A stretch of DNA of 37,862 bases from positions 1 through 37,862 of IMG/VR virus record IMGVR_UViG_3300038451_000177; one strand, given 5' to 3'. Source of the DNA: a virus. The position numbers and the translations under genes were made by a program. Under the pieces are notes generated by a model. The model ran no database searches. It was not told where the DNA came from and saw nothing but the letters and a program-made list of their open reading frames with translations. Positions 1 to 37,862 of the stretch are shown piece after piece; position 1 is the first letter of the stretch; every line of letters starts with the position of its first letter.

Positions 1-234
1 TCAACCCCATTTGCAGAGAACGCTGTCACCTGTCCAGTCTTCTTCAAGCTCCGTGACGACGGCGCAAACTTCACCTGGTCGCTCTCCCGGGACGGGGTGA
101 ATTGGTCGCAGATCTGGCAAGCGAGCCGTACGGCATTTTTGGCCAGTCCAGACCAGTTTGGACTCGAAGTGGACAGCAACAACGCGGCGATCGCGGGAAC
201 GCTTTACTGCTTCCACTGGCTGCAAGGCACGTAG
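1..234 (+). CDS. C-terminal end of a tail-fibre or receptor-binding type protein (partial)
   Basis: The reading frame is open from the first base and stops at TAG 232-234, so only the last 77 residues are visible. They are rich in Trp, Phe and Asn (TWSLSRDGVNWSQIW, then FGLEVDSNN and FHWLQGT), the look of the final strands of a beta-sandwich carbohydrate-binding fold of the concanavalin/DUF1349 type. The next gene starts 6 nt later in the same frame and also carries a lectin-like domain, so both probably belong to the adsorption apparatus. The exact family cannot be decided from this fragment. Confidence 0.6.
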   Translation, partial: STPFAENAVTCPVFFKLRDDGANFTWSLSRDGVNWSQIWQASRTAFLASPDQFGLEVDSNNAAIAGTLYCFHWLQGT

Positions 235-240
235 CATGTC

Positions 241-1839
241 ATGGCCTTCACTCCGACCGGCATACTTGGGGACCTCGGCGCCAACCTGGGTGAATTGGTC
301 CTCGGAACCTACGAGGCGATTGAGAATGTATTTATCGCCTCCGGTGTTGGGACCGCGGCCTTTCAGTTCGTCGAACCTCCTGCCGCCTTCACTCCGACCG
401 GCATACTCGGAGACCTGAACGCCAACCTCGGCGAATTCATCCTCGGCACGTTCCAAGTGCCGGTGGTGCCCCCGATCTCGGGCAGTTCCTTCGCGGCGGC
501 CGGTTCGGCAGCGGTTTCGCTCGCCGGCGCCCACGTGTGGAGCGGGAAGGTCGCCGCCGCGGGCGCCGCGGCGACGTCGGCCCTTGGCGCGAGGGTGCAG
601 TTCGGCCAGTTCGCGGCCGCCGGCTCGAGCGCGATCACGGAACTGGACGGGAGCGGCCAGCGCAGCGGCGTCTTCAGCGCTGCGGGGAAGTCGAGCCTCA
701 GCCTCGTCTCCGGGCAGTACGGTTACCGGCTGATCCCGCGCCGCCTAGGCCGTTGGGAAAAGCCGCCGGTTGGTACCCAGATTGAGGGGGGCGCGCCACT
801 CGCCAAGGATCTGCGCATCGCGGCACTCATCAACGAGGGCGGCGGTCGGAATTTGTGGAACGCGGTAGGCTTGGTGGCCGCTTTTCTCCAAGGAGGATAC
901 TCTCCTGCTCGCGGCGCGGATGGCTTCGGGCCGTGGGCCTACTATCCTTCCAGTGACAACGCCTGGTCCTTCGGTGCCGGGGCGGTGCTTGCTTGTCCCG
1001 GCTCGGTGAGTGCGGCGGTAGTATGTGACGTTCCGGGTGATCTCGAGTTCGGGCCGCTTCTGTTCGCAAGGGGCACAATCACCTCGTGCTATTACGGCAG
1101 CCCCGTGGCTTCGGGCGATTGGGGCATCTACGGCGCGCGCGGTCCCGCTCCCAATTACACGCCTTACCTGGGCGTCTGGATCGACACAGCAGCAGGCCAG
1201 CAGTATCTCACGTTCAGTGTTCCTCCGTCTCCGGCGCTGATCGGGTTCACTTACGACGGAGCGACGCTGATAGCCTACGTCAACGGCCAGAGGGTCGCCA
1301 GCAGCACGATCAATTGGCCGCTGGTAACGGGCTCCTATGCGCTTCTGTTGGGCGGAGAGGCTTCGGGAGTCAACCAGTGCTGGAACGTCCGGCTCTACGC
1401 GGCCTACTTGTGGGGCCGCGCTCTCTCGCCTTCAGAGATGCAGCAGCTCTGGGAGCGGCCGTACACCTCCCTCACCGTTCCGTTACGGCGATGGGTGGCG
1501 ATCGCACCGCCTTCAGGGGCCCAGTGGCTCGGAAACTTCCGCGCGGCGGCGAAGGCAACGGCGACGTGGACCGCGGGCGCCAGTGTCGGATCGGAGGTCT
1601 TTCGGGCTCTCGGCGTGGGGACTGCGGAGTGGAATGCAGCCCGAGAAACCACTGGCGAATTCTCGGCCCACGGAAGGGCCACGGCTGCGTGGGACGCGGC
1701 GCCTTACCTCAGCGGCAGCTTCGAATGCGATGGCCAGGCAGCGGCGGAGTTTGTCGGATCGCTTGATGCGCAACCCTATACCTGCTTGACAGCGGGTGAC
1801 GGCTTGGCCGAGGGCAGCGTCGAGAACTTCGTGTACTGA
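241..1839 (+). CDS. Tail-fibre-like protein with central LamG/concanavalin-type lectin domain and flanking beta-repeats
   Basis: This 532-residue protein starts at ATG 241 with no clear Shine-Dalgarno site. The N-terminus holds a duplicated module (residues 3-22 and 50-70, core FTPTGILGDL). Four short repeats of the type GxFxAAGxSA follow (about residues 82-160). Residues about 185-415 form a LamG-like domain: a Trp/Tyr-rich core, a strand reading IGFTYDGATLIAYVNGQRV, and the closing WGRALSPSEMQQLWERPY segment typical of phage and secreted LamG proteins. About four more repeats (GxFxAxGxATAxW) close the protein. Family knowledge says such domains bind surface glycans. Its role as a receptor-binding fibre is inferred from the fold and from its place beside ejection genes. 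The last 64 nt overlap a convergent minus-strand gene. Confidence 0.8.
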   Translation: MAFTPTGILGDLGANLGELVLGTYEAIENVFIASGVGTAAFQFVEPPAAFTPTGILGDLNANLGEFILGTFQVPVVPPISGSSFAAAGSAAVSLAGAHVWSGKVAAAGAAATSALGARVQFGQFAAAGSSAITELDGSGQRSGVFSAAGKSSLSLVSGQYGYRLIPRRLGRWEKPPVGTQIEGGAPLAKDLRIAALINEGGGRNLWNAVGLVAAFLQGGYSPARGADGFGPWAYYPSSDNAWSFGAGAVLACPGSVSAAVVCDVPGDLEFGPLLFARGTITSCYYGSPVASGDWGIYGARGPAPNYTPYLGVWIDTAAGQQYLTFSVPPSPALIGFTYDGATLIAYVNGQRVASSTINWPLVTGSYALLLGGEASGVNQCWNVRLYAAYLWGRALSPSEMQQLWERPYTSLTVPLRRWVAIAPPSGAQWLGNFRAAAKATATWTAGASVGSEVFRALGVGTAEWNAARETTGEFSAHGRATAAWDAAPYLSGSFECDGQAAAEFVGSLDAQPYTCLTAGDGLAEGSVENFVY

Positions 1840-2153
1840 CCCCGGGAGAAGAAGTGTAGAGGCGTAGGCTGCGGCATCGGCACGAAAGGCGGCGATTTCC
1901 CAATCCAGTAGGAGTCCCTGATTCGCCGGAGCACACCGTCCCCGTAGTCGAAGGAGTAACCAAGCACCCTCCCGTCGGGACCAATGGCCCATTCTTCGCG
2001 GGTGTTTTTCTGGAAACCCTCGAACGCAATCGTAAGCCGAGGTCTCGGAATCGAGATCAGCTTCTTGCCTGGCACCCATAAAAGCCTTTCGGGATCAAGC
2101 ACCGCAGTAGCAGCCACGCCGGCAAGCACGGCGAAGAATCCGCGGCGGTTCAT
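1776..2153 (-). CDS. Phage protein with twin-arginine-type signal (minus strand)
   Basis: The protein has 125 residues. The start MNRRGFFAVLAGVAATA is a classic Tat-type signal (RRGF followed by a hydrophobic stretch), and it continues into DPERLLWVPGKKLISIP, a segment I recognise as recurrent in phage proteins annotated only as Tat-signal-containing. The remainder (FEGFQKNTREEWAIGPDGRV, SFDYGDGVLRRI) is unassigned. The gene runs against its neighbours and its 3' end overlaps the fibre gene by 64 nt. ATG 2153 was chosen because a TATACT hexamer lies 6 nt upstream and because the signal motif starts there. Export through Tat is inferred from the signal only. Confidence 0.7.
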   Translation of the reverse strand: MNRRGFFAVLAGVAATAVLDPERLLWVPGKKLISIPRPRLTIAFEGFQKNTREEWAIGPDGRVLGYSFDYGDGVLRRIRDSYWIGKSPPFVPMPQPTPLHFFSRGQYTKFSTLPSAKPSPAVKQV

Positions 2154-2159
2154 TTCTTC

Positions 2160-2165
2160 AGTATA
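2160..2165 (-). promoter_or_regulatory. -10 box TATACT for the Tat-signal gene
   Basis: On the minus strand TATACT matches TATAAT at 5 of 6 positions and is separated from ATG 2153 by only 6 nt (GAAGAA), which would give a leaderless message. No good -35 is visible at 16-18 nt. The same 15-bp gap separates the divergent start at 2169. Confidence 0.4.
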
Positions 2166-2168
2166 GCC

Positions 2169-2636
2169 ATGGGCACCATCCAACTCGAACGGACCACGGA
2201 TTATCGTCTGCTCACTGCTCTGTTGCGGGGGCACGCGGAACTTTACTACTGGATCTCCGACGACTTCTCGCCATCACTCGAGGAGGCGTCGATCATCGAG
2301 CATCCGGATCTCTGGTATGTCCTGGCGCGCGACCCCGACGGCGACCTGATGGGATTCTTCCGCCTGGCGCCGCAGACCGGAATCTGCTGGGAGTTGCACA
2401 CGGTCATGCGCCTGAACGGAAAGGCGCTCGAAGCCATGAAAGCGCTCTTCGAGTGGCTGTGGCAGCGGACCAAAATCGTGCGCATCGTGACCAACATGCC
2501 GAGTTTCAACCGCGTGGCCCAACGCTTCGCCAGGAGAGCGGGGCTGAGGCAGTACGGGCTGAACGAGAAGAGTTACAGGAAAGACGGGCAGAACCATGAC
2601 CAGATCCTTTTCGGCATCACCCGCCCAGGAGTATAG
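2169..2636 (+). CDS. DUF2824 / GNAT-fold phage protein (P22 gp14-like)
   Basis: A 155-residue protein with the GNAT-like alternation of strands and helices. It has a strand pair around LWYVLARDPDGDLMGFFRL (residues about 48-66), a central strand WELHTVM, and a terminal segment VAQRFARRAGLRQYGLNEKS resembling the last GNAT helix and strand. Phage proteins of this kind, beside ejection genes in P22-like podoviruses, are annotated DUF2824 or gp14-like and take part in particle assembly. Acetyltransferase activity is not shown. It starts right after the minus-strand Tat gene and is followed 3 nt later by the next gene. No Shine-Dalgarno site is evident. Confidence 0.7.
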   Translation: MGTIQLERTTDYRLLTALLRGHAELYYWISDDFSPSLEEASIIEHPDLWYVLARDPDGDLMGFFRLAPQTGICWELHTVMRLNGKALEAMKALFEWLWQRTKIVRIVTNMPSFNRVAQRFARRAGLRQYGLNEKSYRKDGQNHDQILFGITRPGV

Positions 2637-2639
2637 ACC

Positions 2640-3908
2640 ATGCCACTTTTAGCCGCAGGCATCATGGCCGGCGGGAGCATCATCAGCGGCCTGATCGGAT
2701 CGAGTTCCGCCAAGAGCGCCGCCAAGACCCAGGCCGCTGCCGGCCAAGCCGTGGCCGGCTCGATCAACCAGGCGACGGGCGGCGCCATCAATGCCGGCTA
2801 TGCCGGCATTACGCAGGCCAACCAGGCGCTCAATCAGGGACTCTACGGCGCAAACCAGGCCATCGGCGCCGGAGTTCTGCAAGCCCAGGGAGCCATCTCC
2901 CCAGCCGTGCAGCAAGCGCAGCAAGCGGCGGCAGAGGGGATGCAAGGCGCGGGGCAGTATATCGCGGGCGGAGTACAGGGCGCAGGCCAGTACCTCACCG
3001 GAGCGCAACAGCAGCAGGCCGGAATCTACAACCAACTCACCGGCGGCATTCAGCCCTATCAGCAAGCCGGCACGCAGGGCGTCCAGCAGCTTCAGAATTT
3101 CATGGCCCCTGGCGGCCAGGGCTCTCAGCAATTCTCGTTCAATCCGCAGAATCTTCAGAACACCCCCGGCTACCAGTTTCAGTTGCAGCAAGGCAACCAG
3201 GCGCTCCAATCCCAGGCCGCGGCTGCAGGAATGCTGCAATCGGGCAGCAACCTCAAAGCCATCGAGAACTACTCGCAGGGTCTCGCCGGAACCACCTACA
3301 ACAACGCCTACAACCAAGCGCTGCAAACCTACCAGACCAACTACGGCAACCAGCTTCAGGGTCTCTCCGCTCTGGCCAACTACGGCCAGAACGCCAACTC
3401 GCAAATGGTCAGCGCGGGCGGCAATTACGGCAACCAGGCCGGTCAAATTGCCGGACTCGGCACCAGCGCGCAGATGCAGGGCGCGAGCCTCGGGGCCCAG
3501 ACGGCTATGCAAGGCGCGGGTCTCATCGGCGGCCAGGCCATGCAGGGCGCGGGCCTGTTGTCGAATACCTCGATGCAAGGCGCGCAGATGCTCTCCAACG
3601 CTCAGCTTGGCGTCGGGAGCCAGCTTGCCAACACCGCCATGCAGGGCAACCAGTACATCGGCAATGTCGGACTGACAGGCGCGGAAGCCGCCGGCAACGC
3701 TTATTTGGGCGCGGCCAATGCCACCTCAGCCGGACAGATTGGCTCGGGTAATGCCTGGCAGAATGCCATCGGCGGCGTGACCAACGCGGCGCAGATGTAC
3801 GGGCTCAGTGCGATGCAGAACCCCTATGGTCTCTACGGTGGGGGAAGCTACAACCCTTACGCCGTTTCTGGTTACTCTCCGTACAGCGGTGAAGGGACCA
3901 TGGGATAA
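2640..3908 (+). CDS. Ala/Gly/Gln-rich DNA-ejection (internal virion) protein
   Basis: 422 residues. The N-terminus has a small hydrophobic glycine-rich stretch (LAAGIMAGGSIISGLIGSSS, residues 3-22), then an Ala/Gln-rich helical region with repeats such as QGAGQYI/QGAGQYL, and a conserved central block (NTPGYQFQLQQGNQAL, then GMLQSGSNLKAIENYSQGLA, then NAYNQALQTYQTNYGNQLQ). I recognise that block from podovirus DNA-transfer or injection proteins (P22 gp7-like and relatives). The C-terminal third is built of MQGAxLxxx repeats. It lies between a gp14-like gene and two further ejection-type genes, as expected for proteins released into the cell envelope during infection. Start ATG 2640 follows the upstream stop by 3 nt. 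Confidence 0.7.
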   Translation: MPLLAAGIMAGGSIISGLIGSSSAKSAAKTQAAAGQAVAGSINQATGGAINAGYAGITQANQALNQGLYGANQAIGAGVLQAQGAISPAVQQAQQAAAEGMQGAGQYIAGGVQGAGQYLTGAQQQQAGIYNQLTGGIQPYQQAGTQGVQQLQNFMAPGGQGSQQFSFNPQNLQNTPGYQFQLQQGNQALQSQAAAAGMLQSGSNLKAIENYSQGLAGTTYNNAYNQALQTYQTNYGNQLQGLSALANYGQNANSQMVSAGGNYGNQAGQIAGLGTSAQMQGASLGAQTAMQGAGLIGGQAMQGAGLLSNTSMQGAQMLSNAQLGVGSQLANTAMQGNQYIGNVGLTGAEAAGNAYLGAANATSAGQIGSGNAWQNAIGGVTNAAQMYGLSAMQNPYGLYGGGSYNPYAVSGYSPYSGEGTMG

Positions 3909-3914
3909 ACCACC

Positions 3915-5492
3915 ATGCCACTCGATCCCAACATCATCCTCGCGGGACGCCCGGCTCCCATCGAAAATCCGATGCAGATGTACAGCCAGATGCTGTCCGC
4001 GCGCGCTCTTCAGCAGCAGAGCGCCATCCAACAGCAGCAGGCCCAGCAGCAGCAGACTCTCTATCCCTACCAGCAGCAGCAGCAGCAAGCGGCTGCTCAA
4101 GAAGCGCAGATTCGCGTCCGCCAGGCTCAGCAGGCACAGCAGGACCAGCAAGCAATCGGCGAAGCTCTCCGGCGCCAGGCGCAGGCCACGCCGGACGGGC
4201 AGTTCCAAGGAACAGGGGACGATGCCATTTACCGGCAGGCCCCTCCGGGTACGGGCGCGGATGCCATCGAACGCGACGCCCCGAAGGGCACGGGCACAGA
4301 TCAGGGCATCTACCGGCAACTTCCTGCCACGGGTGGCGGCGCACCCGCTTACGGCTCGCACCCCATCGACCTGATGAAGGCCGGAGAGGATGCCTTCAAC
4401 AGCGGAGGTCTGTCCTACGCTGGGTACGCCGAATACCAGAAGCAAGTGCTCGCTCACCGGCAGGAGCTCGCCAAGACGTCGACGGAAGAGCTGAAGGCCA
4501 CCAACGCGCGGCACGATGAATACCTTGGCAGGCTGGCGGCATTTCGTAGCGAGTCCCCCGAATACCAGCAGAACAACTGGAAGAACTTCAACCAGCAAGC
4601 CTACACCGACGGACTTTTGAACTCCTCGGAGTACTCTGCCACCATCAGCCAGCATCCGGAGTTACCTGATTCTCAGACGTTGGACGCCTACCAACTCGGG
4701 ATGCAGACCCTGAGCGGCCAGCAGGCGGCGGCACTCAAGCTACAACAGGCGAACACGGCCAAAGCGCGCCAAACGGCTGCGGAATCGGCAGCGAAAATCA
4801 GTGCGGCGAAACTGCCCGAGGTCCAGGCCCAGGCCGATCAGGCGGTGCGCGCCAACCAGACGGCCATCCTGGCCACAGCGACCGACGCCGACGATTACGA
4901 AGCCAAGCTGGCACAGTTGCCGCCCGGCGATGCGGCCAAGTACGGCTATCCCGACCCTGAGGATTGGGACCCGAAGCAGACGCCGGCTCAACTGAGGCAG
5001 ATGGGGCAAACGTCCGAACAGCAGGTGACCAGCGGGGCCACCGCCGCCACCAGGGCGCAAACCGCAGCCCATGAGCAGACCATGGAAGCGCAGGGCTGGC
5101 AGCGCATAGCCATCCAGAAGGCGCGCGCCGGCGCCGGCGGACTCACGCCGGTACAGACCTTGCGGGAGACGGACGCTATCAGCAAACAAGAGTTCGGGCT
5201 GCACCAGGAGCGGATCGACATCGGAACCAAGCTCACCGGCGGCTTTGCCGTCGATAAAAACGGCAATCCAACGAAGACTCCACTGAGCCCACAGTTGCGG
5301 GGACAAATACAGGGGCGGCTTCAACTTATCAATGGGCAACTCCAGCAGGTCCAGGCGCGCAAGGCGAGCCTCATGGGCGTGACGGCGCCCCCGCAATCCG
5401 TGATCGACAACATGCCGGAGGGTCAGCCGGTGAACAGCCCCGATGGCCACACCTGGAAAAAGCAGGACGGTATCGCCTACTTCGTGCAATAA
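3915..5492 (+). CDS. Gln-rich coiled-coil internal virion protein
   Basis: 525 residues. The opening MPLDPNIILAGRPAPIENPM is a common start of podovirus internal-virion proteins. It is followed by an extreme poly-Gln/Ala tract (residues about 33-75), a degenerate repeat (GTGDDAIYRQAPPGTGADAI, then GTGTDQGIYRQLP), a long charged helical region and a short terminal domain ending NSPDGHTWKKQDGIAYFVQ. There is no enzymatic motif and no signal peptide. By position between an ejection protein and the polyvalent giant protein it is probably a third ejected or channel-forming component (P22 gp20/gp16-like in role, not proven in sequence). The gap to the previous gene is 6 nt and to the next 38 nt. 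Confidence 0.65.
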   Translation: MPLDPNIILAGRPAPIENPMQMYSQMLSARALQQQSAIQQQQAQQQQTLYPYQQQQQQAAAQEAQIRVRQAQQAQQDQQAIGEALRRQAQATPDGQFQGTGDDAIYRQAPPGTGADAIERDAPKGTGTDQGIYRQLPATGGGAPAYGSHPIDLMKAGEDAFNSGGLSYAGYAEYQKQVLAHRQELAKTSTEELKATNARHDEYLGRLAAFRSESPEYQQNNWKNFNQQAYTDGLLNSSEYSATISQHPELPDSQTLDAYQLGMQTLSGQQAAALKLQQANTAKARQTAAESAAKISAAKLPEVQAQADQAVRANQTAILATATDADDYEAKLAQLPPGDAAKYGYPDPEDWDPKQTPAQLRQMGQTSEQQVTSGATAATRAQTAAHEQTMEAQGWQRIAIQKARAGAGGLTPVQTLRETDAISKQEFGLHQERIDIGTKLTGGFAVDKNGNPTKTPLSPQLRGQIQGRLQLINGQLQQVQARKASLMGVTAPPQSVIDNMPEGQPVNSPDGHTWKKQDGIAYFVQ

Positions 5493-5530
5493 GCCGTTAA
5501 TCACTCCGACAATCGCCGGATATTCTCCCC

Positions 5531-8500
5531 ATGGCAGACCAAGACCTCGGTGGCGGCTGGACCGTTGCCGGCGCAACACAATCCACACCACCCTCGCCCC
5601 CGCCCGCTCAAACTCAGCCACAGGACCTGGGCGGTGGCTGGACTGTGGCAGCCGCTCCGGCGCCTCCCGTCCGCGCTCCGGCCCCCTCGGTTCCTCCCCC
5701 TCCACCCTCCGCGGTATCACCTGATACCGGGGATCAAGACCAAGACATTCAGGCCCCAGCTTCGGCCTACGCCCCTCCCACCCGTTATGGCCGCAATCAG
5801 CAGGGAAGTCTCGTCTCGAAGTGGAATGGATCGAACTGGGTAGATTTGTACAACGGCAAAAAGGTAGGAGCGCCGGCCAAAGAAGAATCGGGACCGCAGT
5901 ACGGGCCAGGACAGGACTTTGCCGCGCAACCCCCCGCGGCTGGACAGCTAGGCCCCAGCCCAACGGGCGCCCCATCGCCGCAGATCCAGGAACGGGAGAT
6001 CCCCCCTGCGCCACAGGCGCCCCCCATCCTCGGCATCTACGCTCGCAAGCCAGGGACCCCGACATATGTTGGACCAGGGGGGCGAACCTACACGCCACCC
6101 CCGGAGGAAACCACCGCTCAAACCCTTCAGAAATTTCTACTTTCGCCGCCGCCCTTCGTTCAGGACGCCGTGAAAGAGTTGAACCAGATTATGGTCGGCC
6201 CCTTCCAGATCATCCAGAAGGGCATCATCGAGCCTGCCGCCGGCATGATATCGCCCGCGGGGGCAGCGATGGCAGTCACCGGCGCCGGCTTGGGCGCGGC
6301 AGCGGCATCCTCAAGCGCGCAGATGGCGGCGGCAGGCAAAGCTGCGGATGCAGCCCTCTCGACGTTCTTCACGGGCTTACAGGCGCGCCAGATCACCAAA
6401 GAAGTTCCCGAGGCTTACGACGCCTACCAGAAAGGTGACTACTGGGGCGCCCTGGGCGAGTTGGGCGCCGCCGGCACATCGGCATTTCTTGGAACGCTGG
6501 CGGGAATGCACGCCGCCGGGCAACTCAGTGATGTCGGCGCGCTGTCGGCAACGCGGCGCGCGCTCCAGGAACGGCTAAACGCCGAGGAAGCCTATCGCGC
6601 GGCAGGCGAGCGGGCCGACGCAGCCAGGGCCGCCGCAAACAGACCAAGGCTGGCAGCCCCGGCACCGGAAGTCCCCGAAACGCCACCGGTCCCTGGCGAG
6701 CCACCGGCGCCAGCCCCCCTCCCGCCAGAAGCCGCCCCCACCGCTGTACCGACGCCCCCCGAAGCCCCGCCACCGCCCGCAGCCGCCGTGGACCTCGGCG
6801 AAGGCTGGCGCACCGCCGCTCCGCCGCGGGTGCCCCAAGAACCGGCTGCCGCCGCGCCGCCCGCTGTGTCTGTACCGCCGCCGACTATGGCCGCAGCACC
6901 ACCTACCGCCGCCCCCGCCGCCGGCGCAGCCCAGAAGCCGGAAGGTCGCTCTGGCGAGGATTTGATTCGCGGCTCGACCAATATCCCCCTCTCCCCGCAA
7001 GGAGTCGAGCAAGCCAACCAAATCGGGCAGCGCTTCGCCCAGAAGGGCGGTTTGGACCTGGTGGTGAGTTCCGACATGGACCGAGCGGTTCAGACTGCGG
7101 CTCCGATTGCCCAAGCCAGCGGGGCCTATTTCAGCCACGCCACTGAAGGTTTGCATCCCTGGTATCTGGGAGAGGTTGAGGGCCAGCCGACCGAAAAGGT
7201 CCTGGATCGCCTGAACGGCTTCATCGACGACTCGCCGGATAAACCCGTGCCCGGCCGCAGCGAGGGATCCACACAGAACGGCGAAGCGTTCAACACCTTC
7301 AAAGAGCGGGCCATCGGAACGGTTCAGGATTTGATGGACCAGTACGCTGAGGCTCAGGCAAACGACCAGCCCATCAAAATCGGAGCGGTCACGCACTACC
7401 GGGACGTGAAACTGCTCCACGCGTGGGCCGATGCGGGATTTCCGGAGAACCTGGACAAGTTCCAACCTTCGAGCGATGAGATGACCGGCAAGGACGATCC
7501 GCCGGGCAGCGTCCAGCAAATTTCACAGGATGCCAAGGGCAAGTGGCAGATGCAGCCGGTCGATATGGCGAGCAACGCGGCGCTTCAGCCAGGAATCTAC
7601 ATCATCCGGCACAGCCCCACGGTCTATAACGCCGAAAACCGCAACATCCCGGCGCCGCCGGTGGGTCAAATGCCCCAGGCTCAGACCCCGGTTCGAACCC
7701 CTCCTCCGGCTCCGGCTGTGGTTCAAACGCCACAGCCTGTCACCCCAATTGGCCGCACCTTACCTCCTCCTCAGCCCCCTGGAATCGTTCCTGCGCCTCC
7801 GCAGGGCCAAGGGGCCGAAATAGCGCCCGTGCGAACGCCCTCCGGTGCCACGGTCACACCAAATACGGTGTCAATGGAGCGCGCCGACTTCGAGCAGGAG
7901 CACACGGATCTGCCGAGGATTCTGCGCGAGGGCACACCAGCGGAGCGTGAGAAAGAAGCGGCGGAGCAGGCGCAGGAGTTGAAGGAAGTTCAGGCGGTGA
8001 ACGCTCGGGAGCCTGGCTGGGTCGGCAACGTTCCAACCTCCGAAATCAAGGTAGATGCTCCGCGCTTCCAGTTCAAGGCCAACGTGGGCCAAGGGGGTGT
8101 CGGGGAAGAGTCGCGCGACATCACCCGGTGGGACCCGGAGAAGTCGGGTGTCCTGGCCGTATGGAAAGACCCCGCGGACGGCCAGACCTACGTGGTCAAT
8201 GGCCATAATCGGCTGGACCTCGCCAGGCGTCTCAATGTCCCCGAGGCCACCGCCCGCTATTTGGTTGCCAACAACGCGCAGGAAGCGCGTCTCAAGGGCG
8301 CACTCATCAACATCGCCGAAGGTAGAGGCGAGGCCACCGACGCGGCCAAGATATTCCGCGATTCTCGCATGACTCCGGAGCAGTTGCGCGCCAACGGGGT
8401 CTCGCTCACGGGCAAGGTGGCCAGCGAAGGGCTGGCGCTTTCGAATCTCTCGCAGCCCATCTTCGACGACGTGATTAACGGAACCCTCCCAGTCGCCAGA

Positions 8501-11500
8501 GGGGCGGTGATCGGCGCCGGCGTCCCCAACCATGCGGACCAGCAGGCGCTCTACGACCTGATGCGCCAGCGCGAGCAGGGTGGCAAGCGGCTCACCAACG
8601 ACCAACTCGGTGAATTGATCCGCCTCAACCAGCGGACGTCGACCGTTACGGAGCGCCCCGAGGACGAGGTCCAGACCTCCATGTTCGGCGAGGAGGAGAT
8701 GACGCGCTCGCTCCTTCCGGAGAAGGCCGAGATTTCCGACTACGTTCGGAAGCAGTTGGCGGCCGAGAAGAAGCTGTTCGGAACCGTGGCTGCGGCCCCG
8801 GCTGCGGAGCGCCTCACGGAAGCCGGAAACATAGTACTGACCACCCAAAATGCCCAGATCGCGGAGCGCGCCAACCAGGGCATTCTGTTGTATGATCGAC
8901 TCAGCACCTCGGTCGGTCCGATCGATTCGATTCTCGATCAGTCGGCCAAGTCGCTGGCCGGTGGAGAAAGCGCCCATGAAGTCAAACAATCCGCCTACCG
9001 CCAAGTCCGCAACCTCCTCGCGGCCCAGGTCCGTAAACTCACCGGAGTTCCGCAAGGACATGATCGAGGAGTTAAGGGACTGGGTGAACAAGGGCCACGC
9101 CAAGCTGGCCCCGGGGAATACGGTCAGCCGCTACAGTCCCGTGCAGTAGGTCCACTTCCAGGCCAGCAATCCTTCCTGGTTCCAGAAACCGAAGCCGAGT
9201 CTCGGGCCATCGCGCAGTTGAACGAGGCACGGCTGCTGCATGACCAACTCACCGCGCAGATCCGGTCGGGGATGGCGGCGAAACCAGGGAAGCTGAAGCC
9301 CGCGAAAACCCGCGATCTGTTCGCGGAGGAAGGACCGGAGCAAGGCGGTCTCTTCGCCCGCCGCCTCAAGACCACGCCCGACATGTTCCGCCGCGTGCCC
9401 GAGGTGACGCCTGGCGGCCGCGGCTTCTGGGTCTACCAGGGGAAAGTGATCGACGCCGGCACGGACTTACATGCCACGGTGGCGCAGCGGGCGCTCCCGG
9501 GGTCGCTCTTCCAGGAAGCCGTCGGCAAATTGATGGGCGAGGGCGCCATCCGCGTGCGTGGCGAAAACCTGGAAATGCACCAGCACGCGCTCGACTCCAG
9601 CAATCTGCAGCCGGCTGTCGAGCAGGCGGTCAAAGAAGCCCAGCGCAAGCGCGCGCGAGAAATCGGAGTAGAGGTGCGGACCAGCCCGGACCACGCGGAT
9701 TACATGACCGTGCCGCTCCCAGAGGTGGGAGAGTTCCTGGCAAGTCCCCGGCGGTACATGGGGAATCGGGCAATCGCAGCCTTACAGGCGCGGCGTCGCG
9801 TCTCACCCGATCAACTCAACCTACTGCCAGGAATCACGCGATTGAAAGACGCCGGTCGCGAGGACGTGGAGCAGTACTGGGAGGCCGCGGATTCGAAGCC
9901 TACCAGTGTGGAACGTGTCCCGTGCCTCCTGGTGAACAACGCCGCTATGGACGCAGTGTTGCGGAACATGGGGCCTACCGGCCGGAACGCCACTTCGGAA
10001 GCTACCCATGCGGTGGCTCTCAACCCGGCCGAACAGCGGTATATTCTGGCCGCAGCCAAGAGCCTCCGCGGTACGCAGCCGAATGCGTTCGAGAGAGCGC
10101 TACTCAAAATCGCTCGCCAGATTCGCACTATTAACCCCGGTGGCAGACCTCTGCCTGTGATCCAGACAGGGGCATCGATCACGGGTGAGAATCTGGCGCT
10201 GAACGTCCAGGAGGAGATCGACCACAGCAGGCAACTCGCTCTACACAGGGGCTTGTATGGTTTGCCGGTCGAGGTGGTCGAGACCCCATTAGGGGCTCGG
10301 TGCGCGATGGTGTTGGCGGAACGCGCCGGCTATGTCACACTAGACCCGCAATCGGCCTTCTACGAGCATAACCGGGCTGTCATTGCTGCGGAGATTGGTG
10401 TCCGCCTGATGCGCCCCGGGAGATATCATGAGATGGGCGTGACTGCCGATGAAGCCGAAGCCCTCGGCCAACAGTACATCCGCCATCTGAAGAAGCACCC
10501 CGGCGCGGCAGCCCGCGTCATACTGGAGCAAATCGATGCCACGATCAGGCAGAATCAACTTCTTTCTCTCTCCGAACGCAATCTCGCTCTGGAAGGGGGA
10601 GAGCCACTTCACCCTGAAAAGGCCATCGGACCCCCAGGAGTTGGAGGCGCTGTTTCGCCGACTTATCCAGGAGGACGGCCTGGAGGGCGAGGAGTTGGAG
10701 AGCGCGGTCCAGGAGATGATGAAGAAGGCGGCGGCGCTCCCTCAGCAGCAAGATCCGGGTACCAGCCGCAGCCCCTTGCCGCCCGAGCCCCCAAAGTAGG
10801 CGGAGGCGAATCCCGCCCGGTCCGTGAGTTTCTGGGTGAAGAGGCCGGGACCTCGCGCGTCGGGGAAATTCTGAAGGCCGACATCAAGGAGGCGCTGGCT
10901 CTCAAATCCAAGCGGGACGCCGCTATCCAAGTCCTCGAAGAGGCCAAAGCGGACCCGGCGGTCAAGGACCTGGCCGACCGGCTGGCATCGGCCTACCTGG
11001 CCGAACGGAACCTCTGGGCCACGCGGGTCAACCAAGTTATAGGCCGTCTGCGCAAACTGGTGCCGAGTCCTGTGGACCAGGAAGGCATCGCCATCATGCG
11101 GGATATGTACGGCTGTCCAGGTGAACTGGAGCAGTGGGCTGCGGGCACGCATCCGAACCTCGCCACTCTTGATCCCGAGAAGCGCGCCGCGTTCACGCGG
11201 AACATCGACCGTCTGGGGCCGGCCATCGAACGAGCGCAGAATCCGACTCCGGAGATGATCCAGGCCGACCAGGTGCTGACCAAGATGGCGCGGGCCACCA
11301 TGATGGAAGGTCAGATGCGCGGGATTATCGAGCGCGGCCTGACTCCCGAGCGGTACTTCACTCACCTTCTCTGGCCCAAAGGCGAAGGGGAAGCTCCCAA
11401 GCCCGCGTCACAGCGCATAGGCCAGATGCTGGGTGGCAAGATCAGCCGCTACTTCGCCTTCGCGGAGCACCGCTCCTACCCGACGATCTTCGACGCCATC

Positions 11501-13225
11501 GCCGACGGCGTGCGGCCGAAGACCCTGAACGCTTTCGACGCCGCCACGATTCACGGGGACAAGTTCGCCACCGCGCGCGCGACGCGCATCCTCCAGGATG
11601 AGCTGGAGGAAAACCACATGGGAGTGTGGGGCGCGCCGCGAGCGCCTGGCATCCCGGAGAACTGGGTCGAGTTGGCGCCGCACGCCCGGCTCTTCCGTAA
11701 CGAGATCCCGGTCACGGACCAGGAGGGAAAGCAGACCTTTGCGCTGCAAACCTTCTGGACGCCCCAAGTCGTGTCGGACGCTTTGCGACCGATCACCGAC
11801 CCGGACTACATGCGCGTGATAAAAGGCTTCGGAAACCTGCGTGCCCGCCAGGCGCTTCTCAAGCAGGCGACGCTGAGCCTTTCACTGTTTCACGCGCGCG
11901 CCCTCAATTTGATGGCGTTCTACAATCTGGGACCGGTGGGAATCACGAAGGGGCTGCTCTGGTTTAAGCGCCTGGGAACCAGCATGGACAATCCCGACTT
12001 CGAGCGCGCCGAGCGCCAGTTCGTAATGGACGGCGGAACCACGACGATGATGGGCAAGAGCGTCGAGGCATACAAGTCGCTGGAGCCGGGCTCCATTCCC
12101 ACGTGGACCGACATCTGGAGGAGGGTGCCGGTGATCCGTGAAATGGATGCGGCGGCCAATACGGTCACCCGCGGCACCTTTGACATTCTGCAACGCTTTT
12201 GGAAGGTAACCGACTACCAGATCAAGCGGACGGCCTGGATGGCGAAGCATCCCGGCGCCAGCCAGAGCGAATTATCGAAAGCCGGCGAGAGCATCGCCAA
12301 GGAAATCAACGCGGTCTACGGCGGCCTGAACTGGGAAAAACTCGGAGCGAATCACGCCACCGTGGAGGCGCTGCGCGCGATCATGTTGGCTCCCGACTGG
12401 ACCATCTCCAACATCTTCAATGTGAAGTACGCTCTCGAAGGGACGGTGCCGGCCGGCCAGACCACCGTGGGCATGAAGGCACTCGGCGCTGGCGGACCGA
12501 TGGGCACCGGCGCCCCTGAGTTCACCTCGGCCGGCAAACGCGAGTGGACCCCGGCCGGGAAGGCGGCTCGCCTTTTCTGGATGCGCGCCGCGGCCTACAT
12601 CGTCATCGGCTCGGAGTTGGCAAGCTTTGCCCTGACCCGCCGCTGGTCGAAACGGCCTACGCGGGTGCTCGTCGGAACGGACAAGGACGGCCGGGACGTT
12701 TACGAGAACTGGTTCGCCGCCGGAGCGCCCCAGGACGTCCAGTCCTTCATCGACAATTCCGCTCGTTACGGCGCTCTGGGCGGGGCGGTGCGAACCATGA
12801 CGAACAAGGCGGCACCGCTTTTCCGCACCGGCCTCGAAGCCGCCAAGAACGAAGACTTCCTGGGGCGCCCGATCGTGCCCAGGGGCATGAACTTCTGGGC
12901 CGCCACGGCGCGCGGCGGAATCCACGCCGCCAAGGGCCTGGCGCCGATTCCCTACAGCTTCCAGAACGCCTGGAACATGCTGGCTGGGCCGGACAGGGAT
13001 CGCTACAAGCCTGGAGAGGTTGCGGCTACGATACTGACCGGGACCCCGCCGATCCACGTTCGGCCGCAACCGCCGGAGCGGCCGAAGCTCTCGACATGGG
13101 AGCAGATCAAACAGAATCGGGTCTACCAGAAGAAACCCGCCGCACTCCCGCCCCAACTCCGCCAGGCATTCCCCGCCCCTCCCCGTCTTCCTAAACTTCC
13201 CGGACAGCAGCAGCGCACGCGGTAA
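5531..13225 (+). CDS. Giant polyvalent protein: permuted histidine phosphatase, DdrB/ParB-like domain, zincin-like region, helical C-terminus
   Basis: 2564 residues. Order: Pro-rich N-terminus with DLGGGWTVA twice and DLGEGWRTA near 421; hydrophobic Ala/Gly region (about 195-345), perhaps membrane-inserting; histidine phosphatase elements (476-700) in permuted order, with IRG 479-481, SSDMDRA with R518, E548 in LGEVEG, H622 in VTHYRD, then R693-H694 in IIRHSPTVYNAEN; DdrB/ParB-like domain (about 780-1180) with VVNGHNR at 888-894; a putative zincin-like region with EEIDH at 1561-1565 in place of HExxH; and a long helical C-terminus. Giant multidomain proteins of this sort are called polyvalent proteins and are thought to be injected to counter host defences. 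Codon-position bias leaves this frame at about 9030-9149 and 10590-10799 (separate entries), so shorter products or indels are possible. No Shine-Dalgarno site precedes ATG 5531. Confidence 0.8.
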   Translation: MADQDLGGGWTVAGATQSTPPSPPPAQTQPQDLGGGWTVAAAPAPPVRAPAPSVPPPPPSAVSPDTGDQDQDIQAPASAYAPPTRYGRNQQGSLVSKWNGSNWVDLYNGKKVGAPAKEESGPQYGPGQDFAAQPPAAGQLGPSPTGAPSPQIQEREIPPAPQAPPILGIYARKPGTPTYVGPGGRTYTPPPEETTAQTLQKFLLSPPPFVQDAVKELNQIMVGPFQIIQKGIIEPAAGMISPAGAAMAVTGAGLGAAAASSSAQMAAAGKAADAALSTFFTGLQARQITKEVPEAYDAYQKGDYWGALGELGAAGTSAFLGTLAGMHAAGQLSDVGALSATRRALQERLNAEEAYRAAGERADAARAAANRPRLAAPAPEVPETPPVPGEPPAPAPLPPEAAPTAVPTPPEAPPPPAAAVDLGEGWRTAAPPRVPQEPAAAAPPAVSVPPPTMAAAPPTAAPAAGAAQKPEGRSGEDLIRGSTNIPLSPQGVEQANQIGQRFAQKGGLDLVVSSDMDRAVQTAAPIAQASGAYFSHATEGLHPWYLGEVEGQPTEKVLDRLNGFIDDSPDKPVPGRSEGSTQNGEAFNTFKERAIGTVQDLMDQYAEAQANDQPIKIGAVTHYRDVKLLHAWADAGFPENLDKFQPSSDEMTGKDDPPGSVQQISQDAKGKWQMQPVDMASNAALQPGIYIIRHSPTVYNAENRNIPAPPVGQMPQAQTPVRTPPPAPAVVQTPQPVTPIGRTLPPPQPPGIVPAPPQGQGAEIAPVRTPSGATVTPNTVSMERADFEQEHTDLPRILREGTPAEREKEAAEQAQELKEVQAVNAREPGWVGNVPTSEIKVDAPRFQFKANVGQGGVGEESRDITRWDPEKSGVLAVWKDPADGQTYVVNGHNRLDLARRLNVPEATARYLVANNAQEARLKGALINIAEGRGEATDAAKIFRDSRMTPEQLRANGVSLTGKVASEGLALSNLSQPIFDDVINGTLPVARGAVIGAGVPNHADQQALYDLMRQREQGGKRLTNDQLGELIRLNQRTSTVTERPEDEVQTSMFGEEEMTRSLLPEKAEISDYVRKQLAAEKKLFGTVAAAPAAERLTEAGNIVLTTQNAQIAERANQGILLYDRLSTSVGPIDSILDQSAKSLAGGESAHEVKQSAYRQVRNLLAAQVRKLTGVPQGHDRGVKGLGEQGPRQAGPGEYGQPLQSRAVGPLPGQQSFLVPETEAESRAIAQLNEARLLHDQLTAQIRSGMAAKPGKLKPAKTRDLFAEEGPEQGGLFARRLKTTPDMFRRVPEVTPGGRGFWVYQGKVIDAGTDLHATVAQRALPGSLFQEAVGKLMGEGAIRVRGENLEMHQHALDSSNLQPAVEQAVKEAQRKRAREIGVEVRTSPDHADYMTVPLPEVGEFLASPRRYMGNRAIAALQARRRVSPDQLNLLPGITRLKDAGREDVEQYWEAADSKPTSVERVPCLLVNNAAMDAVLRNMGPTGRNATSEATHAVALNPAEQRYILAAAKSLRGTQPNAFERALLKIARQIRTINPGGRPLPVIQTGASITGENLALNVQEEIDHSRQLALHRGLYGLPVEVVETPLGARCAMVLAERAGYVTLDPQSAFYEHNRAVIAAEIGVRLMRPGRYHEMGVTADEAEALGQQYIRHLKKHPGAAARVILEQIDATIRQNQLLSLSERNLALEGGEPLHPEKAIGPPGVGGAVSPTYPGGRPGGRGVGERGPGDDEEGGGAPSAARSGYQPQPLAARAPKVGGGESRPVREFLGEEAGTSRVGEILKADIKEALALKSKRDAAIQVLEEAKADPAVKDLADRLASAYLAERNLWATRVNQVIGRLRKLVPSPVDQEGIAIMRDMYGCPGELEQWAAGTHPNLATLDPEKRAAFTRNIDRLGPAIERAQNPTPEMIQADQVLTKMARATMMEGQMRGIIERGLTPERYFTHLLWPKGEGEAPKPASQRIGQMLGGKISRYFAFAEHRSYPTIFDAIADGVRPKTLNAFDAATIHGDKFATARATRILQDELEENHMGVWGAPRAPGIPENWVELAPHARLFRNEIPVTDQEGKQTFALQTFWTPQVVSDALRPITDPDYMRVIKGFGNLRARQALLKQATLSLSLFHARALNLMAFYNLGPVGITKGLLWFKRLGTSMDNPDFERAERQFVMDGGTTTMMGKSVEAYKSLEPGSIPTWTDIWRRVPVIREMDAAANTVTRGTFDILQRFWKVTDYQIKRTAWMAKHPGASQSELSKAGESIAKEINAVYGGLNWEKLGANHATVEALRAIMLAPDWTISNIFNVKYALEGTVPAGQTTVGMKALGAGGPMGTGAPEFTSAGKREWTPAGKAARLFWMRAAAYIVIGSELASFALTRRWSKRPTRVLVGTDKDGRDVYENWFAAGAPQDVQSFIDNSARYGALGGAVRTMTNKAAPLFRTGLEAAKNEDFLGRPIVPRGMNFWAATARGGIHAAKGLAPIPYSFQNAWNMLAGPDRDRYKPGEVAATILTGTPPIHVRPQPPERPKLSTWEQIKQNRVYQKKPAALPPQLRQAFPAPPRLPKLPGQQQRTR
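9040..9149 (+). other. Internal +1-frame coding tract ending in TAG (first frame switch in the giant gene)
   Basis: In the main frame this stretch is low-complexity (GVKGLGEQGPRQAGPGEYG) with weak GC bias at third positions. In the +1 frame it reads SPEFRKDMIEELRDW, then KGHAKLAPGNTVSRYSPVQ, and stops at TAG 9147-9149, with strong GC-rich third positions like real genes here. Reaching this frame by a +1 shift near 9030 would give a product of about 1205 residues that ends after the DdrB/ParB-like domain. Alternatives are a fixed indel or an assembly error. Confidence 0.55.
10590..10799 (+). other. Internal +1-frame coding tract ending in TAG (second frame switch in the giant gene)
   Basis: The main frame here is a Gly/Pro/Arg linker (GPPGVGGAVSPTYPGG). 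The +1 frame encodes a helix-like sequence (DPQELEALFRRLIQEDG, then LESAVQEMMKKAAALPQQQ) with nearly all third positions G or C and stops at TAG 10797-10799. A G5 run at about 10595-10600 is a possible slip or indel point. A +1 shift would yield a product of about 1755 residues. No ATG, GTG or TTG start exists in the main frame for some 260 nt downstream, so the later part still needs translation through this region. Confidence 0.55.
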
Positions 13226-13237
13226 GCCTTGGTGGTG

Positions 13238-13408
13238 TCACGCCATCATCTTTCGCCAGCAGTCGTCACACACGATGGCCGGCTCTCCTCTGTCCTGTAA
13301 GCGCATCCACTCTGGAAAGGTCTCGCGGTACTCCTCCAGAGCTTCGTCGTCGTCCCTCACTTTGGAGAATGTACCGCCGCACTGCGCGCAGATGTAAGTG
13401 TCGCTCAT
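13238..13408 (-). CDS. Small phage zinc-ribbon protein
   Basis: 56 residues, last gene of a minus-strand operon. CAQCGGTF (residues 8-15) and CDDC (47-50) form a four-cysteine zinc site, with an acidic middle (DDDEALEEYRETFPEW) between. I recognise this layout from small phage proteins of unknown role. The start ATG 13408 overlaps the stop of the upstream gene in an ATGA arrangement, which decides it over an upstream in-frame methionine. Confidence 0.7.
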   Translation of the reverse strand: MSDTYICAQCGGTFSKVRDDDEALEEYRETFPEWMRLQDRGEPAIVCDDCWRKMMA

Positions 13409-13617
13409 GGGTCGTAGCCGCATTGTTCCCACGGTTGCAGCGCCCCGTTGGCGATGCAATTAAGGATGCACCCGGCTGGCACCGGCTGTTCCGGCTTGCA
13501 GCCGTCACACAACGCGAACGGCTCTCCGTCGCGGGATACCTGCCAATTGTAGAGGCGGTAGAGGCGCACCTGCCTCGTGCCTTTCTTCGCTCCGGGCTTT
13601 ACACTGGAATCAGCCAT
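13405..13617 (-). CDS. Small cysteine-containing protein, unknown function
   Basis: 70 residues beginning MADSSVKPGAKKGTRQVRLY. Five cysteines (ALCDGCKPEQP, AGCILNCIANG, EQCGY) suggest a metal-binding knuckle. The 5' end overlaps the upstream gene by 8 nt and the 3' end overlaps the next by 4 nt, so it is a translationally coupled member of the minus-strand operon. I do not recognise the family. Confidence 0.6.
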   Translation of the reverse strand: MADSSVKPGAKKGTRQVRLYRLYNWQVSRDGEPFALCDGCKPEQPVPAGCILNCIANGALQPWEQCGYDP

Positions 13618-13873
13618 GGACGACGCCTCCGAGATTCTTACCGAGCAGGTGGTGGCTCTGATGGACCGCGTTGCTGCGTTGGAGGAGCGCGTCGAGTTGC
13701 GCGAGAAAGTCCTGCTCCGCCATGCTGATGATTTCCGGTAGTAGGTTCGCAATCGGCTCCTCGGGATGCAGTAGACGAGCGTTCGTAATTAGATCGCGGG
13801 AGAGCAAGCCGAGGTCGCTAAACGAGAGGACTGTCAAGACTTCCGTCGGTACACTTTCCGCCACTGGTAGCAT
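13610..13873 (-). CDS. Helical small protein, unknown function
   Basis: 87 residues from ATG 13873. An upstream ATG at 13924 would give 104. The later start is preferred because AGGA lies 8 nt upstream; the same stretch also reads TAGGAT 7 nt before the ATG, so it could be either a ribosome site or a -10 box. The sequence is amphipathic (LTVLSFSDLGLLSRDLITNA, then IISMAEQDFLAQLDALLQ), with no transmembrane segment or cysteines. Function unknown. Confidence 0.5.
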   Translation of the reverse strand: MLPVAESVPTEVLTVLSFSDLGLLSRDLITNARLLHPEEPIANLLPEIISMAEQDFLAQLDALLQRSNAVHQSHHLLGKNLGGVVHG

Positions 13874-13954
13874 GTGAATTATCCTACGTGTAGCTTTTCC
13901 GCCACACCCTGTTTTTCGTCCCATTTCCGAAGAGTCGGCTCACTCCTTGGAACC

Positions 13955-14131
13955 TCACCTGTACCATTCAGCCACTCCGTGGTGTCCTGAGCACGTGCCG
14001 GAATGATGCCGGCTCCAGCTGTACGTTCCGTCTCGGCACTTGGCCGTTGCTCCGACACCGGTGAGGCGCATCGCGATTGCGGCGACGAGGATGAGCAGCA
14101 CGAGGATGAGTGGCCACTGTTTCCGGAGCAT
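13955..14131 (-). CDS. DUF3761 protein with N-terminal membrane anchor or signal
   Basis: 58 residues. Residues 6-25 are a hydrophobic segment (WPLILVLLILVAAIAM). The rest holds the DUF3761 signature CRDGTYSWSRHHSGTCSGHH followed by GVAEW, a short cysteine/histidine motif found in many small exported bacterial and phage proteins of unknown function. The start overlaps the stop of the upstream membrane-protein gene by 1 nt (TAATG), which fixes the start. Envelope location is inferred from the hydrophobic segment. Confidence 0.75.
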   Translation of the reverse strand: MLRKQWPLILVLLILVAAIAMRLTGVGATAKCRDGTYSWSRHHSGTCSGHHGVAEWYR

Positions 14132-14583
14132 TACCCGCTCCTCCGCTGCGGCCGTAGGGTGCTTGGAGCGCCAATTGGCTGGCCGGCGATCCTCCGCTTC
14201 CAAGCCTGTGCCGCGAGGAAGACGAGCACGTACAGCAGGACGAATATCCCAACACGCTCCCTATGGCGAGATGCGACCTTCGAAAGCGCCTCTACAACGT
14301 CGATGTCGAAGCCCGTCATCATCCAAAACAGAAGAAGCGTTCCGCCTAGCCACTCGAACGCTAGACCGACCTGCTTAAGCGGCGCCGGCGCTCGTACCCA
14401 AGCCACCGAGCAGATCAGCACGTAGACTCCCGCAGCGAACGCGCTGGCACCCGGGTGACGTGCCCCGAGTACGAGAATTGAGGCGACAGGTAGGAGGATC
14501 AGAGCGGCCAGCCTCAATGCCGTCTGGCAGGCCATCACTCCGACGACCACCCACTGCACCGGACGCCGCTCCCAGAAGTTCAC
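14131..14583 (-). CDS. Four-helix membrane protein
   Basis: 150 residues with about four hydrophobic segments (around residues 10-40, 48-65, 76-94, 114-132). It starts at GTG 14583, which overlaps the upstream stop as GTGA; longer in-frame starts would overlap the upstream gene heavily and lack hydrophobic character. It sits between a small basic protein and the DUF3761 protein in a coupled operon. The number of helices fits a holin or an immunity/superinfection-exclusion protein, but no sequence motif decides this, so no function is assigned. Confidence 0.6.
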   Translation of the reverse strand: MNFWERRPVQWVVVGVMACQTALRLAALILLPVASILVLGARHPGASAFAAGVYVLICSVAWVRAPAPLKQVGLAFEWLGGTLLLFWMMTGFDIDVVEALSKVASRHRERVGIFVLLYVLVFLAAQAWKRRIAGQPIGAPSTLRPQRRSG

Positions 14584-14765
14584 TTCGCGGCCTTCTTTGG
14601 CTTTGTTTTCCCACGGCTCGACGCCGGCCGTTTCGCTATGTGTCCGGCCCATCTCGCGTTCACCATGTTTCGACCCCACTCTGACTTCTGCTCCTGCGAA
14701 GCCTTGCTCCATCGCAGGTGAACCAGCGCCTGAGCGGCCTTATTCTTTCCTTTTTTCCTGGCCAT
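14580..14765 (-). CDS. Small basic protein, first gene of the minus-strand operon
   Basis: 61 residues, strongly basic, starting MARKKGKNKAAQAL and ending KTKPKKAAK, with a central RWSKASQEQKSEWGRNMVNA and ARWAGHIAKRPAS. Similar small Lys/Arg-rich proteins occur in phages, and nucleic-acid binding is plausible but unproven. The ATG lies 7 nt downstream of a perfect TATAAT box, so the message would be leaderless. Its stop overlaps the GTG of the next gene. Confidence 0.65.
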   Translation of the reverse strand: MARKKGKNKAAQALVHLRWSKASQEQKSEWGRNMVNARWAGHIAKRPASSRGKTKPKKAAK

Positions 14766-14772
14766 TGCAAGA

Positions 14773-14802
14773 ATTATACGCGCGGCGGCTCGCGGGTGTC
14801 AA
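14773..14802 (-). promoter_or_regulatory. Consensus sigma70-type promoter of the minus-strand operon
   Basis: On the minus strand, TTGACA (14802-14797), an 18-nt spacer and TATAAT (14778-14773) both match consensus exactly. Only 7 nt separate the -10 from ATG 14765, so transcription should start at or next to the start codon. Confidence 0.8.
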
Positions 14803-14858
14803 TACGTAAGTACTCCCCCTACCCGCCCTGGGTATTTCCCGGTTGACATACTTACGTA
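14803..14858. repeat. Inverted 10-mer pair between divergent promoters (candidate operator)
   Basis: TACGTAAGTA at 14803-14812 and its exact reverse complement TACTTACGTA at 14849-14858. The left copy touches the upstream edge of the leftward -35 box. The right copy follows directly after the rightward -35 box inside the spacer. A shared DNA-binding protein could couple the two promoters with different effects. Confidence 0.55.
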
Positions 14859-14871
14859 AATACCTTAAAGT
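14843..14871 (+). promoter_or_regulatory. Rightward promoter of the first accessory operon
   Basis: TTGACA (14843-14848), a 17-nt spacer holding an operator-like 10-mer, and TAAAGT (14866-14871, 4 of 6 matches). GTG 14878 lies 6 nt after the -10, again giving a leaderless message. Confidence 0.65.
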
Positions 14872-14877
14872 TGAAAT

Positions 14878-15042
14878 GTGAGCGGCTTCCTCCAGCCCGC
14901 ACACCTGATGGCCATTCTCCGCGGATGGTATCCGCACTGGCAGATGCAGTTGAGAAGCTTCAGCGTTGCGGACTGGACGATGCTCGCTCTGCTCCTGGTC
15001 GTGTACCTGAACACGGCTTGGAGCCTCAATCGAAAGAGGTGA
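14878..15042 (+). CDS. Small single-pass membrane protein
   Basis: 54 residues from GTG 14878, or 44 from ATG 14908. A hydrophobic helix (WTMLALLLVVYLNTAWSL) lies near the C-terminus and ends in NRKR, a positive-inside signal. GTG 14878 is placed exactly where a leaderless transcript from the upstream promoter would begin, while ATG 14908 has no ribosome site. The next gene starts 3 nt after the stop with AGAGGTGA as its ribosome site overlapping this gene. Function unknown. Confidence 0.5.
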   Translation: MSGFLQPAHLMAILRGWYPHWQMQLRSFSVADWTMLALLLVVYLNTAWSLNRKR

Positions 15043-15045
15043 GTC

Positions 15046-15327
15046 ATGAACAGGTTCGAAGGACACGTTGAAGCCCCGCCGTCCGAAGAAGACTGGATCC
15101 GGCGGGAAGAGGAAATCGAGCGGACCCAGGAGCGCCGCCTCCTGGCTCTGGATCTCGCCTACGAATATGGCCATGAGAACTCGGTGGAGATCCACGAGTT
15201 CATCGGCAACCACGCCGCCAGCACATTGGGCGAGACTGGCTGCACACCCCAAGAGATCGCGGCCTTCGTGCCGCGCGAGCGCCTTCAGCACCTGCTGCGC
15301 GGCCTGAACTTCGGGGAGGCCTCATAA
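15046..15327 (+). CDS. Acidic helical protein, unknown function
   Basis: 93 residues, highly charged (SEEDWIRREEEIERTQERR) then a helical segment with EYGHENSVEIHEFIGNH. It has no cysteine pairs or membrane segment. A good ribosome site (AGAGGTGA) precedes ATG 15046. The stop overlaps the next start as TAATG. Family not recognised. Confidence 0.65.
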   Translation: MNRFEGHVEAPPSEEDWIRREEEIERTQERRLLALDLAYEYGHENSVEIHEFIGNHAASTLGETGCTPQEIAAFVPRERLQHLLRGLNFGEAS

Positions 15328-15953
15328 TGCGTGAAATTCTGGAGTTCTCCCCCAACGTCCCGGCTCAGGTAGCGCTGGCTTACGGGGTGGGCAAGACCAT
15401 CGAGACCAAGTTTGGCGAGCGCGTCATGTTCACCCTGGCGGATGGGCGCATCATGTTCCTGGAGCCTGAAGTAGCCGAGAAAGTCAACGAGTTGAAGCTG
15501 CGCGCCAACCAGCCGTTCTTCATCTGCAAGCACCGCGATGGGAAAAGGGGGAGCCCGGTCGAGTGGCGCGCCTGGCTGTCTCCGGATCTCCTGGCTGGCG
15601 AGCAGCCGGACGGAACCTTCGTGGTGCCGGCGAATGGCAACGGTAAGGCCGCGGCGAGTGTCCTACCACCCGCCGCGGTCACGGCAGCCTCGAAGCTGCC
15701 AAGGACACCCAGTAACGGCAATGGTAGCAAACCCATGGGCCCCCACGGCACGGCGCCGGCGCCCTCGATCGACGTACAGAACGGATGGGCCCGATTGCTG
15801 GCTCAGACCAATGCGCTGGTCGACGTTTATGCAGCCGCATTGAACTACGCGAGCGAGAAGCATGGCAACCAGGTCAAGGCCGACGACGTGCGCTGTCTCT
15901 TGACCACGGCCTACATCAACCAGGCGAGGAACGGAGGGTCGCATGGTGCGTAG
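15327..15953 (+). CDS. Conserved accessory protein with N-terminal beta domain and C-terminal helical domain
   Basis: 208 residues. The N-terminal part (residues 20-85) has short strands (KFGERVMFTLADGRIMFLEP, then FFICKHRDGKRGSPVEWRAW). A low-complexity Ala/Pro/Gly/Asn linker follows, then a helical end (LLAQTNALVDVYAAALNYAS, then VRCLLTTAYINQAR). From memory, similar two-part proteins are frequent in Acidobacteriota genomes and prophages, without known function. The linker layout recalls single-strand DNA-binding or recombination accessory proteins, but this is only a possibility. It is translationally coupled on both sides (1-nt overlap upstream, 11-nt overlap downstream). Confidence 0.65.
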   Translation: MREILEFSPNVPAQVALAYGVGKTIETKFGERVMFTLADGRIMFLEPEVAEKVNELKLRANQPFFICKHRDGKRGSPVEWRAWLSPDLLAGEQPDGTFVVPANGNGKAAASVLPPAAVTAASKLPRTPSNGNGSKPMGPHGTAPAPSIDVQNGWARLLAQTNALVDVYAAALNYASEKHGNQVKADDVRCLLTTAYINQARNGGSHGA

Positions 15954-16308
15954 CGCCCTGGCGCGCTGGCTCATGTACGCGGTCCACGGAGAGCGCAGCT
16001 CCAGGCGCGCTCCCCGCCGGCGAGCTCGGCGCGGGCCGGCGCGCAATTGGAAGTATCGGCGGTGGATTCGCTCACTGCCTTCGGCGGTCTCGGGCGCACT
16101 CGGCTGCGAGGCGGCGCATACAGGAGATGATGGCGGCATGGCTCAGAAGCCCTCGGATTACACCTGTCTCCCACTGACGCCGGCGGAGCACATCGAGTAT
16201 CACCGGTTCGACCGCACGGCTTTCGAAACTCGCCATGGTCTCGACTGCCGCGCCCTGGTGAAGCGCCTCAACCATGACTGGTTCGCTTACGCGGGGAGGG
16301 TCAAATGA
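15943..16308 (+). CDS. HNH/DUF968-like nuclease relative with lost zinc cysteines
   Basis: 121 residues. After an Arg-rich N-terminus, the block WKYRRWIRSLPSAVSG, then EAAHTGDDGGMAQKPSDYT and LPLTPAEHIEYH, follows a small phage and bacterial HNH-type family in which the usual pattern is CxxC, AAHTGP, QK and CxxCH. Here both cysteine pairs are replaced (SAVSG; TPAEH), while the AAHTG and the terminal His remain. The zinc-supporting part is therefore degenerate, and the protein may bind DNA without cutting, or be decaying. It starts 11 nt before the upstream stop and overlaps the next gene as ATGA. Confidence 0.6.
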   Translation: MVRSALARWLMYAVHGERSSRRAPRRRARRGPARNWKYRRWIRSLPSAVSGALGCEAAHTGDDGGMAQKPSDYTCLPLTPAEHIEYHRFDRTAFETRHGLDCRALVKRLNHDWFAYAGRVK

Positions 16309-16517
16309 GAACACTGGGGGGCGACAAGGAGTTGGTGCGCGAGACGACGCCCTGGCAGGACGACGACGCTGTTTTTATCCGCCGCCTTCGGCGCGACGGG
16401 TTCACGCCCTACCTTGAGGAGCGTCGCTGGCGCCGGCGATTCTATTGGCTACTGGGCCTGGCCAGCGTCTTGATCTTCGGATTTTCCCTGATCGAGATTA
16501 ACTTACTGCATCGGTGA
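16305..16517 (+). CDS. Small single-pass membrane protein
   Basis: 70 residues. A charged N-terminal half (DDAVFIRRLRRDGFTPYLEE, RRWRRRF) precedes one transmembrane helix (YWLLGLASVLIFGFSLIEIN, residues about 47-66). The Arg-rich block before the helix suggests the N-terminus stays in the cytoplasm. It is coupled to the previous gene by ATGA. Unknown function. Confidence 0.6.
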   Translation: MRTLGGDKELVRETTPWQDDDAVFIRRLRRDGFTPYLEERRWRRRFYWLLGLASVLIFGFSLIEINLLHR

Positions 16518-16575
16518 AACTCTGTAGCCGAAGGTGAGCATGGATTCTGAACGGGGATCGAACCAGAATGAACAC

Positions 16576-16631
16576 CTACCCGTTCATGTCCGATGCAAGC
16601 GCCCGCCGGGCCGCCCCGCCTGAACGGGTAG
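16576..16631. repeat. 11-bp perfect inverted repeat with 34-nt loop
   Basis: CTACCCGTTCA at 16576-16586 pairs with TGAACGGGTAG at 16621-16631. It lies in a 203-nt gap (16518-16720) with no clear gene; no T-run follows, so it is more likely a regulatory or processing element than a terminator. Confidence 0.45.
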
Positions 16632-16720
16632 CGTTGCCCAGAAGCTCATCAGCGCGGGGCCGCAGTTCGTGTCTCTTCTTTCGGCTTCTCTCGGCCGTGA
16701 AAGGAACCCCCTATAACACG

Positions 16721-17119
16721 ATGTTTGAAGGACCGGTCTTTCGGCCAGGCGCTTGGATCTCCGCTGAAGAGTTTCCGGAGCCAGCGGTGCTGCTGGAGTG
16801 CGCGGGACCGGTCGGCTCGGGCCGCCGCCGCCCGACGCTCTGGGTTCTCTGGCGGTACATTCTCGCCTCTTGTGAATGGGTCGAGATCGCCCGGGCCCAG
16901 TCCTTGAACTGGGAATGGAAGCTGGTGCTGAGGGAACCGGCGTGGATGGCGCTACATCCAGGCGTCGGGCCGGTGGATCCCGACTGGCGCGGGGCGCAAC
17001 TCGAGCAGGAGCTGGTACAGATCATCGATGCCAAGCTATTGGACGAGGTCAAGGCGGTGAGGCTTAGCGTTTTGAGTTCCCTCTACGACGACCTGGCGGG
17101 AAGAATCGCCAACTTCTGA
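16721..17119 (+). CDS. Trp-rich conserved accessory protein
   Basis: 132 residues from ATG 16721. An upstream in-frame ATG at 16568 would add 51 residues of Arg/Ser-rich, non-coding-looking sequence that includes the inverted repeat, so the later start is preferred. The body has many Trp residues (FRPGAWISAEEFPEP, then RPTLWVLWRYILASCEWVEI, then LNWEWKLVLREPAW). From memory it resembles short hypothetical proteins of Acidobacteriota. No catalytic motif is visible. Confidence 0.6.
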   Translation: MFEGPVFRPGAWISAEEFPEPAVLLECAGPVGSGRRRPTLWVLWRYILASCEWVEIARAQSLNWEWKLVLREPAWMALHPGVGPVDPDWRGAQLEQELVQIIDAKLLDEVKAVRLSVLSSLYDDLAGRIANF

Positions 17120-17154
17120 GGTTTTGCCTTTGCGTTGAGAGCTTAAATTTTACG

Positions 17155-17197
17155 GCTGCTGCTGCTTCCTTCGTGCGGAGAGAACAGCAGCAGCAGC
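17155..17197. repeat. Perfect 12-bp CTG/CAG hairpin
   Basis: GCTGCTGCTGCT (17155-17166) faces AGCAGCAGCAGC (17186-17197) across a 19-nt loop. It sits 36 nt after the upstream stop and before the iteron array. No poly-T tail follows. It could be a terminator-like or origin-associated hairpin. Confidence 0.6.
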
Positions 17198-17242
17198 TTA
17201 ACTACTTCAATTAACTTCAAGCAATAATGATAGGGGCCAAAT

Positions 17243-17312
17243 TCGGGAAGGACCTGATTCCCCACTCGGGAAGGAGTTGATTCCCGAATCTCGGGAAGGA
17301 CTTGATTCCCGA
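17243..17312. repeat. Three palindromic 22-bp iterons with adjacent AT-rich tract (candidate origin or centromere)
   Basis: Units at 17243-17264, 17266-17287 and 17291-17312 share TCGGGAA, 8 nt, TTCCCGA, so each is a dyad with 7-nt arms (the first has one arm change). Spacing is 23 and 25 nt. A lone arm TTCCCGA recurs near 17341. An unusually AT-rich stretch (17349-17365, GAAAAGAAAAATAAAAT) follows, then the promoter of an HTH gene. Iterons, AT-rich tract and a nearby DNA-binding gene are the usual parts of a plasmid- or phage-type origin or a partition site. Confidence 0.65.
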
Positions 17313-17369
17313 GTTTCGGGCGAAAACTCCACTCAGCGAGCTTCCCGAAAAGAAAAATAAAATTGGCCC

Positions 17370-17398
17370 TTGCAATCCCGTGAGAGGTGGAGTATAGT
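17370..17398 (+). promoter_or_regulatory. Promoter of the HTH gene
   Basis: TTGCAA (17370-17375), a 17-nt spacer and TATAGT (17393-17398). ATG 17407 follows 8 nt after the -10, so the message would have almost no leader. The iterons lie directly upstream, so the HTH product could autoregulate. Confidence 0.6.
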
Positions 17399-17406
17399 CG
17401 CTTCTG

Positions 17407-17721
17407 ATGCCGGGCGCCAGATCTGAGGTCGCAACCACCTCTCGAGGTTTGCCGGGCATCGGCACAACGCCGCGAACCGAAACCCCCGCACGAAGACGCC
17501 AAAACTCGCTCGGCCATCCCGGGCCAGAGGCGGATCGCCTACTCGTCCGACGGTCCGGTCGTATACCGAAGATGCTCGACCAGGCACTCTCTCGCCGGGC
17601 CGTTGAGATGGCGCGCACCGGGATATCCTTGACGGCCCTCGCCAGGTTTCTACAAACCAGCAAATGGTACGTGGTTCGGATGCTGAATGAGCAACTTAGT
17701 GGAAAGGCGTCAGTCGAGTGA
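17407..17721 (+). CDS. Small protein with C-terminal helix-turn-helix
   Basis: 104 residues. The first 50 are basic and disordered-looking. Residues about 57-95 read LDQALSRRAVEMARTGISLT, then ALARFLQTSKWYVVRMLNEQ, a helix-turn-helix pattern (ALARFLQTSKWYVVRML as the likely turn and recognition helix). The position just after palindromic iterons makes it a candidate iteron-binding, replication or partition regulator, an inference from context. The stop overlaps a GTG (GTGA at 17718). Confidence 0.6.
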   Translation: MPGARSEVATTSRGLPGIGTTPRTETPARRRQNSLGHPGPEADRLLVRRSGRIPKMLDQALSRRAVEMARTGISLTALARFLQTSKWYVVRMLNEQLSGKASVE

Positions 17722-17733
17722 CCAGACTCTCAA

Positions 17734-19215
17734 GTGCTCAGGTTGGTGACAATAATATCCGTTATCGGAAGCTGGGCGCCTGCCTACTCCGAGCCTCCGC
17801 CTCGCGTGTCGGCCCCAGGCCTGGCGATCCCTCCTCCATCGGGGATCGCCAGCCAACCGGGGGGATCGATGGGTAGCGCGGCGCAACTGGTCCCCGACCA
17901 TATTGCCGACGCCGGCAAAAAGGTCGCGCGCACTGTCGCCCGCGTCGCGCGGCCGAAGTCCCTCTATGGACGCGACGGCCCTCGACGGGCCGCTCTCATC
18001 GAAAACGCACGGGAGGAGTGGCGCGAGAGCAAATGGACTGCCTTGCGGCTTCGGGCGGATCTACCGCGTTTGATTAAGGGACCGTGCCAAGCTCAATTCC
18101 TGCTGAGCGTCTACTTCGAGACCGAGGGGCGGCGCCCCACGCAGGACGGTCCTGTACGCCAGTACACCGCGGTCATGATTCCCGAGGACTTCGCAGACGA
18201 GGGAGAGTTCACCCGGCAGCCGATGAGGAAGGACATCGAGGACCTTCTCAGGCGCGGCGTGGCATCCTCCAAGGCGATTGACCAAGGACACGCCGACCCG
18301 GATGAGCCGTTCACTCTGCTTTGCGAGAAAGGCGCCTCCGGCTTGGACCTCTATCGCTTCCGGCTGTGCTTCGAAGCCTGGCGAAGCCTGCCGAGCGCCA
18401 GCATCCCGCGGAAGGGGATGCAAGCCGCGGATGAGGCCGATGGAGGCGAAGAGGAGGCGAACACTCAGGAAGGACGTCCTTCCCGAGTTTCAGAAAAGTT
18501 GTTGCTAACAAAGGGGGCGTCCGGCGGACGGCCGCTCAAGCCCGGACAGTACAGAAAGCTCGGTGCCGCCGAGTTTCGGGGAGCTACCTTACCCCTCTCG
18601 CTGGACAATCGAACGCCCTACCCGCTGGCGGTGCGTTGTCTCCTTACGGAGGATAACGGCATCTGCACGCGCGTCGAGAGCCGCGAGGCGAAGTCACGCG
18701 ACGCAGAGGAGATCCGGCCCCCAGCACCCGAACCGCAGCCTTCCCCGCCCCGCGCGGTCAGAAGCAGAAAATCGGGATCGAACGGCGACGGCGCCGGCTC
18801 CAATGGCAATAGGGACGCCCTGAAGTTGCTGGACCAGTACCCGCAATGCGGGGCATTCATCATGCGGTACCCGGGCACGGATGCACCGTTTGCAGCGAAG
18901 GTCCTGGCCGAGTGCCAAGCCTCGGCCGGTGCCGCATCCCCGGTGCTTACGGACGAGGCGCTCTTCCACGGGCTACGGGCGGTCACGAAAAAGTATCAGG
19001 AGTCCGCTGGCCTGTACCTGAGCACAGCGCCGCCATGGGTCGCCAAGTGGGCCCAGGAAGTACAGCGCCACCCTACGCCCAAGCCAGAACCTACGGGCAA
19101 TCCGATGCAGGCATACATTCGCTGCCGGGACGCCAGGCGGGTTCTGAGGGACCCCGATGCCAACGATGAGCAGAAAGCGCGGGCACGGGCGGTCCTCAGG
19201 GAAGAGGGTGGCTGA
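17734..19215 (+). CDS. Large unassigned protein downstream of the iteron/HTH locus
   Basis: 493 residues from GTG 17734, or 448 from ATG 17869. The alternative start is attractive: a 52-codon frame beginning at GTG 17718 (overlapping the HTH stop) ends at TAG 17874-17876, overlapping ATG 17869. The conserved-looking core (EEWRESKWTALRLRADLPRL, then QYTAVMIPEDFADEGEFTR) is followed by an acidic and Pro-rich linker and a helical end with AYIRCRDARRVLRDPDANDE. No helicase, primase or nuclease motif is visible. A replication role is suggested only by context. An iteron-like copy lies inside the gene at 18465-18486. Confidence 0.6.
   Translation: MLRLVTIISVIGSWAPAYSEPPPRVSAPGLAIPPPSGIASQPGGSMGSAAQLVPDHIADAGKKVARTVARVARPKSLYGRDGPRRAALIENAREEWRESKWTALRLRADLPRLIKGPCQAQFLLSVYFETEGRRPTQDGPVRQYTAVMIPEDFADEGEFTRQPMRKDIEDLLRRGVASSKAIDQGHADPDEPFTLLCEKGASGLDLYRFRLCFEAWRSLPSASIPRKGMQAADEADGGEEEANTQEGRPSRVSEKLLLTKGASGGRPLKPGQYRKLGAAEFRGATLPLSLDNRTPYPLAVRCLLTEDNGICTRVESREAKSRDAEEIRPPAPEPQPSPPRAVRSRKSGSNGDGAGSNGNRDALKLLDQYPQCGAFIMRYPGTDAPFAAKVLAECQASAGAASPVLTDEALFHGLRAVTKKYQESAGLYLSTAPPWVAKWAQEVQRHPTPKPEPTGNPMQAYIRCRDARRVLRDPDANDEQKARARAVLREEGG
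18465..18486. repeat. Fourth iteron-like dyad inside a coding region
   Basis: TCAGGAA, GGACGTCC, TTCCCGA repeats the 7-8-7 design of the iterons 1.2 kb upstream, and the flanks match too (CTC before, GTTTC after). Its centre is a perfect palindrome GGAAGGACGTCCTTCC. Confidence 0.55.
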
Positions 19216-19216
19216 A

Positions 19217-19639
19217 GTGGATCTGAAAAGCGCCCCGATTTACTCCGACCCCCGCGCGGATGCGATTATCGAAAATCTCGCCGTGGTGGTGCGCCTCCTG
19301 CGCGAGTTCCCGGATCACATCCAGGCTCCCGAATGGAGGGTCGAAATAGCGGTGGCGCGAAAGGAGAGTCCGGAGTTGCTGGCCATGGCGGAACTGATCG
19401 TCGCCAAGGAAAACGAGGTCAGGGACGCGCTCCGCGAGCATCCCGAGAACTGCTCTCGTTGCCACGGCACCGGATACTACCGGTGGGCCCGGGCGAATCA
19501 CGGAGGGTTTTGTTCGTGCCCCGTGGGAGAGGCGCTGGAGCGAAACCGTACCCTGGCTCGGGACGCCTTCGAGCGGGGCATCACACAGCAGGAGCCAGCG
19601 GCGGAAGGCCAGCTCGCTCTCGGTCTGGGGGCTGCTTGA
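19217..19639 (+). CDS. Zinc-ribbon protein with helical N-terminus
   Basis: 140 residues from GTG 19217, chosen because GAAGAGGG lies 8 nt upstream; longer in-frame starts overlap the previous gene. The helical N-terminal part (ADAIIENLAVVVRLLREFPD) is followed by CSRCHGTGYYRWA and FCSCPVGEA, a four-cysteine zinc site like half of a DnaJ-type CxxCxGxG knuckle. The stop overlaps the next ATG (TGATG). Likely a nucleic-acid or protein-binding accessory factor. Confidence 0.6.
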   Translation: MDLKSAPIYSDPRADAIIENLAVVVRLLREFPDHIQAPEWRVEIAVARKESPELLAMAELIVAKENEVRDALREHPENCSRCHGTGYYRWARANHGGFCSCPVGEALERNRTLARDAFERGITQQEPAAEGQLALGLGAA

Positions 19640-19839
19640 TGCAGGCGCGCGGCCCGGTTGAGTATCGTCTCACCGCGGCGCTTTTTCTTGAAGTGCGGGG
19701 AGACGCCAAAGTGACAGTGACGCCTCACTACTCCTGGAGGCCCAGCTTGGGTTCAGCCCACGTGCCCAGCGACATCGAGTTGATCGCCGAGAAGATGATA
19801 CGCGTGGCCGTGGAGAACGGAGCGATCGAGGCTAAATGA
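19639..19839 (+). CDS. Small protein, unknown function
   Basis: 66 residues starting MQARGPVEYRLTAALFLEVR. Alternating hydrophobic positions suggest short beta strands followed by a helix (DIELIAEKMIRVAVENG). Start fixed by TGATG overlap with the upstream stop. The 3' end overlaps the next gene as ATGA. Confidence 0.6.
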   Translation: MQARGPVEYRLTAALFLEVRGDAKVTVTPHYSWRPSLGSAHVPSDIELIAEKMIRVAVENGAIEAK

Positions 19840-20021
19840 TTCTGAACGGAAATACCGGCGCCCATGCTTTCTATCAGCCGGACCGGCGCGCCAAGAGCCG
19901 TAACGAGCGCGAGCGTTCGGACTTCGGCACTCAGCAGTGCGTCGGCCCGCTGGAAGAGAGGTTTGCCTGGATGCGCAGGCGGCAGCAAGCCAGACGAAAA
20001 CGGCGAGCGCGGGAGGCTTGA
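19836..20021 (+). CDS. Small Arg-rich protein
   Basis: 61 residues ending WMRRRQQARRKRRAREA. The basic tail suggests nucleic-acid contact. Coupled by ATGA upstream and TGATG downstream. Not recognised. Confidence 0.55.
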   Translation: MILNGNTGAHAFYQPDRRAKSRNERERSDFGTQQCVGPLEERFAWMRRRQQARRKRRAREA

Positions 20022-20389
20022 TGGATTTCAGCATCAATCTTCGGAAGCTATTCGAACAACGCACGCTTGAGCAACGGCTAACACTAGCCCGTGTCGAGCG
20101 GAAACTCGATGACTTGACAGAACAGGGGAGAAAAAACATGTCGAAAATCACGGATTGGGCTGCGCAAGAGCAGGCCGATCTGACCGCCATCAGCAGCACA
20201 TTGGACTCCATCGCGGCTGGCATCACCGCGTTGGACGCCCTCATTACGAATTTCCAAAACAGCCCGGGCACTCTGGCGCCATCGGACCAGGCCGCAATGG
20301 ACGGCATTCAGGCCGCGTCTCACGCCCTGGTCCAAAAGTCCGGCGCCATCGTAGTTACACCGCCCGCGCCCCCGGCGCCCGCAACCTGA
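20021..20389 (+). CDS. Helical protein with heptad pattern and Pro-rich tail
   Basis: 122 residues. A helical first half (LRKLFEQRTLEQRLTLARVE) leads to a second amphipathic part (LTAISSTLDSIAAGITALDA, heptad-like) and ends in PPAPPAPAT. The layout recalls small phage coiled-coil proteins with an ADLTAISSTLDSIAAG-type repeat. Coupled to the upstream gene by TGATG. No function assigned. Confidence 0.6.
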   Translation: MDFSINLRKLFEQRTLEQRLTLARVERKLDDLTEQGRKNMSKITDWAAQEQADLTAISSTLDSIAAGITALDALITNFQNSPGTLAPSDQAAMDGIQAASHALVQKSGAIVVTPPAPPAPAT

Positions 20390-20507
20390 TAGGGATTGAC
20401 TTTCCTCTGGTGGCCCCCGGAGGAATCGTGGGCCGCGGGCGAACGCCGCGGCAAGAGCCAAGTGGCCAGACTCGAAGTTGGCGTACAGTGTCTAGGGCAA
20501 CAGAAAC

Positions 20508-20535
20508 GGGGCGCGGCCAGTGTCAGCCGCGCCCC
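20508..20535. terminator. GC-rich perfect hairpin between operon genes (possible attenuator)
   Basis: GGGGCGCGGC (20508-20517) pairs fully with GCCGCGCCCC (20526-20535) across an 8-nt loop. There is no T-run, so it may be a weak or factor-dependent terminator or a processing hairpin. It lies 17 nt before the next GTG and could mask that start region. Confidence 0.45.
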
Positions 20536-20551
20536 GCAGAGGGCCATTGAC

Positions 20552-20866
20552 GTGAAGATACTTCCCATCTCCAACGTCCAACGTAGTTCCATCATCCACC
20601 ACCTCGCGTTACATGGCAAGTGGCGGGGCACGCGGCGAGGCGCACGTCTGCGGATCGTCCGCTTCCCCACGGCGAGCGGCGAGCGAGTTATCTATTCCGT
20701 TCGCATCGGTGGCGAAACGATTTCCGCGCCGGCGGCGACCGTGTTTGAAGCTGTCGCTGAGTTGAACGATCTCGTGCTGGCGGTCCCGATCCGTGGCGTG
20801 GCCCACAACAGATCTCTCGTAGGCAGAGAATCAGACACGGCGGCCGTCGCTGCCAGCGGTGATTGA
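20552..20866 (+). CDS. Small basic protein, unknown function
   Basis: 104 residues from GTG 20552. A longer frame begins at TTG 20396, but its extra 52 residues run through the GC hairpin and look non-coding. The protein starts VKILPISNVQRSSIIHHLAL and has strands around LRIVRFPTASGERVIYSVRI. Family not recognised, and the start remains uncertain. Confidence 0.5.
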   Translation: MKILPISNVQRSSIIHHLALHGKWRGTRRGARLRIVRFPTASGERVIYSVRIGGETISAPAATVFEAVAELNDLVLAVPIRGVAHNRSLVGRESDTAAVAASGD

Positions 20867-20887
20867 CGCCGCTACCGAGGAGATACC

Positions 20888-21193
20888 ATGCCAGGTGCCG
20901 TACATTCGATCCACTTCCCGGCCCCAGACGTTTTGGTAAAACACGGTAGAAGTCCGGCCCCTCGTCCGGGAGCCCACCCGAAGAGTTCACGCCGCGCAAA
21001 AAGTTTTGCCCATCAAATCAACGTGATGGAGACTTTTTCGAGCAGCCTCCGCGATGTCGAGTTGGTACTCGAGAAACTCCTGGAGTTTGTAAACAGCGGT
21101 AATCGGCACGGCGATCTACAGGTGGCTTTGAGCGCCGCACGAAGGCTCGAAGCGTCCCTGTCGGCTCTGATCGATGCCGAGGAGGGCTCATGA
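20888..21193 (+). CDS. Small helical protein, unknown function
   Basis: 101 residues. A strong ribosome site (GAGGAGATACC) precedes ATG 20888, one of the few clear Shine-Dalgarno sites in the window. The N-terminal 45 residues are basic. The C-terminal half is an amphipathic helix pair (LRDVELVLEKLLEFVNSGNR, then LSAARRLEASLSALIDAEEG). It overlaps the next gene as ATGA. Confidence 0.65.
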   Translation: MPGAVHSIHFPAPDVLVKHGRSPAPRPGAHPKSSRRAKSFAHQINVMETFSSSLRDVELVLEKLLEFVNSGNRHGDLQVALSAARRLEASLSALIDAEEGS

Positions 21194-21456
21194 AGGCCCT
21201 TCCGCTGGTTATCGCCCTTCGCCGACGTCAGGTTCGTGCACTCAGCCGTCTGCTCGCAGACTACCAGGATCACCTGGAGTCAGCCATTGAATCGGAACTG
21301 GTACCCGGCGAGAACCAGCCGCGCGAGAACCGGCGCGCGATCGTCGCGGATCTTCGGCAAGATTGGCGTGCCGCGGAAGATTTCCAGATTCTGTTCGGCA
21401 ACCCAACCGGCTCCAAATCAACGCTGAGGCTTTGCGCGCCCGAGGAGCAATCCTGA
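21190..21456 (+). CDS. Small charged helical protein, unknown function
   Basis: 88 residues, with RRRQVRALSRLLADYQDHLE and a helical IVADLRQDWRAAEDFQILFG. No metal site or membrane segment. Coupled upstream by ATGA and downstream by TGATG. Confidence 0.6.
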   Translation: MKALPLVIALRRRQVRALSRLLADYQDHLESAIESELVPGENQPRENRRAIVADLRQDWRAAEDFQILFGNPTGSKSTLRLCAPEEQS

Positions 21457-21689
21457 TGCTACTCGCTCCTCGCGGCGCCGCTTGCCGCGCCTATCATCGC
21501 CGCCGGGAACACAACCTGGTGGTCGAAGCCAACGCCACGCCGGCAGCTTCCCTTCGGAGAGCAGTCATGCAGCAGGACTACGAGAATGCTCGGATGGCGC
21601 TCATTGAGGGCCAGATGGAGCGCGAGTTGATTCGAGAGGCGGAACACGCGCGACAGATCGCCTACCTGCGAGCGAAGGTATCCCCATGA
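21456..21689 (+). CDS. Small helical protein, unknown function
   Basis: 77 residues beginning MLLAPRGAACRAYHRRR, then a long charged helix (MALIEGQMERELIREAEHAR). Start fixed by the TGATG overlap at 21454-21458. Overlaps the next gene by ATGA. Confidence 0.55.
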   Translation: MLLAPRGAACRAYHRRREHNLVVEANATPAASLRRAVMQQDYENARMALIEGQMERELIREAEHARQIAYLRAKVSP

Positions 21690-21871
21690 AGAATAAATGG
21701 ACGGGGAAACCTGGCGATCCCGTGCGCCGCCGCGGCTTCAGCGCCCGCATTAACGTACTCGCGGCGATTAAGGCGGACAAGGAAGGCACCCTCACAGACG
21801 CCGACCGGCGCACCTGTGAGAGGATGCTACCCGGCTTCTTGGCGAAGCAACGCGCGAAAGGAACCGCATGA
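21686..21871 (+). CDS. Small basic protein, unknown function
   Basis: 61 residues, beginning MKNKWTGKPGDPVRRRGFSA and ending in a helix (DRRTCERMLPGFLAKQRAK). Coupled on both sides by ATGA overlaps. Confidence 0.55.
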   Translation: MKNKWTGKPGDPVRRRGFSARINVLAAIKADKEGTLTDADRRTCERMLPGFLAKQRAKGTA

Positions 21872-22119
21872 AAATCACCGTCGAGAGTACAACGAAGATC
21901 GTCGAGCTCAGCACTGGAGGCCGCGATCCTATGTTCGCCCGGATCTGGGAAGGCCAGACCGATTCCGGTATCCCCGTGCACTGCTACGTCACGCGGATTG
22001 CCGTCGCCAAGGATGAGGACTGCCCCCAGGTCGAGATGGAACGGTTCGAGCGCGAGCTACAAGAGCAACGCGCGCCATCGGCCGAGACTGAGGCGATTCC
22101 CCTGAGGATGATCCTATGA
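21868..22119 (+). CDS. Small beta-rich protein, unknown function
   Basis: 83 residues. Strand-like N-terminal half (MKITVESTTKIVELSTGG, then FARIWEGQTDSGIPVHCYVT) and an acidic helical tail (MERFERELQEQR). Similar short proteins occur in phage early regions, with no assigned role. ATGA-coupled on both sides. Confidence 0.6.
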   Translation: MKITVESTTKIVELSTGGRDPMFARIWEGQTDSGIPVHCYVTRIAVAKDEDCPQVEMERFERELQEQRAPSAETEAIPLRMIL

Positions 22120-22301
22120 GCGCCTCGGCAACCTGCGGCTCCCTGGCGAAGGTCTTCAGCGGTCCTTGCTTGGGCTGCGGCGCAACGGTGAATGTCTACG
22201 CGGAGCCTGACGAGAAGATCGATGTTTCGGAGTCGCTTCTCTGCGACGAGTGCATGGGGAAGCTGCTCAGGAAATTAACGGAAGAAGGGACCATCCCATG
22301 A
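22116..22301 (+). CDS. Zinc-ribbon microprotein
   Basis: 61 residues with CLGCGATVNV (near residue 18) and CDECMGKLL (near 43), a four-cysteine zinc knuckle. Coupled by ATGA to the genes before and after. Unknown function. Confidence 0.6.
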   Translation: MSASATCGSLAKVFSGPCLGCGATVNVYAEPDEKIDVSESLLCDECMGKLLRKLTEEGTIP

Positions 22302-22612
22302 GCGCGCCAATGCACGTCCATTTGCCGAGTCTTCACGTTCGGAACCGCGACGGCTCAGGGTTCGACTACGAGGAAGACCTGTCCTTTCCGGAGGGACTGG
22401 AAGACGACGACGCGGATCTCGACGTTCTGGATCTTCCCAGCGACGACGATGGCGCAGAACTTGACTACCTCGAAGCCAAAGAACTGGAGCGCCAATCCCG
22501 CATCGCCGCCGGTATCGAACTCGCCTGCGCTTCCTGCGGGTGCAGCGAGACTCAACCGTGTGAGGGAGGCTGCGTTTGGGCTACGCCGAATCTCTGCTCG
22601 AGGTGCGTATGA
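22298..22612 (+). CDS. Acidic protein with C-terminal CxxCGC/PCxGGC cysteine motif
   Basis: 104 residues. The middle is extremely acidic (EGLEDDDADLDVLDLPSDDD). The end holds CASCGCSETQPCEGGCVW followed by LCSRC, a cysteine-rich motif I know from many phage proteins (CxxCGCTxxxxCxGGCxW), presumably metal-binding. The acidic stretch could mimic DNA, a hypothesis only. ATG 22298 was chosen by ATGA overlap with the upstream stop. Confidence 0.65.
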   Translation: MSAPMHVHLPSLHVRNRDGSGFDYEEDLSFPEGLEDDDADLDVLDLPSDDDGAELDYLEAKELERQSRIAAGIELACASCGCSETQPCEGGCVWATPNLCSRCV

Positions 22613-22767
22613 AAAAACGGAGGTACTGCGCGAAGTGCGGCGGATCGGGAAAGGTGCATATCGGCAATGGCGTCACAAGGCTCTGCGATTACGTCGCGGG
22701 CTTGGTTGAGCGCGCCTACCGGCGGACGCTCCGATTTAAGAAAGGAGCAGGAAGGGTATCGAGATGA
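22609..22767 (+). CDS. Basic zinc-knuckle microprotein
   Basis: 52 residues, with CAKCGGSGKVHIGNGVTRLC and a basic C-terminus. The CxxCxGxG pattern matches DnaJ-type half-sites. Start fixed by ATGA overlap with the preceding gene. Confidence 0.55.
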   Translation: MKKRRYCAKCGGSGKVHIGNGVTRLCDYVAGLVERAYRRTLRFKKGAGRVSR

Positions 22768-23030
22768 GCACCCCGCTGATCGAGACGACCACTGCGCCGG
22801 TGGCACGGGGCGTGGGCTGCCGCTACTACGGCAAGAGCCACACCATCCTGCAAGCTGTGGGCCGACTCGTCGGCCAGGGCGGCAACGAATGCGCGCTGGC
22901 CTCGAGTTCATTCTCGCCCTGCAAGCGGGAAATACAACACCTCACGGTGGACGAGACCCGGTGCGGCATCGCTAAGCTGTACGGGCGTCCAGAGTACGGC
23001 GAAGTTCGAGGTAGCCATGCCAGAAGATGA
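22764..23030 (+). CDS. Small protein, unknown function
   Basis: 88 residues starting MSTPLIETTTAPVARGVGCR. Low structure, four scattered cysteines. Coupled by ATGA upstream; its end overlaps the next gene by 14 nt. Not recognised. Confidence 0.5.
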   Translation: MSTPLIETTTAPVARGVGCRYYGKSHTILQAVGRLVGQGGNECALASSSFSPCKREIQHLTVDETRCGIAKLYGRPEYGEVRGSHARR

Positions 23031-23208
23031 ACCAACGCGGAGTTTCAGTATAGATTGGCGGCAGGTCTCCGGTGGGAATCGAGAGATCCGCCAGCGGGAC
23101 ATCTACTCGGCGATGCGGGAGTGCGCCTTCAGGCACCTGGACCGGATCGACGTTACCAGGGTGACGGTACACAACGAGCAGGAGGAAGTCCATGCCGGTT
23201 TGTCCTGA
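23017..23208 (+). CDS. Small protein, unknown function
   Basis: 63 residues (RSFSIDWRQVSGGNREIRQR, then AFRHLDRIDVTRVTVHN). It overlaps the previous gene by 14 nt and the next by 17 nt. Confidence 0.5.
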   Translation: MPEDEPTRSFSIDWRQVSGGNREIRQRDIYSAMRECAFRHLDRIDVTRVTVHNEQEEVHAGLS

Positions 23209-23416
23209 AGCCTTGGCGGAGAAACATCGCCAGCGGCATGTCGAGCTACACCAAGAATTTGACGAGTTGGTGGCCGATTGGATACAGCACACCGGCCGTC
23301 TCCCAAGCAGAGCGTCGGTGATGGAACTGATTGCGTGGTCCCATCAGCAAACCATTCGGGCCTGTGACCGGACTGAGCTCATCCGTTCTGATCTCCGCAA
23401 GGGAAGGCGCCTATGA
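23192..23416 (+). CDS. Small helical protein, unknown function
   Basis: 74 residues, with His/Glu-rich helices (AEKHRQRHVELHQEFDEL, then SVMELIAWSHQQTIRACD). AGGAGGAAG precedes ATG 23192 as a good ribosome site. Overlaps the next gene as ATGA. Confidence 0.55.
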   Translation: MPVCPEALAEKHRQRHVELHQEFDELVADWIQHTGRLPSRASVMELIAWSHQQTIRACDRTELIRSDLRKGRRL

Positions 23417-23505
23417 GCGCGGTCTCTATCGGGGTGGGCATCATCTATCTTGCCGCCCTGTTGCTGCTCGCCTATGCCTGCTGGCAGATGCGGAGGAAAG
23501 GCTGA
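23413..23505 (+). CDS. 30-residue single-pass membrane microprotein
   Basis: MSAVSIGVGIIYLAALLLLA followed by YACWQMRRKG. One transmembrane helix and a short basic tail. It starts inside the previous stop (ATGA) and ends in a TGATG overlap, so translation coupling on both sides supports it despite its size. Possibly works with the secreted coiled-coil protein next to it. Confidence 0.5.
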   Translation: MSAVSIGVGIIYLAALLLLAYACWQMRRKG

Positions 23506-23867
23506 TGCCGATCCGTCCTGATCTGCTCATTTTTCTCCTCTTGACTGGCGTTTCGCCGGCGAGTTCCCAGTCCGGATCGCCCGAGTACGAGGTGGCAGCA
23601 CAGAAAGAACGCGACGCCCTGCAAGCATTATGGTCCTGCCGCGAAACGGGGAGCGCCTGCGATGCCGAGCGCGCTGAGTACTGGAAAGCATCCGATCAGG
23701 TCCAATCTGCGATCAATCTGGAACTGAGGGCGATCAATGCGATAATCGAATCCGCTGCCGCCGACCTACAACGGATTACGGAGCGGATCAACAGGTACGT
23801 CGCCTGCCGCCGTGCAAAGCATTGGTGGCAGTTCTGGAGGCGTTGCCGCTATGCCGATCCGTCCTGA
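23505..23867 (+). CDS. Secreted or anchored coiled-coil protein
   Basis: 120 residues. The start MPIRPDLLIFLLLTGVSPAS is a signal peptide (two charged residues, a hydrophobic core, small residues at the cut site). The mature part is helical with four cysteines and a heptad-like stretch (INLELRAINAIIESAAADLQ). A periplasmic coiled coil beside a membrane microprotein could be a spanin-like or exclusion function, not proven. Its first 22 nt are copied exactly at the start of the next gene, so it may be an inserted cassette. Confidence 0.55.
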   Translation: MPIRPDLLIFLLLTGVSPASSQSGSPEYEVAAQKERDALQALWSCRETGSACDAERAEYWKASDQVQSAINLELRAINAIIESAAADLQRITERINRYVACRRAKHWWQFWRRCRYADPS

Positions 23868-23872
23868 TCTGC
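23505..23872 (+). repeat. 22-bp perfect direct repeats flanking the coiled-coil gene
   Basis: Bases 23505-23526 and 23851-23872 are identical (ATGCCGATCCGTCCTGATCT followed by GC), each at a gene start and each preceded by a GGAGG-type ribosome site. Recombination between them would remove exactly one gene and keep the HNH gene intact. Confidence 0.75.
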
Positions 23873-24363
23873 GCCCCTTCTACACCCGGGCCATCTGGGG
23901 CCCCGTGCGGCGCCGGATCCTCGAGCGCGCCCGCGGAAAGTTCGACGGGAAGGGGAAATATCTCGGGGGTGCCAGGTGCGAACAGTGCGGGAAACCCCAT
24001 CGACGGCGCGTTTTCACGATCACCACAAAGCTCTGGAATACGCCCGCGATCATCTACGTCGCGAAACCGGTACCCGCTTTCTTTTACAGCCTCGGGAACG
24101 AAGGGGTGATGTTCTGGCGAGAGGCCGGGAGGGGCTGGCGCGCGAACTTCCCAGGCATCAAGCCGGCTCCCTGGTTCGCGCGTCTCAAGCGGTCTATAAA
24201 GTGCGTCCTCACCGTCGCGCACCTGAACCACACGCCCGGCGACGACCGCGACGAGAATTTGAAAGCCCTCTGTCAGTGGTGCCATCTACATTACGATGCG
24301 GAGCACCACAAGGAGAGTCGATGCAGACGAAAGGATGCGGGACGACCGCTGATAACCCTGTGA
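23851..24363 (+). CDS. HNH endonuclease
   Basis: 170 residues. Zinc pairs CEQC (43-46) and CQWCH (141-145) frame the HNH core: the strand ending VAHLNHTPGD (His124, Asn126, His127) and DENLKALCQWCHLHYDAEHH. All HNH elements are present, so nuclease activity is likely. Phage HNH proteins of this sort nick or cut DNA and often act in packaging or in displacing competitors; this one lies in the accessory operon, far from terminase. GGAGG precedes ATG 23851 by 10 nt. It overlaps the upstream gene by 17 nt. Confidence 0.8.
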   Translation: MPIRPDLRPFYTRAIWGPVRRRILERARGKFDGKGKYLGGARCEQCGKPHRRRVFTITTKLWNTPAIIYVAKPVPAFFYSLGNEGVMFWREAGRGWRANFPGIKPAPWFARLKRSIKCVLTVAHLNHTPGDDRDENLKALCQWCHLHYDAEHHKESRCRRKDAGRPLITL

Positions 24364-24455
24364 ACCCGATGCGGATGGACGAGGAGTTGCTCGGAACTGG
24401 AGTGAAAGGGGCGAACTCGGGTGCCAGACTGCCTCCGCCCGGAGGAGGAGGGTGA
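24360..24455 (+). CDS. 31-residue microprotein with RLPP-type tail (tentative)
   Basis: GTG 24360 overlaps the HNH stop (GTGA) and the frame ends in a TGATG overlap with the next gene. The product has an acidic start and ends GANSGARLPPPGGGG. The coupling on both sides is the only support; it may be a spacer. A related DNA segment recurs at about 25090. Confidence 0.35.
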   Translation: MNPMRMDEELLGTGVKGANSGARLPPPGGGG

Positions 24456-24709
24456 TGGCGAACGGAAAGCGGATAACCCTGCATCTCGGGGGAGAGCGCC
24501 GCAAGTTCGTCCTGGTGCTGCCGCCATTTCCGGAAGTAGGTGACACGATAAATCTGGACGAAGCCAGATGGAAGGTCGTCAAGGTCGAGGACGCAGAGAT
24601 CCTGGCGCGAATCCCCGTCTTTAAACGGCCTCACTCCAGTCCCGAGCCACCCACCAGGCTCCCGGCAGCCGGCGCACAGGGCTACCCAGAAGAAGCTGAG
24701 ATTTCATGA
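24455..24709 (+). CDS. Small beta-barrel-like protein, unknown function
   Basis: 84 residues. Strand-rich body (MANGKRITLHLGGERRKFVL, then GDTINLDEARWKVVKVEDAE) typical of small SH3/OB-like folds, followed by a Pro-rich tail encoded by a dispersed repeat. Start fixed by TGATG. It is followed by a 182-nt non-coding stretch. Confidence 0.6.
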   Translation: MANGKRITLHLGGERRKFVLVLPPFPEVGDTINLDEARWKVVKVEDAEILARIPVFKRPHSSPEPPTRLPAAGAQGYPEEAEIS

Positions 24710-24727
24710 CATGACGTACGCTGAAGC

Positions 24728-24750
24728 GCGGAGGACCGTTTTACCTCCGC
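24728..24750. repeat. 7-bp hairpin GCGGAGG/CCTCCGC
   Basis: A perfect 7-bp stem with a 9-nt loop (ACCGTTTTA), followed by AAAAACAA on the plus strand. It is the first structure in the gap after the beta-rich gene. No T-run, so terminator function is not supported. Confidence 0.4.
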
Positions 24751-24820
24751 AAAAACAAGGGCGCGGCTTGGATGGCCGCACAACCAAAGGAGGCGGCTAC
24801 TACTGATTCGATAGACTCGC

Positions 24821-24877
24821 AGCGGGCCGCGCCGGTGTAGCAAAGCGCTAAATTCACCTGGGATTACGCGGCCCGCT
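24821..24877. ncRNA. Nested hairpin, possible structured RNA or cis element
   Basis: An 11-bp perfect outer stem (AGCGGGCCGCG 24821-24831 with CGCGGCCCGCT 24867-24877) encloses an inner stem GGTG/CACC (24834-24837, 24855-24858) and a terminal TAGC/GCTA hairpin. The gap has no gene and the structure lies 15 nt before the next ATG. Strand and function are unknown; it could be a small RNA, a leader element or a recombination site. It is not a tRNA (no anticodon or T arm). Confidence 0.4.
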
Positions 24878-24891
24878 TAACCCCTCAAACC

Positions 24892-25140
24892 ATGCCAAAC
24901 ACGAATGGGTGCGTCGTCTACGTGAAATGCGAGGGCTGCGGAATCACCGTGCTCAAGCACGGGCCCGATGCAGCCTGTCTGCCCGAGATCGGCAACACCC
25001 TGCATATCCTCCTTGGAAGGATGGGCTGGACCAGGGATCGCGGTCGGCTATGGTGTCCGCTGTGCGTAAGGCAGCGTCGCCCGGAGGCTCCTGGGGCGAG
25101 CCCGGCTGCCAGGCTGCCTCCCCTGCCCAACGGTCCATGA
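24892..25140 (+). CDS. Zinc-ribbon protein with Pro-rich tail
   Basis: 82 residues. CEGCGITVLKHG (near 13) and CPLCVRQRRP (near 55) form a zinc ribbon. The tail GASPAARLPPLPNGP resembles the ends of two nearby small proteins at DNA level. Overlaps the next microgene as ATGA. Confidence 0.6.
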   Translation: MPNTNGCVVYVKCEGCGITVLKHGPDAACLPEIGNTLHILLGRMGWTRDRGRLWCPLCVRQRRPEAPGASPAARLPPLPNGP

Positions 25141-25193
25141 TTGGGTTTCTGATCTCGCTGCTGGTGCTTCATTGGGTGCTGAAACGAGAATGA
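25137..25193 (+). CDS. 18-residue membrane microprotein
   Basis: MIGFLISLLVLHWVLKRE: one hydrophobic helix with a charged end. Its ATG overlaps the previous stop and its stop overlaps the methyltransferase ATG, both as ATGA, so ribosomes passing through the operon would translate it. The double coupling and hydrophobic content are the evidence; peptide detection is lacking. Confidence 0.45.
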   Translation: MIGFLISLLVLHWVLKRE

Positions 25194-26005
25194 AACCTCT
25201 TGCCATTGATCTGTACTGCGGACTGGGCGGATGGACCGAAGGTCTGCTTGCCGAGGGCTACGATGTCGTAGGCTTCGACAATGAACGCCACATCTACGGC
25301 GATCGACAGTACCCCGCTCAACTGGTGCTTCAGGATGTGCTCACCCTCCACGGCTCGCAGTTCCGCAACGCGGCGTTGATCGTCGCTTCGCCACCGTGCC
25401 AAGCGTACAGCTACCGCGCGATGCCCTGGAAGCGGGCTAAGGCGTTGCCGCCACCCTCCAATGAACTCTTCAACGCTTGTTTCCGCGTTCAGCAGGAAGC
25501 GTCCGAAGCCGCCGGCCATCATATTCCATCGGTGGTTGAGAACGTCAGGGGCGCGCAACGATGGGTTGGGCGTGCAGCGTGGCACTACGGGAGTTTCTAC
25601 CTGTGGGGGGATGTGCCGGCGTTGATGCCCCCGATTCGCAGGTTGCGTAGCGTCTCGAAAAACTGCGGGACTCCGGGCGGGACCTGGTTCGGTGAGGCGC
25701 ACGGAAAGCAGGTTCCGAAGAACGGCAGTAATCCGACGCGCGGCGGCAATGAGTACGCGACCGCGGGGGTCAAACTGCAACCCGAAGGCCATTACACCAA
25801 GCCGGGCAGCGGGCGAGATTGGTTCGACATGGGGCCGGCGGCTGCGGGATCGAATACTCTCGCCCGCAAGGCCGCCTCCGCTCAAATAGCGAAGATCCCC
25901 TTCGAATTGGCATCCTGGATTGCCAGGTGCTACAGGCCCAGAGGCATTGAGCGCGCCGCTTCCCAGGAGGGTTTCGCCTCCACTCCAGTCCCGAGCGGCC
26001 CTTAA
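25190..26005 (+). CDS. C5-cytosine DNA methyltransferase
   Basis: 271 residues. Motif I DLYCGLGGWTEGL (residues 7-19) binds S-adenosylmethionine. Motif IV SPPCQAYSYR holds the catalytic Cys70. Motif VI ENV is at 117-119. The closing segment (SAQIAKIPFELASWIARCY) fits motif X. The protein is short compared with host enzymes, as usual for phage ones, so the target-recognition region (about 130-230) is compact. It transfers a methyl group to cytosine C5 in DNA, probably to protect phage DNA from restriction. No partner endonuclease gene is adjacent. Start fixed by ATGA overlap. It lies inside a repeat-flanked segment, consistent with acquisition as a cassette. Confidence 0.85.
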   Translation: MKPLAIDLYCGLGGWTEGLLAEGYDVVGFDNERHIYGDRQYPAQLVLQDVLTLHGSQFRNAALIVASPPCQAYSYRAMPWKRAKALPPPSNELFNACFRVQQEASEAAGHHIPSVVENVRGAQRWVGRAAWHYGSFYLWGDVPALMPPIRRLRSVSKNCGTPGGTWFGEAHGKQVPKNGSNPTRGGNEYATAGVKLQPEGHYTKPGSGRDWFDMGPAAAGSNTLARKAASAQIAKIPFELASWIARCYRPRGIERAASQEGFASTPVPSGP

Positions 26006-26029
26006 GCCACAGACCTCGGGTGCACAGGG

Positions 26030-26038
26030 CTATCCACA
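26030..26038. promoter_or_regulatory. DnaA-box-like nonamer CTATCCACA
   Basis: One mismatch from TTATCCACA. A single copy in a 120-nt gap that also holds a weak promoter-like pair (TTGCGC, 17 nt, TACACT near 26043-26071). Chance occurrence cannot be excluded. Confidence 0.3.
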
Positions 26039-26125
26039 GCCTCTTGCGCTTAGAATCGAATAGCCTTACACTCATATCAAGGTTCCGCGGCACTTTAGGG
26101 GCACGGGGCGCGGCCTGGAAGAGGA

Positions 26126-26389
26126 GTGCCCCAACTGGGTTTAGCGCCTCGGTCCCCGATCAACGGAAGCGCCATCCTGCACCTGGCCGCCGCCATCCGT
26201 TCCGCCCGTCCTGAGCTGCCTGCGCACGACCGCTCCCGGTTGCTGCTGCGCGTGATCCAAGCCGTCGAAGCCCCGGTCCCAGCCTGCCCAGCCTGTAACG
26301 GCACCCTCCGGGTCTTTGTGTCCGGTTCGACGGGACGCATCGCGTTCGGCGGATTTCGCGCCTGCCCGCTTTGCACTAACCGAAGTTAG
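26126..26389 (+). CDS. Small protein with C-terminal zinc ribbon
   Basis: 87 residues from GTG 26126; the start is uncertain because GAGGA abuts it with no spacing. Helical middle (ILHLAAAIRSARPELPAHDR) and a terminal zinc ribbon (CPACNGTLRVFVSG, then ACPLCTNRS). Four-cysteine ribbons recur in at least six proteins of this region. Confidence 0.55.
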   Translation: MPQLGLAPRSPINGSAILHLAAAIRSARPELPAHDRSRLLLRVIQAVEAPVPACPACNGTLRVFVSGSTGRIAFGGFRACPLCTNRS

Positions 26390-26469
26390 CGAACACGCCT
26401 CCAACTGCCCGCAGGCCAACGGTACCGATAGGCCGTCGCCGCGGAGCCGCGCGTTCTCCAAATCGAGGC

Positions 26470-26498
26470 TTGTCTGGGTGCGGCTGTCCTCGTAGCAT
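26470..26498 (+). promoter_or_regulatory. Promoter with leaderless spacing
   Basis: TTGTCT (26470-26475), a 17-nt spacer and TAGCAT (26493-26498). ATG 26506 follows after 7 nt. Box matches are moderate, but the geometry repeats that of other first genes in the window. Confidence 0.5.
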
Positions 26499-26505
26499 CG
26501 AAACC

Positions 26506-26775
26506 ATGACGTGTCCCCAAACGGAGGCGGCGGAACACGAGCCGGTTTTGTGTGAAAGTCTCGTGGCGCTCTGCGACTACCAGGAGGCGTTGAACGGGGA
26601 CCTCGAAACCATCCGCGCGCGGCTACTCGGTGAGCAGCCGAACCAGAAGACGGGAGAAGGGCTGGCTGGATCTCCGAAGCCGTCCCAGGTGCCGATCGCT
26701 TCCAGTATTGGCCGAGGGCACGGCTTGACAAAGCGGGGCACCGACTTGGCGCGCGAAATTCTGAATCGACTGTGA
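26506..26775 (+). CDS. Small accessory protein, unknown function
   Basis: 89 residues from ATG 26506, chosen for its spacing to the promoter; a longer TTG start would lie inside the -35 box. Helical start (LCESLVALCDYQEALNGDLE), disordered middle and a final helix (TKRGTDLAREILNRL). Not recognised. Confidence 0.55.
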   Translation: MTCPQTEAAEHEPVLCESLVALCDYQEALNGDLETIRARLLGEQPNQKTGEGLAGSPKPSQVPIASSIGRGHGLTKRGTDLAREILNRL

Positions 26776-26782
26776 GGCGAGG

Positions 26783-27184
26783 ATGAAGGCACCGCCTCCC
26801 GAGTTGATCGATGAGTTCGCGGACCTGCGCGCCAAGATGCGCGCCTGGAAACCGGACGTAAATCCCCACGCGCAGCGGTTCGGCGCAGTAAAGCAGCAGA
26901 TCCTCGACTGCTACGAGGGCGCCGATCCGGAGCAGACCTACCTGGCCGAAGGCATCGTGTACAAACTGCCGATCAGCGCATGTGAGTTGCGGCGCAAGAT
27001 CAAGGACCTGTACAAGGTCTTCCTACGGCTGAAGTCGAAGCGCTTCGTCTCCCTGTGCAGCTTCACCCTCGGCGCCTTGGAGAAAGCGATCCCCAAGGAT
27101 AAGCTGGCGCAATACATCCACGAGGAGCGCACGGGGCCGCGCGAGATCGGCGAGCCGGTCGCAAAAGAGGCCAAGGTTCCATGA
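26783..27184 (+). CDS. Conserved helical protein, unknown function
   Basis: 133 residues. A charged helical protein (ELIDEFADLRAKMRAWKPD, then RRKIKDLYKVFLRLKSKRFV). GAGGCGAGG precedes ATG 26783. It overlaps the next gene by ATGA. No motif recognised. Confidence 0.6.
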   Translation: MKAPPPELIDEFADLRAKMRAWKPDVNPHAQRFGAVKQQILDCYEGADPEQTYLAEGIVYKLPISACELRRKIKDLYKVFLRLKSKRFVSLCSFTLGALEKAIPKDKLAQYIHEERTGPREIGEPVAKEAKVP

Positions 27185-27384
27185 AGGCTGCAAAAGGTAA
27201 GGAGAGCTACTCGTCGCTGGAAAAAACGCTTCGCATCACCAGGGAAGAGGCGCGAGGCTATCTGGAGCAGGTGGTTGAACTCCGCAAGGAAGTCGGTGCA
27301 TTGCAGAAGTTCCGTGATTCGGCGCAGTGGGCGAATTTCCTGGTTGGCGTCCTCGCGCGGGCGCTTAATGAAGCACAACTTTAG
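27181..27384 (+). CDS. Small coiled-coil-type protein
   Basis: 67 residues, mostly one long charged helix (SLEKTLRITREEARGYLEQV, then VELRKEVGALQKFRDSAQW). Coupled by ATGA to the previous gene. Unknown function. Confidence 0.55.
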   Translation: MKAAKGKESYSSLEKTLRITREEARGYLEQVVELRKEVGALQKFRDSAQWANFLVGVLARALNEAQL

Positions 27385-27395
27385 GCCAAGGGCGA

Positions 27396-27599
27396 ATGAT
27401 CTGCGTGACCGGTGGAGTGCACGACGTTGAGCACGCCCACATTACCCTTGCCGTTACGATGCCCGTGGCGGAATGGGACAAGGTGGCGGCGGAGATGACC
27501 GGGCACGGGGGCGAGCAGCCTTTTTGGGAACTCCGCCGGGCGATCGCCTCCGCGCTGGGCAAAATTCACGCGGTGGTTTGCGAGCCGATCGAGCCATGA
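27396..27599 (+). CDS. Small protein, unknown function
   Basis: 67 residues. Strand-like start (HDVEHAHITLAVTMPVAEWD) and helical C-terminal part. Overlaps the KTSC gene as ATGA. Not recognised. Confidence 0.55.
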   Translation: MICVTGGVHDVEHAHITLAVTMPVAEWDKVAAEMTGHGGEQPFWELRRAIASALGKIHAVVCEPIEP

Positions 27600-27808
27600 A
27601 GATGCACGCGGTCGAGTCGAGCAACCTGAAAAAGGTGGGCTACGACCCTGAAACTCGGACCATGCGTATCCAGTTCCAACACGGCGGCATTTATGAGGCT
27701 TCGGACATTCCCCCCGAAAAGCACGCGGAACTGATGGCTGCGGAATCCAAGGGCAAACATTTTATGACGCACCTCCGGCACCGCTACGAATGGACCCGAG
27801 TCGAGTAG
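27596..27808 (+). CDS. KTSC-domain protein
   Basis: 70 residues covering one complete KTSC domain: the opening ESSNLKKVGYDPETRTMRIQ, then FQHGGIYEASDIPPE and SKGKHFMTHLRHRYEW. KTSC domains are small beta-alpha modules related to a segment of lysyl-tRNA synthetases and common as stand-alone phage and bacterial proteins; their role is unknown, with nucleic-acid binding suggested. Start fixed by overlap with the upstream stop. Confidence 0.8.
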   Translation: MKMHAVESSNLKKVGYDPETRTMRIQFQHGGIYEASDIPPEKHAELMAAESKGKHFMTHLRHRYEWTRVE

Positions 27809-28031
27809 CTACCCCGAAAGATGGCGGTACTCGAAGGACTTGTTCAATTGGGGGAGGGGGCGCACACTGAGAGAGTCAGTCACCGCGCCGGATCTCCTCC
27901 GGCGGATTAGAAACAGGCGCGCATACGCCTCCGCAGCGAGCGGCTTCCACCAGGCCGCCCGCTGCACCTCTCGGCCCCCAGCAGGGCTGATCCCACCGAG
28001 GTCTCCAGGAGAAGTGTCTCAAACCCGTGGT

Positions 28032-28307
28032 GTGCGTATTCTCAACGGACACGGCGGGAGTTGGACCTCTCGGCCTCGTGCTCTCACCCTCGTGAAGAGT
28101 GGCCGCGCGCGCTACGTGGATGAGCACACCATCGAGTTCATCGAGACTGATCGGCGGCACATCGCGGTAGGGCGAGGTCTGGAAGCGGCTCGCCGCAAGG
28201 TCTTCATTGATGGCGGCATGGCGACGCTGGCTGCGATCGCCGGCCTGCCGGTGATCCATCCCATTGAGTTGATTACGCTGCGCACCAAGAGGAAGAAATC
28301 CCCGTGA
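28032..28307 (+). CDS. Small accessory protein (start uncertain)
   Basis: 91 residues from GTG 28032. The same frame is open from TTG 27840, but the upstream 64 codons are Arg/Pro/Ser-rich and not coding-like. The protein reads VRILNGHGGSWTSRPRALTL, then EHTIEFIETDRRHIAVGRGL. The 223 nt before it (27809-28031) hold no gene I can support. The stop overlaps GTG 28304. Confidence 0.5.
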   Translation: MRILNGHGGSWTSRPRALTLVKSGRARYVDEHTIEFIETDRRHIAVGRGLEAARRKVFIDGGMATLAAIAGLPVIHPIELITLRTKRKKSP

Positions 28308-28624
28308 CAGGGTTGGAGCAATCGACGGCCGTCAATGCGGCCGGGCCGAGACCCCCCGCCGGGGCGCTACGCCCCGCGAGCCTCGCCCGGCCGCAGCTCC
28401 AAACCTTGTCGGTGGAGCACGCCGCGCTCGCATTAGCCCTGCCACCGGGTGATCTGCGGCTCATCGAATGTCTGGGGAGCGGCCTGCCGAACGGAGCAAT
28501 TGCTCGGCGGATGAAGCGCAGTCCCAAGACGGTTAAGACACGGCTGCACGATCTGAGTCGGCGAACGGGAATGACCAGGCTGTCGCTGGCGGTGATGGGC
28601 TACCATCTTTTGGGGCAGTACTGA
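28304..28624 (+). CDS. LuxR/GerE-type helix-turn-helix protein
   Basis: 106 residues. After a Pro/Ala-rich start, residues about 46-100 hold a GerE-type DNA-binding domain: LPPGDLRLIECLGSGLPNGA, IARRMKRSPKTVKTRLHDLS. There is no sensor domain, so it is a bare DNA-binding unit, a candidate regulator of phage operons or of the integrase next door. GTG start overlaps the previous stop; TGATG joins it to the next gene. Confidence 0.75.
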   Translation: MTGLEQSTAVNAAGPRPPAGALRPASLARPQLQTLSVEHAALALALPPGDLRLIECLGSGLPNGAIARRMKRSPKTVKTRLHDLSRRTGMTRLSLAVMGYHLLGQY

Positions 28625-28809
28625 TGGCCCTCGTCCTCAACTTAGGAGAAAGGCCCGACCAGCGGCATCCCATTGTGCTCTCCAGCGACATCCCAAGGGA
28701 CTTGGGTGCCGGCGAGCCGCTGGAACTGGCCGACCGGGCCACCATCGAGGCTCTACGGCTTTTGTTCCGCGAACGCCACGATACGGCGCAAACCGGCGCG
28801 AAAGATTGA
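28624..28809 (+). CDS. Small protein, unknown function
   Basis: 61 residues starting MALVLNLGERPDQRHPIVLS, then a helical end (DRATIEALRLLFRERHD). The strand-like start recalls CsrA, but the CsrA core is missing, so that name is not used. Coupled to the LuxR-type gene by TGATG. Confidence 0.5.
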   Translation: MALVLNLGERPDQRHPIVLSSDIPRDLGAGEPLELADRATIEALRLLFRERHDTAQTGAKD

Positions 28810-28823
28810 GAGCAAAGCCCTTT

Positions 28824-28835
28824 AGATTCGAACCT
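28824..28835. other. tRNA T-loop-like 12-mer upstream of the integrase (candidate attP core)
   Basis: AGATTCGAACCT, read on the minus strand AGGTTCGAATCT, matches the T-loop region of tRNA genes. It lies 60 nt upstream of the integrase start. Tyrosine integrases often use tRNA 3' ends as attachment sites. No full tRNA surrounds it. Weak evidence. Confidence 0.25.
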
Positions 28836-28879
28836 ACTTCCGCTCGAACGCTACAGAACAGCTACTTCGGAGTGTTCGG

Positions 28880-28888
28880 TGGTAGAAT
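28880..28888 (+). promoter_or_regulatory. Extended -10 promoter of the integrase gene
   Basis: TGG followed by TAGAAT (5 of 6 matches) forms an extended -10. No -35 is visible. The ATG follows after 6 nt, predicting a leaderless integrase message. Confidence 0.5.
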
Positions 28889-28894
28889 TGCCGG

Positions 28895-29497
28895 ATGGCC
28901 ACCGCCCGGCGCCAACCCAAGAAAAATAAGCGAGTTATGAGCGCCTCGGGGAAGGTCATCAAGTACCTGACGCGGGCCGAGATCGAGATGTTCTTCCGGC
29001 AGGTCAAGGGCCTCCGCGACCGGGCCATCTTTCGGCTCGCATATCACCGGGGCCTGCGGGCCTCGGAAGTGGCCCTTCTCCAGCTTGGCGACTGGGACCC
29101 GAAGGAAGGGGTACTCGTGGTACACCGCCTGAAGGGATCCGTCTCGGCGCCGTTCCATCTGTTACCGGTCGAGGCGACCGCGTTGCGCGCCTGGCTCAGA
29201 GTGAGGGGCACGACTCCGGGTCCCATCTTCCTGAGCCGCAACCACCGGGGGATTTCCCGGTGGGCGCTCGACGAGTTGATGAAGAGGTACGCCAAGGCTG
29301 CGGGCATTTCGCCGGTTAAGGCGCACATGCACGCCCTGAAGCACTCCTGCGGAACGCACCTGGCCGAGATGGACGAGCCGGTCGTCATCATCCAGGATTG
29401 GCTCGGTCACCGGAACATCGCCAACACGATGGTGTACGTCGAGGTGACCAACAAGGCGCGCCAGGCGGCGACGGCGCGGCTGCGCAACTGGAAGTAG
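28895..29497 (+). CDS. Compact tyrosine recombinase (integrase)
   Basis: 200 residues, almost only the catalytic domain. Visible active-site residues: Arg55 in GLRASEVALL, Lys80 in HRLKGS, His146-x-x-Lys149-His150 in HALKHSCGTHL (Lys replaces the usual second Arg, a variant seen in other HxLKH family members), His172 in WLGHRNI, and Tyr181 in TMVYVEV. The N-terminal core-binding domain is reduced to about 25 basic residues, so DNA grip must come from the catalytic domain or a partner. It integrates the genome or resolves multimers. It is transcribed alone from an extended -10 promoter and lies just before the packaging genes. Confidence 0.85.
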   Translation: MATARRQPKKNKRVMSASGKVIKYLTRAEIEMFFRQVKGLRDRAIFRLAYHRGLRASEVALLQLGDWDPKEGVLVVHRLKGSVSAPFHLLPVEATALRAWLRVRGTTPGPIFLSRNHRGISRWALDELMKRYAKAAGISPVKAHMHALKHSCGTHLAEMDEPVVIIQDWLGHRNIANTMVYVEVTNKARQAATARLRNWK

Positions 29498-29532
29498 TCT
29501 TCGGACACTGTTCCCGACAAAGGATCTCCCAC

Positions 29533-29763
29533 ATGAACTTCGATTGGATCGCTGCGGCCATGGCCGGCGCTGGCTTCGCCGCCAACCTTCTGTGGACGTT
29601 GCACAACCACGTCGTCTCGAAGGGCATGGTCGAGATCGAGAACAAGGTGCTGGCGCATATCGACGAGATCAAGGCGTGGGCCGATGAGAAGTTTGTCGAG
29701 GAGCGCGTCTGCTTGCTGCGCGAAGCGGAAGTGGCGCGTCGCTTGAACATCGTGGGCGCATGA
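29533..29763 (+). CDS. Small membrane-anchored coiled-coil protein
   Basis: 76 residues. N-terminal hydrophobic helix (WIAAAMAGAGFAANLLW) followed by a charged helix (MVEIENKVLAHIDEIKAWAD). The layout fits a pinholin or envelope-tethered protein, but there is no diagnostic motif. It overlaps the small terminase gene as ATGA. Confidence 0.55.
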   Translation: MNFDWIAAAMAGAGFAANLLWTLHNHVVSKGMVEIENKVLAHIDEIKAWADEKFVEERVCLLREAEVARRLNIVGA

Positions 29764-30263
29764 AGGGCAAGCGAGGACCGCGGCCGGGAGTAAACCGCAA
29801 GCCGAAAACTAAGCGCTTCGCAACCGCGAAGGCTAAGGCCAAGTTTCAGCAGCGACCCCATGGAAGGCCCCGACCCCATGGAACACCCCAGCCTGTACGT
29901 AAGCCACCGAGGCGATCATGGCGCTACTGCACCGCCCACGCGCGAAGCGGTAAGCGCTGCCGCAGGCCGGCCATCCGCGGTGGTACGGTATGCCACATTC
30001 ACGGGGGTGGCGCGCCCCAGGTCAAGCTGGCGGCGCGGGTGCGGCTGGCGGCTCTGGTCGATCCGGCCATTGACGAGCTCGCTCGGCTACTGACGGCGCG
30101 CAACAACCCCCGCGTCCGGCTGGGCGCCTGCAAGGACGTGCTCGACCGGAACGGGTATAAAGCGCCCGACCAGGTGCAGTTATCGGGCGACGTGGGGGGC
30201 GAGTTCAAGGTGATCTTCGTCGATGCAGAAGCAGGCGATGACGGCCACGGTGCCGGAGGATAA
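29760..30263 (+). CDS. terS: Terminase small subunit-like DNA-packaging protein
   Basis: 167 residues. Basic N-terminal tail, then YCTAHARSGKRCRRPAIRGG, then VCHIHGGGAPQVKLAA, a Cys/His motif known from phage packaging-region proteins (CxxHxRxGxxCxxPA...CxxHGG). A helical segment NPRVRLGACKDVLDRNGY follows. It overlaps the large terminase by 41 nt. Family knowledge and position make it the likely DNA-recognition subunit; direct DNA binding is inferred. Confidence 0.65.
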   Translation: MKGKRGPRPGVNRKPKTKRFATAKAKAKFQQRPHGRPRPHGTPQPVRKPPRRSWRYCTAHARSGKRCRRPAIRGGTVCHIHGGGAPQVKLAARVRLAALVDPAIDELARLLTARNNPRVRLGACKDVLDRNGYKAPDQVQLSGDVGGEFKVIFVDAEAGDDGHGAGG

Positions 30264-31551
30264 AGGCGAGGGTATACCGTTCGGGAAGTTTCCTGCCAAG
30301 CTGCGTTTCCTGTTCAAGCCGGCGCGCTACAAGGTTGCCTGGGGCGGCCGTGGAGCGGCGAAATCGTGGGGGTTCGCGCGGGCCCTGTTGATCCAGGGCA
30401 GAGAGCGGCGTCTGCGTTGGCTGTGTGCGCGGGAAACACAACAGTCGATCGCCGACAGCGTGCACCAGTTGCTAAAGATGCAGATTGAGGATCTGGGTCT
30501 CGCGGCGCACTACGTTGTCAAGCAGGCCGAGATCGTTGGAAGAAATGGAACGGAGTTCCTCTTCGCCGGGCTGCGCCACGACATCAGCAAGATCAAGTCC
30601 GTCGAAGCCTGCGATGGGGTGTGGGTCGAGGAGGCCCAGAACGTAAGCCGGCACTCCTGGGAAGTGCTCATTCCCACCATCCGCAAGGACGGCTCCGAGA
30701 TCTGGGTGACCTTCAACCCGGACCTGGACACCGACGACACCTACAAGCGGTTCGTCATCAATCCACCGCCGGGCGCGGCGGTGGTGCGCATGACGTACCG
30801 CGACAATCCCTGGTTTCCAGAGGTGTTGCGGCGCGAGGCGCGACTACTCGCGGAGCGCGATCCGGATGCGTACCAGCACGTCTGGGAAGGCTGCTGCATC
30901 TCGACGCTAGAGGGCGGAGTCTATGCGAAGGAACTCCGCCTGGTGGATCAAGAGCAGCGCATCACGCGCGTGCCCTATGATCCGACCAAGCCGGTCCACA
31001 CCTTCTGGGATCTGGGTTGGGGGGATTCGACGGCGATCTGGTTCGCCCAAGCCTATGCCTTCGAGTACCGGCTGATCGACTACCTGGAGGGCAGCCAGGA
31101 GCCCCTCAAGCATTATTTGAAGCTCCTGCAAGAGCGGCCCTACGTGTACGGCACGGACTACCTGCCGCACGACGCCAAGGCCAAGCAGCTCGGCAGCGGC
31201 CGGTCGATTGAAGAGCTCATGCGCGAGGCCGGCCGGAAGGTCGAGATCGTCGCCAAGCTGTCGGTCAACGACGGTATCAACGCAGCGCGCACGATCTTTC
31301 CGCTGTGCTGGTTCGACGCGGATAAATGTGCCGATGGGGTGCAGGCTCTGAGGCACTACCGCTTCGGCGAGAAATCCGAAGACGGCCGGCAGATGCGCGA
31401 GCCGCTCCACGATTGGTCGAGTCACGCGGCGGATGCCTTCCGCTACTTTGCGGTGGGAATGCGGCCCCCTGAGCAACCGGAGCGCGAGACGGCCGACGAA
31501 TTTTTCGAGGGACGTTTCACGGAAGGCCGCAATCAATCGTGGATGGGATGA
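30223..31551 (+). CDS. terL: Terminase large subunit (PBSX/Terminase_3 type)
   Basis: 442 residues. ATPase half: Walker A GGRGAAKSW (41-49), Walker B VWVEEAQ (Glu136/Glu137), and the coupling motif TFNPD (163-167). Nuclease half: FWDLGWGDST (Asp263, Asp268) starts an RNase H-like fold, with late acidic residues near HDWSSHAADAFRY. It packages DNA into proheads with ATP energy and cuts it to length. The alternative start ATG 30238 would remove 5 residues. Together with the small subunit and portal it defines the packaging module. Confidence 0.92.
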   Translation: MQKQAMTATVPEDKGEGIPFGKFPAKLRFLFKPARYKVAWGGRGAAKSWGFARALLIQGRERRLRWLCARETQQSIADSVHQLLKMQIEDLGLAAHYVVKQAEIVGRNGTEFLFAGLRHDISKIKSVEACDGVWVEEAQNVSRHSWEVLIPTIRKDGSEIWVTFNPDLDTDDTYKRFVINPPPGAAVVRMTYRDNPWFPEVLRREARLLAERDPDAYQHVWEGCCISTLEGGVYAKELRLVDQEQRITRVPYDPTKPVHTFWDLGWGDSTAIWFAQAYAFEYRLIDYLEGSQEPLKHYLKLLQERPYVYGTDYLPHDAKAKQLGSGRSIEELMREAGRKVEIVAKLSVNDGINAARTIFPLCWFDADKCADGVQALRHYRFGEKSEDGRQMREPLHDWSSHAADAFRYFAVGMRPPEQPERETADEFFEGRFTEGRNQSWMG

Positions 31552-31664
31552 AACTACTCGGATACACAGCGTGGATTCCGCCCCGGCGGCACGTCGTCTA
31601 CCTGACAGCTTTCATTCAGACCAGCCGGCACTTTATTCTCGCCGTCCCCTACTGCCTGAACTGA
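31548..31664 (+). CDS. 38-residue peptide after terminase (tentative)
   Basis: ATG 31548 overlaps the terminase stop as ATGA. The product is MKLLGYTAWIPPRRHVVYLT followed by an aromatic-rich end. The coupling and placement support it, while the lack of any known relative and its size weaken it. Confidence 0.4.
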   Translation: MKLLGYTAWIPPRRHVVYLTAFIQTSRHFILAVPYCLN

Positions 31665-31671
31665 GAAACCA

Positions 31672-32061
31672 ATGGCCAACGAAATCAACGTGACCGCATC
31701 GCTCGCGTACTCGAACGCAACCGCGAGCATCCTGGGCAAGCTCCTGGCCTGGCTCAATAAGCCGTTCACGATCTCTGGAGTGAACCTGGTGGTGGCCACC
31801 TTCAGCGTGCCCACCGTTAGCGGCGGAGGGCCGGCTGCCTTGCCTGGTCTGGACGTCCTGACTACCGTGGGATGGGCCGCGTTTGTGAACCACGATCCAA
31901 CCAACTACGTGGACCTCATGACCGCTGTGGCGGGCGTGGCGTTCGCGCGGCTCCTGCCGGGCGAGTGCGCGGTCTTCCGTCTGCCGGCCGCGATGGTGGC
32001 GCCGGCGGCGCTGGCGCATACTGCGGACTGTCTCATCGAGTACCTGATCCTGGAGAACTGA
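31672..32061 (+). CDS. Structural-type protein, first of a tandem pair
   Basis: 129 residues, starting MANEINVTASLAYSNATASI, with a beta-rich body and LLPGECAVFRLPAAMVAPAA near the end. The next gene is a clear paralogue. Proteins opening MANEI with this Ala/Thr/Gly bias are common in phage head or tail regions. It may be a decoration, fibre-base or head-closure protein, unresolved. Confidence 0.6.
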   Translation: MANEINVTASLAYSNATASILGKLLAWLNKPFTISGVNLVVATFSVPTVSGGGPAALPGLDVLTTVGWAAFVNHDPTNYVDLMTAVAGVAFARLLPGECAVFRLPAAMVAPAALAHTADCLIEYLILEN

Positions 32062-32064
32062 ATC

Positions 32065-32451
32065 ATGGCGAACGAAATTACCGTCACCGGATCGTTGACC
32101 TACGCGAACGCGGCTGCGGGGATCGCAGCGAAAGCCCTGTCGCTGCTGTCAAAGGCAATCACGATTACCGGTGTGAACTACATCCAGGGGACCTTCAAGG
32201 TGCCCACCACCTCCGGCGGTACGGCATTACCTGGCCTGTCCAGTTTGGCGAGTGTGGGCTGGGGCTGCTTCATCAACCACGACGCCACGCATTTTATTGA
32301 CCTGTTGACGGCGGCCAGCACGGGGACCGCGTTCGCACGTCTGATGCCTGGGGAGTGCGCGCTATTCCGCCTCACGCCGGCGATGACGGCACCGGCAGCC
32401 AAGTCTGACACGGCGATCTGCGACCTCGAGTATCTGGTGCTCGAGAACTGA
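32065..32451 (+). CDS. Structural-type protein, second of a tandem pair
   Basis: 128 residues, paralogous to the previous gene across the whole length: MANEI.VT start, FINHDAT versus FVNHDPT, MPGECALFRLTPAMTAPAA versus the equivalent block, and the same LVLEN or LILEN end. It starts 3 nt after the upstream stop. Tandem duplication with divergence suggests different copies of one virion component or a dosage change. Confidence 0.6.
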   Translation: MANEITVTGSLTYANAAAGIAAKALSLLSKAITITGVNYIQGTFKVPTTSGGTALPGLSSLASVGWGCFINHDATHFIDLLTAASTGTAFARLMPGECALFRLTPAMTAPAAKSDTAICDLEYLVLEN

Positions 32452-32459
32452 GGGACGGC

Positions 32460-32687
32460 TTGCGGACTGTACTTGAAGTGCGGCAGCAAAACACCGGCTG
32501 CCAGCGGCGGCTCCGGCGTCTTCGGGCCGACCTGGACCGGCGTGGCGGACTACTGAGCCTGGCGGCGTTCTGGTTGACGGCCAGGGTTCTGCAAGATCCG
32601 CTGGTGCGGGAATACCTGGAGCTGGCTTACATTCACTTCGATCTCAGCGGCCCTGACGGCCTGATGCATTCGAGTTTTCCGAGGTGA
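32460..32687 (+). CDS. Small helical protein, unknown function
   Basis: 75 residues from TTG 32460, with GAGGG 6 nt upstream. Arg-rich start, hydrophobic stretch GLLSLAAFWLTARVLQDP and helix VREYLELAYIHFDL. Start codon choice is uncertain. Confidence 0.45.
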   Translation: MRTVLEVRQQNTGCQRRLRRLRADLDRRGGLLSLAAFWLTARVLQDPLVREYLELAYIHFDLSGPDGLMHSSFPR

Positions 32688-32725
32688 ACGCATGAGTGGG
32701 AAGTTGATGACGTGGAGGCGCCCCG

Positions 32726-32926
32726 ATGTCGCCGAGTCCGAAGGAAGCGCCGCCGGGCTTAAACCCGCGGCCCGGCACCCTGGTGTGGTACGACGGGCGG
32801 CCGTTTCGCCTGGTGTACGAGCTGGTGATCGGAGTGTGGATGGCGACGCCCCTGTTCGTCGAAGCGCCCGACGAGGCAATTCCGATCGCGGAGTCGAAGC
32901 CCTGCAAACTGCACGGCTCGGCATGA
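32726..32926 (+). CDS. Small virion-region protein, unknown function
   Basis: 66 residues. The body (GTLVWYDGRPFRLVYELVIG, then VWMATPLFVEAPDEAIPIAE) is strand-rich. A GGAGG site lies 8 nt before ATG 32726. It overlaps the next microgene as ATGA. Confidence 0.55.
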   Translation: MSPSPKEAPPGLNPRPGTLVWYDGRPFRLVYELVIGVWMATPLFVEAPDEAIPIAESKPCKLHGSA

Positions 32927-33012
32927 CGATTGGCGAGGCTGTGGTGTTGACGGCCTCATTGATACTCGCCTACGCGGTCGGCGCAGCGACGGTACTTCTG
33001 AGCCTGAGGTAA
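32923..33012 (+). CDS. 29-residue membrane microprotein
   Basis: MTIGEAVVLTASLILAYAVG followed by AATVLLSLR: one transmembrane helix. Coupled to the upstream gene by ATGA, with the next gene 5 nt away. It is one of several microproteins of this type in the window. Confidence 0.45.
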   Translation: MTIGEAVVLTASLILAYAVGAATVLLSLR

Positions 33013-33017
33013 ATCGA

Positions 33018-33323
33018 ATGGCAGTCAATCCGAAGAAACACACGGCCCCGCTGTCGAGGTTGAAGAACAGCGCCAAGGGTAAGATCCACCATATTGAGAT
33101 CCACCCGGCGAAGACCTCGGGCAGCCAGCAGGGCTTCATAACCCGCATCCACCGGGAGGCTTCGCCACAAGCCCAAGCCAAGATGCAGGCCGGCGGCAAC
33201 TATATGCCTCCCCCAGAGCCCGACGAGACGATTCACGAGGACGGCCAGGACATGATCGACCACGTGAAGCGCCACCTCGGCATCCCGGATGAACAGCCGG
33301 ACCAGGACGAAGACGAGGAATAA
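33018..33323 (+). CDS. Conserved head-region protein, unknown function
   Basis: 101 residues. Basic first half (LSRLKNSAKGKIHHIEIHPA, then SGSQQGFITRIHRE) and acidic tail ending QPDQDEDEE. The family is common next to portal genes in podoviruses but has no known role. Confidence 0.6.
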   Translation: MAVNPKKHTAPLSRLKNSAKGKIHHIEIHPAKTSGSQQGFITRIHREASPQAQAKMQAGGNYMPPPEPDETIHEDGQDMIDHVKRHLGIPDEQPDQDEDEE

Positions 33324-33325
33324 CT

Positions 33326-33571
33326 ATGGCCAAGCTGACCGTCGCGGAGCGAAAGAAGATCCCGCGTTCCAAGTTTGCCGTTCCCTCGAAGGCCCCGGGA
33401 TCGGGATCGTATCCCATTCAGGACAAGAGCCACGCGCGGAACGCGCTCGCCCGCGCCTCGGGGAAGCCCGTGGCCGCGCAGGTGCGTGCCGCGGTTCACC
33501 GGGCATATCCCAGTCTGCCCAAGGGATCGGGCAAGCTGCATTCGTTGGGCAGTATGGCGAAAAACAAATGA
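33326..33571 (+). CDS. Conserved basic phage protein (KIPxSKFA family)
   Basis: 81 residues. MAKLTVAERKKIPRSKFAVP, then SYPIQDKSHARNALARASGK are the hallmarks of a widespread small phage protein family (DUF6582-like) found near head genes. Lys-rich, probably nucleic-acid or capsid associated. It starts 2 nt after the upstream stop and is coupled to the next gene by ATGA. Confidence 0.7.
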   Translation: MAKLTVAERKKIPRSKFAVPSKAPGSGSYPIQDKSHARNALARASGKPVAAQVRAAVHRAYPSLPKGSGKLHSLGSMAKNK

Positions 33572-34038
33572 CCGCAGCACTGGCATTCCAACCACTGGGC
33601 GACCTCATCCTGGTTCGTCCCTTGAGCGCGATCCACGACGGCCTCATCGAGATTCCCGAGACCATCGAAGGCAAGCACTCGCACCAGCCAGGCGACTTCC
33701 AGGACAGCTTCATCGGCGAAGTGGTCGCGGTAGGCCCGGGTGACCGGCGGGTGCACGGCAACTGCCTGGTGTGTGGCGCGGCCAAGCTGCTCATCGTGAG
33801 CCAGTGGCGCGGGATCGGGCGCGGGCATGGCGGATTTGGCCTATGCGGAATATGTGGCGGCGTCGCCTGGAGAATCACCGGCGAGAGTCGCGCGCCGATG
33901 GAGTGCAAGGTAGGCGACCGGGTGATCTATGCGCGCCGGCCGAGCGCCCCAGGCGGCGACTCGGACATCGAGATCGACGGCGAACGCTTCATCATCTTTC
34001 ACGAGGAGCAGTGGGCCTTCGCGCTCCTCGAGGATTGA
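33568..34038 (+). CDS. GroES-like (Cpn10) protein with zinc-knuckle insertion
   Basis: 156 residues. The Cpn10 pattern is visible: FQPLGDLILVRPL, then GLIEIPETIEGK, GEVVAVGPGDR, CKVGDRVIYARR, and EIDGERFIIFHEEQWAFALL. An insertion of about 50 residues between GPG and KVGD carries C66-x-x-C69 and C93-x-x-C96, probably binding zinc. Phage GroES-like proteins can replace the host lid of GroEL for capsid folding (T4 gp31 is the known example). That role is inferred here. The mobile-loop region (about residues 18-38) is divergent, as expected if it fits a particular host chaperonin. ATGA-coupled upstream. Confidence 0.75.
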   Translation: MTAALAFQPLGDLILVRPLSAIHDGLIEIPETIEGKHSHQPGDFQDSFIGEVVAVGPGDRRVHGNCLVCGAAKLLIVSQWRGIGRGHGGFGLCGICGGVAWRITGESRAPMECKVGDRVIYARRPSAPGGDSDIEIDGERFIIFHEEQWAFALLED

Positions 34039-34041
34039 AGC

Positions 34042-34242
34042 GTGCCCCAATTCCTCATCGACAAACTGAAGCGCCAGGCGGCCAAGAAAGGCTTCACCGG
34101 AAAGCGCGCAGCGGGGTATGTCTACGGGACTCTGAATAATGTCGGGGCGATGCACGGCAGCAAAGAAACGGCCAAGGGTGCCGAGATGGAGCGGAAACAT
34201 CGCGCCAAACTGAAGGGCCTCGGAAGCATGAAGAAGACATGA
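34042..34242 (+). CDS. Small basic phage protein, unknown function
   Basis: 66 residues from GTG 34042. MPQFLIDKLKRQAAKKGFTG, then RAAGYVYGTLNNVGAMHGSK matches a recurrent small phage family (Lys-rich, with a YVYGT motif) usually near head genes. It overlaps the next gene by ATGA. Confidence 0.65.
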   Translation: MPQFLIDKLKRQAAKKGFTGKRAAGYVYGTLNNVGAMHGSKETAKGAEMERKHRAKLKGLGSMKKT

Positions 34243-34538
34243 GCGGCCCGCGCCAATTCGTCACCCTCAAATCCGGCATGAAGCTGCCGGCCGCTAAGCT
34301 GCTGAAAACGATGCCGGCGCCCAAGCTGAGCGCAGTGAGCATCAGGCCCATGAAGACCAGCTCCGGAGGTAAAGGTTTCCACGTCACGCACGTGATGACT
34401 GCCAGCAAGCCGCAAGCCTTCGTGTTCAGCGACCCGAAGACGATGAGCGCGCACCTGACGCGCATTGCACACGCGGAGTGGCGTAAGCCGGATCAGAACG
34501 AAGCGGCCAGGATGGCGACCACGCTGGACATCGGATGA
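34239..34538 (+). CDS. Small basic phage protein, unknown function
   Basis: 99 residues. MKLPAAKLLKTMPAPKLSAV, then GKGFHVTHVMTASKPQAFVF. Strand-rich second half. Coupled to the upstream gene by ATGA. Not assigned. Confidence 0.6.
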   Translation: MSGPRQFVTLKSGMKLPAAKLLKTMPAPKLSAVSIRPMKTSSGGKGFHVTHVMTASKPQAFVFSDPKTMSAHLTRIAHAEWRKPDQNEAARMATTLDIG

Positions 34539-34545
34539 GGCATTT

Positions 34546-34737
34546 ATGAACGTTCGTTTCACCGGCTACTACTGGATGTGCGAGTGCGGCAGCTCGATGC
34601 TGTATCTCGATTCGGTAGAGAACGCGCCGCGCCGCCACATGACCTGCCAGCGAATGGGATGCCCGCACTTCGGCGAGGTCTTCCTGGAGCCCGTCTTTGT
34701 CGCTGAGCGCCTCGGAGCCAAGCCCGAGCAGGATTGA
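34546..34737 (+). CDS. Zinc-ribbon protein upstream of portal
   Basis: 63 residues with CECGSSMLYLDS and MTCQRMGCPHFGEVF, a four-cysteine zinc site. Its stop overlaps the portal ATG (TGATG), so expression is linked to the portal. Confidence 0.6.
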   Translation: MNVRFTGYYWMCECGSSMLYLDSVENAPRRHMTCQRMGCPHFGEVFLEPVFVAERLGAKPEQD

Positions 34738-36932
34738 TGCCCATCACACACATTCCTGGTCCCGTCGTGGATGTCGATATCACCGTGCCGGGCGATAAGC
34801 ACGAAGAACTGCTCACCCGAGCCCGCAAGCGCTTCGCGGCAGCGGAGGAGGCGGAGAAGGACATCCGCCTCGAAGCCGAGCTCGACCTGAAGTTCGTCTG
34901 CGGCGACCAGTGGGACCCCAAGGTCAAGCGCGACCGGGACCTGGCCAACAGACCGGCTTTGGTCTTCAACAAGCTGCAAACGCCCGTCCAGCAATTGGCT
35001 AACCAGGCAAGGCAGAACAAGCCGGCGATCCGAGTCAATCCTGTCGATTCTGCGGCTGATGTGGACACCGCCAAGGTCTTCCAAGGCATGATCCGGCATA
35101 TCGAGTACGACTCGGATGCGGATCAAGCCTACGACACCGCCCTGGAATACGCCGCCTCCTGCTCATTCGGCTACTGGCGCTACTCCAAGGAATACACCTC
35201 GGAGGAGAGTTTCGACCAGGACATCAAAACCGTTCGGGTGGACGATCCGTTCACGGTCTACCTCGACACGGACGCGCGCAAGCCCGACCGCAGCGACATG
35301 ATGTGGGCCTTCGTCATCGACAAGATGTCGAAGGACTGCTTCAAGTTGCGATTCGGCAAAGAGCCGAACGTTTTATCGGAGGATTTCCAGACCGAGTTGG
35401 CTGAGGAAGGGTGGATCGACGGCGAAGACGTTCGCATCGCCGAATACTGGGAAGTAGAGTTGAAGAAGCGCACGCTGCGCCTCCAGCGGTATGAGGATGG
35501 CACCATTCACCCGATCTACACCGATGAAATCGAAGGTGACGACAATGGTGTCGATTTTGTCACGGATGACGACGGACAGCCGCAGGAGCGCGAGGTTCAG
35601 GAGCGCCACGTCACGCAGTACATCATCAACGGCGCGGAAGTGCTCGAAACAAACCCGTGGGATGGCAAGTGGATCCCTATCGTGCCGGTGTGGGGCAAGG
35701 AGCTCATCGTCAAGGGCAAGCGCTGCCTCTTCAGCCTGGTGAGGTTTGCCAGAGACCCGCAGCAGCTTCACAACTTCTACAAAACCATGGAGGCTGAGAC
35801 CATCAGCCTGGCGCCGAAGCCCAAATGGGTTGGAGCCGTGGGCCAGTTCAAGACCAAGAAGCGGGACTGGCAGAGAGCCAACAGCGATAACGCCGCGTAC
35901 CTGGAATATGATCCAGTGGCGGTGGGCGACAAGATCGCTCCGGCGCCGCAGTGGGTCACCTTCGATCCGCCGGTGCAGGCCCTTAATATCGGCTCGCTCT
36001 CGACCGCCGACGATATCAAGGCCGCGACCGGCTATTTCGATCCGTCGCTTGGCGAACAAAGGGGTGATTCTTCCGGTATCGCCATCAACCGGCTTCAGAA
36101 GCAGGGCGATGTCTCGAACTTCCACTTCATCGACAACTTGGCGCGCGCGCAGAAGCAAGCGGGTCGAATTCTACTGGATCTGATTCCGAAGACCTACGAC
36201 ACCGCGCGCGAAGTGCGGATCATCGGCGACGACGAAAAGCAGCGCGTTATCAAAGTGAACGCGCCCTATAAAGACGAAGACGGCAAGGTCAAACACCACA
36301 AGCTGGATGTGGGCCGCTACGACGTGACGATCACCACCGGGCCGTCGTACACCACCCAGCGGCAGGAAGCCTTCGAACTCTTGACGCAACTTGCCCAGAA
36401 CAACCCGCAGGTGATGCAGATCGGCGGGGACATCATCTGGGAGAACTCGGACGTACCAGGCGCTGATCTTCTGGCGAAGCGCTGGAAGAAAACGCTTCCG
36501 CCCAACCTGGTCACAGACGAGAACCAGCCGGAAGTTCCGCCGCAAGTTCAGGCGCAGCTCGCCCAGAGCCAGCAGGTGATTCAGGTTTTGAATGGGCAGG
36601 TACAGAAACTCGCCCAACTGTTGAGCACGCAGGCGTTGAAACTGGAATCCCAAGAGCGCATCGCCACAGAGAACAACATCGCGCGGATCATGGCCGCCGA
36701 GATGGCCGGTAAATCCGCCGAGGCCCAGCAGGCCGCCCAACTCGACCATGACGCCGTAATGGCGGGGTTGAATCGCCGCGCGCAACTGCTCGACACCCTT
36801 ATCAGTATTCAGCAGGAGATGCAGCAGGCTCAACAGGCTCAGCAGCCGCCGCAGCCTCCGGCCCCGCAGGGAGCGCCGGCAACTCCGCAGGGAGCACCAC
36901 CGGCTGGTCCACAGGCAGCAGTAACGAGCTAA
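34737..36932 (+). CDS. Portal protein (P22-type)
   Basis: 731 residues. Recognised from the P22-like portal pattern: helical start (KRFAAAEEAEKDIRLEAELD), FVCGDQWDP, RPALVFNKLQTPVQQLANQA, GMIRHIEYDSDADQAYDTAL, CSFGYWRY, VDDPFTVYLDTDARKPDRSD, then RDPQQLHNFYKTMEAETISL and ATGYFDPSLGEQRGDSSGIA. The C-terminal 120 residues are Gln/Ala/Pro-rich, like a barrel-forming or disordered tail. It forms the ring through which DNA enters and leaves the head. ATG 34737 was chosen over TTG 34734 because of TGATG coupling. Confidence 0.9.
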   Translation: MPITHIPGPVVDVDITVPGDKHEELLTRARKRFAAAEEAEKDIRLEAELDLKFVCGDQWDPKVKRDRDLANRPALVFNKLQTPVQQLANQARQNKPAIRVNPVDSAADVDTAKVFQGMIRHIEYDSDADQAYDTALEYAASCSFGYWRYSKEYTSEESFDQDIKTVRVDDPFTVYLDTDARKPDRSDMMWAFVIDKMSKDCFKLRFGKEPNVLSEDFQTELAEEGWIDGEDVRIAEYWEVELKKRTLRLQRYEDGTIHPIYTDEIEGDDNGVDFVTDDDGQPQEREVQERHVTQYIINGAEVLETNPWDGKWIPIVPVWGKELIVKGKRCLFSLVRFARDPQQLHNFYKTMEAETISLAPKPKWVGAVGQFKTKKRDWQRANSDNAAYLEYDPVAVGDKIAPAPQWVTFDPPVQALNIGSLSTADDIKAATGYFDPSLGEQRGDSSGIAINRLQKQGDVSNFHFIDNLARAQKQAGRILLDLIPKTYDTAREVRIIGDDEKQRVIKVNAPYKDEDGKVKHHKLDVGRYDVTITTGPSYTTQRQEAFELLTQLAQNNPQVMQIGGDIIWENSDVPGADLLAKRWKKTLPPNLVTDENQPEVPPQVQAQLAQSQQVIQVLNGQVQKLAQLLSTQALKLESQERIATENNIARIMAAEMAGKSAEAQQAAQLDHDAVMAGLNRRAQLLDTLISIQQEMQQAQQAQQPPQPPAPQGAPATPQGAPPAGPQAAVTS

Positions 36933-36966
36933 TCGGATCAATCGGATAGTCCATGCAGCCACAAGT

Positions 36967-37200
36967 TTAGCTGACGGGCGCGACGACCGCGGGAGCGAAC
37001 TCGGTTTCCGGCGAATATTCGTAGGCTCGGTTACTGCCGTCCCAGACGACGCCCAAGCAGTCCTTGTCCCGGACCTCCTCATCGGTGACACTTTCGCGGA
37101 CGACCGTTCCCGTGCGCCCATACGCGAAATCGAACGGGATTGCGCTTGGTTTGGTCACCCGTGCGCCGGTAGCGAAACTGCGGAGCGGGGCGGTAAACAC
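36967..37200 (-). CDS. Minus-strand cassette gene between portal and scaffold
   Basis: 77 residues from GTG 37200, preferred because a perfect TATAAT lies 6 nt upstream; in-frame starts further out pass through the box. The protein reads VFTAPLRSFATGARVTK, then FAYGRTGTVVRESVTDEEVR, then CLGVVWDGSNRAYEYSPETE. The codon use looks coding. A lone reversed gene with its own promoter between two virion genes is the usual picture of a phage moron. The 3' and 5' flanks carry a 14-bp direct repeat. Function unknown. Confidence 0.6.
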   Translation of the reverse strand: MFTAPLRSFATGARVTKPSAIPFDFAYGRTGTVVRESVTDEEVRDKDCLGVVWDGSNRAYEYSPETEFAPAVVAPVS

Positions 37201-37206
37201 AGGCAC

Positions 37207-37212
37207 ATTATA
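37207..37212 (-). promoter_or_regulatory. -10 box TATAAT of the cassette gene
   Basis: Exact TATAAT on the minus strand, 6 nt before GTG 37200. The -35 region is weak (GTTAAA at 16 nt). Predicts a leaderless message read only from this promoter. Confidence 0.5.
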
Positions 37213-37358
37213 GCAGGACAGCCACAAGTTTAACGCACGGGGAGCGCGGGCGAGCCAGCAGGTCTTTCCGGCTCGCCATCATCCCGGCCCCGTTCGAGGA
37301 AGACCAATCCACGCCCAGCGGTGGGCTTATACGCCGCGCTTATCCATAGGAGCAATCC

Positions 37359-37862
37359 ATGCCACCGACAGACGTTCGAGATTCCGCAGCAACCGAAACC
37401 GCAGAGCCGCAGATCCCGGAAGACGATTTCGAAGCCTTCCAGGCATTCCGCGACTCGCAGGACTCGGGCGAACCGCCCGCGGCGGGCGATGCTGCGCAGC
37501 CGACATCCGAAGCGACTGAGGAAGCTCAGGCCGCTGAAACCGCCGCGGCTTTGGAAACCGCGGAAGTAACGGAGGAAACTCCGGAAGACAAGGAGAAGAA
37601 GGGTATCTCGCGCCGCTTCCACAAGCTCACAGCTAAAATTACGCAACTCGAAGAGGAGTTGAAGGAGCTCAAAGGCGACGCGATCGACGAGGAAACCACG
37701 GAGACGGCAGCACCACCCGCCGCGCCTCCGGCGGCGACCACCAAGCTGGTGGCGCCCAAGCTCGCCGACTTTGAAACCTTCGAGGAGTACGAGGCGGCCA
37801 AGGACCAGTACCACGAACAGGTACTGGAACAGCGCCTCGCCGAACAGAAGGCCGAGCTGGCC
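37359..37862 (+). CDS. Scaffolding-like head assembly protein (partial, 3' end outside)
   Basis: The 168 visible residues are acidic and helical: EPQIPEDDFEAFQAFRDSQD, a long Glu/Ala region, a basic turn KEKKGISRRFHKLTAKITQL leading into a coiled coil, then LADFETFEEYEAAKDQYHEQ. Scaffolds of this kind, directly after portal, shape the procapsid and leave before DNA entry. TAGGAG precedes ATG 37359 by 7 nt, a clear ribosome site. The gene runs off the window at base 37862; the major capsid gene is expected next. Confidence 0.8.
   Translation, partial: MPPTDVRDSAATETAEPQIPEDDFEAFQAFRDSQDSGEPPAAGDAAQPTSEATEEAQAAETAAALETAEVTEETPEDKEKKGISRRFHKLTAKITQLEEELKELKGDAIDEETTETAAPPAAPPAATTKLVAPKLADFETFEEYEAAKDQYHEQVLEQRLAEQKAELA

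Follow-up and report, generated by a model that had tools for sequence, protein, structure and literature searches.

A GroES-type co-chaperonin of a P22-like phage with two CxxCG pairs in a predicted roof-tip insertion

The stretch of DNA analyzed here (the window), a complete virus record 37,862 bases long, encodes a genuine if somewhat odd variant of the well-known GroES/Cpn10 co-chaperonin, with extra residues and two cysteine pairs at the tip of its roof hairpin. The explanation that we consider best overall, with a probability of roughly 55%, is that this protein serves as a lid for the GroEL of the host and carries a metal-stabilized crown on its roof. The parts of this explanation differ in strength: the protein is very likely to be a GroES-type lid, the insertion is probably a metal-binding roof module and the crown is, more tentatively and at less than even odds, a docking or closing element outside the folding chamber. 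The strongest counterpoints are that the insertion is found in a single invariant lineage and that the structural models of the insertion disagree.

The gene (Table 1) runs from an ATG to a TGA and encodes 156 amino acids, and its start codon lies on the stop codon of the upstream gene in an ATGA overlap. The protein matches Pfam PF00166 (Cpn10) over two stretches with an E-value of 2.4e-6 and 27.9 bits, which is above the curated cut-off of 21.1, and PHROG 3188 ("co-chaperonin GroES") with an E-value of 1e-4, while its top PDB sequences are the Cpn10 proteins of Thermus and M. tuberculosis, with E-values from 2e-4 to 0.02. The Pfam match is modest, as a record-wide search with PF00166 at an E-value of 0.001 missed the gene in the record of the window (G000) and listed it in a shorter record (G001). 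The highest-scoring stretch is always in the C-terminal half (residues 106-147, 107-148, 103-148 or 96-145); the N-terminal half alone scores 2-3 bits in the PDB sequence search and is placed by the alignment and the structural model. This model, predicted by AlphaFold2 for the full-length monomer with a 19-sequence alignment, has a mean pLDDT of 76 and a pTM of 0.68. Rows 1-19 of a Foldseek search against the PDB are all Cpn10/GroES structures, three of them with E-values of 0.001 or below (4.1e-4 to 9.7e-4), VIA-align gives a Z-score of 8.6 to M. tuberculosis Cpn10 (1p3h; 3.3 Å over 80 residues), and the closest viral structure matches are likewise GroES predictions. The monomer model thus gives a well-supported predicted GroES beta-barrel fold, and the original prediction of a phage GroES-like protein with a two-CxxC insertion is supported.

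Table 1. Positions of the features discussed, in the window or, for the tandem pairs, in the contig named.
Feature	Position	Strand	Basis
Probable small terminase subunit	29760-30263		
Large terminase subunit	30223..31551	+	Pfam Terminase_3 8e-40; PHROG 3717
GroES/Cpn10-like gene, 156 aa	33568..34038	+	Pfam, PHROG and PDB sequence searches; structure model
Putative GroEL-binding mobile loop, residues 23-46	33634..33705	+	Between model strands 13-22 and 47-55; alignment
Roof-tip insertion, residues 65-106 (boundaries uncertain to within a few residues)	33760..33885	+	Roof segment of 56 versus 14 residues; alignment
First cysteine pair, CLVC, residues 66-69	33763..33774	+	Sequence, cysteine-pattern scan
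Second cysteine pair, CGIC, residues 93-96	33844..33855	+	Sequence, cysteine-pattern scan
C-terminal Cpn10 half, residues 107-156, carrying the RAPMECKVGDRV motif	33886..34035	+	Pfam stretch 106-147; alignment; motif scans
P22-like portal protein	34734..36932	+	Pfam P22_portal 3.7e-167
Tandem Cpn10-like ORF pair, L004	4983-5776		
Tandem Cpn10-like ORF pair, L005	68-915		
Tandem Cpn10-like ORF pair, L030	730-1571		
Tandem Cpn10-like ORF pair, L032	3-733		
Tandem Cpn10-like ORF pair, L035	4938-6074		
Tandem Cpn10-like ORF pair, L036	5176-6020		
Tandem Cpn10-like ORF pair, L031	5381-4486	-	
Tandem Cpn10-like ORF pair, L038	4992-4148	-	
Tandem Cpn10-like ORF pair, L043	2625-1740	-	

In the mobile loop, whose binding to GroEL is putative, GLIEIP is aligned to the position of GIVLTG in E. 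coli GroES. The loop is long, with about 24 residues between the model strands; PMC6318259 gives 16 residues for GroES and 22 for gp31. An alignment with 18 other viral-contig Cpn10 sequences places the extra residues between GEVVAVGPGDRRVHG and SRAPMECKVGD. The roof hairpin of E. coli GroES comprises residues 44-58, and its tip residue Asn51 is located at the outer orifice of a dome hole of about 5 Å, as described in PMC5653362. In 34 distinct Cpn10-like sequences, which leave out the Cpn10s of L123-L129 that were read by eye only, the roof segment has 14 residues in 17 sequences, 5-9 in five, 27 in two and 37-57 in nine, with 56 in the protein described here; six of these rows were counted by hand (L003, 27; L032_3, L038_4690, L022 and L043_2302, 14 each; L105, about 8). 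As half of the compared sequences have 14 residues, about 42 residues are extra in this protein, so that the interruption of the Cpn10 framework claimed at first is real and somewhat smaller than the "about 50 residues" then given.

Both CxxC pairs were found in the translation at the claimed positions, 66/69 and 93/96, and each is followed by a glycine, which gives two CxxCG knuckles. A fifth cysteine, C113, belongs to the PMECKVGD motif that is common to insert-free relatives. When the protein's own residues were shuffled, two CxxC pairs 8-45 residues apart appeared in 218 of 200,000 sequences and two CxxCG pairs in 7 of 200,000, for patterns that had been defined after the sequence had been inspected. 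A foreign origin of the insertion was considered and set aside, since its GC3 (0.80) is similar to that of its flanks (0.78 and 0.88).

The nature of the insertion is less clearly indicated by the models. In the full-length model the insertion is of low confidence (block means of 79, 65, 49 and 69 for residues 61-100, with residues 83-87 below 50), and predicted strands at residues 59-66, 72-76 and 101-109 adjoin the cysteine knuckles, whereas residues 55-111 predicted alone form two helices in a helical hairpin, with a mean pLDDT of 63 and a pTM of 0.36. The two models thus disagree, both at low confidence, and a zinc-ribbon fold is not established by structure prediction. Because the insertion is of low confidence and folds differently alone, the case for a zinc ribbon comes mainly from the cysteine pattern. 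With the insertion as query, no zinc-ribbon family of Pfam scored above its cut-off (best, Zn_ribbon_RRN7, with an E-value of 0.016 and 15.3 bits against 27.1), the PHROGs gave no match and the PDB sequences gave nothing significant, two Fe-S chains having E-values of 1.6 and 1.9. In the full-length model, a weak resemblance of residues 55-111 was found to the N-terminal region of MCM (1ltl; VIA-align Z-score 4.7), which contains the zinc-binding subdomain of that protein; the tool warns that such a Z-score may reflect a common arrangement, and this resemblance is only a hint. The zinc module suggested in the original prediction is plausible: the two CxxCG knuckles, and the strands that the full-length model places next to them, speak for it, while the low confidence of the insertion and the helices of the insert-only model speak against it. 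From the cysteine pattern and the full-length model, we regard zinc as a plausible ligand.

The whole gene was found once more, on a separate IMG/VR contig (L001) that encodes an identical protein and differs from the window at 6 sites in 8,528 aligned bases, none of them inside the gene. Contigs L001, L009, L010 and L011 (99.8-99.9% identical) and L044 (identical terminase) belong to the same phage, and only L001 has the whole gene. Four other loci matched in the viral-contig search, L002 with the last 20 residues of the protein and L003-L005 with Cpn10s that have no insertion. No close relative of the whole protein was found in 50,697 phage records at E-values up to 1, and none was confirmed among 51 pattern-matching stretches of genome contigs; a plasmid search with the whole protein returned 10 weak matches (E-values of 0.2-0.8), and five of these carry a GroES annotation. 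Exact motif scans of viral contigs gave 2 stretches with PMECKVGDRV(I/M), 16 with MECKVGD and 19 with P[IML]EC[KQ]VGD, and among their Cpn10s, read by eye, the roof cysteine pair occurs in none except that of this phage; the stretches in L034, L041 and L126 proved not to be Cpn10. A scan for a gapped G-P-G plus two-CxxCG pattern, which is incomplete and assumes GGC for one glycine, yielded no other case among the matches listed from 237 loci. The only Cpn10 profile match among these 237 listed loci is weak (L173, E-value of 0.0089) and has no cysteine pairs. It falls in a long ORF at 985-2316 (+) of L173, in whose weakly Cpn10-like region the roof segment also appears long. Paired roof cysteines are thus found in 1 of the 34 distinct Cpn10-like sequences, that of this phage, and searches of open-licence full texts in PMC turned up no phage GroES described as having a zinc insertion or an insertion in its roof. 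That only one lineage was found with the insertion, with a gene that is invariant, weighs against the proposed metal-binding role of the four cysteines.

The alternative that survives best, although we think it unlikely, is a neutral or transient expansion of a loop in an ordinary GroES lid whose roof tip tolerates extra sequence. It would agree with the occurrence of the insertion in a single lineage, with the low-confidence and conflicting models of the insertion and with the long roofs without cysteine pairs in 9 of the 34 Cpn10-like sequences; the rarity of two CxxCG pairs among the shuffled sequences argues against it, as does the identical protein on a separate contig, although near-identity of the two contigs says little about selection.

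All nine of these long roofs are in second Cpn10-like ORFs (L004, L005, L030, L031, L032, L035, L036, L038 and L043), each of which follows a first one downstream in the same orientation, with the two either overlapping or separated by no more than about 210 bases. In every one of the second ORFs (9/9) the roof segment has 37-57 residues and no cysteine pairs. They score E-values of 5e-12 to 4e-5 with a profile built without them, and the Pfam Cpn10 profile matches all five that were compared with it, with E-values of 1e-5 to 0.02, although only the ORF of L043 passes the cut-off. The nine contigs with paired ORFs possibly encode a two-lid system. Enlargement of the roof thus seems to recur among phage lids, and the form clasped by cysteines may be one version of it.

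Another alternative, which we consider improbable, is that, in place of structural zinc, the four cysteines hold iron, as in a rubredoxin, or another metal, or have redox activity, so that the lid would respond to oxidation or metal supply. CxxCG pairs occur in rubredoxins too. HspA, a GroES with a metal-binding His/Cys-rich extension that serves in the handling of nickel (PMC3856676), offers a precedent for such a lid, but its extension is C-terminal, whereas in the protein of this phage the Cpn10 core reaches to the last residue, 156, and no His/Cys-rich C-terminal extension follows. Moreover, nothing indicates iron or redox activity, the E-values of the Fe-S matches given above being insignificant.

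The genome is that of a virus of bacteria, a P22-like phage. The GroES-like gene sits between the genes for the terminase and the P22-like portal protein, and an ORF located where a scaffold gene is usually found extends past the end of the window. Contig L010, which is 99.9% identical to the window over 2,663 shared bases, also extends past this end and encodes a P22-type coat protein (Pfam E-value of 7.8e-29) in an ORF of 437 codons; as its start codon is unsettled, the coat protein has about 411-437 amino acids and about 44-47 kDa (44 kDa for the reading of 412 residues). A gene of the GroEL family was found in none of 20 records, possibly incomplete, that include the window's own and that of L001 from the same phage, while the control was found in 14 of 14 genomes. 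As no such gene was found in the phage record, the lid presumably uses the GroEL of the host.

The size of the coat protein also bears on the suggestion, made in the original prediction, of a cavity extended by the insertion to take a large capsid protein. T4 gp23, of about 56 kDa, is slightly too large for GroEL-GroES, according to PMC6318259. The coat protein here is of ordinary size, and a larger chamber is therefore not needed; because it is also smaller than gp23 and the roof is enlarged, the idea of cavity extension loses its reason. That the insertion raises or enlarges the chamber for an oversized capsid protein, as T4 gp31 does for gp23, is accordingly very improbable: the long mobile loop of the model would suit it, since in gp31 a long loop accompanies a slightly larger chamber (PMC6318259), but the insertion is at the roof tip and not in the dome wall, and gp31 is described there as being without roof loops, which is the opposite of this protein.

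GroES genes recur near P22-like portals. Annotated GroES genes are located near terminase and P22-like portal genes in Xanthomonas phage PBR31, Phage DSL-LC05 and Podoviridae sp. ctn9Y15; eight annotated phage records were opened, PBR31 and DSL-LC05 having been chosen for their GroES match and six by portal similarity only, and an annotated GroES is present in one of these six (ctn9Y15). Among 12 other loci that bear a Cpn10, a portal relative was found in the examined stretch of 7 and not in that of the remaining 5. Such recurrence fits a lid that would serve head proteins. Most phages with such terminases nonetheless seem to do without a lid of their own. The best 80 of 89 loci matching the terminase include L001 and L044 of this phage, and among the remaining 78 a Cpn10-like gene with an E-value below 1e-3 was found in the examined stretch of one (L105), with border rows at E-values of 0.7 or above excluded; a whole-record Pfam search, not fully sensitive in that it missed the window's own gene, gave a Cpn10 match in 1 of 44 of these 78.

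Several other ORFs of the window were noted. The small protein directly before the portal gene, at 34543-34737 (+), has CEC and CQRMGC cysteines, is possibly zinc-binding and has no Pfam match up to an E-value of 0.1. Small ORFs with two CxxC pairs are located at 13238-13459 (-) and at 22116-22301, 22250-22612, 24892-25140 and 26126-26389 (+) and are possible donors of such modules; the same scan also gave two low-complexity minus-strand frames. Behind the terminase, adjacent ORFs at 31672-32061 and 32065-32451 (+) encode two proteins, of 129 and 128 residues, whose sequences seem similar on visual inspection; they have no confident family in Pfam or the PHROGs and are perhaps a tandem duplication. 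An integrase-like ORF of only 200 residues at 28895-29497 (+), just before the terminase genes, matches the C-terminal part of integrase families, and a single ORF at 5531-13225 (+) has 2,564 residues.

Returning to the host-GroEL lid with a metal-stabilized roof crown, we propose that the phage lid, probably as a heptamer, would seat on host GroEL through its mobile loop and assist the folding of phage proteins. Its most likely client would be the P22-type coat protein, whose gene lies past that of the portal. At the roof hairpin, the insertion of about 42 residues would take the place of the tip and most likely fold around one metal ion, with zinc as the first candidate, through its two CxxCG knuckles, and seven copies around the axis could form a crown atop the dome, above the small hole at its center. 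Such a crown would be outside the chamber, where we speculate that it serves for docking or for closing the roof and not for a taller chamber; modules at the roof tip might plug the hole, make the roof stiffer or bind a partner. The original prediction had offered a binding site as the other use of the insertion, and this is the use that we, speculatively, prefer.

In the usual picture of a chaperonin lid, the roof is a ceiling. The cysteine-clasped roof tip and the long-roofed second lids suggest that functions can also be acquired on the outside of the folding chamber. A broader proposal, which we offer as doubtful, is that phages repeatedly decorate the roofs of their lids, with a metal-clasped module or with a long-roofed tandem lid, and that the resulting crown over the dome holds a partner and couples folding in the chamber to head assembly at its outer face.

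Among known systems, GroES/Cpn10 (PF00166) of E. coli, M. tuberculosis and Thermus shares with the phage protein the predicted fold, the mobile-loop region, the GEVVAVGPG and VGD motifs and the C-terminal half, while the phage protein differs by its extra roof-tip residues with two CxxCG pairs and its longer mobile loop. T4 gp31 is also a phage-encoded lid with a long mobile loop, and its structure (1g31) matches the model with a Z-score of 6.3, but it has no roof loops (PMC6318259), whereas the roof of this protein is enlarged to 56 residues. The GroES proteins of PBR31, DSL-LC05 and ctn9Y15, unlike that of this phage, have neither the roof insertion nor the cysteine pairs. The second genes of the tandem-GroES phages are akin to it in roof length, but they have no CxxC and are the downstream members of a pair. 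Helicobacter pylori HspA is likewise a GroES homologue with an extra metal-binding part rich in His and Cys, but this is a nickel-binding C-terminal tail (PMC3856676), not a roof insertion.
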